Source of the DNA: Alistipes sp.
GTDB taxonomy: Bacteria; Bacteroidota; Bacteroidia; Bacteroidales; Rikenellaceae
Direction of reading: 5' to 3'
Assembly: GCA_017935185.1 (NCBI GenBank)
Contig: JAGBIC010000018.1
Location: 1 to 50,180 of the forward strand
DNA length: 50,180 bases
Of this stretch, positions 1-50,180 are shown piece by piece. Within the stretch, counting starts at the first letter, position 1, and the number at the start of each line of letters is the position of its first letter. The notes beneath the pieces are model-generated. The model was not told the origin of the DNA. It searched no databases and was given only the letters and a program-made list of their open reading frames with translations. The translations under genes were made by a program, and so were the position numbers.

Positions 1-473
<473 letters not shown>

Positions 474-497
474 TCCATCCATTCAGGAATAAAACCA

Positions 498-529
498 AAC
501 GGTCGCTCACGAGAGCGACCGTTTTTTTA
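498..529 (+). terminator. Rho-independent terminator of gap
   Basis: A perfect inverted repeat, CGGTCGCTC with GAGCGACCG around a four-base loop, is followed by a run of seven T. It sits 25 bases after the gap stop and separates gap from the convergent DUF362 gene. Confidence 0.93.
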
Positions 530-543
530 TACTTTAAATATAA

Positions 544-1671
544 TTACTTTATCAATTCATATTCTCGACTACCCAACCCTATTGACTCGGCATGCTCAAG
601 GCAAGAACGCCACTCCGACTCCGGAGTTGAATTTTTGAAATGATCATGATGGTCGCAGAATCCATGAGCATGGATACGGTCATAAAGCTGACTTCCGGGC
701 ATAGGAGTAGCAGCCAAACAAGCATCCACACACGCCTGATCGAGCGCAAGCGGATCGGCCGAGGCAAACATTCCGATATTGGGAAGAATCGGCGCATCAT
801 TTTCTGCATGACAGTCACAGTTGGGTGACACATCAACCACCAACGAGATATGGAAATGAGGGCGTCCATCCACAACCGCCTTGGCATACTCGGCCATACG
901 ACGATTGAGCAATTCGGGAGCCTGCTCGTTCTCGAAGCTGATAGCATCGAAATTACATGCACCCAGACAACGGCCACACCCGACACAATTATCGGTATTC
1001 ACCCTCATCTTACGACTCTGCTCGTCAAACTCCAGACCATTATTGGCACACTGCGCCATACACTTCTTGCAACCACGACACAACTCCTCATCAATTTGAG
1101 GCTGACCGCCGCTATGCTGCTCGGTCTTTCCTGCGCGCGAACCGCATCCCATGCCTATATTTTTAATAGCACCTCCGAAGCCTGTCATTTCGTGACCTTT
1201 GAAGTGCGAAAGACTGATAAAGATGTCGGCATCCATCACTGCGCGGCCAATCTTTGCGCTCTTGACATAAACACCTCCATCTACCGGCACATCAACATCG
1301 TCGGTACCCTTAAGGCCGTCGCCTATCAAGATAGGGCAACCCACCGTTAGCGGAGTAAAGCCATTCTCCCATGCACAATAGAGATGCTCAAGTGCATTTT
1401 TGCGGCTACCCGGATACATCGTATTACAATCGGTCAAGAAGGGTTTTCCACCCAACTGCTTTACTACATCCACAACTGCTCGGGCATAATTGGGACGCAG
1501 ATAACTGATATTTCCCAACTCACCGAAATGCATTTTGATGGCAACGAATTTGCCATCCATATCAATATCGCCGATACCGGCCTTGAGAATCAGTTTCTTT
1601 AGTTTTGTAGGCAGACCATCGCCATGAGCTTTTGTGCGGAAATCCGTAAAATATACTTTCGATTTTTGCAT
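544..1671 (-). CDS. DUF362 protein with two 4Fe-4S ferredoxin clusters
   Basis: A 375-residue cytoplasmic iron-sulfur protein. Residues 1-180 match the DUF362 fold, including the stretch SHFKGHEMTGFGGAIKN. A bacterial ferredoxin insert follows with two complete cluster motifs, CRGCKKCMAQC and CVGCGRCLGAC, each with the C-x2-C-x2-C-x3-C spacing of a 4Fe-4S ligand set. The family has no firmly known reaction; a redox or electron-transfer role is inferred from the clusters. The start ATG lies 24 bases downstream of a TAACTTTG promoter box. It is convergent with gap and transcribed alone. Confidence 0.9.
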   Translation of the reverse strand: MQKSKVYFTDFRTKAHGDGLPTKLKKLILKAGIGDIDMDGKFVAIKMHFGELGNISYLRPNYARAVVDVVKQLGGKPFLTDCNTMYPGSRKNALEHLYCAWENGFTPLTVGCPILIGDGLKGTDDVDVPVDGGVYVKSAKIGRAVMDADIFISLSHFKGHEMTGFGGAIKNIGMGCGSRAGKTEQHSGGQPQIDEELCRGCKKCMAQCANNGLEFDEQSRKMRVNTDNCVGCGRCLGACNFDAISFENEQAPELLNRRMAEYAKAVVDGRPHFHISLVVDVSPNCDCHAENDAPILPNIGMFASADPLALDQACVDACLAATPMPGSQLYDRIHAHGFCDHHDHFKNSTPESEWRSCLEHAESIGLGSREYELIK

Positions 1672-1694
1672 AACACATCGGTTTTATTCATATA

Positions 1695-1702
1695 CAAAGT
1701 TA
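1695..1702 (-). promoter_or_regulatory. Promoter -7 box of the DUF362 gene
   Basis: Read on the minus strand this is TAACTTTG, an exact match to the Bacteroidota TAnnTTTG element, placed to give a short leader before the start codon. Confidence 0.6.
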
Positions 1703-1858
1703 AGGTTTTATAAGGTATTCTTCAAGACAATGGCGGTTTTTTATTATTGAAAAGAGCAATTATTGTAAAATTCAGTCTCATCATAATAATATCGTAATCA
1801 TCCAACCAACCTGCCATAAAATATTTCATATTGTTTTTTTAACTTTGGGTTATTATTG

Positions 1859-1866
1859 TATTTTTG
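1859..1866 (+). promoter_or_regulatory. Promoter -7 box of the outer-membrane barrel gene
   Basis: TATTTTTG matches TAnnTTTG and lies 20 bases before the ATG at 1886. It rules out the upstream TTG at 1856 as the start. Confidence 0.5.
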
Positions 1867-1885
1867 TATCAAAACAAATTATTTC

Positions 1886-2881
1886 ATGATACATTCCTAT
1901 AAATTCTACACAATAATTCTGGCTCTGCTGTTATGGTTGCCGTCAGCAGCACAAGAGGGCAAGACCACAGAATCATCAACGCCCAAGGGCAAAGTAATAA
2001 TCAGGGTTTTCACCAATCTGCACAGCGGATTCGGAATCGCAAACAATGAACGCGGATTCTCTTTGGACAGGAGCTATTTCGGCTATGAATACAATGTGGG
2101 AAAGGGAGTATCGTTCAAGGCGGTCGTGGATGCCGGCAAATCGAGCAAAGTCGATGACATTCAGCGCATAGTCTTTATCAAAAACGCCCAAGCCACATGG
2201 AAAAACGACCGGTGGAATTTGAATTTGGGGCTTATATCAACCACCCTATTCAAGGTACAGGAGGATTTTTGGAACTATCGCTATATGTTAATGTCATTTC
2301 AAGACCAATATAAATTTGGCAGCAGTGCCGATTTGGGGTTTTCGGCTGCATATAAGGTAGCAAATTGGCTCTCGATGGATGGCATTCTGGTAAATGGCGA
2401 GGGATATAAAAAGATTCAGTTTGATGACGGTATGCAGTTTGGTGTAGGTGCCACCATCACCCCATACAAAGGTTTTAAGTTCCGTTTATATGGCAGCATA
2501 AACGGGGCTGCCAACGATAGTGCCAGCGATACATATAACCTCGCAACCATGGCGGGATACAAGAACGAGAGATTCACAGTTGCGGCCGAATACAACCTGA
2601 TGAAAAACACCAAGCATGTCAAGAATCACGATTTGAGCGGTATTTCATTCTACACTACTGTAAAAGCGAGCAACCTTATCGAACTATTTGCCCGCTACGA
2701 CCAACTCTTCTCGAAAGATGATTGGAATATCGCATCTGACGAAAAGGCCATCATCACAGGACTGCAATTCAAGGTACACAAATATGTTAAAATTGCACCC
2801 AACTTCCGCATGATGATTCCATCTATGACCGGCGCAAAAAATCGTTGCTATGCCTACATAAGTTGCTTCTTTGGGTTGTAA
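1886..2881 (+). CDS. Outer-membrane beta-barrel (porin-like) protein
   Basis: A 331-residue exported protein. The amino end has a signal peptide, a hydrophobic run ending in LLWLPSAAQ. The rest consists of alternating amphipathic strands rich in aromatic and glycine residues, for example YFGYEYNVGKGVSFKAVVDAG and FRLYGSINGAAND, as expected for a barrel of porin or DUF-type outer-membrane family. Substrate is unknown. An upstream TTG at 1856 extends the frame, but the promoter box at 1859-1866 makes ATG 1886 the likely start. The next gene starts 47 bases downstream with its own promoter. Confidence 0.72.
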   Translation: MIHSYKFYTIILALLLWLPSAAQEGKTTESSTPKGKVIIRVFTNLHSGFGIANNERGFSLDRSYFGYEYNVGKGVSFKAVVDAGKSSKVDDIQRIVFIKNAQATWKNDRWNLNLGLISTTLFKVQEDFWNYRYMLMSFQDQYKFGSSADLGFSAAYKVANWLSMDGILVNGEGYKKIQFDDGMQFGVGATITPYKGFKFRLYGSINGAANDSASDTYNLATMAGYKNERFTVAAEYNLMKNTKHVKNHDLSGISFYTTVKASNLIELFARYDQLFSKDDWNIASDEKAIITGLQFKVHKYVKIAPNFRMMIPSMTGAKNRCYAYISCFFGL

Positions 2882-2905
2882 GATGCCGAGATTTTCCTAT
2901 ATTTG
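2876..2905 (+). promoter_or_regulatory. Promoter of the metallo-beta-lactamase gene
   Basis: TTG at 2876-2878 and TATATTTG at 2898-2905 are separated by 19 bases. The box lies 23 bases before ATG 2929 and excludes the upstream in-frame start at 2845. Confidence 0.6.
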
Positions 2906-2928
2906 TATATAACAATATAATTACGCAC

Positions 2929-3831
2929 ATGGATAGAGGTTCATTTTTGAAGGTTGCAGCATCTTCTTTGCTGGCAATGAGCGCCGATGGCGTTATGTCT
3001 AAAACATTAAAACTTGAGACCGCCCCAACCAAAGGTCTTAAAATAAGATTTTTGGGAACAGGAGCCGCCGATTGGAATGGACGTGATGAGCGTGGCGAAT
3101 TGCGTCGCTTGTCGAGTTTATTGGTTGACGAAAAAATCTTCTTCGACCTCACAGCAAAATGTGTAGAGATGATTCCGCAGGGGGCTAATCCTGCAACAAT
3201 ATTCTACACACACTCACATGGTGACCACTACCACCCTGCCACAGCACTGAAGGTAGGCATCAAAGATGTGTATATTAGCCAAACATGGTACGACATAGCC
3301 GTTGCCGATTTCAAACGCGCCGCAAAGGAGCTCTCCCTCCCAATGCCGCAAATTCACGCTCTATACATCGGCCAACCTGTCAGAATAGGAGATATCGCTA
3401 TTACCCCTCTGCCTGCAAACCATGTTACAGGCTACATAAATGAGCAACCTCTGATTTATCTCATCGAGAAAGCCTCTGTAAGATTATTATACGCCACCGA
3501 CACTGCCGGCATTACAGCCGCGGCAGCGAAGCTTTCGGGACTTGATGTCCACAATGCCGGCAAACCGGTTACAGCTATAATAATGGAAGCGACAATGGGA
3601 TTAGATCACGACTTGGATTTCCGACGATTCACACATTCAAGCGTTGGAGATGTGGAGCGCATGGTTAAGATGCTGACGAAAACCAAGCGTTATACCCCAC
3701 CCGCAGGCCAACCCGTATACTTGACCCACATGGCACGCACACTGCATGGCACACAAGCCGAGCTTGACGCCACCCTGCCACAACCTCTTCGTGCCGCATA
3801 TGATGGGTTGGAAGTGATTTTAACAGCATAA
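2929..3831 (+). CDS. Metallo-beta-lactamase-fold hydrolase
   Basis: A 300-residue protein of the metallo-beta-lactamase superfamily. The zinc-binding signature is THSHGDHYHP, which is the HxHxDH motif; later ligands are probably ANHVTGY and YATDTAG, and the carboxy end has YLTHMARTLHG. The amino end, MDRGSFLKVAASSLLAMSA, resembles a weak signal peptide, so it may be exported. The fold suits a phosphodiesterase or other small-molecule hydrolase, but the substrate cannot be told. It is 12 bases upstream of the glycosylase-fold gene and is probably co-transcribed with it. Confidence 0.85.
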   Translation: MDRGSFLKVAASSLLAMSADGVMSKTLKLETAPTKGLKIRFLGTGAADWNGRDERGELRRLSSLLVDEKIFFDLTAKCVEMIPQGANPATIFYTHSHGDHYHPATALKVGIKDVYISQTWYDIAVADFKRAAKELSLPMPQIHALYIGQPVRIGDIAITPLPANHVTGYINEQPLIYLIEKASVRLLYATDTAGITAAAAKLSGLDVHNAGKPVTAIIMEATMGLDHDLDFRRFTHSSVGDVERMVKMLTKTKRYTPPAGQPVYLTHMARTLHGTQAELDATLPQPLRAAYDGLEVILTA

Positions 3832-3843
3832 CAATTATCCCGC

Positions 3844-4440
3844 ATGACTCACCACGACCAAAACCTGCAATGTGAGAGCCATCCCCTCACGCCATTTCTG
3901 CCGGCAAATGCAAAGGTTCTTATGCTTGGCAGTTTCCCACCCAAACAGGAGCGATGGTCGATGGAGTGGTTTTACCCGAATTGGATTAACGACATGTGGC
4001 GATTGATGGGGCTGATTTTCTTTGAAGATAAACACCACTTTGAACTTTCGGGCGAAAAGCGTTTTGACAAAGAGCGTATTACAGAGTTTTGCAAAGAGCG
4101 AGGCATAGCCTTATATGATACCGCAAGTAAAGTACGCCGTTTGAAGGACAACGCCTCCGATAAATACCTTGAGGTTGTAACACCCACCGATATTGCAGAA
4201 CTGCTTCAGCAGCTACCTTTGTGCGGCAGCATTGTAACAACAGGTGAGAAAGCCTCTGAAATAGTAGCGCACCAATTCCAATGCCCGATTCCTGCTGTAG
4301 GAACGAGGATGGAAATATCTTTACAAGGCAGGGATTTGCACTTTTGGCGTATGCCCTCAACATCGCGAGCCTACCCTCTATCGCTCGAGAAAAAAGCCTC
4401 CGCCTACCGGAGGCTGTTTATCGAGGAGAATATCCTATAA
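3844..4440 (+). CDS. Uracil-DNA-glycosylase-fold protein
   Basis: A 198-residue cytoplasmic protein resembling the uracil-DNA glycosylase superfamily. The first strand and loop KVLMLGSFPPKQERW corresponds to the active-site GxxPG-type loop, and MPSTSRAYP near residue 170 corresponds to the second catalytic loop, normally NPS or HPS. Members remove uracil or mismatched thymine from DNA. The exact subfamily is uncertain because both loops deviate from textbook forms, so base specificity should not be assumed. It follows the metallo-beta-lactamase gene after 12 bases and ends at a bidirectional terminator. Confidence 0.75.
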   Translation: MTHHDQNLQCESHPLTPFLPANAKVLMLGSFPPKQERWSMEWFYPNWINDMWRLMGLIFFEDKHHFELSGEKRFDKERITEFCKERGIALYDTASKVRRLKDNASDKYLEVVTPTDIAELLQQLPLCGSIVTTGEKASEIVAHQFQCPIPAVGTRMEISLQGRDLHFWRMPSTSRAYPLSLEKKASAYRRLFIEENIL

Positions 4441-4443
4441 TAA

Positions 4444-4488
4444 AAAACTCATCTCCATGAGGGCTACCCCACAGAGATGAGTTTTCTA
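4444..4488. terminator. Bidirectional terminator between convergent genes
   Basis: A perfect 12-bp inverted repeat, AAAACTCATCTC and GAGATGAGTTTT, has A and T runs on its outer sides. It can therefore end both the glycosylase-fold gene and the GH106 gene. Confidence 0.9.
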
Positions 4489-4504
4489 TTTATGCTTGAC
4501 TAAA

Positions 4505-7500
4505 TTAGTAACGCAAAGCCACAGGGCCCATCAACCCGCTTGCTCGCAATTTTGCACCGGCAGCAGGGCCGCTGATAGTCCAAGTCTTGCGCTCGGCCTC
4601 GGGCTGTGCCGCATCATAAGCAAGACGGTTATACCACGTGCTTGTAACCTCAATCTCGAGAGTATTCTCACCCTGCTTAACAACATCGCTGATATCAAGG
4701 CTATATGGTGCGCACCACAATTTACGCAGAGGCTGACCATTCACCTTCACACACGCCACCATATCAACCTTACCGAGATCGAGCATAACGTTTTCAACCT
4801 TCGATTCAATATTGAATGTTGTGGTATATTTGGCTGTACCCGAAAAGGCCTTGCCCTCATCTGATACAGGCAACTCGCACCACGGCTTCAACTCCGAAAT
4901 TTTCAACTCGGCAGGAGCTCCCCAACCCTCGGGGAATGATACCGTCCACTCGCCCGACAACGGCATGGTGGCAGCATAATTCTTTACCTCGGGTTGCTTT
5001 TGTTTTGCATTATGGTTAAATACCACAAAGCATGAGCCCGACTGCGGCATATCGAGGCGAGCAACTGCATATTCGCCACGGCGCTCGACTGCAAGCGGAG
5101 TAATCTCGCCTGTAACAGGATTCCACAACTCGGCTGCACCATCTGCCTGGAACTCAACCTCACCACTGAAAGCAGACTGCTTCTCGGGAGTTACAAAATA
5201 CCAATCTGCACCCTTGACCTGACGATGCAACCAACGCACATTGCCCTTTACATCAGGCTGAACGGCCAACATCTGCAAAGCCTCCTCAATAGTAACGCCA
5301 CACAACAAGCGACCTTGACCGATAGTTGTTATCTTGCCATTCTGCGCTGCACCCCACAAGGCCTCTACGGCCTTTGTATAACGCTGCTGCATCTGCTCCC
5401 CACCTGCAAGAGTTGCAATAGCGGTGGGAGCATTAGCCACTACGGTAGCTCCCTGCTCGACAAGAGAGTAAAGACGCTCAATACTCTCGGGCAACATTCG
5501 CTTATTTTCGGGAATCCAAATAAATTTGTAGCTCAAACCCTCGGGAGTTACAACCATACCATCCTTCACCGACAAGCGGTTAAGCAATACATCAGGATTA
5601 CAGTAATCATATTTATAACCCTGCGGGAACGGATATAACTGATCGGGCTTATGGCTAATCTCGTCACCCAAATACCAAAGCACATCCGACACCGAGCGAC
5701 CGCGCTCCAACATATAGCTGCATCGAGCCAAATATGTGGTCAACTCACCAACATGAGGCCACCATGTCTGGCCACGCAGGAACGGAGTTCCAATCTTCTG
5801 ACCAAATGATGTACCGGGCTTAAGATAGTCAATCTGGGGATTATGAGTATAGGTGTGGAAAACATTGTGGGTAACTCCCTCAACGAAATGATAGTCGGCA
5901 AACTCCTTAAGCATCTCAAGATGCTCATCCCAATTAAGATCGAATGATGTAAATGACTCTGCCGCAACACGGGGCTTGCCATACATACGGGCTGCGGAGG
6001 CAGTAGGCTTAATAGGTTTGAAGTTTATCGAGCCCACATATCCTGTACTATAAGGATGCCAAAATTCACACATCGGGATGTCGGCATATTTAAAATACTC
6101 CATAATATCTGCCGAGAAGACATCACCGGCCGCTGTTTCGTAAGCCACGGTCAGACCATTCTCATGGCCGAGTTCGGCCATACGGCGATAGAATTTATTG
6201 GCAAACAAATCACCTCTTACCCTACGCCAATCCAGCAAGAATCGAGATGTAACCTCGGGGCTGTCTATCACATATCCGAACAGAGCCGGAATCCATTTAC
6301 GTAACTCATAGCCGCTTCGCTCCACAAACTCCTGCTCCATATTTGTGGTCCACAGCTGCGATGCACACTCCCAGCTATCGAGCAACATACCGTTTAATGC
6401 ACCGCCCTGCAATGCACCATCCAGCAAGCGGCCTATGTAACCTGCAAAGTGCGCCTCGGGGCCCTCGGTAGAGAGTTTGTCGCACTCCCATCCTGTGCCC
6501 TCGGGAGGAGCCGGAGCATTCTTCTTACCCTCGTTCACATGACCAACTCGCAATATGGTCCAATCACCGGCCTTGGGGGCTTTCCACTGCAACTTACCAT
6601 CAGGGGTCATAAATTTGGAGATATCCACCACATCGGCAGCCGCCACATAAGCCTCCGAAGAGTGCTTAACATCATCTCCCGTACGCTCGAATGCACGCAA
6701 GGTCCATCCGGCCTCCGACTCCCAACTGTTTTTGCGTGAAGCAGAATAGAATTTCAATTTGCCGAGATTGATGTTTTGCGCATTACGAATTTCAATCTTA
6801 CAAGCCACCACATCTTCTGTTTCCACACATGCAAATGTGAGAGGTTTATCACCCTGCCATGCGCTCATGGGCAAATCGGCATCGACAATCTGCACATTAG
6901 AGCCATCAGCCTTAATAGCCCGCACATTCAAATGCACTCCGGGCTCATAACACATATTATGATTAAGATTCTCTACTCCGGGGAACTCTAAAGAGCGAAT
7001 TATTGAAGGCTTGGCGAAACGCATCTCGACCCAATGAGGCTCGCCATCACCCGTAGGTTTCAACGACACTCGCTGGTTACCCTCAACAACGCGCTTCCAG
7101 TCATAATCACCACTGCCCTTAACACTATTTACAGCAAGCATCTCGCCGGTATCATCTTTTGCACGGGGGAAAGCAAGTACGGCTATATCTTTATAATCAC
7201 GCCACTCCTCGCTACTGGGTTGCGGCTGCGGCAATTCAACCTCAATATTCTGGCCTGTCGCATCCACACGGCTATATATCAGAGTGCGCATAGCATTTTC
7301 AGGCTTAATCCACGGGCCACCCGACATTGCCCATCCGGGGCAATTCTGCATAGTGAAACGCAAGCCCAGACGGCGACACTCGTCGGCGGTATACTTCACT
7401 GCGCTATCCCAATTCTCACTCAAACATGCAATATCTTCCCCTGTTGCAGGCCATTTTCCGCCACTACCATGGAAAAGTTGCACACCCGAGATCCCAGCAT

Positions 7501-7750
7501 CGGCAATGGCCTCCAAATCGGCAGTAATACCCTCCAACGACACATTGCCACCTATATAATGGAACCATGTCTCGGGATAGTGAATTTTTGCGGGACTCTG
7601 GAAATTGCTGCGATCGCTACGGCCAAACGGTTTTTGCAACTCGGCCACAGACGGGACACCAGCCTTTTCCTCCTTAGAAGAACATTGGCATGCTATTGTC
7701 ACAACAGCCAGTCCACTGACAAGTAATTTTATAACAGATTTAATCTCCAT
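4505..7750 (-). CDS. GH106-type alpha-L-rhamnosidase lipoprotein
   Basis: A 1081-residue glycoside hydrolase. The amino end has a lipoprotein signal with cysteine in the context VTIACQC. The start of the mature protein carries GH106 signatures: WFHYIGGNVSLEGITADLE, then FTMQNCPGWAMSGGPWI. A carbohydrate-binding-like beta-sandwich is inserted around residues 230-345, and the last 150 residues form a GH2-type jelly roll (YTTTFNIESKVENVMLDLG). GH106 enzymes cleave terminal alpha-L-rhamnose from pectic rhamnogalacturonans. It is divergent from a GH140-like gene, which supports a pectin role. No SusC/SusD pair is nearby. The lipobox suggests the periplasm or cell surface. Confidence 0.88.
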   Translation of the reverse strand: MEIKSVIKLLVSGLAVVTIACQCSSKEEKAGVPSVAELQKPFGRSDRSNFQSPAKIHYPETWFHYIGGNVSLEGITADLEAIADAGISGVQLFHGSGGKWPATGEDIACLSENWDSAVKYTADECRRLGLRFTMQNCPGWAMSGGPWIKPENAMRTLIYSRVDATGQNIEVELPQPQPSSEEWRDYKDIAVLAFPRAKDDTGEMLAVNSVKGSGDYDWKRVVEGNQRVSLKPTGDGEPHWVEMRFAKPSIIRSLEFPGVENLNHNMCYEPGVHLNVRAIKADGSNVQIVDADLPMSAWQGDKPLTFACVETEDVVACKIEIRNAQNINLGKLKFYSASRKNSWESEAGWTLRAFERTGDDVKHSSEAYVAAADVVDISKFMTPDGKLQWKAPKAGDWTILRVGHVNEGKKNAPAPPEGTGWECDKLSTEGPEAHFAGYIGRLLDGALQGGALNGMLLDSWECASQLWTTNMEQEFVERSGYELRKWIPALFGYVIDSPEVTSRFLLDWRRVRGDLFANKFYRRMAELGHENGLTVAYETAAGDVFSADIMEYFKYADIPMCEFWHPYSTGYVGSINFKPIKPTASAARMYGKPRVAAESFTSFDLNWDEHLEMLKEFADYHFVEGVTHNVFHTYTHNPQIDYLKPGTSFGQKIGTPFLRGQTWWPHVGELTTYLARCSYMLERGRSVSDVLWYLGDEISHKPDQLYPFPQGYKYDYCNPDVLLNRLSVKDGMVVTPEGLSYKFIWIPENKRMLPESIERLYSLVEQGATVVANAPTAIATLAGGEQMQQRYTKAVEALWGAAQNGKITTIGQGRLLCGVTIEEALQMLAVQPDVKGNVRWLHRQVKGADWYFVTPEKQSAFSGEVEFQADGAAELWNPVTGEITPLAVERRGEYAVARLDMPQSGSCFVVFNHNAKQKQPEVKNYAATMPLSGEWTVSFPEGWGAPAELKISELKPWCELPVSDEGKAFSGTAKYTTTFNIESKVENVMLDLGKVDMVACVKVNGQPLRKLWCAPYSLDISDVVKQGENTLEIEVTSTWYNRLAYDAAQPEAERKTWTISGPAAGAKLRASGLMGPVALRY

Positions 7751-7777
7751 GATTATTAAGTATTGGTTTATTTACTA

Positions 7778-7785
7778 CAAAAATA
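7778..7785 (-). promoter_or_regulatory. Promoter -7 box of the GH106 gene
   Basis: On the minus strand this reads TATTTTTG, matching TAnnTTTG, 28 bases before the GH106 start codon. The intergenic region is shared with the divergent GH140-like gene, so joint control is possible. Confidence 0.5.
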
Positions 7786-7888
7786 CGCAAAACCCCGACA
7801 TTTTAATATGATATTTAACATTTTTATGTTACACAACTTGATTTAATTCGTATATTTACAATAGTATTACACATTAACACCGACAAAT

Positions 7889-9289
7889 ATGAAGAAGTTT
7901 ATCATCATTCCACTATTATTTATCGCGATTACCGCCAGCTCTCAACAGCTTCCCATGCTCAAAATTTCCGATAATGGGCATTACCTTCAACAAGCCGACG
8001 GAGCGCCATTCTTCTATCAAGGCGACACCGCATGGGAGCTTTTCCACCGCCTTGACCGAGAGGAGGCCGAAATGTACCTTAAAAACCGTGCAGCAAAGGG
8101 ATACAACGTTATTCAGGCCGTAGCCCTTGCCGAGCTTGACGGAATTGGCACACCCAATGCCTATGGACATTTGCCACTCATTGACCGCAACCCTGCACGC
8201 CCCGCCGTGAAAGAGGGCGAGCAAAACGATTATTGGGATCACGTTGATTACATCGTTAAGCGTTGTAACGAATTGGGCATGTATATGGGCTTGCTGCCGA
8301 CATGGGGACAATGGTGGATGAACGATGTGATTTTCAACAAGCAGAATGCCGAAGAGTATGGCCGATGGATAGCCGAGCGATACAAAGATTACAATATCAT
8401 CTGGATTCTAGGCGGCGACCGCAATCCCAGCAAAAAAGAGCATCAGGATGTTATCAGAGCCATGGCCAGAGGAATACGCAGTGTAGATAAAACAAGTTTA
8501 ATAACTATTCATCCATCAGGGAGATTTAATATATCACAATATTTTCACCATGACACATGGCTCGATTTCAACAGTCGCCAAAGTGGGCATGTGCATAACT
8601 ATAAAGTAAATCAGGCGATTTACGACAATTATAATTTAACTCCGGCTAAACCCATATTGGAGATTGAACCGTTATATGAGGACCATCCATTAGATTTCAA
8701 ACCCGACGAATATGGCCACTCAATTTCATGGGATGTACGACGTGCAATGTACTGGTCGGTATTCTATGGTTCGGCCGGAATCACCTATGGACACCACTCC
8801 ATCTGGCAGATGTATGACAAACAGGAGGGGCGCAAACCAATAAACCGCCCGCTCATGGCATGGCACGAAGCACTCGACCAGCCCGCAGCAGGTCAGACTA
8901 TATATCTGCGCCGGCTTATCGAATCCCGACCATTTTTCAGCCGCACACCTGCACCCGACTTTATCGTAACCGACGATATTAAATCTTCTGTCCCAGGAGC
9001 AGGTCGTTACCGCTTTATGGCTACGATGGATGCAGATGGTAGTTATGCTATGGTATATGCGCCTATAGGGAGAACATTTTCGGTTAAAGGCTCAATGCTG
9101 AAAGCCAAAACACTGACCGCTTGGTGGTACTGCCCACGCACAGGCAAAGCCGAAAAGATTGGCACGATAGAGAATAGCGACAGACTCACATTTACACCTC
9201 CCATGCCGGGCGAAGCCACGGATTGGGTATTGGTGCTTGATGATGCGACAAAACGCTACCCTGCGCCCGGGAAAACAAAAAGAAGATAA
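7889..9289 (+). CDS. GH140-like (DUF4038) glycoside hydrolase
   Basis: A 466-residue exported protein with a clear signal peptide ending near ITASSQQ. The DUF4038 TIM-barrel domain covers about residues 25-350, with GDTAWELFHRL, the conserved MYMGLLPTWGQWW, and a likely acid-base region WILGGDRNP. The catalytic nucleophile is probably in KPILEIEPLYEDH. A short beta-sandwich ends the protein. GH140 members release apiose-linked side chains from rhamnogalacturonan II. Its divergent GH106 neighbour belongs to the same polymer's pathway. Exact substrate is inferred, since DUF4038 also includes other specificities. Confidence 0.87.
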   Translation: MKKFIIIPLLFIAITASSQQLPMLKISDNGHYLQQADGAPFFYQGDTAWELFHRLDREEAEMYLKNRAAKGYNVIQAVALAELDGIGTPNAYGHLPLIDRNPARPAVKEGEQNDYWDHVDYIVKRCNELGMYMGLLPTWGQWWMNDVIFNKQNAEEYGRWIAERYKDYNIIWILGGDRNPSKKEHQDVIRAMARGIRSVDKTSLITIHPSGRFNISQYFHHDTWLDFNSRQSGHVHNYKVNQAIYDNYNLTPAKPILEIEPLYEDHPLDFKPDEYGHSISWDVRRAMYWSVFYGSAGITYGHHSIWQMYDKQEGRKPINRPLMAWHEALDQPAAGQTIYLRRLIESRPFFSRTPAPDFIVTDDIKSSVPGAGRYRFMATMDADGSYAMVYAPIGRTFSVKGSMLKAKTLTAWWYCPRTGKAEKIGTIENSDRLTFTPPMPGEATDWVLVLDDATKRYPAPGKTKRR

Positions 9290-9302
9290 ATATCAAGACA
9301 AT

Positions 9303-9328
9303 AAGAGGTTGCTTCCGGCAACCTCTTT
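9303..9328. terminator. Terminator after the GH140-like gene
   Basis: AGAGGTTGC and GCAACCTCT pair around a five-base loop 14 bases after the stop. The T tract is interrupted. The site also lies just beyond the stop of the convergent small gene. Confidence 0.75.
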
Positions 9329-9332
9329 CTAT

Positions 9333-9728
9333 TTACTCTTTAGGGAATTTCAACTCTATCGAATCGCCACTCCATTGGCAGATTTTATGAACCTCGTTAT
9401 ATATCACATCCTTGTCACAGCAGACCTTAACACGCAAATCGAAAGGTGGATAGTCGGTCACGTCACGTGTCAAGGGCAACACCACGGGGACAATATAGAC
9501 ATAGGCCGTTATCGAGCAACATGGGCAAGTGGCGACTTTGACCTCACGAGGGCCCTCCATCCCCGCAGGAGGGGCAGTCAAGGTTGTTCCTACTGGGGCT
9601 ACTAGACTTTGCGCCGAGACAAAATCCACCTTTTCGCCTGCGGCATTATAAGCTCCGCACATTACCGAGATATTATAACGCCAAAGTTCGGCATAACTAC
9701 TCTTCACCTGAATGGTATATTTCTTCAT
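9333..9728 (-). CDS. Cysteine-rich protein of unknown function
   Basis: A 131-residue protein that I do not recognise. It has no signal peptide or membrane segment. Seven cysteines occur: one early in VMCGAY, three in ATCPCCS, two in VKVCCDK and one in HKICQW. The clustering suggests metal binding or disulfides, which is inference only. The sequence is otherwise beta-rich. It is convergent with the GH140-like gene and divergent from the DUF177 gene, and is transcribed alone. Confidence 0.62.
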   Translation of the reverse strand: MKKYTIQVKSSYAELWRYNISVMCGAYNAAGEKVDFVSAQSLVAPVGTTLTAPPAGMEGPREVKVATCPCCSITAYVYIVPVVLPLTRDVTDYPPFDLRVKVCCDKDVIYNEVHKICQWSGDSIELKFPKE

Positions 9729-9807
9729 AAAGACAAATTATTTTCAGCTAAATAAATCGCGTTACAAAAGAATAAACTTTTATCTCGCACCACAAAAATA
9801 GTAATTA

Positions 9808-9839
9808 TTTGTTTTTTTGGGGAAAAGTTTGTAATTTTG
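9808..9839 (+). promoter_or_regulatory. Promoter of the DUF177-rpmF unit
   Basis: TTTG at 9808-9811 and TAATTTTG at 9832-9839 are 20 bases apart, a near-ideal Bacteroidota promoter. Transcription would begin near 9845, so ATG 9858 rather than the frame's upstream start at 9837 is the true start. Confidence 0.75.
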
Positions 9840-9857
9840 CCTGCATTTTGTACCGAT

Positions 9858-10424
9858 ATGGAGCTAAACAAGCATTACTCGATCGAATATAAAGGCCTGA
9901 AAAACAGCGCATACGACTTCACTTTTGAGGTTGACAATGCTCTATTTGAAGCCTACGAAAGTCGCGAAATTCGCGGCGGAAAATGTTTGGTCAAGGCCAC
10001 AATGCTGAAGAATGAGCGACAACTTGACTTTGATTTCGCTATTTCGGGATTTGTAATTTGCGAATGTGACCGTTGTCTTGAAGATTGCAACATCGACATC
10101 GATTATGAGGGTCATTTGGTTGTGCGCATATCGGAGGAAGAGGGTGAATACGATGGTGAGATTATGTGGCTCAACCCTGCAGAAGATGCCGTTGATTTAA
10201 CCCAATATATTTATGAAAGCATAGTTCTTTCGTTGCCCTATCAGAGAGTTCATCCCGAAGGTGAATGCAACCCCGATATGATGGCACGTTTCGCACAGGT
10301 CAGCGGCTCGGAATTCGAGGCTATGGTAGCCAAAGCCGAGCAAAATGACAAACATGGCATCAACGAGGGTGACTTCAATAAGTTGGCAGCATTGAAGGCT
10401 CAAATGGAGAAGGCAAACGATTAG
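9858..10424 (+). CDS. DUF177 (YceD-family) protein
   Basis: A 188-residue acidic cytoplasmic protein of the DUF177 family. The family's cysteine signature is present as CECDRCLEDC. YceD-type proteins are almost always encoded just before rpmF, as here, and have been linked to ribosomal RNA accumulation or processing in some organisms. The function in this phylum is not settled. The carboxy end is rich in Lys, Glu and Ala and probably helical. The start is set by the promoter at 9808-9839. The rpmF gene follows after 46 bases. Confidence 0.9.
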   Translation: MELNKHYSIEYKGLKNSAYDFTFEVDNALFEAYESREIRGGKCLVKATMLKNERQLDFDFAISGFVICECDRCLEDCNIDIDYEGHLVVRISEEEGEYDGEIMWLNPAEDAVDLTQYIYESIVLSLPYQRVHPEGECNPDMMARFAQVSGSEFEAMVAKAEQNDKHGINEGDFNKLAALKAQMEKAND

Positions 10425-10470
10425 AACAGAGAAATAGAACAAAACGATAACTTAAAATTGATATTGTAAA

Positions 10471-10653
10471 ATGGCACATCCTAAACACAAAGTTTCGTCT
10501 ACTCGACGTGACAAGAGAAGAACTCACTACAAGGCGGTAGTTCCTACCGTTGTTACTTGCTCTAACTGTGGCGCTGCGGTACTTTACCACCGCGTATGCC
10601 CCGAGTGCGGTTTCTACCGTGGCAAGTTGGCTATCGAGAAGAAGGCCGAGTAG
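10471..10653 (+). CDS. rpmF: 50S ribosomal protein L32
   Basis: A 60-residue basic protein of the large ribosomal subunit. The start MAHPKHKVSSTRRDKRRTHY and the zinc-ribbon cysteines CSNCGAAVLYHRVCPECG identify L32 without doubt. It retains all four cysteines, so it is the zinc-binding form. It lies between DUF177 and plsX in the order common to many bacteria, but a strong terminator separates it from plsX. Confidence 0.98.
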   Translation: MAHPKHKVSSTRRDKRRTHYKAVVPTVVTCSNCGAAVLYHRVCPECGFYRGKLAIEKKAE

Positions 10654-10666
10654 TGTAAAACACCCG

Positions 10667-10707
10667 AGAGAGAGCCTCCACAATAGGATTGGCTCTCTCT
10701 TGATTTT
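10667..10707 (+). terminator. Terminator between rpmF and plsX
   Basis: AGAGAGAGCC and GGCTCTCTCT form a 10-bp stem followed by TGATTTTTTA. It lies 13 bases after rpmF, so plsX is either expressed by read-through or from its own promoter. Confidence 0.85.
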
Positions 10708-10795
10708 TTATCCAACGACCCAAATTTCGGGTTTCGGCTGCGGGATCATTTCTACTCATCACCAGCAGCAAGATTCACGATAAAATAAATATACT

Positions 10796-11830
10796 ATGAT
10801 AAGAATTGGTATTGATGCCATGGGTGGCGATTTTGCGCCCGAAGTAGCCGTCGAAGGTGCAGTTATGGCCCTGAAGAAGATTGGCTCAGATAGTCGCATT
10901 GTACTCTTCGGTGACGAGCTGCGCATAAAGGAGTTGCTGAAAAAGCACAAATGCTCTGCCCACAATTTCGATATCGTGGCTACTACCGAGGTAATTGAGA
11001 TGGGCGACCATCCTGCCAAAGCCTTCGCATCGAAGAAGGATTCGAGCATGACCGTAGGTTTCAACTATCTGAAAGAGGGCAAAATCGACGGTTTCGCAAG
11101 TGCAGGATCTACAGGTGCCATGATGGTTGGATGCCAGATGGTTATTAAGACAATCAAAGGTGTTATTCGCCCTGTAATATCGACTCTTATGCCCATTGTG
11201 ATGAACCGTCGCGGACTTTTGCTTGACGTAGGTTTGAATGTTGATGCAAAACCCGAGGTCTTGGCACAATACGGTCTGCTGGGCTCAATATTTGCAGAGT
11301 CGGTACTCGGTATCAAGAATCCCCGTGTGGCACTGCTGAACATCGGCGAAGAGGAGGGCAAAGGAAATGCCCAATCAAAAGCCACATACGATTTGCTTAA
11401 GGAGCAGAAGAATATCAACTTTGTTGGAAATGTTGAGTCGTCTTACATCTTCACAGGCAAATATTGCGACGTAGTGGTTGCAGACGGTTTTGTGGGTAAC
11501 GTAATCCTCAAGAAGGCCGAGGCCATGTATCGCATCAACAACCGCCTCACTCCGTTCAAGCCATGGCTGTTGAATCTGTTGCGCCCCATGCTTGAGCCTG
11601 TATGCCCCAAACTCTACTACCATCAGAATTTCTGGAACGCCATGAACTACGAGAGTGTCGGTGGCACAATCGTCATCGGAGTTAATGCTCCCGTCATGAT
11701 TGGTCACGGAGGCTCATCAGCGAAGGCTATATGCAGCCTTATCCTGACAATGGAGCGTAATATCAAGAGTCGCGTTTGCGACAAGATTCGTGAGGCACTT
11801 AAGGATGTAGAGCCTGCGACAGAGGAGTAA
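10796..11830 (+). CDS. plsX: Phosphate acyltransferase PlsX
   Basis: A 344-residue enzyme that makes acyl phosphate from acyl-carrier protein for the first step of phospholipid synthesis, at the inner face of the membrane. It begins with the family signature IGIDAMGGDFAP. GFASAGSTGAMMVG and LLDVGLNVDAKPE follow, and VVADGFVGNVILKKAE lies in the second half. Length is normal. The fabH gene that usually follows plsX is absent; a terminator and an opposing gene come next. Confidence 0.97.
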   Translation: MIRIGIDAMGGDFAPEVAVEGAVMALKKIGSDSRIVLFGDELRIKELLKKHKCSAHNFDIVATTEVIEMGDHPAKAFASKKDSSMTVGFNYLKEGKIDGFASAGSTGAMMVGCQMVIKTIKGVIRPVISTLMPIVMNRRGLLLDVGLNVDAKPEVLAQYGLLGSIFAESVLGIKNPRVALLNIGEEEGKGNAQSKATYDLLKEQKNINFVGNVESSYIFTGKYCDVVVADGFVGNVILKKAEAMYRINNRLTPFKPWLLNLLRPMLEPVCPKLYYHQNFWNAMNYESVGGTIVIGVNAPVMIGHGGSSAKAICSLILTMERNIKSRVCDKIREALKDVEPATEE

Positions 11831-11853
11831 ATCGAGTCATACTACAAAAACAA

Positions 11854-11888
11854 ACCGGAGCACCATCAGGTACTCCGGTCATTTTTTT
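11854..11888 (+). terminator. Terminator of plsX
   Basis: ACCGGAG and CTCCGGT pair, with an inner ACC/GGT extension after one mismatch, followed by a run of seven T. It lies 24 bases after the stop. Confidence 0.9.
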
Positions 11889-11899
11889 GCCTCAAGGCC

Positions 11900-12949
11900 C
11901 TATTTTGCTCTACTTATCAGCTCTTCTACCTTATCGGCAATCATCTTTGGTGTAATGGCACGCAGACATGCATAATCACCCGACTTGCAAGCCCTCTCGC
12001 CATATACCGAACAGGGGCGGCATGGCATCTCTACCTGCAATATTCCATCTTCGGAACATCCGTAACCCAGGAAGCCCAATGCAGGATGCGTAGCGCCCCA
12101 CACCGATACAACGGGGGTCGCGACAACCGAAGCCATATGCATAGCCAGCGAGTCCATAGAAACAATAACATCAAGATTCGATATCAAATTCATCTCGCCT
12201 GCCAAATCGATTTTACCAAACAGTGCTGTGACATTCTCAAATTCAGACTCCATGCGGGCTGCAAACTCCGCCTCGGCGCCTCCACCGCTATGGACAAATA
12301 CTCGCTCATATCGTTTACTCAAAAGCGATATCGCCTCGACACACATATCGGCAGGATAGGTTTTCCCCTCATGCGCCGAGAAAGGAGCGAAGCCCACCCA
12401 TATACCACGCTTCTCCCCCATAGGATTATCCCTTACAACCTTCACAGCAGGCGAAGGATTCTCAAACTCAAAGCCCAGACCCCTCAACACATCGCAATAA
12501 CGCACGACCGTATGCTTCAACGGCACGCTATTGGCGCTATTATATCCAACACGGAACCATTTTTCGACCTTGCCCTTATTGATTGCTGCAACTCGCTTGC
12601 CGGCCAATCGGAATAGAGCCCTCACAGCAGTAGAACGCAATACGCCATGCATGTCGGCTATAGCGTCGGCCTTGAGCGCACTCAAATCGCGATACAATCG
12701 CCATATACCCTTCATACCATGATGGCGACCCTTGGTGTCGACAAAAAACAAATCTACGCCAAGCCCATCAAAAAACGAAGCAAACAACTTGCGTGTTGCC
12801 ACTGTTATCTTCACATCGGGATACGCTGCCCGAAAGGCTCTCAATGCATGCACAAGCATAACCACGTCTCCCATGGCTGAGAGACGTATGGCTATGATAT
12901 GTTTGGGTTGTTTGGATTTGGGAGCTACCTCCTTATTGTTTATTTCCAT
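11900..12949 (-). CDS. GT9-family glycosyltransferase (heptosyltransferase-like)
   Basis: A 349-residue cytoplasmic enzyme of glycosyltransferase family 9. The amino end has IIAIRLSAMGDVVMLVHALR, the typical first Rossmann strand, and the carboxy half has VSMDSLAMHMASVVATPVVS with GATHPALGFLGYG, the nucleotide-sugar site. In lipopolysaccharide synthesis such enzymes add heptose or related sugars to the core; the donor here is unknown. A cysteine-rich end (MPCRPCSVYGERACKSGDYAC) is common in Bacteroidota members. Its first bases overlap the end of the DUF4254 gene by 17, so the two are translationally coupled. Confidence 0.92.
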   Translation of the reverse strand: MEINNKEVAPKSKQPKHIIAIRLSAMGDVVMLVHALRAFRAAYPDVKITVATRKLFASFFDGLGVDLFFVDTKGRHHGMKGIWRLYRDLSALKADAIADMHGVLRSTAVRALFRLAGKRVAAINKGKVEKWFRVGYNSANSVPLKHTVVRYCDVLRGLGFEFENPSPAVKVVRDNPMGEKRGIWVGFAPFSAHEGKTYPADMCVEAISLLSKRYERVFVHSGGGAEAEFAARMESEFENVTALFGKIDLAGEMNLISNLDVIVSMDSLAMHMASVVATPVVSVWGATHPALGFLGYGCSEDGILQVEMPCRPCSVYGERACKSGDYACLRAITPKMIADKVEELISRAK

Positions 12950-13544
12950 ATAATACGGGGTTAAGCGAGGGGTCGTTGTACATCTTCATCTGTTTATAAG
13001 TCTTCATATACTTACGACCAGCCTCAATATCTTCAATCAATTCCTCAATAGCAGTCGAGAGGTCAACCTGCTGCGCAAGCAGTGTGTCAAGTTTCTTTTG
13101 ACAAGCATCACGGTGAGCCTGATCCACATCGGTACGGATTACCTCCTGGTGCATATGATATATCTTGAGAGCCAATATCGACAAGCGATCAATTGCCCAT
13201 GCAGGAGTCTCGGTGTTGATTTTTGCATCGGGCGCAGTGACAACATCCTTATATTTATCAAGGAAGTACGAATCGATATACTCCACCATGTCGGTTCTCA
13301 CCTGATTCGACTTGTCAATACGACGCTTAATCGCCAACGCTTCAACGGGGTCAATGGCGGGATCTCGAATAATATCCTCAAGATGCCACTGAACTGTATC
13401 AACTAAATTCTTCTCATAAAGCAAAGCCTCCAATGAGCCTGCGGGATATGGGGTTTCAAACTTGTGATCAACGTCGTCAAACTTATGATAATCGGCAATT
13501 ACCTGCTCGAAAATCTTATTTGCTTGTGAGGTAAACATAATCAA
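12933..13544 (-). CDS. DUF4254 protein
   Basis: A 203-residue helical protein matching DUF4254, a family of unknown function largely confined to Bacteroidota. The stretches QWHLEDIIRDPAIDP and AIDRLSILALKIYHM are characteristic. It overlaps the GT9 gene by 17 bases; the pairing recurs in the phylum and suggests a role in core polysaccharide synthesis, which is inference. Its promoter faces and interlocks with that of the glucosaminidase gene. Confidence 0.88.
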   Translation of the reverse strand: MIMFTSQANKIFEQVIADYHKFDDVDHKFETPYPAGSLEALLYEKNLVDTVQWHLEDIIRDPAIDPVEALAIKRRIDKSNQVRTDMVEYIDSYFLDKYKDVVTAPDAKINTETPAWAIDRLSILALKIYHMHQEVIRTDVDQAHRDACQKKLDTLLAQQVDLSTAIEELIEDIEAGRKYMKTYKQMKMYNDPSLNPVLYGNKQ

Positions 13545-13577
13545 TGATGTTTTATTGGTTATTTATTTAAAATAGTC

Positions 13578-13585
13578 TATCTTTG
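13578..13585 (+). promoter_or_regulatory. Promoter -7 box of the LysM glucosaminidase gene
   Basis: TATCTTTG is an exact TAnnTTTG match 23 bases before ATG 13609. Predicted transcription starts near 13592. Confidence 0.65.
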
Positions 13586-13600
13586 TTGGAGTTATAATTA

Positions 13601-13608
13601 CAAAGATA
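13601..13608 (-). promoter_or_regulatory. Promoter -7 box of the DUF4254-GT9 unit
   Basis: On the minus strand this reads TATCTTTG. It directly abuts the opposing start codon at 13609 and lies downstream of the opposite promoter's predicted start, so the two promoters interlock. Confidence 0.55.
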
Positions 13609-14622
13609 ATGATTTTTTCTAGAAAAGCAACTATTATAATAGTTTTTGCACTCCTCTTCTCGGCAGTTGATGCTATGGCACAAGCATCACGACAGACCAA
13701 AGAGGAGTATATCCAGCGCTATAAGCATATTGCCATCGACCATATGGAACGATACGGCATCCCTGCCAGCATAACCATGGCGCAAGGAATTCTCGAATCT
13801 GACAGCGGCAACAGCAACCTCGCCCGCCGTTCGAACAATCACTTCGGCATAAAATGCAAAAAGGATTGGAAAGGCGACAGGGTTTACCACACCGATGATG
13901 CACCCGACGAATGTTTCCGCAAGTATGATACCGTAGAGGAGTCTTACCTCGATCACGCCGAATTTTTGGATCAATCGCCCCGATATGACTCATTGTTCGC
14001 ATACTCCACAACCGATTACCACAGCTGGGCTCGCGGTCTGAAGGCTGCCGGCTACGCTACGGCTCCCGACTACGCGCAACGTCTGGTTCGCATCATTGAA
14101 GATAATCAGCTCTATCTGCTTGACAACGACAATGGCTCGAAGCTATATGAGTCGCGCCAATTGGCAGAAGCCGGAATAGACCACAACTTTGCAGCCCAAA
14201 GCAGCATTGACGTGATTACTACAGTTGAGGGCCGTATCGATCCCGACAACTATCGTGTCGTGGAGCGCACATATAATGGATACAGCGTTTATGCAGGGAA
14301 TGGCACCCACTATGTAATTGCACGCGATGGCGACAAATTTGCCGACATAGCAAAAACATTCTCGTTAACAGAACGCACCCTGCGCAAATACAACGAAATT
14401 GACCCCAAGAGCAACGCCGACCCTATTGCGGGAGAGATTATCTACATAGAGAAGAAACCAAAGCACTGGCTGGGCGAGCAGACCACACATAAAGTCAGCG
14501 ACGGCGAAACGCTAACCTCGCTATCACAAGAGTATGGCATAAACAAAAAGAGCCTCGCGCGCCTCAACCGTATCCGCCCCGATGCAACGCTTCAGGCCGG
14601 ACAAAATATCAGATTAAAATAA
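13609..14622 (+). CDS. Exported N-acetylglucosaminidase with two LysM domains
   Basis: A 337-residue peptidoglycan hydrolase with a signal peptide ending near DAMAQAS. Residues 30-165 are a glucosaminidase (FlgJ-type) domain; MAQGILESDSGNSNLA contains the likely catalytic glutamate at residue 63, followed by NNHFGIKCK. Two LysM peptidoglycan-binding domains follow, at about residues 235-285 (VIARDGDKFADIAKTF) and 292-337 (HKVSDGETLTSLSQEYG). It would act in the periplasm on cell-wall glycan strands. The next gene starts 10 bases after its stop, so the two form an operon. Confidence 0.93.
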   Translation: MIFSRKATIIIVFALLFSAVDAMAQASRQTKEEYIQRYKHIAIDHMERYGIPASITMAQGILESDSGNSNLARRSNNHFGIKCKKDWKGDRVYHTDDAPDECFRKYDTVEESYLDHAEFLDQSPRYDSLFAYSTTDYHSWARGLKAAGYATAPDYAQRLVRIIEDNQLYLLDNDNGSKLYESRQLAEAGIDHNFAAQSSIDVITTVEGRIDPDNYRVVERTYNGYSVYAGNGTHYVIARDGDKFADIAKTFSLTERTLRKYNEIDPKSNADPIAGEIIYIEKKPKHWLGEQTTHKVSDGETLTSLSQEYGINKKSLARLNRIRPDATLQAGQNIRLK

Positions 14623-14632
14623 TTTTACAACC

Positions 14633-15319
14633 ATGGATAATTCACCTTTACGCGAGAAGATTCTCGCAACAATAATCAAGAAATCGGCTCTTAAGCAGCA
14701 TACATTCGATAACACGTTTGCGGCATTCAACGAGCTGAAAGATGTACTTTTCGAGATCGCATCAGAGATGGATGACGAGCTTGACGGCAAACTCGACAAG
14801 CGAGTTCGTATCGAGTATCGTGACCGTGGAAAATTTGAGGCGCAGTTGCAAATTGCCAGCGACCTGCTAATCTTCCGCATGCACACCGACATATTTGAGT
14901 TTGACTCAAACCACATCATCTGGCAAAATGACTATGTCCGTCAGAGCCACGACAACTCCTATTGCGGTGTGATCGATATCTACAACTTCTTGTCAGACTC
15001 ATTCAAATTCAACCGTAACGCCGACGAAGGCTACCTTATCGGCCGCATCTTCATCAACCGCGAGAAGTGTTATTTTGTTGAGGGCAAGCGTCAGAACATT
15101 GTACGCCCCATGGCTTTTGGCAAAGAGACAATCTCGCGCGAAGCGCTTATTGCCATCATGGAGACCGCAATAAACTATGCAATAAATTTCGACCCGCTGC
15201 TCCCACCGTACGAAGACAACAAGCGTGTTACCGTCGATCAGTTCAACTCAAAGATGGACAATTCGAAATTTATCACCGGCAAGCGCCTCGGTTACGATTT
15301 CAATGTTGATGATATTTAA
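14633..15319 (+). CDS. Conserved protein of unknown function
   Basis: A 228-residue soluble protein without signal peptide or membrane segment. I do not recognise a named domain. It begins with a helical region (residues 1-55), followed by a beta-rich part with YRDRGKFEAQLQIASDLLIF and IGRIFINREKCYFVEG. It lies in an operon 10 bases after the glucosaminidase gene and 20 bases before the peptidase gene. Codon use matches its neighbours, so it is a resident gene. Confidence 0.75.
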   Translation: MDNSPLREKILATIIKKSALKQHTFDNTFAAFNELKDVLFEIASEMDDELDGKLDKRVRIEYRDRGKFEAQLQIASDLLIFRMHTDIFEFDSNHIIWQNDYVRQSHDNSYCGVIDIYNFLSDSFKFNRNADEGYLIGRIFINREKCYFVEGKRQNIVRPMAFGKETISREALIAIMETAINYAINFDPLLPPYEDNKRVTVDQFNSKMDNSKFITGKRLGYDFNVDDI

Positions 15320-15339
15320 TTAAATATAAAGTCAGAACG

Positions 15340-17451
15340 ATGATTAAAACCTCTATAAAAATTATCCTCTGCGCAGCCGCTACCACACTATGCGCCAATA
15401 CTTTTGCCCAAAAAAGCTACGATGAGCTCGGGCAGATCACCCGCCTGAATCGCGGTATTTCAGGCCTGCGTTCGATGAACGACGGTGAGCACTACACTGT
15501 AAGCCGCGGCGGAGCAATAATCCGTCATAGTTACGCAGACGAAAACAAGTGTGACACAATTTACAACGGCCGCTTTGGCAGTTATAGCTTCTCGGATGAT
15601 GAGTCACTGATTGTTTTGAGTGAAAATTTCCGCCCCATATACCGTCACTCATCATACGCCGATTACCGAATTGTCCGCAGTGCCGACAGCCACCAAATTG
15701 CCGAGTTAAAAGATGTGCGCGATCTCACCCTCTCTCCCGACTCGAAGATGGTGGCATTTGCCAAGGATAACAACCTCTTTGTTGCCGAATTGGGCAGTGA
15801 GCCAAAAGCCATCACCAACGATGGAGAATGGAACAAGATTATAAACGGCACCGCCGATTGGGTCTATGAAGAGGAGTATGGCTTCACCAAAGCGTACGCC
15901 TTCTCGCCCGATTCGAAGCAGATTGCATATCTACGTTTTGACGAAAGCAAAGTTCCCACATTCGAGATGATGCGTTTCGACGGAGAGCTATACAACAAAC
16001 CCTACACATTCAAGTACCCCAAGGCCGGTGACACCAACTCGACCGTCGAGCTTTGGCTCTACGATATTGCCAGCGGCGAAAAATGTCTGATCGACACAGG
16101 CAAAGAGAGCGACCAATACATTCCTTTTATTGAGTGGACACCCAACGGCGAGCTATATTTCTTCCGCATAAATCGCAAGCAAAATCATCTGGAGATTGTT
16201 CTTTGCCGCAAAGATGGCTCACAAAAGACTATCTACGACGAACAATCACCCACTTACGTTGAGCGACCGGCACTCAACACCATACGATTTATTGATGGCG
16301 AGAGATTTATTGTTCAGAACGAGACTACAACAGGATGGAATCACATCTACCTCTATTCGACAGAGAAAGGCCTTATAGCGCCCCTCACCTCGGGCGAGTG
16401 GCAGGTTACAAGTATTGTTGAGACAACGCCCAAGAATATTTATTATATCTCTACCGAGCGTTCTCCGTTATGTCGCGACCTATACGTTATCGACTACAAA
16501 GGTGGCGGGAAGAGGTGTCTAACGGAGAAGACCGGCACATACTCAATCTCGCCGAGCAAGGGGATGAAATATTACATTCAAAACTACACAGCAGCCAACT
16601 CGGCTCGCGAGGTAGAGCTTCGCAACGGCAAGGGCAAACTCATTCGCACATTGGTTGACAACAGCGAACTGACCGAGCGTCTTAAGAGCCTTCCCCGCAA
16701 GGAGTTCTTCACATTCACAACCGAGCGTGGCGATAAGTTGAATGCCTACATCATCAAACCCATCGATTTTGACCCTGCAAAAAAATACCCCGTATTGCTC
16801 ACCCAATATTCAGGCCCGGGCTCACAATCGGTTGCCGATAGTTTTGGCATGGGCTGGGAGAATGTAATGGTCGGCAACGGCTATATAGTTGTTTGCTGTG
16901 ATGGCCGAGGTACGGGTTACATGGGCGAGAAGTTCAAGAAGCAGACTTATGGTAACCTGGGTGCATTGGAGGTTGAAGACCAAATCTCTTTTGCTCGCCA
17001 CATGGCCGCACAAGAGTGGGTCGACAGCGAGAGAATAGGTATATACGGATGGTCATACGGTGGATTTATGGCTTTGGGTTGTGCCCTCAAGGGTGAGGGT
17101 CTGTTCAAGATGGCTATCGCGGTGGCTCCCGTAACATCATGGCGTTACTACGACACCATCTATACCGAGATTTACAACGACCTGCCGCAAAACAACCCCA
17201 AGGGCTACGATGACAACTCTCCCATAAACTTTGCCAATCTCTTGAGCGACCGCACAAAATTGCTCATAATGCACGGCACAGCCGATGACAATGTGCATGT
17301 TCAGAACACAATGGAGATGTGCCACGCTTTAAACCGCGCCGGCAAGCACTACGACATGATGATATATCCCGACCAGAACCACTCGATGTATCCATCATAC
17401 TCGCGACACATCCGCGAAAAAATGATTGCATACACGTTGCAGAATTTGTAA
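15340..17451 (+). CDS. Dipeptidyl peptidase IV (S9B family), exported
   Basis: A 703-residue periplasmic serine peptidase that removes dipeptides, usually with proline at position two, from peptide amino ends. A signal peptide ends near NTFAQKS. The amino part is the eight-bladed propeller, carrying the substrate-anchoring double glutamate in DWVYEEEYG at residues 177-179. The carboxy part is an alpha/beta hydrolase. The predicted triad is Ser572 in GWSYGG, Asp649 in HGTADDNVHV and His681 in DQNHSMYP. All are intact and length is normal. It lies 20 bases after the unknown gene, so the operon has three genes. Confidence 0.96.
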   Translation: MIKTSIKIILCAAATTLCANTFAQKSYDELGQITRLNRGISGLRSMNDGEHYTVSRGGAIIRHSYADENKCDTIYNGRFGSYSFSDDESLIVLSENFRPIYRHSSYADYRIVRSADSHQIAELKDVRDLTLSPDSKMVAFAKDNNLFVAELGSEPKAITNDGEWNKIINGTADWVYEEEYGFTKAYAFSPDSKQIAYLRFDESKVPTFEMMRFDGELYNKPYTFKYPKAGDTNSTVELWLYDIASGEKCLIDTGKESDQYIPFIEWTPNGELYFFRINRKQNHLEIVLCRKDGSQKTIYDEQSPTYVERPALNTIRFIDGERFIVQNETTTGWNHIYLYSTEKGLIAPLTSGEWQVTSIVETTPKNIYYISTERSPLCRDLYVIDYKGGGKRCLTEKTGTYSISPSKGMKYYIQNYTAANSAREVELRNGKGKLIRTLVDNSELTERLKSLPRKEFFTFTTERGDKLNAYIIKPIDFDPAKKYPVLLTQYSGPGSQSVADSFGMGWENVMVGNGYIVVCCDGRGTGYMGEKFKKQTYGNLGALEVEDQISFARHMAAQEWVDSERIGIYGWSYGGFMALGCALKGEGLFKMAIAVAPVTSWRYYDTIYTEIYNDLPQNNPKGYDDNSPINFANLLSDRTKLLIMHGTADDNVHVQNTMEMCHALNRAGKHYDMMIYPDQNHSMYPSYSRHIREKMIAYTLQNL

Positions 17452-17452
17452 T

Positions 17453-17490
17453 AATTAAGCCCCGATACTCTAATATGTCGGGGCTTAATT
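17453..17490. terminator. Bidirectional terminator between the S9 peptidase gene and sodB
   Basis: A perfect 13-bp stem, AATTAAGCCCCGA and TCGGGGCTTAATT, fills the space between the two convergent stop codons and touches the sodB stop. Confidence 0.9.
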
Positions 17491-18117
17491 TTACTGTTTT
17501 TTCGTGGCATGCACCACCTCATCATAGCGTTTGTCTATCACTCGCCAATCGAGCACCTGCCAAAAAGCCTTAACTCCGTCGGCACGCACATTTCGATGGT
17601 CGATATAATAGGCATGCTCCCACACATCTATGGCCAAAAGTGGATATAACCCATCTCTCAATGGGTTGCCCGCATTGGGACTGCTCACGATATGCAGTTT
17701 ACCATGCGAATCACACGCCAGCCACACCCAGCCTGAGCCAAAAAGTGCCATGGCGGCCTTACTCATCTTCTCCTTTAACTGTTCAAGTCCTCCATACTCA
17801 ACCTCGACAACCTCCTTGAGATGCCCCTCAGGCTCCTTGAGCGGCGTGGGTGAAAATTGCGCAAAATAGAACTCATGATTCCACACCTGCGCCGCATTAT
17901 TGAACAATGGGCCGTCTGCAGTTGTGATTATATCCTCCAGAGTTGCATTCTCGTAGGGCGTACCGGCAACAAGCTCATTGGTCTTGGCCACGTAGGCTGC
18001 CATGTGTTTGTCGTGGTGATAACGCAGGGTCTGCTCCGAGATATACGGCTCCAGAGCGGCATAATCATACGGCAACAATGCCAGCATAATTTTTTCGATA
18101 ATTGATACTGTTGTCAT
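17491..18117 (-). CDS. sodB: Iron-type superoxide dismutase
   Basis: A cytoplasmic enzyme of up to 208 residues that converts superoxide to oxygen and peroxide. All metal ligands are seen: the first His in RYHHDKH, the His in AAQVWNHEFYF, and Asp and His in DVWEHAYYI. The glutamine in AAQVWNH is typical of iron-dependent or cambialistic forms. The annotated frame has about ten more residues than the usual amino end; an internal ATG at 18087 (MLALLPYDY) would give the standard length. It is transcribed alone. Confidence 0.95.
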   Translation of the reverse strand: MTTVSIIEKIMLALLPYDYAALEPYISEQTLRYHHDKHMAAYVAKTNELVAGTPYENATLEDIITTADGPLFNNAAQVWNHEFYFAQFSPTPLKEPEGHLKEVVEVEYGGLEQLKEKMSKAAMALFGSGWVWLACDSHGKLHIVSSPNAGNPLRDGLYPLLAIDVWEHAYYIDHRNVRADGVKAFWQVLDWRVIDKRYDEVVHATKKQ

Positions 18118-18224
18118 AATAGATTGTTTTAAATATTAAACTTTCAGGCATCGATTTACCATACAAATAAAATGCCCAATCTGCATGTCGAACCACCATT
18201 CACGCTCAGCCGCGACTGGTGCTT

Positions 18225-18255
18225 TTTGGAAATTAAAAGAATATTTTTAACTTTG
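18225..18255 (+). promoter_or_regulatory. Promoter of the zeta-toxin-like unit
   Basis: TTTG at 18225-18228 and TAACTTTG at 18248-18255 are 19 bases apart, a full consensus. The leader before ATG 18329 is about 67 bases. Confidence 0.75.
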
Positions 18256-18328
18256 CAATGTGATAGTGCGTGAGCTTATTGTGATTTAGGCGTTTAAACA
18301 CCCGCTAACAACATAAAAAAGCAAAGTT

Positions 18329-18898
18329 ATGCCAAAACTATATATCATAGCCGGATGCAACGGCGCAGGTAAAACAACGGCTTCATATGCCGTTTTACCC
18401 GAGATGTTGGAGTGTCATGACTTTGTCAATGCCGACGAGATTGCCAAAGGGTTATCGCCCTTTAATCCCGCCCGCGTTTCAATCGAAGCAGGCCGCCTGA
18501 TGCGCAAACGAATGGATGCCCTTATGGAGGCTGGCGCAGATTTTGCTTTTGAGACCACGTTGGCAACTCGCTATTACACCCGCTTCATACGAATGGCACA
18601 AGAAAAGGGCTATTTTGTTTCATTGCTCTATTTTTGGCTTCCCACACCCGATCAGGCTGTGGAGCGTGTGGCGCGCAGAGTCGCAGAAGGGGGACATAAT
18701 GTTCCGCCCGAAGTGGTACGGCGACGATATTACCGTGGATTGCGATATTTAACATCGCTCTACACACCTATATGCGATTATTGGGTGATATACGACAACT
18801 CATCGGTCGAAGGCGTCAAGAAAGTGGCGTATGGTACCCACCGTGAAATAAGAGAGGTTGTTGACTCGTTATCTTACCGTCAAATATGCAAAATGTAG
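18329..18898 (+). CDS. Zeta-toxin-like P-loop kinase
   Basis: A 189-residue protein of the zeta-toxin/AAA family. The Walker A motif GCNGAGKT is at residues 9-16. The segments DFVNADEIAKGLSPFNP and FAFETTLATR match the zeta fold, where the glutamate and arginine bind the sugar nucleotide. Toxic members phosphorylate UDP-N-acetylglucosamine and block wall synthesis, but many chromosomal members have no proven toxicity. A 60-residue gene overlaps its end by 13 bases, so the two are co-translated. It is driven by a full consensus promoter. Confidence 0.88.
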   Translation: MPKLYIIAGCNGAGKTTASYAVLPEMLECHDFVNADEIAKGLSPFNPARVSIEAGRLMRKRMDALMEAGADFAFETTLATRYYTRFIRMAQEKGYFVSLLYFWLPTPDQAVERVARRVAEGGHNVPPEVVRRRYYRGLRYLTSLYTPICDYWVIYDNSSVEGVKKVAYGTHREIREVVDSLSYRQICKM

Positions 18899-19068
18899 AA
18901 GATATGAGCGAATTGGAGCTTGAGCAATTACAAGAAAAGATAGATGCAGGCATCCTTCTAGCGCAACAAAGACTCAAAGAGCGCGTAAAAAAAGAGGATG
19001 GTGAGTTGGTGGTTATGCGTGATGGAAAAGTTACGCATATAAAGGCCGATGAAATAGAGATAGAATAA
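18886..19068 (+). CDS. Small helical/acidic partner of the zeta-like protein
   Basis: A 60-residue acidic protein, overlapping the kinase gene by 13 bases. The first half is helix or coiled coil (LEQLQEKIDAGILLAQQRL); the second half is a short beta hairpin (LVVMRDGKVTHIKADEIEI). ATG 18886 or 18904 could be the start. It is not similar to epsilon antitoxin that I can see. The overlap suggests a partner or regulator of the kinase, which is inference. A strong terminator follows. Confidence 0.65.
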   Translation: MQNVEDMSELELEQLQEKIDAGILLAQQRLKERVKKEDGELVVMRDGKVTHIKADEIEIE

Positions 19069-19117
19069 GAGGCTCTATTTCTTGGGATTATTCCACGAGC
19101 ATATTGCCAGACAGAAA

Positions 19118-19163
19118 AAAGTCGTTCCGAAATCGGGGTTAACCATTTCGGAACGACTTTTGT
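19118..19163. terminator. Bidirectional terminator between the zeta module and greA
   Basis: A perfect 16-bp inverted repeat (AAAGTCGTTCCGAAAT and its complement) with an 11-base loop lies between the convergent small gene and greA. Confidence 0.92.
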
Positions 19164-19189
19164 GATTTTCACGACAATATGAAATACCA

Positions 19190-19666
19190 CTAGATATTTA
19201 TATCCACCACCTCAAACTTAATCACACCGGCAGGAACTGTAACATCTACCACATCACCCTTCTTCTTGCCTAACAACGCCTTGGCGATAGGTGTGCCGAT
19301 AGCCAACTTGCCTTCGCGCAAATTAGCCTCATTCTCTGATACGATTGTATAAGTCACCTGCTTTTTGTTGTTGTGGTTGAGCAATGTAACCTTACTTAAA
19401 ATCTGAACCTTGCTCTTGTCGATCTTCGACTCATCGATAATACGGGCATTGGTCAGCGTCTGCTCCAATTTGGCTATACGCATCTCCAACAGGCCCTGCG
19501 CCTCGCGCGCAGCATCATACTCCGCATTCTCCGATAAATCGCCTTTGTCGCGAGCCTCAGCAATAGCAGCTGAGATGGCAGGACGCTCTACCGAGCGCAT
19601 ATGTTGCAGCTCATCCTTGAGTTTTTGCAGACCCTCTGCCGTAAGATAAATAATTTCGTTTGCCAT
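19190..19666 (-). CDS. greA: Transcription elongation factor GreA
   Basis: A 158-residue cytoplasmic factor that enters the RNA polymerase channel and stimulates cleavage of backtracked RNA. The long coiled coil is residues 1-80, with acidic tip residues in LSENAEYDAA. The carboxy FKBP-like domain ends in KKGDVVDVTVPAG. ATG at 19666 (MANEIIYLTAEG) gives the family's usual length; the frame is open further upstream, but those 15 residues (MEFWLFLLYLR) are not GreA-like. A TACCTTTG box lies at 19773-19780, giving a leader of about 100 bases. Confidence 0.97.
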   Translation of the reverse strand: MANEIIYLTAEGLQKLKDELQHMRSVERPAISAAIAEARDKGDLSENAEYDAAREAQGLLEMRIAKLEQTLTNARIIDESKIDKSKVQILSKVTLLNHNNKKQVTYTIVSENEANLREGKLAIGTPIAKALLGKKKGDVVDVTVPAGVIKFEVVDINI

Positions 19667-19772
19667 ATCCTTAATCTTTCTTAAATACAGTAAAAAAAGC
19701 CAGAATTCCAACTTCGAGGCTCGGCCCCGTAATCAGAATCCCGAAAATATCTATTGCTTAAACTTGTGCTAA

Positions 19773-19780
19773 CAAAGGTA
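19773..19780 (-). promoter_or_regulatory. Promoter -7 box of greA
   Basis: Reads TACCTTTG on the minus strand, a TAnnTTTG match 107 bases before the greA start, leaving a long leader. Confidence 0.45.
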
Positions 19781-19920
19781 GGCACAAATTTTTGAATTAC
19801 CAATTTTTTTCAGCACAAAGTGTTTTATTCCCGACAACTTTGATGCAAAAATCGACGAAACAACTGTTTGTGATATAATTAGTTCTCAAATAGTCATTTC
19901 CACATCTCAAAAGCGAAATA

Positions 19921-20973
19921 CTATTTTGCCGCACCCTCAACAGCATTTGTTGCAGGGAAATTTATCATATATACCAAATGCTGTAACTCACGCAGCATAT
20001 TGCGTTTTTCAATCTTTGGATAGTAGAGATAACAATCGAGGGTTATCACCTCGTTGGTGGCTTTATTGACCGTGGTATAGCTCACATACGGGCCGCCCAT
20101 GAAGTAATTCTCGACATCCCACAATCCAACCATCTCAATCCACGGCTGCTCGCCAATGCGGATTGTACGATACTCGGGATGATATGGGACATAATTCTCG
20201 CCTGTTTCATCAGCAACCTTGTCCACCGTTATCATATAAGACCCCTCCTTTGGCCCCGGAATACGAGATGCAAAACGATTACGGGCCGCAATCAACGCCT
20301 CGGCCGTGAGCGACTGCTGACCCTCGTATGGGTATTTGTAGATAAAAAATCCCTGACTCGCTGTCGGAAACTCTTGTGAGATCCAGACCATATCCTCGCT
20401 CTGGGTTCGCAACTTGAAATTGTCGGGGATACGCATATCAATACCGAATGTCTCAAGCAAAAGTTGATGCAGGGGCTGTGAATAATACTGCTTTGCATAG
20501 GCTATATCACGCTCACGCTCAGCCATCTCGATAACACGCACCAAATTATCGCCATTTTCGCTGAGATATTTTGCCACACTGCTATTATCGGGGCCCTGAA
20601 TGGTTATATACACCTGCGGCTTTGCTGTAACATCATACTGCACCTTAATGGCCGGTTCGGCATAAGAGGGATCAACCTGAACAATAATAATATTGCGATG
20701 ATGTTTTGTCAGACTCTTGAAATTATTGGGCAGAATACGCATGACATTATATACAGGCTCATACAAGGTAAGTTCCTCGACAGGCTGATTAAGCACTGCA
20801 CTTAAGGTATCACCCAACTCGCTGCCCCACTGCTGCTGAGGACATACTACAATCAACTCATAAGGTCTGCCTGTGGCTGTATCTCCTGCGGTCAATTCGC
20901 CAAACGCCTTACATCCGACATTCATCGCTCCGACAATGGTCACAAGCATAATATTTAAGATTATTTTTCTCAT
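19921..20973 (-). CDS. DUF4837 lipoprotein
   Basis: A 350-residue protein matching DUF4837, found in Bacteroidota and of unknown function. The amino end is a lipoprotein signal with cysteine in MNVGCKAFG. It contains YELIVVCPQQQWGSELGD near the start and a mixed alpha/beta body. It should be anchored to the outer membrane. A complete promoter lies at 21019-21049 on the minus strand. It is transcribed alone, divergent from the deacetylase gene. Confidence 0.88.
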   Translation of the reverse strand: MRKIILNIMLVTIVGAMNVGCKAFGELTAGDTATGRPYELIVVCPQQQWGSELGDTLSAVLNQPVEELTLYEPVYNVMRILPNNFKSLTKHHRNIIIVQVDPSYAEPAIKVQYDVTAKPQVYITIQGPDNSSVAKYLSENGDNLVRVIEMAERERDIAYAKQYYSQPLHQLLLETFGIDMRIPDNFKLRTQSEDMVWISQEFPTASQGFFIYKYPYEGQQSLTAEALIAARNRFASRIPGPKEGSYMITVDKVADETGENYVPYHPEYRTIRIGEQPWIEMVGLWDVENYFMGGPYVSYTTVNKATNEVITLDCYLYYPKIEKRNMLRELQHLVYMINFPATNAVEGAAK

Positions 20974-21018
20974 ATACTTCGATTATTATAAAGGTTCTAT
21001 ACCCATTACTTATAGATG

Positions 21019-21049
21019 CAAATATAACCAAAAAAAGAGTTTATACAAA
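21019..21049 (-). promoter_or_regulatory. Promoter of the DUF4837 gene
   Basis: On the minus strand, TTTG at 21049-21046 and TATATTTG at 21026-21019 are separated by 19 bases. Confidence 0.7.
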
Positions 21050-21078
21050 ATATATACCTCAATTCCATAAAAAAGCAT

Positions 21079-21086
21079 TACTTTTG
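21079..21086 (+). promoter_or_regulatory. Promoter -7 box of the deacetylase-UbiX unit
   Basis: TACTTTTG matches TAnnTTTG, 47 bases before ATG 21134. Confidence 0.5.
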
Positions 21087-21133
21087 CTCCTGCATTTATA
21101 TCGGACAAAAACAGTCCTGTCAAAAAGCGCAAT

Positions 21134-21742
21134 ATGAAGATTAAGCCATGGGGATTTATCAAACGACTATTCCCCGACATGATATGGGAAATTGATGATC
21201 CTAATGGGGTATTTTTAACCTTCGACGACGGTCCGACACCGGGCGTTACCGAGTGGATTTTATCCACTTTGAAGCGTTATGATGCAAAAGCTACATTCTT
21301 CGTTCTCGGCAAAAATGCCGAGATGTATCCCGATTTATATCAGAAAATCATTGACCACGGTCACAAAATCGGCAACCACACTTATTCCCACCAAAAAGGC
21401 TGGGGAATGTCATTGGAAAAGTATGTCGAAGATGTTGATTTTGCCGATGGCATACTCCACACCGAACTTTTCCGCCCACCCTACGCTCGCGTCACTCCAT
21501 CACAGATGCGAGCAGTGGGGCAACGATATAAAATCATAATGTGGAATATTCTCTCGCGCGACTATACTGCGGCCATATCGCCTGCCGAATGTGCCAGAGG
21601 AGTGGTTAAATATATCGAGCCGGGATGCATCATCGCATTTCACGATAGCGACAAATCTTTCCGCAATATGAGCTATGCTCTACCCCGCGTTCTTGAGCGT
21701 GTGAAAGAACTAAACCTCAAGTGCAAAATCATAGAGTTGTAA
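21134..21742 (+). CDS. Polysaccharide deacetylase (NodB domain)
   Basis: A 202-residue carbohydrate esterase family 4 type protein that removes acetyl groups from amino sugars. NodB motifs are visible: FLTFDDGP with the catalytic and metal aspartates at residues 31-32, HTYSH at 82-86 for metal ligands, RPPYA at 114-118, and IIAFHDS near the end with the last histidine. RPPYG has become RPPYA. No signal peptide or clear membrane segment is present, so it may act in the cytoplasm or be exported unconventionally. The UbiX-like gene begins one base after its stop. Confidence 0.92.
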   Translation: MKIKPWGFIKRLFPDMIWEIDDPNGVFLTFDDGPTPGVTEWILSTLKRYDAKATFFVLGKNAEMYPDLYQKIIDHGHKIGNHTYSHQKGWGMSLEKYVEDVDFADGILHTELFRPPYARVTPSQMRAVGQRYKIIMWNILSRDYTAAISPAECARGVVKYIEPGCIIAFHDSDKSFRNMSYALPRVLERVKELNLKCKIIEL

Positions 21743-21743
21743 G

Positions 21744-22307
21744 ATGAAAATCATCGTAGCCATAACAGGCGGCAGCGGCATGATATACGCCCGCCAATGC
21801 CTTGACGCCTTGCTCGCCACAGAACAGGTTGAGCAAATTGCCCTCATTGTGAGTGCAACAGCCGAGCAGGTACTCTCGCATGAGGCCATCACCCTACCAT
21901 CCGACAAACGCATCGTACGTTTCGGCAATGACAACATGTTTTCGTCGGTAGCCAGCGGCTCGGCATCGTGGGATACGATGATTATCGTTCCTGCATCCAT
22001 GGGTACTGTGGGTCGCATTGCGGCAGGCATATCCTCGTCACTTATAGAACGTGCCGCCGATGTGATGTTCAAGGAGCGCCGCCGCCTTATAGCAGTTGTG
22101 CGAGAGGCACCATATTCGCTGATTCATCTGCGTAATATGACAACCATCACCGAAGCAGGAGGCATTATCATCCCAGCCTCACCATCATTTTACTCTCGGC
22201 CCGAGAGCATTGAGCAACTTGCTGCCACAATCACCGAACGGGTAATTGCTCAAGCCGGCATTGCAATGCCCCACTATGAGTTTGAGGGTAAAGAGGTTAA
22301 AAAATAG
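21744..22307 (+). CDS. ubiX: UbiX-like flavin prenyltransferase
   Basis: A 187-residue flavoprotein. UbiX enzymes join dimethylallyl phosphate to reduced FMN to make prenylated FMN, the cofactor of UbiD decarboxylases. The flavin site IVAITGGSGMIYARQ, the stretch MFKERRRLIAVVREAPYS and the end GGIIIPASPSFY are characteristic. No UbiD is present in this window. It starts one base after the deacetylase stop, so translation is coupled although the functions seem unrelated. Confidence 0.93.
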   Translation: MKIIVAITGGSGMIYARQCLDALLATEQVEQIALIVSATAEQVLSHEAITLPSDKRIVRFGNDNMFSSVASGSASWDTMIIVPASMGTVGRIAAGISSSLIERAADVMFKERRRLIAVVREAPYSLIHLRNMTTITEAGGIIIPASPSFYSRPESIEQLAATITERVIAQAGIAMPHYEFEGKEVKK

Positions 22308-22317
22308 ATATAAAAGA

Positions 22318-22346
22318 TTGGGATTGCATATTTTTTTGTATCTTTG
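22318..22346 (+). promoter_or_regulatory. Promoter of efp
   Basis: TTG at 22318-22320 and TATCTTTG at 22339-22346 are 18 bases apart; the start codon is at 22389. Confidence 0.65.
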
Positions 22347-22388
22347 CGCCGTAAAAAATTGAAAATACTAATAAAAACTTAAAATATT

Positions 22389-22961
22389 ATGACAATTACA
22401 GCATCTGACATCAAGATTGGTATGTGCATCGAGATGGACAACAAGACCTTCTTGGTTGTCGATTTCCAGCACTGCAAGCCCGGTAAAGGCCCCGCTTTCG
22501 TTCGTTCAAAGCTCAAGAACCTTGAGAACGGTTACGTTCTCGAGAAGACCTTCTCTTCTGTAAGCCAGAAGTTGGAGCAGGTTCGTGTTGAGCGTCGTCC
22601 CTACCAGTTCACCTACGAGGATGATTTGGGCGCACACTTCATGCACACCGAGACTTTCGAGGAGATTAACATCGACAAGAACCTTATCGAGAACTACGAC
22701 CTTATGGCCGATGGTCAGATCGTAGAGGTTATGTTCCACACCGAGAAGGAGAGCGTTCTTTCAGCTGAGCTTCCTCCCGTTATCGACATGGAGGTTACCT
22801 ACACCGAGCCCGGCATCAAGGGTGATACCGCATCTACCAGCTCATTGAAGCCCGCAACTGTTAACACAGGCGCAACTGTTAAGGTTCCCTTGTTCGTTAA
22901 CACAGGTGACAAGATTCGCGTAGACAGCCGCACTCGCGAATACAAGGAGCGTATCCGCTAA
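22389..22961 (+). CDS. efp: Translation elongation factor P
   Basis: A 190-residue factor that relieves ribosome stalling at consecutive prolines. Domain I carries the tip loop PGKGPAF, with the lysine at residue 33 that other bacteria modify. Domains II and III follow, ending in GDKIRVDSRTREYKER. Length is normal. It has its own promoter and terminator, and its strongly biased codons fit high expression. Confidence 0.98.
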   Translation: MTITASDIKIGMCIEMDNKTFLVVDFQHCKPGKGPAFVRSKLKNLENGYVLEKTFSSVSQKLEQVRVERRPYQFTYEDDLGAHFMHTETFEEINIDKNLIENYDLMADGQIVEVMFHTEKESVLSAELPPVIDMEVTYTEPGIKGDTASTSSLKPATVNTGATVKVPLFVNTGDKIRVDSRTREYKERIR

Positions 22962-22981
22962 TTGTTCGATTCTTCATATAT

Positions 22982-23017
22982 AGAGGTTGCAACTTTGGTT
23001 TGCAACCTCTTTTTTTG
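22982..23017 (+). terminator. Terminator of efp
   Basis: AGAGGTTGCAA and TTGCAACCTCT form an 11-bp stem with a T tract of seven, starting 20 bases after the stop. Confidence 0.93.
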
Positions 23018-23114
23018 CCAATATAATAATCACAAATAGTGAAATCGGCCCTCATACCATCCCAATTGTTAGTGATTTATTGTCTATTGATGATGTTTTT
23101 TATAAACTTTGTTA

Positions 23115-23122
23115 TATTTTTG
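23115..23122 (+). promoter_or_regulatory. Promoter -7 box of the His-rich/TonB-receptor unit
   Basis: TATTTTTG matches TAnnTTTG and lies eight bases before ATG 23131. It excludes the upstream in-frame starts from 22987 onward. Confidence 0.55.
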
Positions 23123-23130
23123 CACCGCAA

Positions 23131-23490
23131 ATGGACAAGAAAATCAAACAATATTTAGAGCAAATTGGATCCATCTTCCTGCTGTTGCTTTTTATGGAGT
23201 ATGCAGGTAGTTCGACACTCTTTTTGCATAACCATACAATTGATGGTCGTCAGGTTGTCCATTCGCACGTCTATTCAGGTTCGCCCGAAGAGCCTAATCA
23301 CAGCCACACACAGCAACAAGCAAAACTCATTGCCGCCCTATCGCATATTGTGATTGTTGCCGCAACAACCATCACCTTTATCGCCATAAGGCGCAATCTG
23401 ATTTGTTGCTACCTGGTTTGTGACAAAACATTCCAAAATATATCCATCAAGGGGCTAAATCTGCTCCGAGCCCCACCGGCGTTTATATAA
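23131..23490 (+). CDS. Histidine-rich small membrane protein
   Basis: A 119-residue protein that I cannot assign to a named family. A hydrophobic segment near residues 10-30 is followed by a histidine-rich stretch containing LFLHNHTIDGRQ, VVHSHVYSG and NHSHTQ, and by a second membrane segment near residues 70-90. Six or more histidines in a periplasmic loop suggest metal binding. It sits 88 bases upstream of a TonB-dependent receptor gene and may be co-transcribed, which suggests handling of a metal or metal complex taken up by that receptor. This is inference. Confidence 0.65.
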   Translation: MDKKIKQYLEQIGSIFLLLLFMEYAGSSTLFLHNHTIDGRQVVHSHVYSGSPEEPNHSHTQQQAKLIAALSHIVIVAATTITFIAIRRNLICCYLVCDKTFQNISIKGLNLLRAPPAFI

Positions 23491-23578
23491 ATATCCGCAT
23501 GAGGTTTTAATCGACCTCAAAACTCCCTATTATTGACATAGGGAGAATGAATTGATATATTTATATAACGACGAAATC

Positions 23579-25891
23579 ATGAAAATAAAACTTCTACTAT
23601 CAATATTTTTCGTGCTGATTGCGCACGTAACAATGCTTCATGCCGATGAGCCGGCAAATCCCCAAGACCGCAAACGTAGCGATGCCAATATACATGGTCA
23701 TATCCTCGATAAAAGCAGTGGCGACCACATAGCCTATGTGACAATTTCGATAAAAGGGACAACCATCGGAACGGTTGCCGATGCCACAGGACATTTCTAT
23801 CTCAAGAATCTTCCTGCCGGAAACTGCACCATCGTAGCTGAGGGCGTGGGATACAAAACAATAGAGAAAAACATCACATTGCGCAACAATCAATCTGTCG
23901 AGATAAACTTCACCTTTGAGGAGGAGGCCTTATCTATGGATGAGGTTGTGGTGTCGGCTACACGAAACGAGACAAACAAAAAATATTCTGCGACAATCGT
24001 AAATGTCGCCTCAGCCAAACTCTTCGAGAATACAGCTTCGACAAACCTTGCCGAGTCGATGAAGTTCCAATCGGGAGTGCGCGTCGAAAACAGTTGCGGT
24101 AACTGTGGAACAATGCAGCTGAGAATAAATGGTCTTGACGGACAATATTCGCAGATACTTCTCGACTCAAGCCCAATATTCAGCTCGCTCGCAGCTGTAT
24201 ACGGCCTTGAGCAGTTGCCCGTAGCTATGATTGAGCGTGTGGAGGTTATTCGCGGTGGAGGTTCTGCCCTATTCGGCTCAAACGCTATCGGAGGCGTGGT
24301 TAATATCATCACCAAAGAGCCGCTGCGCAACTCTCTTTCGCTATCAAATATAACCAATATTATTGAGGGCGGAGGTGCGGAATTCAACACCTCTTTGGGC
24401 GGCTCGTTTGTATCTGATGACAACCGCGCAGGAGTATATCTCTTTGGCATGATTAAAGACCGCGACGCTTACGACCGCAACGATGACGCCTTTACCGACA
24501 TTCCCAAAATGAAGTCGGAGACTATCGGATTCCGCGGTTACTACAAAACCTCGGCTTACTCAAAAATTACAGCCGAATATCACCATATTCATGAGTTCCG
24601 CCGTGGTGGCGATGAGATTGACCTCCCCCCGCACATGGCCGAGATTGCCGAGCAGACCTCACACGACATTGATGGCGGAAGTATTCGTTTCAACTACTTC
24701 TCGCCCGATTCTCGCCACATTGCCGAGGTATATGTTTCGGCTCAGGCTATATCTCGCGACAGCTATTATGGCACAGGCAAGGATCTCAATGCCTACGGCG
24801 AAACAAAAGATTTAACGCTCGTTGCCGGCGCTCAATACAGTTACTCTTTTGACAAGTGCCTATTCATGCCTGCACAGCTTACTGTGGGTGGTGAGTACTC
24901 GTTTAACGACCTTGACGATCACTCAATCGGATTCGATCGCACCCTCCAGCAGACCGTGCGTACCGCCGGACTCTACCTACAAAACGAATGGAACAGTGAA
25001 AAGGTCAATTTTGTTCTCGGAACCCGCCTTGACAAGCACAATATGATGGAGAACCTCATCTTCTCGCCTCGCGCCAACCTGCGCTACTCACCGCACGAGA
25101 ATATTGGTCTGCGAGTAAGCTACTCGAGCGGCTACCGCGCTCCACAGGCTTTTGACGAGGACTTGCACATTGATGCAGTAAACAACCAATCTTCAATCAT
25201 ACAACTTGACCCCAACCTTAAGCCGGAATATTCTCATAGTTTCAGTGCCTCTGCCGACCTATATCACAACTTCGGTACTTTGCAGACCAACCTGCTTGTA
25301 GAGGGATTTTACACCATCCTGGATGATGTGTTTGCCCTTGCAAAAACAGGTGAGAATGAGGCAGGATATATCATCCAAACACGCTATAACGCATCTGGAG
25401 CGAAGGTTCGCGGACTCACAGCCGAACTCAAACTTGGAATCCCTCAGGCTTTTGAAATACAGCTGGGTTACACATATCAGCGCAGCCGTTACGACGAGCC
25501 CGAGGAGTGGTCAGACAGCGTTGAGCCTCAGCGCAAGATGTTCCGCACTCCCGACCACTATGGCTATTTCAATGCAACAGGCTACATTACCGACAAATTT
25601 AACCTCTCACTCTTCGGCAACTACACAGGTCGTATGCTTGTTCAACACAACGCAGGTTACATCGCCGCCGACCGAGATGAACTCACACCGCGATTCCTTG
25701 ACATGGGTCTGCAACTTTCATACACTTTCCGCCTTACCGATATTATATCTATGGAACTGAATGGTGGTGTTAAGAACATCCTCGACCACTTCCAGAACGA
25801 CATCGACAAGGGCGCGTTCCGCGACTCTGTATATATATATGGGCCCTCAATGCCCAGATGCTATTTTGTGGGATTGAAGTTTACGATGTAA
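23579..25891 (+). CDS. TonB-dependent outer-membrane receptor
   Basis: A 770-residue receptor that imports a ligand through the outer membrane using TonB energy. A signal peptide ends near MLHADEP. A carboxypeptidase-regulatory-like domain spans about residues 35-120, the plug about 125-235 with the conserved MIERVEVIRGGGSALFGSNA, and the barrel the rest, ending in an aromatic-rich strand (CYFVGLKFTM). It is not a SusC protein, as it is shorter and has no SusD partner. The histidine-rich gene upstream suggests a metal, siderophore or corrinoid ligand. ATG 23579 precedes the signal peptide directly. Confidence 0.95.
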   Translation: MKIKLLLSIFFVLIAHVTMLHADEPANPQDRKRSDANIHGHILDKSSGDHIAYVTISIKGTTIGTVADATGHFYLKNLPAGNCTIVAEGVGYKTIEKNITLRNNQSVEINFTFEEEALSMDEVVVSATRNETNKKYSATIVNVASAKLFENTASTNLAESMKFQSGVRVENSCGNCGTMQLRINGLDGQYSQILLDSSPIFSSLAAVYGLEQLPVAMIERVEVIRGGGSALFGSNAIGGVVNIITKEPLRNSLSLSNITNIIEGGGAEFNTSLGGSFVSDDNRAGVYLFGMIKDRDAYDRNDDAFTDIPKMKSETIGFRGYYKTSAYSKITAEYHHIHEFRRGGDEIDLPPHMAEIAEQTSHDIDGGSIRFNYFSPDSRHIAEVYVSAQAISRDSYYGTGKDLNAYGETKDLTLVAGAQYSYSFDKCLFMPAQLTVGGEYSFNDLDDHSIGFDRTLQQTVRTAGLYLQNEWNSEKVNFVLGTRLDKHNMMENLIFSPRANLRYSPHENIGLRVSYSSGYRAPQAFDEDLHIDAVNNQSSIIQLDPNLKPEYSHSFSASADLYHNFGTLQTNLLVEGFYTILDDVFALAKTGENEAGYIIQTRYNASGAKVRGLTAELKLGIPQAFEIQLGYTYQRSRYDEPEEWSDSVEPQRKMFRTPDHYGYFNATGYITDKFNLSLFGNYTGRMLVQHNAGYIAADRDELTPRFLDMGLQLSYTFRLTDIISMELNGGVKNILDHFQNDIDKGAFRDSVYIYGPSMPRCYFVGLKFTM

Positions 25892-25902
25892 TTCAACAAC
25901 AA

Positions 25903-25937
25903 AAAACTCTCGGAATTATAAATTTCGAGAGTTTTTT
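25903..25937 (+). terminator. Terminator of the TonB receptor gene
   Basis: A 15-bp stem with one G-T pair (AAAACTCTCGGAATT with its partner) and a T run follows the stop by 11 bases. Confidence 0.9.
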
Positions 25938-26013
25938 ATATATCTTTACATCTGCATGAAGAAGATTCTATATTTTATACTCAATTTGTGTATCCAATTA
26001 AAAACTCATCATC

Positions 26014-27015
26014 ATGAAAAAAGTTTTGATAATCATGGCATGGATTCTTTGTAGCATAGTTTTGCTCGCAATTATCGGAGGCGGATATCTCATATATAAA
26101 GTAAACACCCAACTACATAACGGTGGCAAAATCGTAGAATGGAGTGAAAACAACGGTCGCGAGTTGCTAAATCTGCAATACGGAGAGCAGGCACGCAACA
26201 ACTACGATCTCTATATTCCTAAAGTCGGAAAGCCTAATGCGTTGATGCTATTCATTCATGGCGGGTCATGGATCTCTGGCCAAAAAGAAGATATTGCATA
26301 TGAGGCTCGCAGATATGCTCAACATGGATACATAACAGCCACCATGAATTATTCACGCCTTGGCACCGATACTATTAACTCACAGACATTCGACAAGCCT
26401 AGCATATTCAGCATGATGAGCGAGATAACGATGGTAATAACTGCCATAAAAAACAAATGTGCGGAAATGGGATATAATCTCACTCAGATGGCCATAGGCG
26501 GGTACTCGGCAGGCGGCCATTTAGCCATGTTATACGCAACGAAGCACAATAACGATTCTCCACTTCCTATAAAGTTTCAAATAAGTTGGGTGGGGCCATC
26601 AGATATGAATTCGCTATTTCCATCAGATGCAATTATCACCGCCATAACTACAACTGAGTCTGAACAAGAATCGGCAAGTCAAAAAGGGGCGATGAACTAT
26701 ATTCACAACATTATAGGACATGAGATTGAAATAAACAACCTGACCAAAGAACATCTCGACAGTTTGAAGAGCAACATTTCACCTATTGATTACGTAAATA
26801 CAACCACTCCTCCCGCAATACTTGCATATGGTGCTATTGATAAGTTGGTGAATGCAGAACATGGACGACAGATCTCTTCTACCCTGAGCAAAAATGGCAT
26901 TGAAAACAAATTATTTGTATTTCCCAACTCTGGCCATGAATTAGGCAACGACACAGAATACACTCTTATGGTAGAGAAAGCTATACTGGAATTCTGTACA
27001 AATTATTTCGAATAA
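26014..27015 (+). CDS. Membrane-anchored alpha/beta-hydrolase (esterase-like)
   Basis: A 333-residue hydrolase. A single hydrophobic segment at residues 4-30 is a signal anchor. The oxyanion motif is HGGSW, and the nucleophile elbow is GGYSAGG, as in hormone-sensitive-lipase or carbohydrate esterase types. The likely acid is in AYGAIDKLV and the histidine in NSGHELG. A role in removing acyl or feruloyl groups, or in peptide cleavage, cannot be decided. It stands alone between two other units. Confidence 0.87.
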   Translation: MKKVLIIMAWILCSIVLLAIIGGGYLIYKVNTQLHNGGKIVEWSENNGRELLNLQYGEQARNNYDLYIPKVGKPNALMLFIHGGSWISGQKEDIAYEARRYAQHGYITATMNYSRLGTDTINSQTFDKPSIFSMMSEITMVITAIKNKCAEMGYNLTQMAIGGYSAGGHLAMLYATKHNNDSPLPIKFQISWVGPSDMNSLFPSDAIITAITTTESEQESASQKGAMNYIHNIIGHEIEINNLTKEHLDSLKSNISPIDYVNTTTPPAILAYGAIDKLVNAEHGRQISSTLSKNGIENKLFVFPNSGHELGNDTEYTLMVEKAILEFCTNYFE

Positions 27016-27096
27016 AATCGTATAATTCAAAATAATTAGCAAACCAGCTCGTTTATATTATGACCACGAAAAATCATACTACAAGTAATCTTATAT

Positions 27097-27104
27097 TAAC
27101 TTTG
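27097..27104 (+). promoter_or_regulatory. Promoter -7 box of the TlpA-type lipoprotein gene
   Basis: TAACTTTG matches TAnnTTTG. Transcription would start near 27111, after the first possible ATG at 27107, so ATG 27134 is the probable start. Confidence 0.55.
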
Positions 27105-27133
27105 CAATGAGCAAAATCACGCTTCCGATTCAT

Positions 27134-28198
27134 ATGAAACATTACATCATATATATTCTACTGTTATCCGTGCTGTCTTCATGCCACAGCGGGGTTAAGA
27201 TTGACGTTCAGGGTCGATTGGTAGAGAATGCGGCAAGCATGGTTTATCTGGTGGTCCAAAATAATGCAATCGACACCCTTGCATCGGCAGAGGTTGCCGC
27301 CGACAACACCTTCCATCTAAAGACTAAGGTCGATTTCCCCACCACTGCATTTCTATGTGACGACAACGGCAACGCCTTGACAGTCCTGCTCACCGAGCCG
27401 AGTGAGCTGCGCCTGCGCCCGCTTGCAGATGGCGGGTATATAGCTGAGGGAGGCCCCATAAACGACAAATATAACCTGATTATGATGCGTCTTTCGGATT
27501 TGGCACGCCAAGTATCAGCCATCGATGCCGAATCGGAAAATGCCCAGGAGGAATATGAGTCGCTATCCGCCAATTACATGCAGACGCTCTCGACCGGAGT
27601 AAGCGACAACCTCGACAATATTGCAGGCGTTGAGCTATTTATCTCACAGGAGAGTCGTAGCATGAACGCCGAGGATATGAGGGTACGATTCAATCAATTC
27701 TCTCCCGAGATGCAAAGCCTGCCGGCGATGCGCAAATTATCGGAATACATTGATGCATACTCCCGAAGCGAGGTGGGTAATCAATTTATAGATCTTGAAC
27801 TAGAGAACATCACAGGCGATAAAATCAATCTTTCGGATATTTGCGGTAAAGGTCGATGGGTATTGCTTGATTTTTGGGCCACATGGTGCGCACCATGCCT
27901 AGAAACTATGCCGGCCCTACAAGAGATGTATCAGAAATACGCATTGCAAGGATTTGAGATTGTGGGTATCTCTCTTGATCGCAACCCCGACCGCTGGCGC
28001 GAGTACATCACCCTCAACAAGATTTTGTGGACCAATATTCTGGACAAACCTTACGAGGATAAGAATTCTGCCTCTGCCCAATATGGCGTGCAGATGATTC
28101 CCTGCAACTTCGTAATATCACCTGACGGCGAGATAGTGGCACGCGACCTGACCATTGACGAACTGCACCACAAGCTGGAAGAGATTTTCGGCAATTAA
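27134..28198 (+). CDS. DUF4369/TlpA-type thiol-disulfide lipoprotein
   Basis: A 354-residue lipoprotein with the lipobox SVLSSC. The amino part (about 20-110) resembles DUF4369; the middle is helical; the carboxy part is a thioredoxin fold with the redox motif WATWCAPCLETMP and a cis-proline in QMIPCNF. Such proteins reduce or rearrange disulfides of periplasmic proteins. It is the last chromosomal gene before tRNA-Arg. The start is set by the promoter box at 27097-27104. Confidence 0.9.
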   Translation: MKHYIIYILLLSVLSSCHSGVKIDVQGRLVENAASMVYLVVQNNAIDTLASAEVAADNTFHLKTKVDFPTTAFLCDDNGNALTVLLTEPSELRLRPLADGGYIAEGGPINDKYNLIMMRLSDLARQVSAIDAESENAQEEYESLSANYMQTLSTGVSDNLDNIAGVELFISQESRSMNAEDMRVRFNQFSPEMQSLPAMRKLSEYIDAYSRSEVGNQFIDLELENITGDKINLSDICGKGRWVLLDFWATWCAPCLETMPALQEMYQKYALQGFEIVGISLDRNPDRWREYITLNKILWTNILDKPYEDKNSASAQYGVQMIPCNFVISPDGEIVARDLTIDELHHKLEEIFGN

Positions 28199-28285
28199 CA
28201 CACATGCATATTTTGTATTTTAATGCTGGGGCTCAGTAACTTACCACATACATACATCAAAAAAAGTAAAAAAACTCGAAAAAGA

Positions 28286-28317
28286 TTTGCACAAAACAAA
28301 AATCTGCCGTATATTTG
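28286..28317 (+). promoter_or_regulatory. Promoter of tRNA-Arg, left copy
   Basis: TTTG at 28286-28289 and TATATTTG at 28310-28317 are 20 bases apart. Only the TATATTTG half is included in the 105-bp repeat shared with the right copy. Confidence 0.8.
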
Positions 28318-28410
28318 CACTCGCAATCAGCAAATGGCTCCGTAGCTCAACTGAATAGAGTACTTGACTACGGATCAAGCGGTTACAGGTTTGAATCCTG
28401 TCGGAGTCAC
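28306..28410 (+). repeat. attL-side direct repeat containing tRNA-Arg
   Basis: This 105-bp stretch recurs without visible mismatch at 43195-43299, a constant shift of 14,889 bases. It covers the -7 promoter box, the whole tRNA and one base after the discriminator. On both sides the sequences then differ. It marks the left end of an integrated element whose integrase follows. Confidence 0.92.
28336..28409 (+). tRNA. tRNA-Arg(ACG), left copy
   Basis: The 74-base gene folds as a full cloverleaf. The acceptor stem is GGCTCCG with CGGAGTC (one G-T pair), the anticodon stem CTTGA with TCAAG, and the loop CTACGGA gives anticodon ACG, reading CGU arginine codons. The T arm is ACAGG-TTTGAAT-CCTGT. 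CCA is not encoded. It is the integration target of the element. Confidence 0.96.
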
Positions 28411-28421
28411 TTGATTATCAG

Positions 28422-28452
28422 GCAGTTATCAGAAATGATGACTGCTTTTTTT
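28422..28452 (+). terminator. Terminator of tRNA-Arg, left copy
   Basis: GCAGTTATC and GATGACTGC pair, followed by seven T. The corresponding stem after the right copy has compensated base changes. Confidence 0.88.
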
Positions 28453-28492
28453 GTGTCTATTTTTGAGCATTTCGGGTAGTTTTAGAGGCATT

Positions 28493-28514
28493 TGTGTAAA
28501 CCAATGTGTAAACC
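28493..28514 (+). repeat. Tandem TGTGTAAACC repeat, left end
   Basis: Two copies of TGTGTAAACC are separated by AA. The same arrangement with one change occurs just inside the right end. The spacing near the tRNA suits integrase arm-type binding sites. It overlaps the possible upstream starts of the integrase frame. Confidence 0.7.
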
Positions 28515-28524
28515 GAAAATCACG

Positions 28525-29757
28525 ATGAATACAACAATCGAAGCGGTACTCTACACATCCAAAAAATTATCTAACGGTCTGCATCCATTGATGTTACGAC
28601 TAACAAAGAATCGCAAACGCAAGTATATCAGTCTTCACATCTCTCTTTCTTTAGAGCACTGGGATGCCGAAAAGTGTAAACCGAAACGCAATTGTCCTAA
28701 CCGAGAGCAAGTAGAGAGGCTCATCCGCACCAAGATTGAGGAACTGCAGAGCCAAGTGATGGAGTTCAAAACATCAGATAAGGAGTACACGCTCCACACA
28801 CTTATCGACAAATCCTCCAAGCAACCATCCAAAGTAACCGTAGGCGAATATCTTGACACCTATATTGATATGTTACAACGTGCAGGAAGAATCGGCAATG
28901 CCGATACATTTATCCATCTCCGAACAGCCCTCACAAAGTGTTTTGGCTCTCTCGATTTCTATTTTAGCGATATTGATGTGGCGTGGCTTAAAAGGTTGGA
29001 AAGCTGGTTTCGCCTAACAGCTCACTTATCAGAAAACTCTATTGGCATACGCTTCCGTTCTCTGCGAGCACTCTATAATCAAGCGATAGAGGAGGGCATC
29101 GCCAAGCGCACAAACTACCCATTCGACGCATTTAAGGTTAGTCAGTTTAAGGAATCGACAGCCAAACGAGCACTAACAAAGGAACAGATACGGCAAATTA
29201 TGGAATTGGATGTAAGGGCATTGTCGAAGTACCCGAAGCCATTTATGCAGTTAAGTAAGGATCTGTTTCTGTTTAGCTATCTCGGTTGCGGGATAAACCT
29301 TACGGATATGTTACATCTGCGCTATCGAGATATTTTCGATGGGCGTGTAACCTATCATAGGCAAAAAACGGGGAAACTGATTTCGTTTCATCTGCAACCG
29401 TTGGCGGTGGATATTCTACGCAGGTATTACCAAGAGACTCACATCCCCGATGATTATATCTTTCCCGTATTGAAACGCAAAGTCCATATCACTGCAACAC
29501 AACAATACGGTAGGGTCAAACGTGTAACACGACTAATCAATCGCTATCTCAAAGTCATTGGAGAGCATCTAAACCTCCCAATACCCCTCACAACCTATGT
29601 GGCTCGATACTCCTACGCAACCGTTCTCAAAAGGTCGGGAGTATCTACCTCCATCATCAGCGAGTCTCTCGGCCATAGCTCCGAAAAGATAACTCAAATC
29701 TACTTGGACTCTTTCGAGAACTCGCAGATTGACGAGGCGATGAAACATCTGCTGTGA
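28525..29757 (+). CDS. int: Tyrosine recombinase (integrase)
   Basis: A 410-residue site-specific recombinase of the Bacteroidota integrase type. The amino arm-binding part begins MNTTIEAVLYTSKKLSNG and a SAM-like domain follows near residue 105. The catalytic domain has the active lysine in RQKTGK, arginine in TYVARYSYAT, histidine in ESLGHSS and nucleophile tyrosine at residue 393 in TQIYLDSF. The first catalytic arginine is missing: its place reads GCGINLTDM, which resembles the situation in the CTnDOT integrase. Starts at 28504 (ATG) or 28492 (TTG) are possible but lie inside the tandem repeat. It presumably moves the element in and out of tRNA-Arg. Confidence 0.93.
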   Translation: MNTTIEAVLYTSKKLSNGLHPLMLRLTKNRKRKYISLHISLSLEHWDAEKCKPKRNCPNREQVERLIRTKIEELQSQVMEFKTSDKEYTLHTLIDKSSKQPSKVTVGEYLDTYIDMLQRAGRIGNADTFIHLRTALTKCFGSLDFYFSDIDVAWLKRLESWFRLTAHLSENSIGIRFRSLRALYNQAIEEGIAKRTNYPFDAFKVSQFKESTAKRALTKEQIRQIMELDVRALSKYPKPFMQLSKDLFLFSYLGCGINLTDMLHLRYRDIFDGRVTYHRQKTGKLISFHLQPLAVDILRRYYQETHIPDDYIFPVLKRKVHITATQQYGRVKRVTRLINRYLKVIGEHLNLPIPLTTYVARYSYATVLKRSGVSTSIISESLGHSSEKITQIYLDSFENSQIDEAMKHLL

Positions 29758-29772
29758 TGGAACACTTACTGC

Positions 29773-29824
29773 GGACAGACATTCGCAAAGGGGCTTAATT
29801 TAGACCCCTTTGCAATGTTTGTCC
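29773..29824. repeat. Palindromic repeat H1 (after the integrase)
   Basis: GGACAGACATT and AATGTTTGTCC form the outer arms and GCAAAGGGG with CCCCTTTGC the inner stem, around a loop of about 11 bases. Six T follow, so it may also terminate the integrase transcript. It is the first of five related palindromes in this element. Its 3' arm holds a TTTG that fits as the -33 element of the next gene. Confidence 0.85.
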
Positions 29825-29840
29825 TTTTTTATTATATTTG
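29809..29840 (+). promoter_or_regulatory. Promoter of the unknown gene at 29857, inside H1
   Basis: TTTG at 29809-29812, within the H1 3' arm, and TATATTTG at 29833-29840 are 20 bases apart. The start codon is at 29857. Confidence 0.6.
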
Positions 29841-29856
29841 AGAAAAATATACGACT

Positions 29857-30747
29857 ATGAATGATAAGGCTTGGGAAGTCGAGGTAGACTCTGAACAATA
29901 TTTAAAAGTGCGAAATCATCTTATCGAATTCTTCGGTATAGGAGATAAAGAGTTTAAATATACCTCGTTTAAAAATATCCCTGCTCCTAAAAAATTATCT
30001 ATTTATACACACAGCAATGATAATATTCGCAGTATCAGGTTTCTATTTACGGATGACAAACATATAGAAAAATTGTTAGCCCCGATAACCGAAGAAACAT
30101 TTTACGAAATCATATGGACAATGTTATTCGTGGGACATTGGCTTATTGAATCGCAGATACTTAGTATTGATTACGAAAACGACCCCGATCCAGAAATTTT
30201 CTATCACGATAAAATATACAAAGAACTTCTTTTGCTTTATAAGTTATGCTTTGCGATGCCTTACAGGAGGTTTGATAGTAATCCTATAAAGATAAGCATC
30301 TCGGGTGATGAAGATTATAGCCGTACAGAAACATTTAACAATTTTGACAACCATATATTAAGATGTGCGATTGGCGAATATTGCAAGAAACATCTACCCA
30401 ACATAAAGTCTGTCAAGGACGCAAATAACGCATTGAGGCTTTTAATTCCAAAAAGTGGACGTAAGCAATCATCTCCATATGTTTTTCCTATAATATACGG
30501 GACATATCGTTTACTAAAATCGCTTACTAAGGATAAAAAAGTGGCTAGTACTGCTATTTGCAAGGTTATTGGCAGATACCTTCTATTTTTAGGTCTAGTA
30601 ACAGAAGATTATGCAGACCCCGAAAATATCTGTGGAATCATTAAGTACCTCCTCAAACAAGAGGCAAAGCCATATCTGCCTGGAATTAAGCATACTGACC
30701 TTAAAAAGAAATTCAAACTATATGCAGATATTTATACTACAAGATAA
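29857..30747 (+). CDS. Unknown element protein, helix-rich
   Basis: A 296-residue soluble protein with no signal peptide. I do not recognise it. It is mostly helical, with basic residues near the carboxy end (GIKHTDLKKKFKLYADIY) that could contact nucleic acid. A segment around residue 240 (AICKVIGRYLLFLGLV) is hydrophobic and probably a buried helix. The codon use is richer in A and T than in the chromosomal genes, which suits transfer. It lies upstream of the helicase-like gene but has its own promoter. A regulatory or replication role is only a guess. Confidence 0.75.
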   Translation: MNDKAWEVEVDSEQYLKVRNHLIEFFGIGDKEFKYTSFKNIPAPKKLSIYTHSNDNIRSIRFLFTDDKHIEKLLAPITEETFYEIIWTMLFVGHWLIESQILSIDYENDPDPEIFYHDKIYKELLLLYKLCFAMPYRRFDSNPIKISISGDEDYSRTETFNNFDNHILRCAIGEYCKKHLPNIKSVKDANNALRLLIPKSGRKQSSPYVFPIIYGTYRLLKSLTKDKKVASTAICKVIGRYLLFLGLVTEDYADPENICGIIKYLLKQEAKPYLPGIKHTDLKKKFKLYADIYTTR

Positions 30748-30790
30748 AACCGAAATAATTAACTGAATTTTGGGCAGTAATTATTCCTTT

Positions 30791-30818
30791 TTTGCCAAAT
30801 TTTAATACCATACCTTTG
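30791..30818 (+). promoter_or_regulatory. Promoter of the helicase-like gene
   Basis: TTTG at 30791-30794 and TACCTTTG at 30811-30818 have a 16-base spacer. The transcript would start near 30825, giving a leader of about 80 bases. Confidence 0.6.
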
Positions 30819-30824
30819 CTCTCG

Positions 30825-30887
30825 CAATCCTTAACAGAGCGGCCGCTGACGGATTGTGGGATATGCTGTGATGCCCAAAAACACAGC
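30825..30887 (+). promoter_or_regulatory. Structured 5' leader of the helicase-like gene
   Basis: CAATCC (30825) pairs with GGATTG (30853) and encloses the 10-base palindrome AGCGGCCGCT. A second stem, GCTGTG at 30865-30870 with CACAGC at 30882-30887, follows 20 bases before the start codon. It may regulate translation or transcript stability. No known riboswitch was recognised. Confidence 0.5.
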
Positions 30888-30906
30888 TAATTAAAATTGT
30901 TTTAAC

Positions 30907-32667
30907 ATGGCAAAGGAGATAAAAATTGCCCAAGGTCAGCACTTGGCTGACGTGATGGATCAGATTCCATCGAACGTGATACTAAATAAGGTTATCACTG
31001 GTTGTGGAGCGACGACGCTCGAAATCAACGCGGCTCGCAACTCAATTATTATCGAGCCTAATGTACCTGTGATTGTAGGTAAGGCCACAAAGCATCCTAA
31101 TGTATTTCCCGTGTACGAGAAGGTTACATTCGAGGATGTAGAAGCATACCTACAAAAGCAGATTGATGGCTATCGTAAGATAGTTACCACCCCTGAGGGT
31201 TATGACAAAAAGGTAAAACCCGCATTATCAAAACACATCAAGAACTACAAGGAATCTTTTTTCTTGCTTTTTGACGAGTGTGAGAAGATTATACAAGATG
31301 TAGATTATCGTGGCGATATATATCTGCCTGTGGACGATTTCTTCTCATTCTCAAGTAAGGCTATGGTGTCAGCCACACCAATCATTCCTCGTGACCCACG
31401 TTTTGAAGAGCAGGGATTTACTATCTGTAAGGTTATGCCTGATTATGATTTTAGGCACAAGGTAAACCTCCGTATAACAAATAATACGGTAGTTATACTG
31501 CGCGAACTACTTAAGCATCGCAAATCGGAGATATGTATCTTTATCAATTCTACGGATACTATTCATCGTATCATTAGAACTCTCGGGCTGCAAGATAATT
31601 GTAAAGTATTCTGCAGTGAAAAGAGTGTTAAGAAATTACGCGCGCAAGGCTTTATGAATGCAGAGCAGAACCTACAAGATTTGGCTGATGTCAACTTTTT
31701 TACAAGCCGCTTCTATTCAGCGGTAGATATTGAGTTGGAGTATAAACCAACCGTTGTACTCCTAACGGACGTAATACACGCGCCGTTTTCGTCTATTGAC
31801 CCTGCGACAGAGGTCATTCAGGCTATTGGACGTTTTCGACAAGGCGTAAAAGATGTTTGGCATATATCAAACACGAATCCTGGAATGCCATACTATTCTG
31901 GAAGTCAATTGGAAGCTAAACTTCAATCACAAGAAAACGTATACTTACAGGTCGCGCGTATCGCTCCTCAAAATGGGTGGGAACACGATGCTAAACAAAA
32001 TGCCTTAAATGGAATGCCATACAAGAGGTTTGTAACAACATCTGGTAACAAAAATTATTTTATGTGGGATAATGCTCACGATGATGAACGTATTAAGTAT
32101 TATTACACTAATGCGTCAAGGTTAATTGAGGCATACAATAGAGCGCCACTGATCGTAAATACGAAAGAGTGGTATAGAACCCTTACCGACTCTGATCGTT
32201 TACACCGTGAGTCGGAAGCCATTACAAAACCAAAGCGTTGGCAAACGGTTATTGAGCAAGTGCAAAGACTAACAGATAGCAACGATGGTAAAATTCCAGA
32301 AGAGAGTATTACCAACGAGTTAGGAGAGCAGTTTAAGGATATGGTACACGCTATTCGCGTCATTGGCCCTAAAAGAATAGAGATCCTTAAATATAACGAC
32401 AGACAAATCGCCGACGAAGTTAAAAAGATAGAGCACTTTTCTCTTGTTAGAAAAGAGTTGAAAGATTCTGTATACGAACTCTACACTGAGGGGATGACTG
32501 AAAAAGTAGATGAAATCAACACTATGATGAAGGTACTACTTGAGGAAAATAGAATTGTTCCCATTGGCAGGGTTGACAGGAGGTATATTGAATTATTCTT
32601 CGATATAGAAGATGCTAAGATTAAAGGTGTACGTTATTTTAAGTTAATACACAGAAAGTTGAAATAG
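30907..32667 (+). CDS. SF2 helicase-like (DEAD/DEAH-type) protein
   Basis: A 586-residue protein with a full but divergent set of superfamily-2 motifs. These are motif I GCGATT at residues 32-37, motif II DECE at 123-126 (in place of DEAD or DExH), motif III SAT at 155-157, and motif VI QAIGRFRQG at 305-313. Residues 390-586 have no assigned domain and are partly coiled. The helicase core is short and motif I lacks the classic lysine, which calls ATP hydrolysis into question. It could serve in element replication, mobilisation or host defence; the sequence does not decide. A palindrome, H2, follows 19 bases after the stop. Confidence 0.8.
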   Translation: MAKEIKIAQGQHLADVMDQIPSNVILNKVITGCGATTLEINAARNSIIIEPNVPVIVGKATKHPNVFPVYEKVTFEDVEAYLQKQIDGYRKIVTTPEGYDKKVKPALSKHIKNYKESFFLLFDECEKIIQDVDYRGDIYLPVDDFFSFSSKAMVSATPIIPRDPRFEEQGFTICKVMPDYDFRHKVNLRITNNTVVILRELLKHRKSEICIFINSTDTIHRIIRTLGLQDNCKVFCSEKSVKKLRAQGFMNAEQNLQDLADVNFFTSRFYSAVDIELEYKPTVVLLTDVIHAPFSSIDPATEVIQAIGRFRQGVKDVWHISNTNPGMPYYSGSQLEAKLQSQENVYLQVARIAPQNGWEHDAKQNALNGMPYKRFVTTSGNKNYFMWDNAHDDERIKYYYTNASRLIEAYNRAPLIVNTKEWYRTLTDSDRLHRESEAITKPKRWQTVIEQVQRLTDSNDGKIPEESITNELGEQFKDMVHAIRVIGPKRIEILKYNDRQIADEVKKIEHFSLVRKELKDSVYELYTEGMTEKVDEINTMMKVLLEENRIVPIGRVDRRYIELFFDIEDAKIKGVRYFKLIHRKLK

Positions 32668-32686
32668 CAACTGTCTCGCTGTTTTT

Positions 32687-32743
32687 GGACAGACTTTTGC
32701 AAAAGGTCTAATTTGAGGCCCTTTGTGGAAGTCTGTCTTTTTT
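32687..32743. repeat. Palindromic repeat H2 (after the helicase-like gene)
   Basis: GGACAGACTTTTGC pairs with a GTCTGTC-ended 3' arm around a loop near TAATTTGA, with several G-T pairs. Six T follow, so it also resembles a terminator. Confidence 0.82.
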
Positions 32744-32810
32744 CGCTACGCTCGGAGGCTACCTATTTTCATATTGATAACCAAAGGCATACACCTGTGT
32801 CAATCATATA

Positions 32811-32861
32811 GACAAACATTTTCCCTAGCCCCTAAAATAGCAAAAATGGGAAAGTTTGTCC
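32811..32861. repeat. Palindromic repeat H3 (after the Fic gene)
   Basis: GACAAACATTTTCCC and GGGAAAGTTTGTC form the arms. It lies nine bases beyond the Fic stop on the minus strand and has no T tract on either side. Confidence 0.78.
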
Positions 32862-32869
32862 ACCGCAAA

Positions 32870-33808
32870 TTACTTAATAACCTCCCACTCTCCACTTCGG
32901 GTTGAACCTATGCGCCTTATGATGCCCTCCTTTGAGAGTTTCTGCAAATGATACTTTACGCCATCAGGTGATACTCCAATAATTTGGGCTAACTCATTAC
33001 GGGTAATTTGGGGACTGCGTTGCAACTCACGTAAGATTCTCTCTTGAGTAGATAATATCGGTTGCTCTTGGGGTGATACAACCTCGGCAATAACGCCCAA
33101 GATAAACTCGATAAACGGAGTGCAACCATCTACGCCACCACTAACCGCAATGGCACGATAATACTCCTGCTGATGCTTATATACAATATTCTCTATCGGC
33201 AGATTCTTGAATATCTCTCGCCAACGGCTCAATATCAAAGTCTGCCACAATCTACCTGTACGGCCATTCCCGTCTGCAAATGGGTGGATAAACTCAAACT
33301 CGTAATGGAATACGCAACTCGCAATCAAAGGGTGTTCATCGGTATTTGCCAGCCACTCAAATAGGTCATTTATAAGATACGGCACTCTATCAGCATCGGG
33401 GGCATAGTGGATAATCTGCTCTCCTGCCACAACACCCGCTCCTCCTTTTCGGAATCGACCTGCATCATCTATCAGTCCTGCTTCCATAGTAGCGTGAGCT
33501 TTTAACAGATCATCGACCTTATATGGATTAAGCGTATCCAACAATTCGTAAGCCTTGATAGCATTACGCACCTCTTGTACCTCATTTATTGGAGCTACCA
33601 CAAGTTTACCATCTAATACCGCAGTAATCTGCTCTGTTGAAAGTGTATTTCCCTCGATAGCCAAAGTCCCTTTGATGGTCTTTATACGATTTACTCTGTG
33701 AAGTCGTAAATCTTCGTGAGCATATGCATAACTACCCACAGCCTCGCTAATCTGCGAGACAAGATTAGTAATCTTGGGGGTTATTTTATATGGAGGTTGA
33801 TATGCCAT
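32870..33808 (-). CDS. Fic-domain protein with C-terminal winged helix
   Basis: A 312-residue protein of the Fic family, enzymes that usually transfer AMP to a target side chain. The active site HPFADGNGRTGR is intact at residues 175-186. An inhibitory-helix motif [ST]xxxE[GN] is seen as TLAIEG at about 48-53, which places it in the class with the inhibitor at the protein's own amino end. The last 60 residues form a winged-helix DNA-binding domain (TRNELAQIIGVSPDGVKYHL). The frame is open to 33910, but a TATCTTTG promoter box at 33825-33832 favours ATG 33808. Auto-regulation is plausible. Confidence 0.93.
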   Translation of the reverse strand: MAYQPPYKITPKITNLVSQISEAVGSYAYAHEDLRLHRVNRIKTIKGTLAIEGNTLSTEQITAVLDGKLVVAPINEVQEVRNAIKAYELLDTLNPYKVDDLLKAHATMEAGLIDDAGRFRKGGAGVVAGEQIIHYAPDADRVPYLINDLFEWLANTDEHPLIASCVFHYEFEFIHPFADGNGRTGRLWQTLILSRWREIFKNLPIENIVYKHQQEYYRAIAVSGGVDGCTPFIEFILGVIAEVVSPQEQPILSTQERILRELQRSPQITRNELAQIIGVSPDGVKYHLQKLSKEGIIRRIGSTRSGEWEVIK

Positions 33809-33824
33809 AGCGCAATTGTTTCTG

Positions 33825-33832
33825 CAAAGATA
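33825..33832 (-). promoter_or_regulatory. Promoter -7 box of the Fic gene
   Basis: On the minus strand this reads TATCTTTG, 17 bases before ATG 33808. Confidence 0.65.
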
Positions 33833-34181
33833 TAGATTTTTCTCTATTTGGGTAGGATTTGGGTAAATAATTCGGGTAGGACTGCCCATATTACTACCTT
33901 TAATCGGCAAACTTTATTTGTTCAAACGAGTTATTTGCATATATTTTGCCGTTATCGGCAAACTTTTGGGGTTATATATTCTGTGCATACACAGCCACTC
34001 CCCCAATCACCCCTCCCCATAGTTTGATTAGGAAGGGGTTTTCTGTTGCGGTTTTCTGGCGAGATTTTGCCATAGATTTTTCCGAAAACGATTGCCGCAG
34101 ACTATAAAACCACTCAACTCACTAAGACGTAACATCGGTTGTTAGTTATTGTATGTTTAACCATTTAATTGTTTTTGTATT
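33833..34181. promoter_or_regulatory. Divergent regulatory region between the Fic and ATPase genes
   Basis: The 13-base ATCGGCAAACTTT occurs at 33903-33915 and again at 33954-33966. The second copy forms a 7-bp inverted repeat, TTTGCCG with CGGCAAA around TTAT, at 33945-33962. These could be operators for the winged-helix part of Fic. A weak GC-rich stem (CCCCTCC with GGAAGGGG) lies around 34014-34040. No gene is seen here. Confidence 0.45.
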
Positions 34182-34901
34182 ATGCAGTTACGACAATCAA
34201 TGCGCCGAGCAGCGAAGATGCGCTTGGCTCTGGCTGGTGCGAGTGGCAGCGGCAAGACCTACTCATCACTTCTTATCGCCTATGGTATGACGGGCGACTG
34301 GTCGAAAATCGCAGTTATCGACTCCGAGAATTGCTCAGCCGACCTCTATGCTCACTTGGGCAATTATCAAGTCCTTACGCTTGATAATTTTGCTCCCGAG
34401 ACCTACATCGAGGCTATCTCCATTTGCGAGCAGGCGGGAGCAGAAGTTATCATCATCGACAGCATCTCGCATTGCTGGGATTACCTATTGGACTACCACG
34501 CTAACCTTCAAGGCAACTCTTTTGCGAATTGGGCAAAGGTTACGCCTCGACAGAATGCCTTTATTCAGCGTATCCTAACATCATCGGCTCATATTATCTG
34601 CACTATGCGCTCCAAGCAGGATTATGTTCTCTCGGACAAGAATGGTAAAATGGTGCCAGAGAAAGTAGGCCTAAAAGCCGTACAGCGCGATAATGTGGAT
34701 TATGAGTTTACGGCAGTATTGGATATAGCGATGAATCACAAAGCCACAACATCAAAAGACCGTACGGGGCTATTTACTGGGAAACCAGAGTTTGTGATTA
34801 CTCCACAAGTTGGTCAAGCCATTCTGCGTTGGTGTAACCTCTCTACTAATGTTCAACCTCAAAACTCTATGCCTTATGTACAACACAGCCCTGCAGCCTA
34901 A
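34182..34901 (+). CDS. RecA-fold ATPase, Sak4-like (phage nucleotide-binding type)
   Basis: A 239-residue ATPase. Walker A is GASGSGKT at residues 19-26 and Walker B is VIIIDSIS with Asp93. The region DYLLDYHANLQ and the later TMRSKQDYVLSDKNGK match the AAA_24 phage nucleotide-binding family, which includes Sak4-type single-strand annealing and recombination proteins. It would act on DNA in the cytoplasm. It overlaps the DUF3871 gene by 26 bases, so the two work together. Annotation as recombination protein is inference from family. Confidence 0.83.
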   Translation: MQLRQSMRRAAKMRLALAGASGSGKTYSSLLIAYGMTGDWSKIAVIDSENCSADLYAHLGNYQVLTLDNFAPETYIEAISICEQAGAEVIIIDSISHCWDYLLDYHANLQGNSFANWAKVTPRQNAFIQRILTSSAHIICTMRSKQDYVLSDKNGKMVPEKVGLKAVQRDNVDYEFTAVLDIAMNHKATTSKDRTGLFTGKPEFVITPQVGQAILRWCNLSTNVQPQNSMPYVQHSPAA

Positions 34902-35919
34902 TCAAGACTTTGCAACATCGGCACTAACCATATGGCACGATGTAGCACAGCAACAAACAGAGAATAGAGTGATTCCTCTATCTACAAGCAATACCCTCCA
35001 TTCTCGCCACTTTATCGAGGCTAACACCAAATCCGTAGATATATCTCACCTGCGAGAGGATTGTATTGTTCCCGTATTCTCAAAAGATAACGAGCTTACT
35101 ATATCACATCAGATGTTTATCGAAACCATATTAGGTGCTGCATACCGTATGTTCCCCAATGAGGCGATAGATGCTCCCGATATTGTCGTATCGCATATAA
35201 TCAAGGGCAGAATACCCGAAGCCATTCACAAGCCCGTATCGCAGTTATTGGAAAGCGATAAGACTATCTACTATGAGCGTATGGCTTTCTGCTTTGAGAT
35301 TCCTACTATACATGAGGATGTGGCGGGCAACAGACTTAATCTTTCGATTGGAGGAGTGAGAGCCTATAACCACGAAAATCTCTATTCGCGTAAGACTATG
35401 GAGCGATTCAAAGTGTTTATCGGATTCAAGAATCTTGTGTGTTGCAATCTGTGTGTTTCGACAGATGGATTAAAGAGTGATATGCGAGTTATGAGCGTGC
35501 AGGAGTTGTTCGAGCAGTCTTTGGGATTGTTTCAGCAGTATGATGCGCAACAACATCTAACTCAAATGAGCCAATTGCAAAATCAATCGCTAACCGAACA
35601 TCAATTTGCACAGTTGATAGGCAAGACGAGATTGTATCAGTTTCTGCCACCAAAGGAGAGAAAGGCACTACCTGCGATGGAGTTTACCGATAGCCATATC
35701 AATGCCATAGCGAGAGCCTACTACGCTGATGAGAATTTCGGACGAGTGGATACGGCAAGTGATATTGACCTTTGGCGAGTTTATAATCTCTTCACGGGAG
35801 CAAACAAATCGAGTTACATTGATACGTTCCTCGACCGTTCGCTCAATGCCACAAACCTTGTCACTGGCATAGGCAGAGCATTGGATGGAGATAGCGAATA
35901 CGCTTGGTTTATCGAGTAA
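34876..35919 (+). CDS. DUF3871 protein
   Basis: A 347-residue protein matching DUF3871, a family found on mobile elements of Bacteroidota and of unknown function. The core contains LNLSIGGVRAYNHENLYS and FKVFIGFKNLVCCNLCVSTDG, a layout that recalls DUF932 of phages and plasmids. It starts inside the ATPase gene (26-base overlap), and the frame is open further upstream, to 34810, but those residues are encoded within the ATPase. A role in recombination or DNA maintenance with the ATPase is likely. Palindrome H4 follows 19 bases after the stop. Confidence 0.85.
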   Translation: MYNTALQPNQDFATSALTIWHDVAQQQTENRVIPLSTSNTLHSRHFIEANTKSVDISHLREDCIVPVFSKDNELTISHQMFIETILGAAYRMFPNEAIDAPDIVVSHIIKGRIPEAIHKPVSQLLESDKTIYYERMAFCFEIPTIHEDVAGNRLNLSIGGVRAYNHENLYSRKTMERFKVFIGFKNLVCCNLCVSTDGLKSDMRVMSVQELFEQSLGLFQQYDAQQHLTQMSQLQNQSLTEHQFAQLIGKTRLYQFLPPKERKALPAMEFTDSHINAIARAYYADENFGRVDTASDIDLWRVYNLFTGANKSSYIDTFLDRSLNATNLVTGIGRALDGDSEYAWFIE

Positions 35920-35938
35920 GCACGCTACTCTACTCATC

Positions 35939-35990
35939 GGACAGACTTTCCCCGAAGCCCTATTAAATCAGCTTCTCGGAAAGTTTGTCC
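35939..35990. repeat. Palindromic repeat H4 (after DUF3871)
   Basis: GGACAGACTTTCC and GGAAAGTTTGTCC are the arms, extended by GAAGC with GCTTC inside and by ACTC with GAGT outside. No T tract. A lone half-arm, AGTCTGTCC, lies at 36012-36020. Confidence 0.83.
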
Positions 35991-36546
35991 ACGAGTGGAG
36001 TATCCTGCAATAGTCTGTCCGTAAGTCTTTACTAGCGTGGAAGATTACAAGTTTTCCCGAATAAAATAAATATTGCAAATTACATTGGTTATCTGCAACA
36101 TACCGTAATCAATATTTATCCAATCTAAAAAGAACAAAATTCAACTTCAATGGCAATGGCTATTGCGAAAGAAGATTGTTTTGTAGAACTTTGTGATACA
36201 AAAATAACTACAATACCCCTAATGAGTGTTGCTCTTTCCGAAAAGTTTACTAATTTTGTGGTGTTGAGCAATCAACTGACATATTATTAGTGAAAGTGTT
36301 TCGCTAACCTTGAGTAGAAATCTGGTAAATTTCATCGAGAACAAGGAAGCTGCAACACTCATATCTTGTATCCGTATGTTATGTCGGCACACTCTGTGCC
36401 TACCTCATACTGTACAAGTGTGGGGTATTGTTTATTTGTTCTCAGGCTTACCAGAGCCCCTACTCAGATAAACGAACGACTCCACACTTTCTATTTTTAT
36501 ACCCCGTCACATAGGAGCCGAGTGGCAAGGAAATATTTTTAATTAT
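35991..36546. other. Intergenic region before the surface locus
   Basis: No firm gene is found in these 556 bases. A 46-codon frame at 36150-36290 on the plus strand has an ATG but no recognised product and may be chance. An 8-bp inverted repeat, AAGTGTGG at 36416-36423 with CCACACTT at 36482-36489, brackets a further weak pairing. It could be a regulatory site for the genes that follow. Confidence 0.4.
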
Positions 36547-37107
36547 ATGCAAGACAATATTATTACCCCTCAAAACCTATGGGCGATGATGCTAAAATAC
36601 AAACATCTCTTAGGCTATCAATACGGCTTCACCATTCCATTTCTCATCGGAGCATATAAAAAGAGAGGATTTTTAAATGATGTGGATTTGACAAGTTCAT
36701 CGTGTATAAAATATGTATTAGAGATGGTATTGAGATTCTCATCAACAGAGAATCCTGTTAAGATATTCGAGTGTGATACTTTAAGTAATGAATTGGTATT
36801 TCAATATTTATCAACAAGAGTAGCTCCTTTCTATGTTCAACACCTTAAGGATTATCATCCAAATATAATGGGTAAGATATATTGGAATAAGAAAAATGCT
36901 GAAATTACAAATAATAACCTTGATTCGTTGGTTGAGTTTTTATGGAATAAACCTGCAAAGCGTGGAGATAAAACATATGGAGATCTCATATCTAATGGAG
37001 AATTTAGTTGTGAATTTGGAGTGTGGAAAGACTATTCCCCGCATGAAAAAAAATTTATTGACAATATACACATATTAGAGGCTATAACTAATTTAAATAA
37101 CTTATAA
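36547..37107 (+). CDS. Unknown protein before the fimbrillin gene
   Basis: A 186-residue soluble protein I do not recognise. It has no signal peptide. It is rich in Asn, Lys and Tyr, and its DNA is much more AT-rich than the following genes. It starts with a helical part (MQDNIITPQNLWAMMLKY). It lies 11 bases upstream of the first fimbrillin gene and may be co-transcribed with it. The difference in composition suggests a separate origin from the surface genes. Confidence 0.65.
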   Translation: MQDNIITPQNLWAMMLKYKHLLGYQYGFTIPFLIGAYKKRGFLNDVDLTSSSCIKYVLEMVLRFSSTENPVKIFECDTLSNELVFQYLSTRVAPFYVQHLKDYHPNIMGKIYWNKKNAEITNNNLDSLVEFLWNKPAKRGDKTYGDLISNGEFSCEFGVWKDYSPHEKKFIDNIHILEAITNLNNL

Positions 37108-37118
37108 CACAAACAACT

Positions 37119-38030
37119 ATGAAAAAACTATTTTTCATTGCAGCTACGGTCTGCACAATTTTGTCTTCTTGTTCTAAAGGTGAGGAGCCAACAATTAATC
37201 CTACTCCAGAACCAACTCCTGAAGCACAGGTAAAGATTCCTATCAATCTCTCTATTGGCAACTACACCCGTGCCAATGATACCGCATTTGAGAATGGAGA
37301 CAAGGTTGGTATCTACGTTGTGAACTACAACGGCTCTACAGCAGGAACTCTTGCGGCATCTGGCAACCACGTCAACAATATGCAGTTCTCTTTCGGTGGT
37401 TCTGCGTGGACTCCCGCATCTGCTATCTATTGGAAGGATCAAACCACTCACACAGATTTCTACGCTTACTATCCGTACAGTGCATCTGCAAGCACATCGG
37501 CTCATTCATTCTCTGTACAGACTGACCAGAGCACCGAGGCAAACTATTTTGCAAGCGATTTCTTGTGGGGTAAAGCGGCTAACGTGGCTCCTACTGCAGA
37601 GCCCGTTGCTATTACCACAAACCACTCATTCAGCAATATTCTAATTTATTTGGAGGCAGGCAATGGCTTTACAGCAGAGACTTTGGCAGCAGCAACCAAG
37701 TCTGTTACAATCAAGAATGTCAAGACCTCTGCAACCATCAACCTCGCAACAGGTGTAGCCACTGCAACGGGTGACGTAGCAGCCGTTACCCCGTGGAATG
37801 TAGGCGAGTACTATCGTGCGATGATCGTTCCTCAGACAGTAGCCGATGGCACAGACCTCATCACTGTTAATGTGGATGGCGTAGATTATACTCTCGCATC
37901 AGGTGCGACATTCGTAGCCAACAAGCAGCACAAGTTCACCGTAACAGTCAATAAGTCAGCAGGAGGCGTTGATATTGGTATCGGCGGCTGGGATACTGAC
38001 GACAATGAATATGGTGGTTCGGCAGAATAA
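37119..38030 (+). CDS. Fimbrillin-family lipoprotein 1
   Basis: A 303-residue surface protein. The lipobox is ILSSCSKG, followed by a proline-rich spacer (INPTPEPTPEAQ). The fimbrillin (Mfa1/FimA-like) body carries GDKVGIYVVNYNGS, FYAYYPYS and ASDFLWGKA, motifs shared with the two later fimbrillin-bearing genes. Such proteins are exported by the lipoprotein path and polymerise into fimbriae after cleavage by an arginine-specific protease. The last 12 residues (GGWDTDDNEYGG and SAE) resemble the tail of the next small protein. It is followed after 10 bases by that protein. Confidence 0.87.
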   Translation: MKKLFFIAATVCTILSSCSKGEEPTINPTPEPTPEAQVKIPINLSIGNYTRANDTAFENGDKVGIYVVNYNGSTAGTLAASGNHVNNMQFSFGGSAWTPASAIYWKDQTTHTDFYAYYPYSASASTSAHSFSVQTDQSTEANYFASDFLWGKAANVAPTAEPVAITTNHSFSNILIYLEAGNGFTAETLAAATKSVTIKNVKTSATINLATGVATATGDVAAVTPWNVGEYYRAMIVPQTVADGTDLITVNVDGVDYTLASGATFVANKQHKFTVTVNKSAGGVDIGIGGWDTDDNEYGGSAE

Positions 38031-38040
38031 CTCCAATCCT

Positions 38041-38175
38041 ATGAAACGTATTTACGAGGAACCCCAAATCGAAATACTCTGCATCAGAGTTGAGCAAGGC
38101 TTTGCCCAATCGAATGGAGTAGAGATGGATGTAAATGGATGGGGAACCGAGGACTTCGGCGGTACAGCTGAATAA
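38041..38175 (+). CDS. 44-residue protein with a fimbrillin-like tail
   Basis: A 44-residue protein beginning MKRIYEEPQIEILCIRVEQG. It has no signal peptide. Its end, NGWGTEDFGGTAE, resembles the end of fimbrillin 1. Short proteins with a MKxIYExPxxE start are frequent next to surface-protein genes in Bacteroidota, but I know of no function. It starts 10 bases after fimbrillin 1 and ends 11 bases before the M64 fusion gene, so it belongs to the operon. It could be a chaperone, pilin-tail mimic or peptide precursor. Confidence 0.7.
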   Translation: MKRIYEEPQIEILCIRVEQGFAQSNGVEMDVNGWGTEDFGGTAE

Positions 38176-38186
38176 TACACAAGAAG

Positions 38187-41100
38187 ATGAAAATACAAAA
38201 ATTATCAATCCTTTGTTTTATGGCAGTCGCATTGAGTGGCTGCCATACAGACGATGACTTTATCGCTCCCGAGGTTGATACCTCTTTGCCGATACAGTTG
38301 TTTAATGAGATTGTTCAAGTGCCAACAACGCGCGTGAACGATGAGGGCTTCTGCGACGGTGATGCCGTAGGTATCTATGTCGTGAACTTTGAGAATGGCT
38401 CAAGTGGTACTATGCAGGTCGAGGGCAACCAAGCCGATAACGTGAAGTATATCTACGATGAGGCAAATTTAAAGTGGACACCTGAGCAGGATGTGTATTT
38501 CCGTGACCGTAATACCCACGTTGATATTTACGGATACTATCCCTACGCTAATCCCGCATCTATTGGCGCATATCCTTTCGAGGTGCAGAAAGACCAATCT
38601 ACTGCCGCAACCAATGGTGCGCTGGGTGGCTATGAGGCATCAGATTTTCTGTGGGGTAAGGCAGCCGATATTACGCCTACGGCTTCACGCATCAACCTCA
38701 AATTCAACCACCGTATGGCTGGCGTGCAGATTACTCTTGTCGAGGGTACAGGTTGGGACGAAGGCGAATGGGAGCAGATTGACAAGGCTGCTCTTGTGGT
38801 CAACACCAAGCGCAAGGCGGTTATCGACCTTGCGACGGGCGAGGTTGCTGCTACTGGCGATGTACCTACTACGGGTACTGTCCCCTACAAGAGTGGCGAA
38901 GATTTCCGCGCAGTAGTTGTTCCACAGACAGTAGCGGCTGGCAGTGCTATCTTCTCGCTCACAGTCGATGGAGTTCCCTATTCTTATAAACATAAGGTAG
39001 AAGACACATACAGCGATTTTGAATACATCTCGGGGAAGCTCCACAAATTCTCTATTAAAGTATCGAAGAAGAGCCAGAACGGTGTGGAGTTTGAGTTGTT
39101 GAGCAATAGCATCACTGCGTGGGAGACCGACAACACTTCACACGATGCATCAACACGCGAGTATATTATCGTTGATGTGCCCGAGGCAAATGCCAGCTCA
39201 AGTGCTCTTGCTGCTGCCATTGAGGCTGCGGGCTATGACTACACCGAGGTTAAGAACTTGAAGGTTACGGGTTATATCAATAATCGCGATTTCGCTTTTA
39301 TGCGTGATGATATGACCAAATTGCAGTCGCTAAATCTGAAGGATGTAACAATCGCTGCAAACGGATCATCATATCCTGCTAATGAAATTCCTTATAATGC
39401 TTTTCAAGGTAAAAAGACACTTGTCCGTTTTGTATTTCCTGATAATATTACATCAATTGGCACTGCTGCATTCTCGAGTTCCAGCATCACAGGCTCACTT
39501 ATTATTCCAAATGGAGTAACCGAGATAGGCATGCAAGCTTTTTATATCTGCTCTGGTCTTAATGGCACTCTTACTCTACCAAAAAATTTAGTTATAATTG
39601 GGCAGTATGCGTTCTGCAATTGTAAAAACCTTAATGGTTCTCTAAATATTCCCGAATCAGTTGTATATATTGGAAATACAGCTTTTAGTAGTTGTGGCTT
39701 TACAGGCAATCTTACTCTACCTGAAGGGCTGGAGGAGCTGGAGTCGAGGGCATTTAATTTATGCTCAGGACTTACTGGCTCATTAACTATTCCCAATAAG
39801 ATTACCTCGGTGCCAGCAAGTTGCTTTGCCGGCTGTGGTTTTGATGGACATCTTACTTTACCTTCGGGGTTGGTTACTATTGAGAATGAGGCATTTGGCT
39901 CTTGCAAATTCAAAGGACAACTACATCTGCCCGAAAATGTGTCGGTTATTGGCTCGACGGCGTTTGCAGGGAATCAATTTGGCGGAGAACTTATTCTTCC
40001 TGCTGAGCTGGCCTCAATTGGCTCTGATGCATTTAGGTCTTGCTCTCGCCTTACGGGAGTGGTAGAGATTCCTAACGATATTATTTCACTGCCAGAGGAC
40101 GTATTTAGTAACTGTAAGCAGTTGCAGGGTGTTATTCTACCTCGCACTATGGAGAATATTGGTGCAAATGCATTCCAAAACTGCTATCAGTTGAATTCTA
40201 TCACTTGCAAGGCAACAACTCCTCCTACGGTGGCATCTACCGCTTTCAATGGAGTAGCAAAGGATAACTTTACTGTGGAGGTACCCGAGGCAGCCGTTGC
40301 GGAGTACTCAACAGCTCCCGTATGGAAGGAGTTTAAGCGCTTTGCGGCGCACCGCGACTTCTCTATCTCGCGCAACTTGTTCCGCACGCTCAATGCCAGC
40401 GACAGCAAGACTCTCGTTTTGCGTGCCGAGGCTGGTGCAGCGTGGACAGTGGAGGCTCCCGAATGGATTACCGTAACGCCATCAAGCGGCGTAGGTAAAA
40501 CAGAGGTAACAGTTACGGTAAACGAAATGGCTGCGGGTGATGTCGGCACATTTGATGTTACATCTTACACCACAAGCGGCTCAACCACTACAACCCAATA
40601 CGCTGGTCGTTCGGGAAAGGTCGTGTTCCACCTCACAGGCAAGGACTACACCTCGACAACAACCGTTGAGCAGTACAACTATGAGCACTACGACGGCAAG
40701 GTGATAACAAACCAGACCGCAAGCGAGGGTAACGGAGTGAACATTGTCTTTATGGGCGACTGCTTCGATGCACAGGATATTGCAACGGGCAAATATCTCG
40801 ATGCTGTAAACGAGGCAATAGAACATTTCTTTGCCGTAGAGCCTTACAAATCGTACAAGAAGTACTTCAATATCTACACCGTATTTGGTTTGTCAGCTGA
40901 TAGTGGCGTTGGTTCAGTAAATACCATTCGCGAGGCAAAGTTCGGCTCACAGTATGGATTGCAGGCTGCTGGTTCGGTAGGTGTGGATGAGACAATCTGC
41001 TTCGAGTATGCTTGCAAAGTACCAACTGTAACGGAGGATAACATCTGCCAGACCCCTATTGTGTTGATTGAGAACACCACCGACTATGACGGAATTACCT

Positions 41101-41708
41101 ATATGTGGGGTGACGGCTCGGCTATTGCGCTCTGCCCGATGAGCGAGGACGAGTATCCATACGATTATCGTGGTATCGTACAGCACGAGGCGGGTGGCCA
41201 CGCATTTGGTAAGTTGGGCGATGAGTATATCTATCACAACGCATTTATTCAGACTTGTACTTGTAACTGCTGTGAACACGTGGAGGAGTTCAATAGAATG
41301 AAGTCTTACGGATTCTATGATAACCTCTCGCTTTCGGGCAATATGTATGAGGTGCCTTGGAGTCATATGATTTTTGACCCGCAATTCTCAGGTACAGTGG
41401 ATATTTACGAGGGCGGATTCTTCCACACTCGCGGAGTATTCCGCTCGGAGTCAAACTCTTGTATGAACAATAATGTGCCTTACTTCTCTGCTATTTCGCG
41501 TGAGGCTATAGTAAAGCGCATAATGCAATATGCGGGCCTGACTTACTCTTACGATACGTTCAAGGCAAACGATATTCCGTTAGCAACCGAAGAGGCCGCA
41601 GCAATGGTTTCAACTCGTTCGAAGAGCGGAGTACCATACGCGGCTAAGGGACAGTCAGCACCCGTATTTATGGGCGAGAAGCCAAACTTCAAGAAGTCTA
41701 ACAACTAA
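38187..41708 (+). CDS. Fimbrillin/leucine-rich-repeat/BACON/M64-peptidase fusion lipoprotein
   Basis: A 1173-residue surface protein of several domains. A lipobox (ALSGC) is followed by a fimbrillin-like domain at about 30-310, including GGYEASDFLWGKA. BspA-type LRR_5 repeats occupy about 400-690 with units such as LTLPKNLVIIGQYAF. A BACON-like domain is at about 720-820 (WTVEAPEWITVTPSSG). The last third is an M64 (IgA-protease type) metallopeptidase with HEAGGHAFGKLGDE at residues 1000-1013, giving both zinc histidines and the downstream Asp-Glu. It is therefore probably a protease displayed at or by a fimbria. It is in the same operon as both fimbrillins. Confidence 0.9.
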   Translation: MKIQKLSILCFMAVALSGCHTDDDFIAPEVDTSLPIQLFNEIVQVPTTRVNDEGFCDGDAVGIYVVNFENGSSGTMQVEGNQADNVKYIYDEANLKWTPEQDVYFRDRNTHVDIYGYYPYANPASIGAYPFEVQKDQSTAATNGALGGYEASDFLWGKAADITPTASRINLKFNHRMAGVQITLVEGTGWDEGEWEQIDKAALVVNTKRKAVIDLATGEVAATGDVPTTGTVPYKSGEDFRAVVVPQTVAAGSAIFSLTVDGVPYSYKHKVEDTYSDFEYISGKLHKFSIKVSKKSQNGVEFELLSNSITAWETDNTSHDASTREYIIVDVPEANASSSALAAAIEAAGYDYTEVKNLKVTGYINNRDFAFMRDDMTKLQSLNLKDVTIAANGSSYPANEIPYNAFQGKKTLVRFVFPDNITSIGTAAFSSSSITGSLIIPNGVTEIGMQAFYICSGLNGTLTLPKNLVIIGQYAFCNCKNLNGSLNIPESVVYIGNTAFSSCGFTGNLTLPEGLEELESRAFNLCSGLTGSLTIPNKITSVPASCFAGCGFDGHLTLPSGLVTIENEAFGSCKFKGQLHLPENVSVIGSTAFAGNQFGGELILPAELASIGSDAFRSCSRLTGVVEIPNDIISLPEDVFSNCKQLQGVILPRTMENIGANAFQNCYQLNSITCKATTPPTVASTAFNGVAKDNFTVEVPEAAVAEYSTAPVWKEFKRFAAHRDFSISRNLFRTLNASDSKTLVLRAEAGAAWTVEAPEWITVTPSSGVGKTEVTVTVNEMAAGDVGTFDVTSYTTSGSTTTTQYAGRSGKVVFHLTGKDYTSTTTVEQYNYEHYDGKVITNQTASEGNGVNIVFMGDCFDAQDIATGKYLDAVNEAIEHFFAVEPYKSYKKYFNIYTVFGLSADSGVGSVNTIREAKFGSQYGLQAAGSVGVDETICFEYACKVPTVTEDNICQTPIVLIENTTDYDGITYMWGDGSAIALCPMSEDEYPYDYRGIVQHEAGGHAFGKLGDEYIYHNAFIQTCTCNCCEHVEEFNRMKSYGFYDNLSLSGNMYEVPWSHMIFDPQFSGTVDIYEGGFFHTRGVFRSESNSCMNNNVPYFSAISREAIVKRIMQYAGLTYSYDTFKANDIPLATEEAAAMVSTRSKSGVPYAAKGQSAPVFMGEKPNFKKSNN

Positions 41709-41724
41709 TCAAAGGAGGAAAACT

Positions 41725-42606
41725 ATGAAAAAGAATATTTTGATTTTGGCGGTTGCAACTCTTTTGATGACAAGTTGCAGTAAAAATGAAGAGATAATTG
41801 CACCAGAGGAGAGTGTGATGCAGATTACAGCCACGCACCCGTCGGCAACACGAGCAACAGCAACAGGTTTTGAGTCTGGCAACAAGATTGGTGTATATGT
41901 GACCGACTATACAGGGGACGTAGCCTCTCCTTTGCAAATTTCGGGTAACTGGGCAAACAACGTAGCAACCACTTATGATGGCTCAGCGTGGAGTACAGCA
42001 AAAAAGATTTTTTGGAGCGAGAACAAGATGGATGTATATGGGTACTATCCCTATATGACACCCACTTCGATTGATTTGCAACCATTCGCTGTGGCTCTCG
42101 ATCAATCGACAGAGGGAACAGATAGCGAGTTGGGAGGATATGAAGCATCTGACTTTCTTTGGGCAAAGGCTACGGGCGTATCACAAGCTGACGAAACCGT
42201 TGCGTTGGAATTTAAGCACAGTTGCTCAAAACTGATTGTGAAGTTAGTTAAGGGCGACGACTATGATGGAGACTTCCCTACTTCGGCTTCGTTATATATC
42301 CACAATGTGGTGCCAACGGCTACGATTGATTTTACGATTGGAGCAGTGGTAAAGGATATTTTCGGAGAGCCTACAACTATCAAGGCTCGCAAGGTGGCAG
42401 ACGATACGTACGAGGCTATTATCATTCCCCAGCGAGTAACATCTCGTCGCCCATTTATTGAGTTGATTGCTGGCAACATCTCGTATCTATTGGAAGATAC
42501 TTTCTACTTCAAAGCGGGAGTTCAGCATACCATCTCGCTAACCATTAACTCTAACCCCGATCAAATCCACGTGGATATTGGCGGCGAAGTTGAAGGAGGC
42601 TGGTAA
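41725..42606 (+). CDS. Fimbrillin-family lipoprotein 2
   Basis: A 293-residue surface lipoprotein with lipobox LLMTSCSKN. Shared fimbrillin motifs are GNKIGVYVTDYTGD, VYGYYPYM and GGYEASDFLWAKA. A putative processing site precedes the repeat of Ala-Thr-Arg (SATRATATG), as in proteins cleaved after arginine. The end (VDIGGEVEGGW) is shorter than that of fimbrillin 1. It starts 16 bases after the M64 gene, behind a good ribosome-binding stretch (AAAGGAGGAAA at 41710-41720), and is followed by a terminator. Confidence 0.87.
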   Translation: MKKNILILAVATLLMTSCSKNEEIIAPEESVMQITATHPSATRATATGFESGNKIGVYVTDYTGDVASPLQISGNWANNVATTYDGSAWSTAKKIFWSENKMDVYGYYPYMTPTSIDLQPFAVALDQSTEGTDSELGGYEASDFLWAKATGVSQADETVALEFKHSCSKLIVKLVKGDDYDGDFPTSASLYIHNVVPTATIDFTIGAVVKDIFGEPTTIKARKVADDTYEAIIIPQRVTSRRPFIELIAGNISYLLEDTFYFKAGVQHTISLTINSNPDQIHVDIGGEVEGGW

Positions 42607-42625
42607 AAGCGATAAATACTCGATT

Positions 42626-42654
42626 AACCTCTCGAGAGTATCGGGAGGTTTTTT
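42626..42654 (+). terminator. Terminator of the surface-protein operon
   Basis: AACCTCTCG and CGGGAGGTT pair with one G-T, followed by six T. It lies 19 bases after the stop. Confidence 0.85.
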
Positions 42655-42675
42655 ACTGATTTTCAGCGACATAAA

Positions 42676-42707
42676 TTTGCATTTTACAAGAAAATATTGT
42701 ATATTTG
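42676..42707 (+). promoter_or_regulatory. Promoter of a candidate small RNA
   Basis: TTTG at 42676-42679 and TATATTTG at 42700-42707 are 20 bases apart, a full consensus. No frame of note follows. Confidence 0.7.
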
Positions 42708-42712
42708 TAATC

Positions 42713-42838
42713 GGAATCTGGTGCTAAAAAAGGCTTGTGTATCATCAGTTTTTAGCCTCATTAACACCGTATTCCTTCTTTAATCGGCATTATTCAGGCC
42801 TCGCAGAGAACTCCAACTTTGCGAGGTCTGTTGTTTTT
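42713..42838 (+). ncRNA. Candidate structured small RNA
   Basis: After a full promoter, nested stems are seen: GGAAT (42713) with ATTCC (42771), GGTG (42720) with CACC (42765), and GCTAAAAA (42723) with TTTTTAGC (42749). A terminator-like stem, CCTCGCA with TGCGAGG at 42799-42826, follows with a T-rich tail to 42838. There is no open frame of note. Length would be about 125 bases. It could regulate the element or the surface locus; no known RNA family was recognised. Confidence 0.5.
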
Positions 42839-42957
42839 ATGGAGTTGGTTAGGGTAACTATTTGATAACCATATGGAGATCACAAATTGTGACCTCAAAC
42901 GCAGAGTGTGGTAAGCGTTCATTGATGCCTTATCCGATTGGATATAAGAAATAGAGA
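42839..42957. other. Stretch between the candidate RNA and H5
   Basis: No gene is seen. It contains a possible hairpin, GGTTA and TAACC around 42848-42871, and a palindrome TCACAAATTGTGA near 42885 that could bind a dimeric regulator. Confidence 0.35.
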
Positions 42958-43009
42958 GGACAAACTTTTCCGAAGGGTCGAAATTTAAGCCCTTCGAAGA
43001 AGTCTGTCC
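42958..43009. repeat. Palindromic repeat H5 (right end)
   Basis: GGACAAACTT and AAGTCTGTCC form the outer arms and CGAAGGG with CCCTTCG the inner stem. No T tract. It is 186 bases before the right tRNA repeat. Confidence 0.82.
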
Positions 43010-43102
43010 ACAGAATCACTAAGACAAACCACTAATATTTAATCTAATGAGTTAATAACTCATATAAATTTATTGTTTAACCCAACATTGAATTTACGCA
43101 GA

Positions 43103-43124
43103 TGTGTAAACCAACGTGTAAACC
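43103..43124 (+). repeat. Tandem TGTGTAAACC repeat, right end
   Basis: Two TGTGTAAACC copies separated by AAC-type spacing as on the left (one base differs: the spacer's final A-T becomes A-C). It is 71 bases before the right 105-bp repeat. Confidence 0.65.
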
Positions 43125-43194
43125 ACTCGTAATGCACTCTTAAAATCAAGACATATCTTCAGTCAAGACAATCTCTGTAACACGCTGTTAGACA

Positions 43195-43299
43195 GCCGTA
43201 TATTTGCACTCGCAATCAGCAAATGGCTCCGTAGCTCAACTGAATAGAGTACTTGACTACGGATCAAGCGGTTACAGGTTTGAATCCTGTCGGAGTCAC
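43195..43299 (+). repeat. attR-side direct repeat containing tRNA-Arg
   Basis: Identical to 28306-28410. The sequence upstream of the block differs from the left copy, so the -33 promoter element is not conserved. The sequence after the block also differs, but the downstream terminator is structurally similar. Confidence 0.92.
43225..43298 (+). tRNA. tRNA-Arg(ACG), right copy
   Basis: Base for base the same as the left copy, with a full cloverleaf and ACG anticodon. Its TATATTTG box (43199-43206) is retained, but the -33 position now reads CTCTGT instead of TTTG. It could be active at a reduced level. Confidence 0.94.
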
Positions 43300-43319
43300 G
43301 ATTTCTAATTGTAAATCAG

Positions 43320-43349
43320 GCGGTTACCCAAAAGGTGACCGCTTTTTTT
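43320..43349 (+). terminator. Terminator of tRNA-Arg, right copy
   Basis: GCGGTTACC and GGTGACCGC pair around a short loop, with seven T. Relative to the left copy several stem pairs have changed on both sides. Confidence 0.9.
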
Positions 43350-43413
43350 GTGTCTATTTTTGAGCATTTCGGGTAGTTTTAGAAGCATTTGTTTAAACCA
43401 ATGTTTAAACCGA
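43342..43413 (+). repeat. Second copy of the element's left-end sequence
   Basis: These 72 bases match 28445-28516 with three differences, up to and including the tandem repeat, which here reads TGTTTAAACC twice (43390-43411). No integrase frame follows: an ATG at 43421 is closed after five codons. It appears to be a remnant of another insertion at the same site. Confidence 0.8.
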
Positions 43414-43505
43414 GAACACAATGGCGAAAAACTTCTGAAACAATATATTATCCAAAATCCCCTTAAAAATTTTATCGTATAGAACTCTGCGTCTATTATT
43501 TTTTT

Positions 43506-43513
43506 TATCTTTG
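43506..43513 (+). promoter_or_regulatory. Promoter -7 box of the amino-sugar operon
   Basis: TATCTTTG matches TAnnTTTG, 59 bases before ATG 43573. The -33 element is poor. Confidence 0.5.
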
Positions 43514-43572
43514 TAAGAGCTGGAATACTTTTATAAAATTTCCACAAGTACTAACCTATAACTACACATCGT

Positions 43573-44889
43573 ATGGCAAATACCACCAACTCCTCAGCAC
43601 AAAGCTATTGGAGAGCCCTGCTTATGACAGGCTGTCTATTTTTCATTTTCGGATTTGTTTCTTGGGTCAATTCGATCTTGATTCCATATTTCCGCATCGC
43701 CTGCGATTTGAAGAATGAATTGCAGAGTTACTTGGTGGCTTTCGCATTCTACATTGCCTACTTTGTGATGACTATTCCGGCATCAATGATGCTCAACCGT
43801 ATTGGATTTAAACGTGGAGTGAAATATGGTCTATGGATTATGGCCACCGGAGCATTTCTCTTTACCCCTGCAGCTCTAACTCGCACTTACGGACTCTTCT
43901 TGTTGGCTCTCTTCACATTGGGCACTGGACTCGCCATCTTACAAACTGCAGCCAATCCATTTGTTACTATAATTGGCCCTATCGAGAGTGCTGCTCGACG
44001 CATCAGCATAATGGGTATATGCAATAAATTTGCAGGCATAGTATCGCCACTTATCTTCTCTGCACTAGTCATTCGCCAAAGCGACAAGATAATTATGGAA
44101 CAGGTCGGCAACGGTACACTTGTCGGTGCTGCCAAGGAGGCAGCTTTGGATCAGCTCATTTCTGGTGTAATTATACCATATATATGTTTGGGTATATTAC
44201 TCTTTGCCTTCGGTATAATATTCTACAAATCATCGATTCCCGATATTAATCCCACAAAGGATAATGCCTCGATCGAAGAGGAAAACAACGGTCGCACAAG
44301 CATTCTATCATACCCTTATCTGATTTTGGGTGCAATTGCGATGTTCTGTCACACAGGTTCGCAGGTTATCTCTATTGATACCAGTATCAGATATGCCGCT
44401 ACGATGGGCGTGACACTCGACGAGGCGAAAATCCTTCCTTCGCTCACGTTAGCCTGCATACTGATTGGATACGTGTGTGGAATCGCGCTAATTCCCAAAT
44501 ACCTAAGCCAGCAGAAGGCCTTGTTGGGTTGTACCACCTTGGGACTTATTCTATCGTTGGGAGTTATCTTCATTTCTGGCGATGTTACCATATTTGGTCT
44601 TCACACCGACATGTCGCTTTGGTGCTTGGTGCTACTTGGTATCCCCAATTCGTTGATTTACGCAGGTATTTGGCCGCTTGCCATTCGCAACCTGGGGCGT
44701 TTCACCAATATTGGTTCTTCATTGCTGGTTATGGGCTTGTGTGGTAATGCCATACTACCTCTAATCTATGGAGCTATAGCTGACAGAGTGAGTTTCCGTA
44801 TGGGCTATTGGGTATTGGTTCCTTGTTTCCTATATATGATTTTCTACGCCACCTACGGTCACAAAATCGAGCATTGGAGAAAGAGATAA
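43573..44889 (+). CDS. nagP: FHS-family sugar permease (probable N-acetylglucosamine transporter)
   Basis: A 438-residue inner-membrane protein with about 12 membrane segments. The MFS/FHS signatures are FFIFGFVSWVNSILIPYF and LGTGLAILQTAANPFVT, as in L-fucose and glucose/galactose permeases, which are proton symporters. The location 21 bases before nagA supports N-acetylglucosamine or another amino sugar as substrate, so the symbol is tentative. It is the first gene of a five-gene unit running to 49318. Confidence 0.88.
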   Translation: MANTTNSSAQSYWRALLMTGCLFFIFGFVSWVNSILIPYFRIACDLKNELQSYLVAFAFYIAYFVMTIPASMMLNRIGFKRGVKYGLWIMATGAFLFTPAALTRTYGLFLLALFTLGTGLAILQTAANPFVTIIGPIESAARRISIMGICNKFAGIVSPLIFSALVIRQSDKIIMEQVGNGTLVGAAKEAALDQLISGVIIPYICLGILLFAFGIIFYKSSIPDINPTKDNASIEEENNGRTSILSYPYLILGAIAMFCHTGSQVISIDTSIRYAATMGVTLDEAKILPSLTLACILIGYVCGIALIPKYLSQQKALLGCTTLGLILSLGVIFISGDVTIFGLHTDMSLWCLVLLGIPNSLIYAGIWPLAIRNLGRFTNIGSSLLVMGLCGNAILPLIYGAIADRVSFRMGYWVLVPCFLYMIFYATYGHKIEHWRKR

Positions 44890-44910
44890 CCAGATAAAAC
44901 TCACTACACA

Positions 44911-46101
44911 ATGAAACCCATCAAGATAATCGGGGGCAAGGTTATAACCCGAGACGGGCACGAAAATATTACCGTTGTGATTGCCAACGGCAAAATTGAC
45001 TATGTCGGTTCTCAACCCATCGAAATGCCCGAAGACTCTACCACAATCGATGCCAAAGGAGCGTGGATATCGGCCGGATTTATCGATTTGCACACTCACG
45101 GAGCCGGAGGGGCTGATTTTATGGACGGCACAGTCGAAGCCTACGAAAGCGCATTGAAAATGCACGCTGCACACGGCACAACATTGCTATACCCCACCAC
45201 CCTATCGAGCACAACCGAATCGCTCTACTTAGCCATCGAACAATATCGCAAAGCCAAGCAGGCCAACATCGAGGGGGCTGCTATGGGGGGATTGCATCTG
45301 GAAGGCCCATACTTCGCCTATGAGCAGCGCGGAGCGCAAGATGAACGACATCTGCGCAACCCTCAAAAGCAGGAGTATATGGCTCTGCTTGAAGCAGGCA
45401 AAGGGGATATTGCTCGTTGGAGCCTTGCTCCTGAACTGGACGGAGCAGCTGAGATGGCAACAGAACTGAGAAAAGCCGGAATATTGATGGCTATGGGACA
45501 CACAGCAGCAACTTTCGAGGAGTGCCAGAAGGCACATAGGGCTGGATTTACTCATATGACGCACTTCTACTCGTGTATGAGTACCATCACCCGCCGTAAC
45601 GCGTATCGCTACGCAGGAGTCATCGAATACGGATATTACAACGACGATATCACTATCGAGATTATTGGCGATGGAATTCACGTCCCTGCATCGCTGCTAA
45701 ATCTCGTCTACAAAATAAAAGGAGCAGAAAATATAGCACTCATTACCGACTCGATGCGTGCTGCCGGAATGCCGGACGGCAAGTATCTGCTCGGCAGCAT
45801 GGAACAGGGGCAAGAGGTTGTAGTTGAAGATGGGGTGGCAAAATTACTCGATCGCTCGGCATTCGCAGGAAGCGTGGCCACAATGGATAGAGTGGTGCGT
45901 ACGGTGAGGGATATGACACAGCGACCACTGCCAGAGATTATCCGCTCGGCAACTGAAACACCAGCCCGAATTATGGGATTGGCCAATAGAAAAGGTTCGA
46001 TTGAAAAGGGATACGATGCCGACATCGTGATTTTCGATGACGATATCAACGTTCGCACAACAATCGTTGACTCAAAGATAGTCTACAACAATAATATATA
46101 A
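44911..46101 (+). CDS. nagA: N-acetylglucosamine-6-phosphate deacetylase
   Basis: A 396-residue cytoplasmic amidohydrolase that removes acetate from N-acetylglucosamine 6-phosphate. Motifs seen are the metal site DLHTHGAGG, HLEGPYFA with the metal glutamate, MGHTAATFEE, FTHMTHFYSCM, and ALITDSMRAAG with the catalytic aspartate. In place of the usual LYNAM or LFNAM it has FYSCM. Length is normal. The NagB-like gene follows after 17 bases. Confidence 0.95.
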   Translation: MKPIKIIGGKVITRDGHENITVVIANGKIDYVGSQPIEMPEDSTTIDAKGAWISAGFIDLHTHGAGGADFMDGTVEAYESALKMHAAHGTTLLYPTTLSSTTESLYLAIEQYRKAKQANIEGAAMGGLHLEGPYFAYEQRGAQDERHLRNPQKQEYMALLEAGKGDIARWSLAPELDGAAEMATELRKAGILMAMGHTAATFEECQKAHRAGFTHMTHFYSCMSTITRRNAYRYAGVIEYGYYNDDITIEIIGDGIHVPASLLNLVYKIKGAENIALITDSMRAAGMPDGKYLLGSMEQGQEVVVEDGVAKLLDRSAFAGSVATMDRVVRTVRDMTQRPLPEIIRSATETPARIMGLANRKGSIEKGYDADIVIFDDDINVRTTIVDSKIVYNNNI

Positions 46102-46118
46102 CACAAATAATAGATATA

Positions 46119-46883
46119 ATGACAAAAGAGTTTACCGCAGATAATCTGCAAGTTAAGATATACCCTTCGCGACAACTTATGGGCGAAGCTGCCGCCACCG
46201 AGGCTGCCGCATGCCTGAACAAATTGCTTAGCGAAAAAGAGTGTGTTAATGTTATTTTCGCAGCCGCCCCATCCCAAAACGAGTTCTTGGAGACTCTTGC
46301 AATGAAGGATGTTGATTGGTCAAGGGTGAACGCATTTCATATGGACGAGTATATCGGTCTTGCTGCCGATGCCCCGCAAGGGTTTGGCAATTTTCTCCGT
46401 CGTGCAATATTCGACAAAGTTCCTTTCCGTACGGTTCACTACCTAAACGGGACTATTGAACCTACCGAGGCGTGCGAGAGCTACACAACTCTGCTTAAAG
46501 CGCATCCCACAGATATTGTGTTTATGGGTATCGGCGAAAATGGGCACATAGCATTCAACGACCCTCACGTCGCCGATTTCAACGATCCTCAGATGGTCAA
46601 GGTAGTTGATTTGGACCATAAATGTCGCACACAACAGGTAAACGATGGGTGTTTTTCATCGATAGACGATGTACCGACTCATGCCATGACACTCACGATT
46701 CCTGCCCTTATGGCAGCTTCTCACCACTTTTGCATCGTACCAGCACCTTCAAAAGCCGAAGCTGTAAAAGCCACTGTCGAGGGCGATATCGACCCTGTAT
46801 GTCCTGCAAGTATACTACGAAAAAAGGCTGGAGCTAGGCTCTATCTCGATAACGACAGCTCAAAATTATTAGCTCGGAAATAA
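46119..46883 (+). CDS. nagB: NagB-like sugar-phosphate deaminase/isomerase
   Basis: A 254-residue cytoplasmic protein of the glucosamine-6-phosphate deaminase family, which converts glucosamine 6-phosphate to fructose 6-phosphate and ammonia. FHMDEYIGL retains the catalytic Asp76 that matches Asp72 of E. coli NagB. The loop GIGENGHIAFNDP has Asn141, His143 and Asp148, where E. coli NagB has Asp141, His143 and Glu148. This form occurs in a widespread NagB-like subgroup, so either deaminase activity tolerates it or the substrate differs. It lies between nagA and the oxidoreductases. Confidence 0.87.
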   Translation: MTKEFTADNLQVKIYPSRQLMGEAAATEAAACLNKLLSEKECVNVIFAAAPSQNEFLETLAMKDVDWSRVNAFHMDEYIGLAADAPQGFGNFLRRAIFDKVPFRTVHYLNGTIEPTEACESYTTLLKAHPTDIVFMGIGENGHIAFNDPHVADFNDPQMVKVVDLDHKCRTQQVNDGCFSSIDDVPTHAMTLTIPALMAASHHFCIVPAPSKAEAVKATVEGDIDPVCPASILRKKAGARLYLDNDSSKLLARK

Positions 46884-46910
46884 ATATAAACCAACAACAC
46901 AGCAAAACAT

Positions 46911-47915
46911 ATGAAACGAAAATTATTACTTCTTTTCGCCATCGCAATGCTTTGCAGTACAGCCTTTTCTCAGCAAGTCGTGCGCATTGGCATAATCGGA
47001 TTGGATACATCTCACTCTACAGCATTTACCGAACTCATAAATGGCGGTAAAGAGAGTTGGGCAGAAGGATTCAAAATCGTAGCTGCATACCCCTATGGCT
47101 CTCGCACAATCGAATCGAGTTACAAGCGCATTCCTGACTACATTGAGAAGGTAAAGGCTCACGGAGTAAAAATAGTAGATTCTATTGACGAGCTACTCAA
47201 AGAGGTAGATTGCGTACTATTGGAGACAAACGACGGCAACCCTCATTTGGAACAGGCAATTAAAGTGTTCCGCGCAGGCAAACCCTGCTTTATCGACAAA
47301 CCGCTGGGCGCAACATTGGCCGACGCTATTGCCATATATGCTATGGCCGATAAATACGGTGCTACATTCTTTTCATCTTCGGCGCTACGTTTCACCCCCG
47401 CAAATCAGCAACTGCGTCGTGGTGAGGCAGGTGAAATCATCGGAGCAGATTGCTACTCACCCTACTCACCAGAGCCTACCCACCCCGACTTCGGGTTCTA
47501 CGGCATACACGGAGTTGAGACCCTCTACACAATTCTCGGCACAGGTTGCAACACCGTAAGTCGCATTTCGACCGAACAAGGTGATGTTGTTACAGGAGCG
47601 TGGAAGGATGGACGAATCGGAACTTTCCGCGCAATCGTTAAGGGTCCGCATATCTATGGCGGAACAGCCTACACTACAAAACAAGCAATTGCAGCGGGAG
47701 GATATGTAGGCTACAAGCCTCTTTTGCAGGAGATTTTGAACTACTTCCGCATAGGCAAAGTTCCCGTAAGTAAGGAGGAGACTATCGAAATCTTCGCCTT
47801 TATGAAGGCTTCGAATATGAGCAAGGAACGAGACGGTGACGTTGTGACTATCGACGAGGCTATGCGTGCCGGCGAGAAAACGGCAAAAAAACTCATCAAA
47901 AAATATGACAAATAG
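46911..47915 (+). CDS. Exported Gfo/Idh/MocA-family oxidoreductase 1
   Basis: A 334-residue NAD(P)-dependent oxidoreductase with a clear signal peptide (MKRKLLLLFAIAMLCSTAFS). The nucleotide-binding start is RIGIIGLDTSHSTAF, unusual in having SHS where GxGxxG normally continues. The family signature is present as FIDKPLG with the lysine. Exported members act on sugars in the periplasm, with a tightly bound cofactor. The substrate is unknown. It follows nagB after 27 bases. Confidence 0.82.
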   Translation: MKRKLLLLFAIAMLCSTAFSQQVVRIGIIGLDTSHSTAFTELINGGKESWAEGFKIVAAYPYGSRTIESSYKRIPDYIEKVKAHGVKIVDSIDELLKEVDCVLLETNDGNPHLEQAIKVFRAGKPCFIDKPLGATLADAIAIYAMADKYGATFFSSSALRFTPANQQLRRGEAGEIIGADCYSPYSPEPTHPDFGFYGIHGVETLYTILGTGCNTVSRISTEQGDVVTGAWKDGRIGTFRAIVKGPHIYGGTAYTTKQAIAAGGYVGYKPLLQEILNYFRIGKVPVSKEETIEIFAFMKASNMSKERDGDVVTIDEAMRAGEKTAKKLIKKYDK

Positions 47916-47974
47916 AGTAAGCAACCATATTTTTGCTAATTTTACAAAAGAAAACTACTAAACCAGATAGAACT

Positions 47975-49318
47975 ATGTTGACAAGAAAAGATTTCCTAAA
48001 ACACGCCTTTGCAGGAGCGACAGCCATTTCGGTAGGCGGTGTCACATCTGTATTTTCGGCAAACTCATATAACAATATCGTTGGTGCAAACGAGAAAATC
48101 CGTATAGGTATTATTGGTGTAAATTCACGTGGTCGCGCCATTGCTCAATGCCTGGCTAAATTGCCAGAATGCGAAGTCACATACATCTGCGATGTTGATT
48201 CCAAAGCATTGGCTAAGTGTCAGGTAACCGTAAAACAGATTACAGGCAAAACGCCTAAAGGCGAGAAGGATATTCGCAAAATGCTTGAGTCTGATGAGTT
48301 TGAAGCAGTATGCATCGCCACGCCCGACCATTGGCACGCCCCCGCAGCCATTATGGCTATGCAGGCAGGCAAGCACGTCTATCTAGAAAAGCCCACCAGC
48401 CACAACCCAGCCGAGAACGAGATGTTGATTCGCGCTGCATCGAAATATAATCGAGTTGTACAGGTTGGCAACCAGCGTCGTTCGTGGCCAAACGTGAAAG
48501 CCGCTATCGAAGAGGTGCACTCAGGTACTATCGGCAAAGTTCAATACGCAAAATCGTGGTATACCAACAACCGCGCATCGATTGGCGTGGGCAAGCCAGC
48601 TCCAGTCCCCGAATGGCTGGATTGGGATTTATGGCAAGGGCCAGCACCTCGCCGTGAATTCCGCGACAACATAGTACACTACAATTGGCATTGGTTCTGG
48701 CACTGGGGAACCGGTGAAGCACTCAACAACGGAACTCACTTTGTCGACTTGATGCGATGGGGTTTGGATGTAGAGTACCCGACAAAGGTATCGTCTGTGG
48801 GCGGTCGCTATCGCTATGAGGATGATTGGGAGTGCCCTGACTCACAACTTATCACTTATCAATTTGGAGAGAAGGCCTCTGGCTCGTGGGAGGGTCGCAG
48901 TTGTAACTTGCAGCCCGTTGACAATATAGGTTGCGGAGTAGCCTTCTATGGAGAGAACGGCACATTGCTTTTGGGTAGTGGCAATGGTTATTGGGTTCAT
49001 GACATCAGAGGTAAACTTGTAAAAGAGGTTAAGAGCAATCTGAAATTCGAGGAGGGCAACTTGCTCAATCCTTCAGAGGCTCTCGATGTCTTCCACTTCA
49101 GAAATTGGTTTGCCGGAATGAAGAAGGGCGAGAAGCTCAACTCAAATATCGTTGATGCCTGCATCAGTACCCAGCTTGTACAATATGGTAATATCGCCTT
49201 GCGCTCAGGCAAGCAGCTCGAAATCGATCCTGTAACAGGTCGTATACTCAATGCAGACGGCAAGATTGGCAAACTTTGGGGTCGCAAGTACGAAAAAGGT
49301 TGGGAGCCAAAAATATAG
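47975..49318 (+). CDS. Exported Gfo/Idh/MocA-family oxidoreductase 2
   Basis: A 447-residue oxidoreductase. The amino end, MLTRKDFLKHAFAGATAIS, resembles a Tat signal but has RK in place of RR. The nucleotide site is IRIGIIGVNSRGRA, and the family signature YLEKPTSHNPAE holds the active lysine. The domain carries NWHWFWHWGTGEALNNGTH, as in many Bacteroidota and Planctomycetota members. Some related proteins with Tat signals belong to GH109 and cleave N-acetylgalactosamine with an NAD-dependent mechanism; this one might too, but no decisive motif was seen. The upstream extension to 47933 is not needed. It is the last gene of the operon. Confidence 0.85.
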   Translation: MLTRKDFLKHAFAGATAISVGGVTSVFSANSYNNIVGANEKIRIGIIGVNSRGRAIAQCLAKLPECEVTYICDVDSKALAKCQVTVKQITGKTPKGEKDIRKMLESDEFEAVCIATPDHWHAPAAIMAMQAGKHVYLEKPTSHNPAENEMLIRAASKYNRVVQVGNQRRSWPNVKAAIEEVHSGTIGKVQYAKSWYTNNRASIGVGKPAPVPEWLDWDLWQGPAPRREFRDNIVHYNWHWFWHWGTGEALNNGTHFVDLMRWGLDVEYPTKVSSVGGRYRYEDDWECPDSQLITYQFGEKASGSWEGRSCNLQPVDNIGCGVAFYGENGTLLLGSGNGYWVHDIRGKLVKEVKSNLKFEEGNLLNPSEALDVFHFRNWFAGMKKGEKLNSNIVDACISTQLVQYGNIALRSGKQLEIDPVTGRILNADGKIGKLWGRKYEKGWEPKI

Positions 49319-49336
49319 GATTCTCAGAGTCTTGCA

Positions 49337-49377
49337 ATAAATAAAGCCTGCACTAATCCAGTGCAGGCTTTATTTAT
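49337..49377. terminator. Terminator of the amino-sugar operon
   Basis: An 18-bp perfect inverted repeat, ATAAATAAAGCCTGCACT and its complement, with a five-base loop. It works in either direction. Confidence 0.92.
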
Positions 49378-49660
49378 CCAGCAAGCAGACGCGTCATAAT
49401 CTCCTATTATTCAAGCAATAATCCATATATATTAGTCAAGAATTATAATATCCTATGACCTCTCTAAATTAAACAAAATCTAACAAAATATCTATCATTT
49501 CGTCTTATTAATGTTGTAATACAGAGAACAAAATCTTACCCACCCCCTTCCCATTCACCAGTCCAAGTCCAACATTCCTCAATATCTCACAAAGAATTAT
49601 GACGATGTTCGGGGGTGATGTTACTCCGTAAAACTTCATATATTTTTGGTGGGGATTTAT
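49378..49660. other. Gene-poor stretch after the operon
   Basis: A frame on the minus strand (49508-49768) runs through the terminator-like repeat that follows and shows no recognisable product, so it is probably not a gene. Nothing else is seen. Confidence 0.4.
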
Positions 49661-49711
49661 GATTTCTAATTGTAAATCGGCGGTTACCCAAAAGGTGACC
49701 GCTTTTTTGTG
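49661..49711 (+). repeat. Third copy of the tRNA-Arg downstream region, without tRNA
   Basis: These 51 bases match 43300-43352, with one A and one T missing. They contain the same GCGGTTACC/GGTGACCGC stem and T run. No tRNA precedes it. It suggests a past duplication or element boundary. Confidence 0.82.
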
Positions 49712-50180
49712 CGGTTTTCTGAACTTATAACAGGTATATATGCAAAGCAATACAAAACTTTCAGGCAAGCCAATTCATCCTTGATGATCGAGTCCCAAAC
49801 AAGCATAGCCAATACCTTTATATATAAATATGTGGACAACGCACATTATAACAATGCTTACTTTCAAAATATTATTTGATAGTAAACAATAAATTAAAAT
49901 CCGAAAATACCCCCCCCATATTTTTGCAAAAATTTAAGTTGTTTTGCGCTATATATAGAATATAATTATTATCTCTGGAAAAATCTAACGAATGAGGGGA
50001 AATAATGATGGCAGCACTGGTGTTCAATGACTTATGAGGACTTATATTGAAAGCCTCACCGAAGTAAAAGTGCAAGGAAATGAAAGGTAATGAGGACGGA
50101 CGGTTTTCAAATCATTACCCGATAACGAGGTGAGTTTATAGGTCGTTGGAGTTTATTTCTACTCTCTGCCATATTCTGCA
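49712..50180. other. AT-rich region to the window edge
   Basis: No convincing gene is found. A minus-strand frame at 49872-50075 is low-complexity and unlikely to be coding. A run of eight C lies at 49910-49917. The last 150 bases are less AT-rich and may lead into a gene outside the window. Confidence 0.35.

Follow-up and report, generated by a model that had tools for sequence, protein, structure and literature searches.

The palindromes described here are, in our reading and with slightly better than even confidence, strand-polar hairpins resembling intrinsic terminators, which close the 3' ends of units in modular, tRNA-integrated elements of Rikenellaceae and double as joints for homology-driven module exchange. 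Five of them, P1 to P5, were found in the window, by which we mean the whole analyzed stretch of 50,180 nucleotides from Alistipes sp., where they punctuate the modules of one integrative element, as the preliminary description had proposed. The element is bounded by two direct repeats of 105 bp that contain tRNA-Arg (Table 1). All five palindromes were recovered by covariance search R3 with E-values up to 1.3e-4. Exact matches to GGACARAC-N(34-38)-GTYTGTCC occur at 29773-29824, 35939-35990 and 42958-43009 and in none of 100 dinucleotide shuffles; the two other copies have one terminal mismatch each, 32687-32738 ending in GTCTGTCT and 32810-32861 starting with AGACAAAC. The initial coordinates were correct for P1, P4 and P5, while P2 and P3 span 52 nt in register, one base more than first given. 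A scan with up to two mismatches and a fold filter returned these five only, in agreement with the early impression that the window holds no others. Ten exact half-arms are present in the window, one of which lies outside the palindromes and the lone half-arm (GGACAAAC at 28042, within a gene). The lone half-arm GTCTGTCC is real but starts at 36013 instead of 36012; it is possibly the remnant of a second hairpin copy, and tandem hairpin copies occur in loci L024, L027, L028 and L033. The palindromes matched no curated family in an Rfam search, which found only the two tRNAs, and a simple terminator scan restricted to loops of 3-8 nt reported none of P1 to P5. A literature search among open-licence papers retrieved nothing on this hairpin family.

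Table 1. Features of the integrative element, with positions counted from the first base of the window.
Feature	Position	Strand	Remarks
Left 105-bp direct repeat	28306..28410	+	tRNA-Arg(acg); attL side
Tyrosine recombinase/integrase	28492..29757	+	Domains Arm-DNA-bind_5, Phage_int_SAM_5, Phage_integrase
Candidate integrase arm sites	28495..28514	+	Pair of TGTAAACC repeats, 12 bp spacing; putative role
Hairpin P1	29773..29824	+	15 nt past integrase stop; followed by TTTTTT
Family c4 gene	29857..30747	+	No assigned function
Helicase-like protein	30907..32667	+	P-loop-, DEC[E]-, SATP- and QAIGRFR-like motifs, by eye
Hairpin P2	32687..32738	+	19 nt past helicase-like stop; followed by TTTTT
Hairpin P3	32810..32861	-	8 nt past Fic stop; inner stem partly decayed
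Fic family protein with HTH	32870..33910	-	
AAA_24 ATPase	34182..34901	+	
DUF3871 protein	34810..35919	+	ORF start inside ATPase gene; true start probably further downstream
Hairpin P4	35939..35990	+	19 nt past DUF3871 stop; without T tract
Lone half-arm	36013..36020	+	GTCTGTCC
Cargo: fimbrillin-like (Mfa_like_1) proteins and large LRR_5/Peptidase_M64 protein	37119..42606	+	
Ordinary terminator-like hairpin with T tract	42626..42650	+	3' of last cargo gene
Hairpin P5	42958..43009	-	216 nt from right tRNA; G.U strand points inward from right end
Candidate integrase arm sites	43105..43124	+	Pair of TGTAAACC repeats, 12 bp spacing; putative role
Right 105-bp direct repeat	43195..43299	+	tRNA-Arg(acg); attR side

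Besides the two pairs of TGTAAACC repeats, a single further copy is located at 28675. Family c4 was present in 9 of the 41 loci that were clustered. The product of 30907..32667, which we take to be helicase-like from the motifs listed in Table 1, had no match in Pfam, NCBIfam or PHROG, nor in a search of solved structures. PADLOC, run on seven proteins, matched the Fic protein alone, and the second-best PHROG match of the AAA_24 ATPase was a Sak4-like ssDNA annealing protein (29.9 bits). Among 20 proteins from related elements, three had Pfam matches, one of these below the cut-off.

The arms and inner stems form a conserved structure. Across the full set of 72 distinct copies, 89.4% of the cells were paired compared to 78.2% after shuffling (maximum of 500 shuffles 79.9), and for pairs 9-18 the values were 81.5% and 64.7%, confirming that the inner stems vary yet pair; P3, with its poorly paired inner stem, is an exception. 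Double-change cells numbered 104 in 48 copies, compared to 42.9 in shuffles; alignment A2 comprised 48 of the 72 distinct copies and left out the two chimeric ones. Before counting, we excluded copies whose arms deviated from a class arm at more than one position, those with weak folds and, in the analysis of coding-strand orientation, those within long reading frames. Pair 6 is a G.U wobble in 69 of the 79 copies, and the others have A.U (six) or G.C (four). The wobble count from alignment A1 (32 of 39 copies) is biased, because six copies of the non-wobble type were omitted along with one near-duplicate. On the wobble strand, which was chosen chiefly via pair 6 and by fold energy where there was no wobble, the inner pairs contained 81 G.T/T.G cells vs 41 A.C/C.A cells. 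In 34 of the 41 distinct copies for which both calls were clear, the G.U strand coincided with the coding strand of the gene that ends immediately upstream, so that a stable RNA hairpin would lie on the transcribed strand behind the unit. Seven copies had the opposite orientation, three of them directly following integrases (L027 14046, L028 14427 and L070 8291). When pair 6 was neutralized, the coding strand folded better in only 29 of 50 copies (p 0.03).

The position of the hairpins and, in many copies, their 3' sides also resemble those of terminators. Of 73 distinct copies, 50 have a gene stop at up to 60 nt on just one of their sides; the median distance is 15 nt, and in 46 of the 50 it does not exceed 30 nt. 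Four palindromes in the window follow stops, as reported before, at distances (Table 1) that reach down to 8 nt and not over the initial range of 9-20 nt; no gene ends within 60 nt of P5. In the 7 nt past the hairpin, the mean T count was 4.5 on the G.U strand vs 3.1 on the other strand (Wilcoxon 6e-7), and at least five T were present in 46 of 79 copies vs 16 of 79. P3 and P4 lack a T tract and are among the 27 of 73 copies with fewer than five T in the following 8 nt; in the window, T runs follow P1 and P2 only, which had been noticed at the outset. Downstream on the same strand, promoter-like motifs of the Bacteroidota type were seen at 15 of 78 copies, compared to 6 of 79 on the opposite side and 31 of 1560 shuffled sequences. 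In two sister elements, ordinary terminators occupy the corresponding places: L044 has an ordinary hairpin with a T run behind the integrase, and L025 has an ordinary terminator ahead of module c9, where L024 carries a palindrome. In L054 and L028, an ordinary terminator-like hairpin directly adjoins the 3' side of the palindrome behind the integrase, so this palindrome may not itself terminate. Tn916 has an insulating terminator, T1 (PMC11658703). Our palindromes share with such terminators the location after genes or near the element end and, in many copies, a T-rich 3' side, and similarly they could shield the element from host transcription and confine its own. In contrast to such terminators, a single fixed-arm hairpin family with putative terminator activity serves many units in many elements. 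That plain terminators need no fixed arms, as the preliminary description argued, is a fair point, and we infer rather than observe the reason why the outer arms are fixed.

Within the genomes searched, the family is confined to such elements. In the window's own genome (1.8 Mb, 75% complete), R3 gave nine match rows, all at the five known places, although the stricter Infernal filters used here and in several other covariance searches lose weak matches. A scatter of palindromes across the ordinary chromosome, which would have spoken against the initial proposal, was thus not seen in this genome, and the predicted recurrence in related elements within this bacterial family, taken as Rikenellaceae/Alistipes from the names of integrase relatives, was found: 32 (R2) or 30 (R3) of its 268 genomes had matches. 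In samples of the order (344 genomes) and the phylum (296 genomes), only the window's own genome matched. No copy whose arms were exact or had one mismatch was found in ten loci that have related integrases (L044-L053, a number of which are short pieces), and two of these, L049 and L051, carry a fourth arm form. True class D arms were present in one of 140 family genomes, in two copies. Among seven viral contigs with the pattern, three share one identical 49-nt sequence, which we did not accept as a family member because its best E-value was only 0.0076 (R2).

Modules between palindromes vary between elements, as anticipated, and homology breaks at the palindrome edges. Of 200 alignments between elements that covered a hairpin-bearing gene end, 120 stopped within 90 nt, compared to 62 of 208 at other gene ends, a twofold difference; the alignments are not independent of one another. 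The stops fell at either edge of the hairpin, positions that are partly an alignment effect because alignments can run through similar hairpins. Among 60 pairs of near-identical hairpins, likewise not mutually independent, 16 shared only the 3' flank, nine only the 5' flank and 15 neither, and L028:14332 is one clear chimeric hairpin. A junction at a fixed base of the repeat, as first envisaged, does not fit with breaks at both edges and with near-identical palindromes that travel with either flank. Since many units of one element share the same hairpin end of about 52 bp, the hairpins may also act as joints. In the proposed mechanism, a typical unit would run from promoter through one or more genes to the hairpin, which would be transcribed at the 3' end of the unit and terminate transcription. 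RecA- or annealing-type homologous recombination at the hairpins or their edges would then swap, insert or delete whole units, leaving genes unbroken and insulation intact, and copies close to the ends of the element would shield it from transcription crossing its borders. Inversion of the Fic unit by recombination between P2 (G..C type) and P3 (A..T type) was also considered and dropped; the present stem of P2 folds well (-27.6 kcal/mol).

The initial suggestion of a cassette system worked by the tyrosine recombinase would make the palindromes equivalent to integron attC sites, at which the enzyme recombines a folded single strand and moves cassettes of gene plus hairpin. Like attC sites (PMC2727003), they are imperfect palindromes 3' of genes, with a variable inner part and a strand-asymmetric hairpin adjoining a tyrosine recombinase, and module presence differs between elements. 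However, compared with attC sites, the conserved arms are longer, the integrase is of another kind, bulges vary from copy to copy and no fixed crossover base was seen. The integrase scored only 32.5 bits against the integron-integrase model TIGR02249 (cut-off 265), and breaks at both edges argue against a single R' crossover, as do the arm termini against AAC/GTT: the left arm ends in GAC in 71 and in AAC in six of 79 copies, and the right arm starts with GTT in 74. Moreover, loci L044-L053 combine related integrases with the lack of regular arms described above, and arm class is not set by the integrase, which has its own candidate arm repeats TGTAAACC. An attC identity is therefore not supported, and we regard this explanation as improbable; among the options first listed, cassette sites with a fixed crossover fall away and a mobile terminator comes closest. 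REP/BIME or MITE hairpins are repeated extragenic palindromes after genes, and a self-mobile hairpin of this kind inserting behind genes would account for the identical 53-mers at L027:13951 and L028:10716, which differ in both flanks. Unlike these scattered repeats, our palindromes are linked to tRNA-integrated elements, the window's genome has no dispersed copies outside the element, and orientation follows the gene strand as counted above, which leaves self-mobility the least probable of the explanations considered.

The arms exist in several dialects, and 20 of 23 loci with at least two copies use only one, compared to a mean of 13.0 after label shuffling (0 of 20000 shuffles as high), a test that ignores common descent. 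The mixed loci are L058, L059 and L065; class A takes in L055:13044 (TGAC..GTCC) and L070:11464 (GGACGAAC). It is conceivable, albeit doubtful, that an element-specific factor reads the outer arms and the pair-6 wobble; an RNA-binding protein, a processive antiterminator or an ssDNA-binding protein would be candidates. All hairpins of one element must then share a dialect, which is consistent with the coherent loci and with L054, where six copies have the same arms, GGACCGAC..GTTGGTCC, but different inner stems. The coexistence of different dialects within single genomes (G022, G072, G101 and G158) and the T.G wobble at pair 6 in the fourth arm form (three copies in L049 and L051) point in the same direction. 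The mixed loci and the disregard of descent in the shuffling test weigh against such a factor, and among the element genes examined none follows the dialect. The integrase was rejected as the reader because those of L027 (arms GGACAGAC) and L054 (GGACCGAC) are sisters in the tree (support 100/99; terminal branches of 0.025 and 0.011) and those of class C split into two groups, in a tree with several long, unsure branches. Family c4 proteins were closer across dialects than within class B (L054 (B) and L070 (A) 73%, L064 (C) and L069 (B) 70%, L054 and L069, both B, 48%), which does not support c4 as the reader; a c4 structure model from three sequences was poor (mean pLDDT 50). Somewhat more doubtful still is a connector code, in which modules ending in an arm and wobble dialect are read by such a factor, so that matching modules would be swapped in and co-regulated, for instance through processive antitermination following excision, and modules of foreign dialect excluded. 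Alternatively, the arms could be kept through preferred uptake or packaging of DNA and pair into terminators, similar to neisserial DUS, which are short conserved arms, often placed as inverted pairs acting as terminators and with coherent dialects (PMC2397512, PMC3630211). However, DUS occur in thousands per genome and their dialects track species phylogeny (PMC3630211), whereas our hairpins are restricted to integrated elements in few copies, five on one element in the window's genome. Their dialects differ between elements of one genome, and their 36-bp inner part has a covarying stem of its own. We consider uptake signals very improbable, marginally less so than self-mobility.

Mosaic mobile elements are common, yet marks at the joints of their modules are rarely visible. 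Here, the joints bear a recognizable signature, both structured and strand-polar, which lends itself to searching, cutting and swapping, and elements of this type in Rikenellaceae genomes can also be picked out with the covariance model. Should the hairpins terminate transcription as well as anchor exchange, this would explain how units are exchanged without loss of insulation. Dialects read by a factor, if there is one, would represent a hitherto unknown regulatory or recombination code.

The preliminary description had reported five palindromes and a lone half-arm in the window and no further copy; all were confirmed, and a scan allowing up to two arm mismatches, followed by a fold filter, returned those five palindromes only. 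The strict arm pattern, which had 0 matches in 100 shuffles, fits three of the five, and the other two carry one terminal mismatch each. All five lie between 105-bp exact direct repeats containing tRNA-Arg and are therefore parts of a single integrated element of approximately 14.9 kb, with genes for an integrase, a c4-family protein, a helicase-like protein, an AAA_24/Sak4-like ATPase, DUF3871, fimbrillin/M64 cargo and, on the strand opposite to these, a Fic protein. The fimbrillin/M64 cargo (5.7 kb) is 84% identical to that of locus L050, where the contig encodes an integrase just 40% identical to that of the window and no such hairpin was found. Upstream of the cargo, about 300–400 nt show no long reading frame in the single frame that was translated and are possibly a leader or regulatory region; similar stretches occur in at least L028, L031 (two copies), L032, L034, L035, L036 and L050, often adjoining LRR or fimbrillin modules. 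Past the right tRNA, the sequence is similar to the integrase leader that follows the left tRNA (89% over approximately 230 bp, repeat included), as if it were the left-end remnant of another element. Window ORFs of about 150 aa or longer, taken from a simple ORF caller, end in 29 TAA, 9 TAG and 1 TGA; the integrase before the first hairpin has a TGA stop and is probably this single case.

Coordinates of features in the window and in related loci (L-numbers)
Feature	Locus	Position
Left tRNA-Arg direct repeat	window	28306-28410
Hairpin P1	window	29773-29824
Hairpin P2	window	32687-32738
Hairpin P3	window	32810-32861
Hairpin P4	window	35939-35990
Half-arm	window	36013-36020
Stretch without long reading frame	window	36119-36528
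Fimbrillin/M64 cargo	window	37117-42837
Fimbrillin/M64 cargo	L050	6669-12415
Ordinary terminator of last cargo gene	window	42626-42650
Hairpin P5	window	42958-43009
Right tRNA-Arg direct repeat	window	43195-43299
Leader-like stretch	window	43300-43423
Zn_ribbon_Top1 unit	L034	2726-3957
Short-form helicase-like gene with in-frame UGA	L041	13031-14752
Same	L026	10959-12638
Same	L036	5379-7037
Same	L061	92-800
Same	L066	13271-14941
Same	L067	12900-14585
Same	L027	11765-13399
Module c9 with in-frame UGA	L024, L025, L027, L028, L034, L055, L057	

The hairpins form a real, narrowly distributed family. Covariance models built from 32 (R2) and 48 (R3) copies matched 32 (R2, E 0.001) and 30 (R3) of 268 genomes of the bacterial family (Rikenellaceae/Alistipes, as indicated by relatives of the integrase in a named collection), each in 5 of 22 genera. 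At E 0.0001 the window's own genome was the sole match among 344 genomes of the order (R2; a few from the same family included) and 296 of the phylum (R3). All of these large searches ran with stricter filters. Copies scattered over the chromosome were not seen either, as R3 recovered the five window hairpins and nothing else in this assembly, which is 75% complete. Forty stretches were fetched, and a filtered scan of these and the window found 79 copies in 39 of the 41 loci. A tRNA gene (Arg, Thr, Val, Gly, Lys and others) is present in 33 of these 39, within 1600 nt of a hairpin in 27 and within 350 nt in 16 (5% for a random point). Both element ends are visible in the window, L027, L028 and L054, which share the order tRNA, integrase, hairpin(s), modules, last hairpin, tRNA; the integrases of L036, L041, L056, L064, L066 and L067 have no hairpin immediately behind them.

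In-frame UGA codons occur at conserved places in all seven short-form helicase-like genes read and in all seven copies of module c9, the latter found by a fixed start string. Several align with UGG tryptophan codons of other copies, and the conserved protein continues beyond the UGA. This looks like read-through or recoding, judged from sequence alignment, and because release factor 2 was found in 10 of 10 genomes checked, it would be confined to element genes. A literature search found no account of UGA recoding in this bacterial group.

Over 72 distinct copies, 89.4% of the cells are paired (shuffles, 78.2%), as are 81.5% for the inner pairs (64.7%), and slid registers lower pairing to 54% or less. 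Cells changed on both sides numbered 104 in 48 copies, against 42.9 in shuffles. Because the arms served to collect the first copies, their conservation partly reflects how the copies were selected; R2, whose training set was a single arm class, nevertheless also recovered GGACCGAC..GTTGGTCC and TGACAGAC..GTTTGTCA copies. The initial search pattern was open to all combinations at pair 6 of the outer arm, and this pair is a G.U wobble in 69 of 79 copies, which makes the palindrome asymmetric and assigns the hairpin a strand. In 41 distinct copies the wobble is clear and a simple ORF caller places a single clear gene end next to the hairpin; the wobble is on the coding strand in 34 of them, and the other seven are L027 14046, L028 14427, L058 14816, L059 3161, L061 7945, L067 9500 and L070 8291. 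The T-rich side goes with the wobble strand (4.5 vs 3.1 T of 7), and the inner mismatches read on that strand include 81 G.T/T.G cells against 41 A.C/C.A cells. A weaker result comes from neutralising pair 6, after which the better fold is that of the coding strand in 29 of 50 copies (p 0.03).

Such asymmetry would be needed by an RNA or a folded single strand, but not by a protein binding duplex DNA symmetrically. The copies are strand-polar 3'-end hairpins and most likely act as intrinsic terminators. Of 73 distinct copies, 50 have a gene end no more than 60 nt away on just one of their two sides (median 15 nt), and 15 of 78 copies have same-strand promoter-like motifs downstream (other side, 6 of 79). 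An ordinary hairpin with a nine-T run a few bases beyond takes the place of P1 in the sister element L044 (integrase 88% identical), and L025 has an ordinary terminator-like hairpin at the spot held by a palindrome in L024. However, L024, L027, L028 and L033 contain tandem copies of which the first lacks a T tract, and in L054 and L028 an ordinary terminator stands just past a palindrome. The last cargo gene of the window has its own ordinary terminator, and P5 is oriented inward from the right end of the element; by analogy to Tn916 T1 (PMC11658703), we would guess that border hairpins insulate the element. The recombination sites of a cassette system that had been considered earlier are not supported in the integron sense: attC features (PMC2727003) fail wherever testable. 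DUS-like signals and REP-like repeats both fail on copy number and distribution.

The arms fall into sequence classes, or dialects: 63 copies carry A (GGACAGAC), 8 carry B (GGACCGAC) and 6 carry C (TGAC..GTCA), with 2 more showing a G variant. Beyond these, L049 (in tandem) and L051 have a 54-nt fourth form, TGACATAAAA..GTGTCA, past the helicase-like stop; it also occurs in genome G104, and the pair-6 wobble is again present. One dialect per locus was found in 20 of 23 loci with at least two copies, a count that includes kinship among loci (mixed: L058, L059, L065), and the six B copies of L054 have six distinct inner stems. Because elements of differing dialects coexist within a single genome, the dialect is not set by the host, and comparisons of integrases and of c4 across dialects did not bear out either protein as determinant. 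Dialects that follow neither protein are our ground for considering, as a less likely reading, an element-specific factor that would read the arms.

Modules differ between elements, as the preliminary description had led us to ask. L027 and L028, two elements of one genome, have hairpins and module c9 in common, whereas the stretches between differ and homology ends at hairpin edges. The start of c9 is shared by L024, L025, L034 and L057, with homology beginning at the hairpin 3' edge or a few bases past it; in L034 a 1.2-kb c18 unit fits exactly between this edge and c9. A unit directly after a hairpin in L034 encodes a Zn_ribbon_Top1 protein that also matches CoiA_N weakly, and has relatives in L037, L042 and L043. 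Over all locus pairs except L058/L059, alignments covering a gene end that bears a hairpin stop within 90 nt in 120 of 200 cases; for the remaining gene ends of these elements the figure is 62 of 208, the alignments not being independent. Of the alignments that run downstream, 97 start no more than 8 nt from the hairpin 5' edge and 11 inside the hairpin; of those that run upstream, 48 end at the 3' edge and 2 inside, counts partly due to similar hairpins aligning with one another. No fixed crossover base was seen, because 60 near-identical hairpin pairs share both flanks (12), the 3' flank only (16), the 5' flank only (9) or neither (15; 8 ambiguous). In a clear chimera, L028:14332, the first 31 bases equal L024:5058 and the remainder differs; together with a second, likely chimera (L026:6236), this sequence comparison suggests that exchange takes place within the hairpin loop. 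The hairpins thus coincide with joints of modular tRNA-integrated elements, and by a narrow margin we consider the combined reading, in which they are both terminators and joints, probable.
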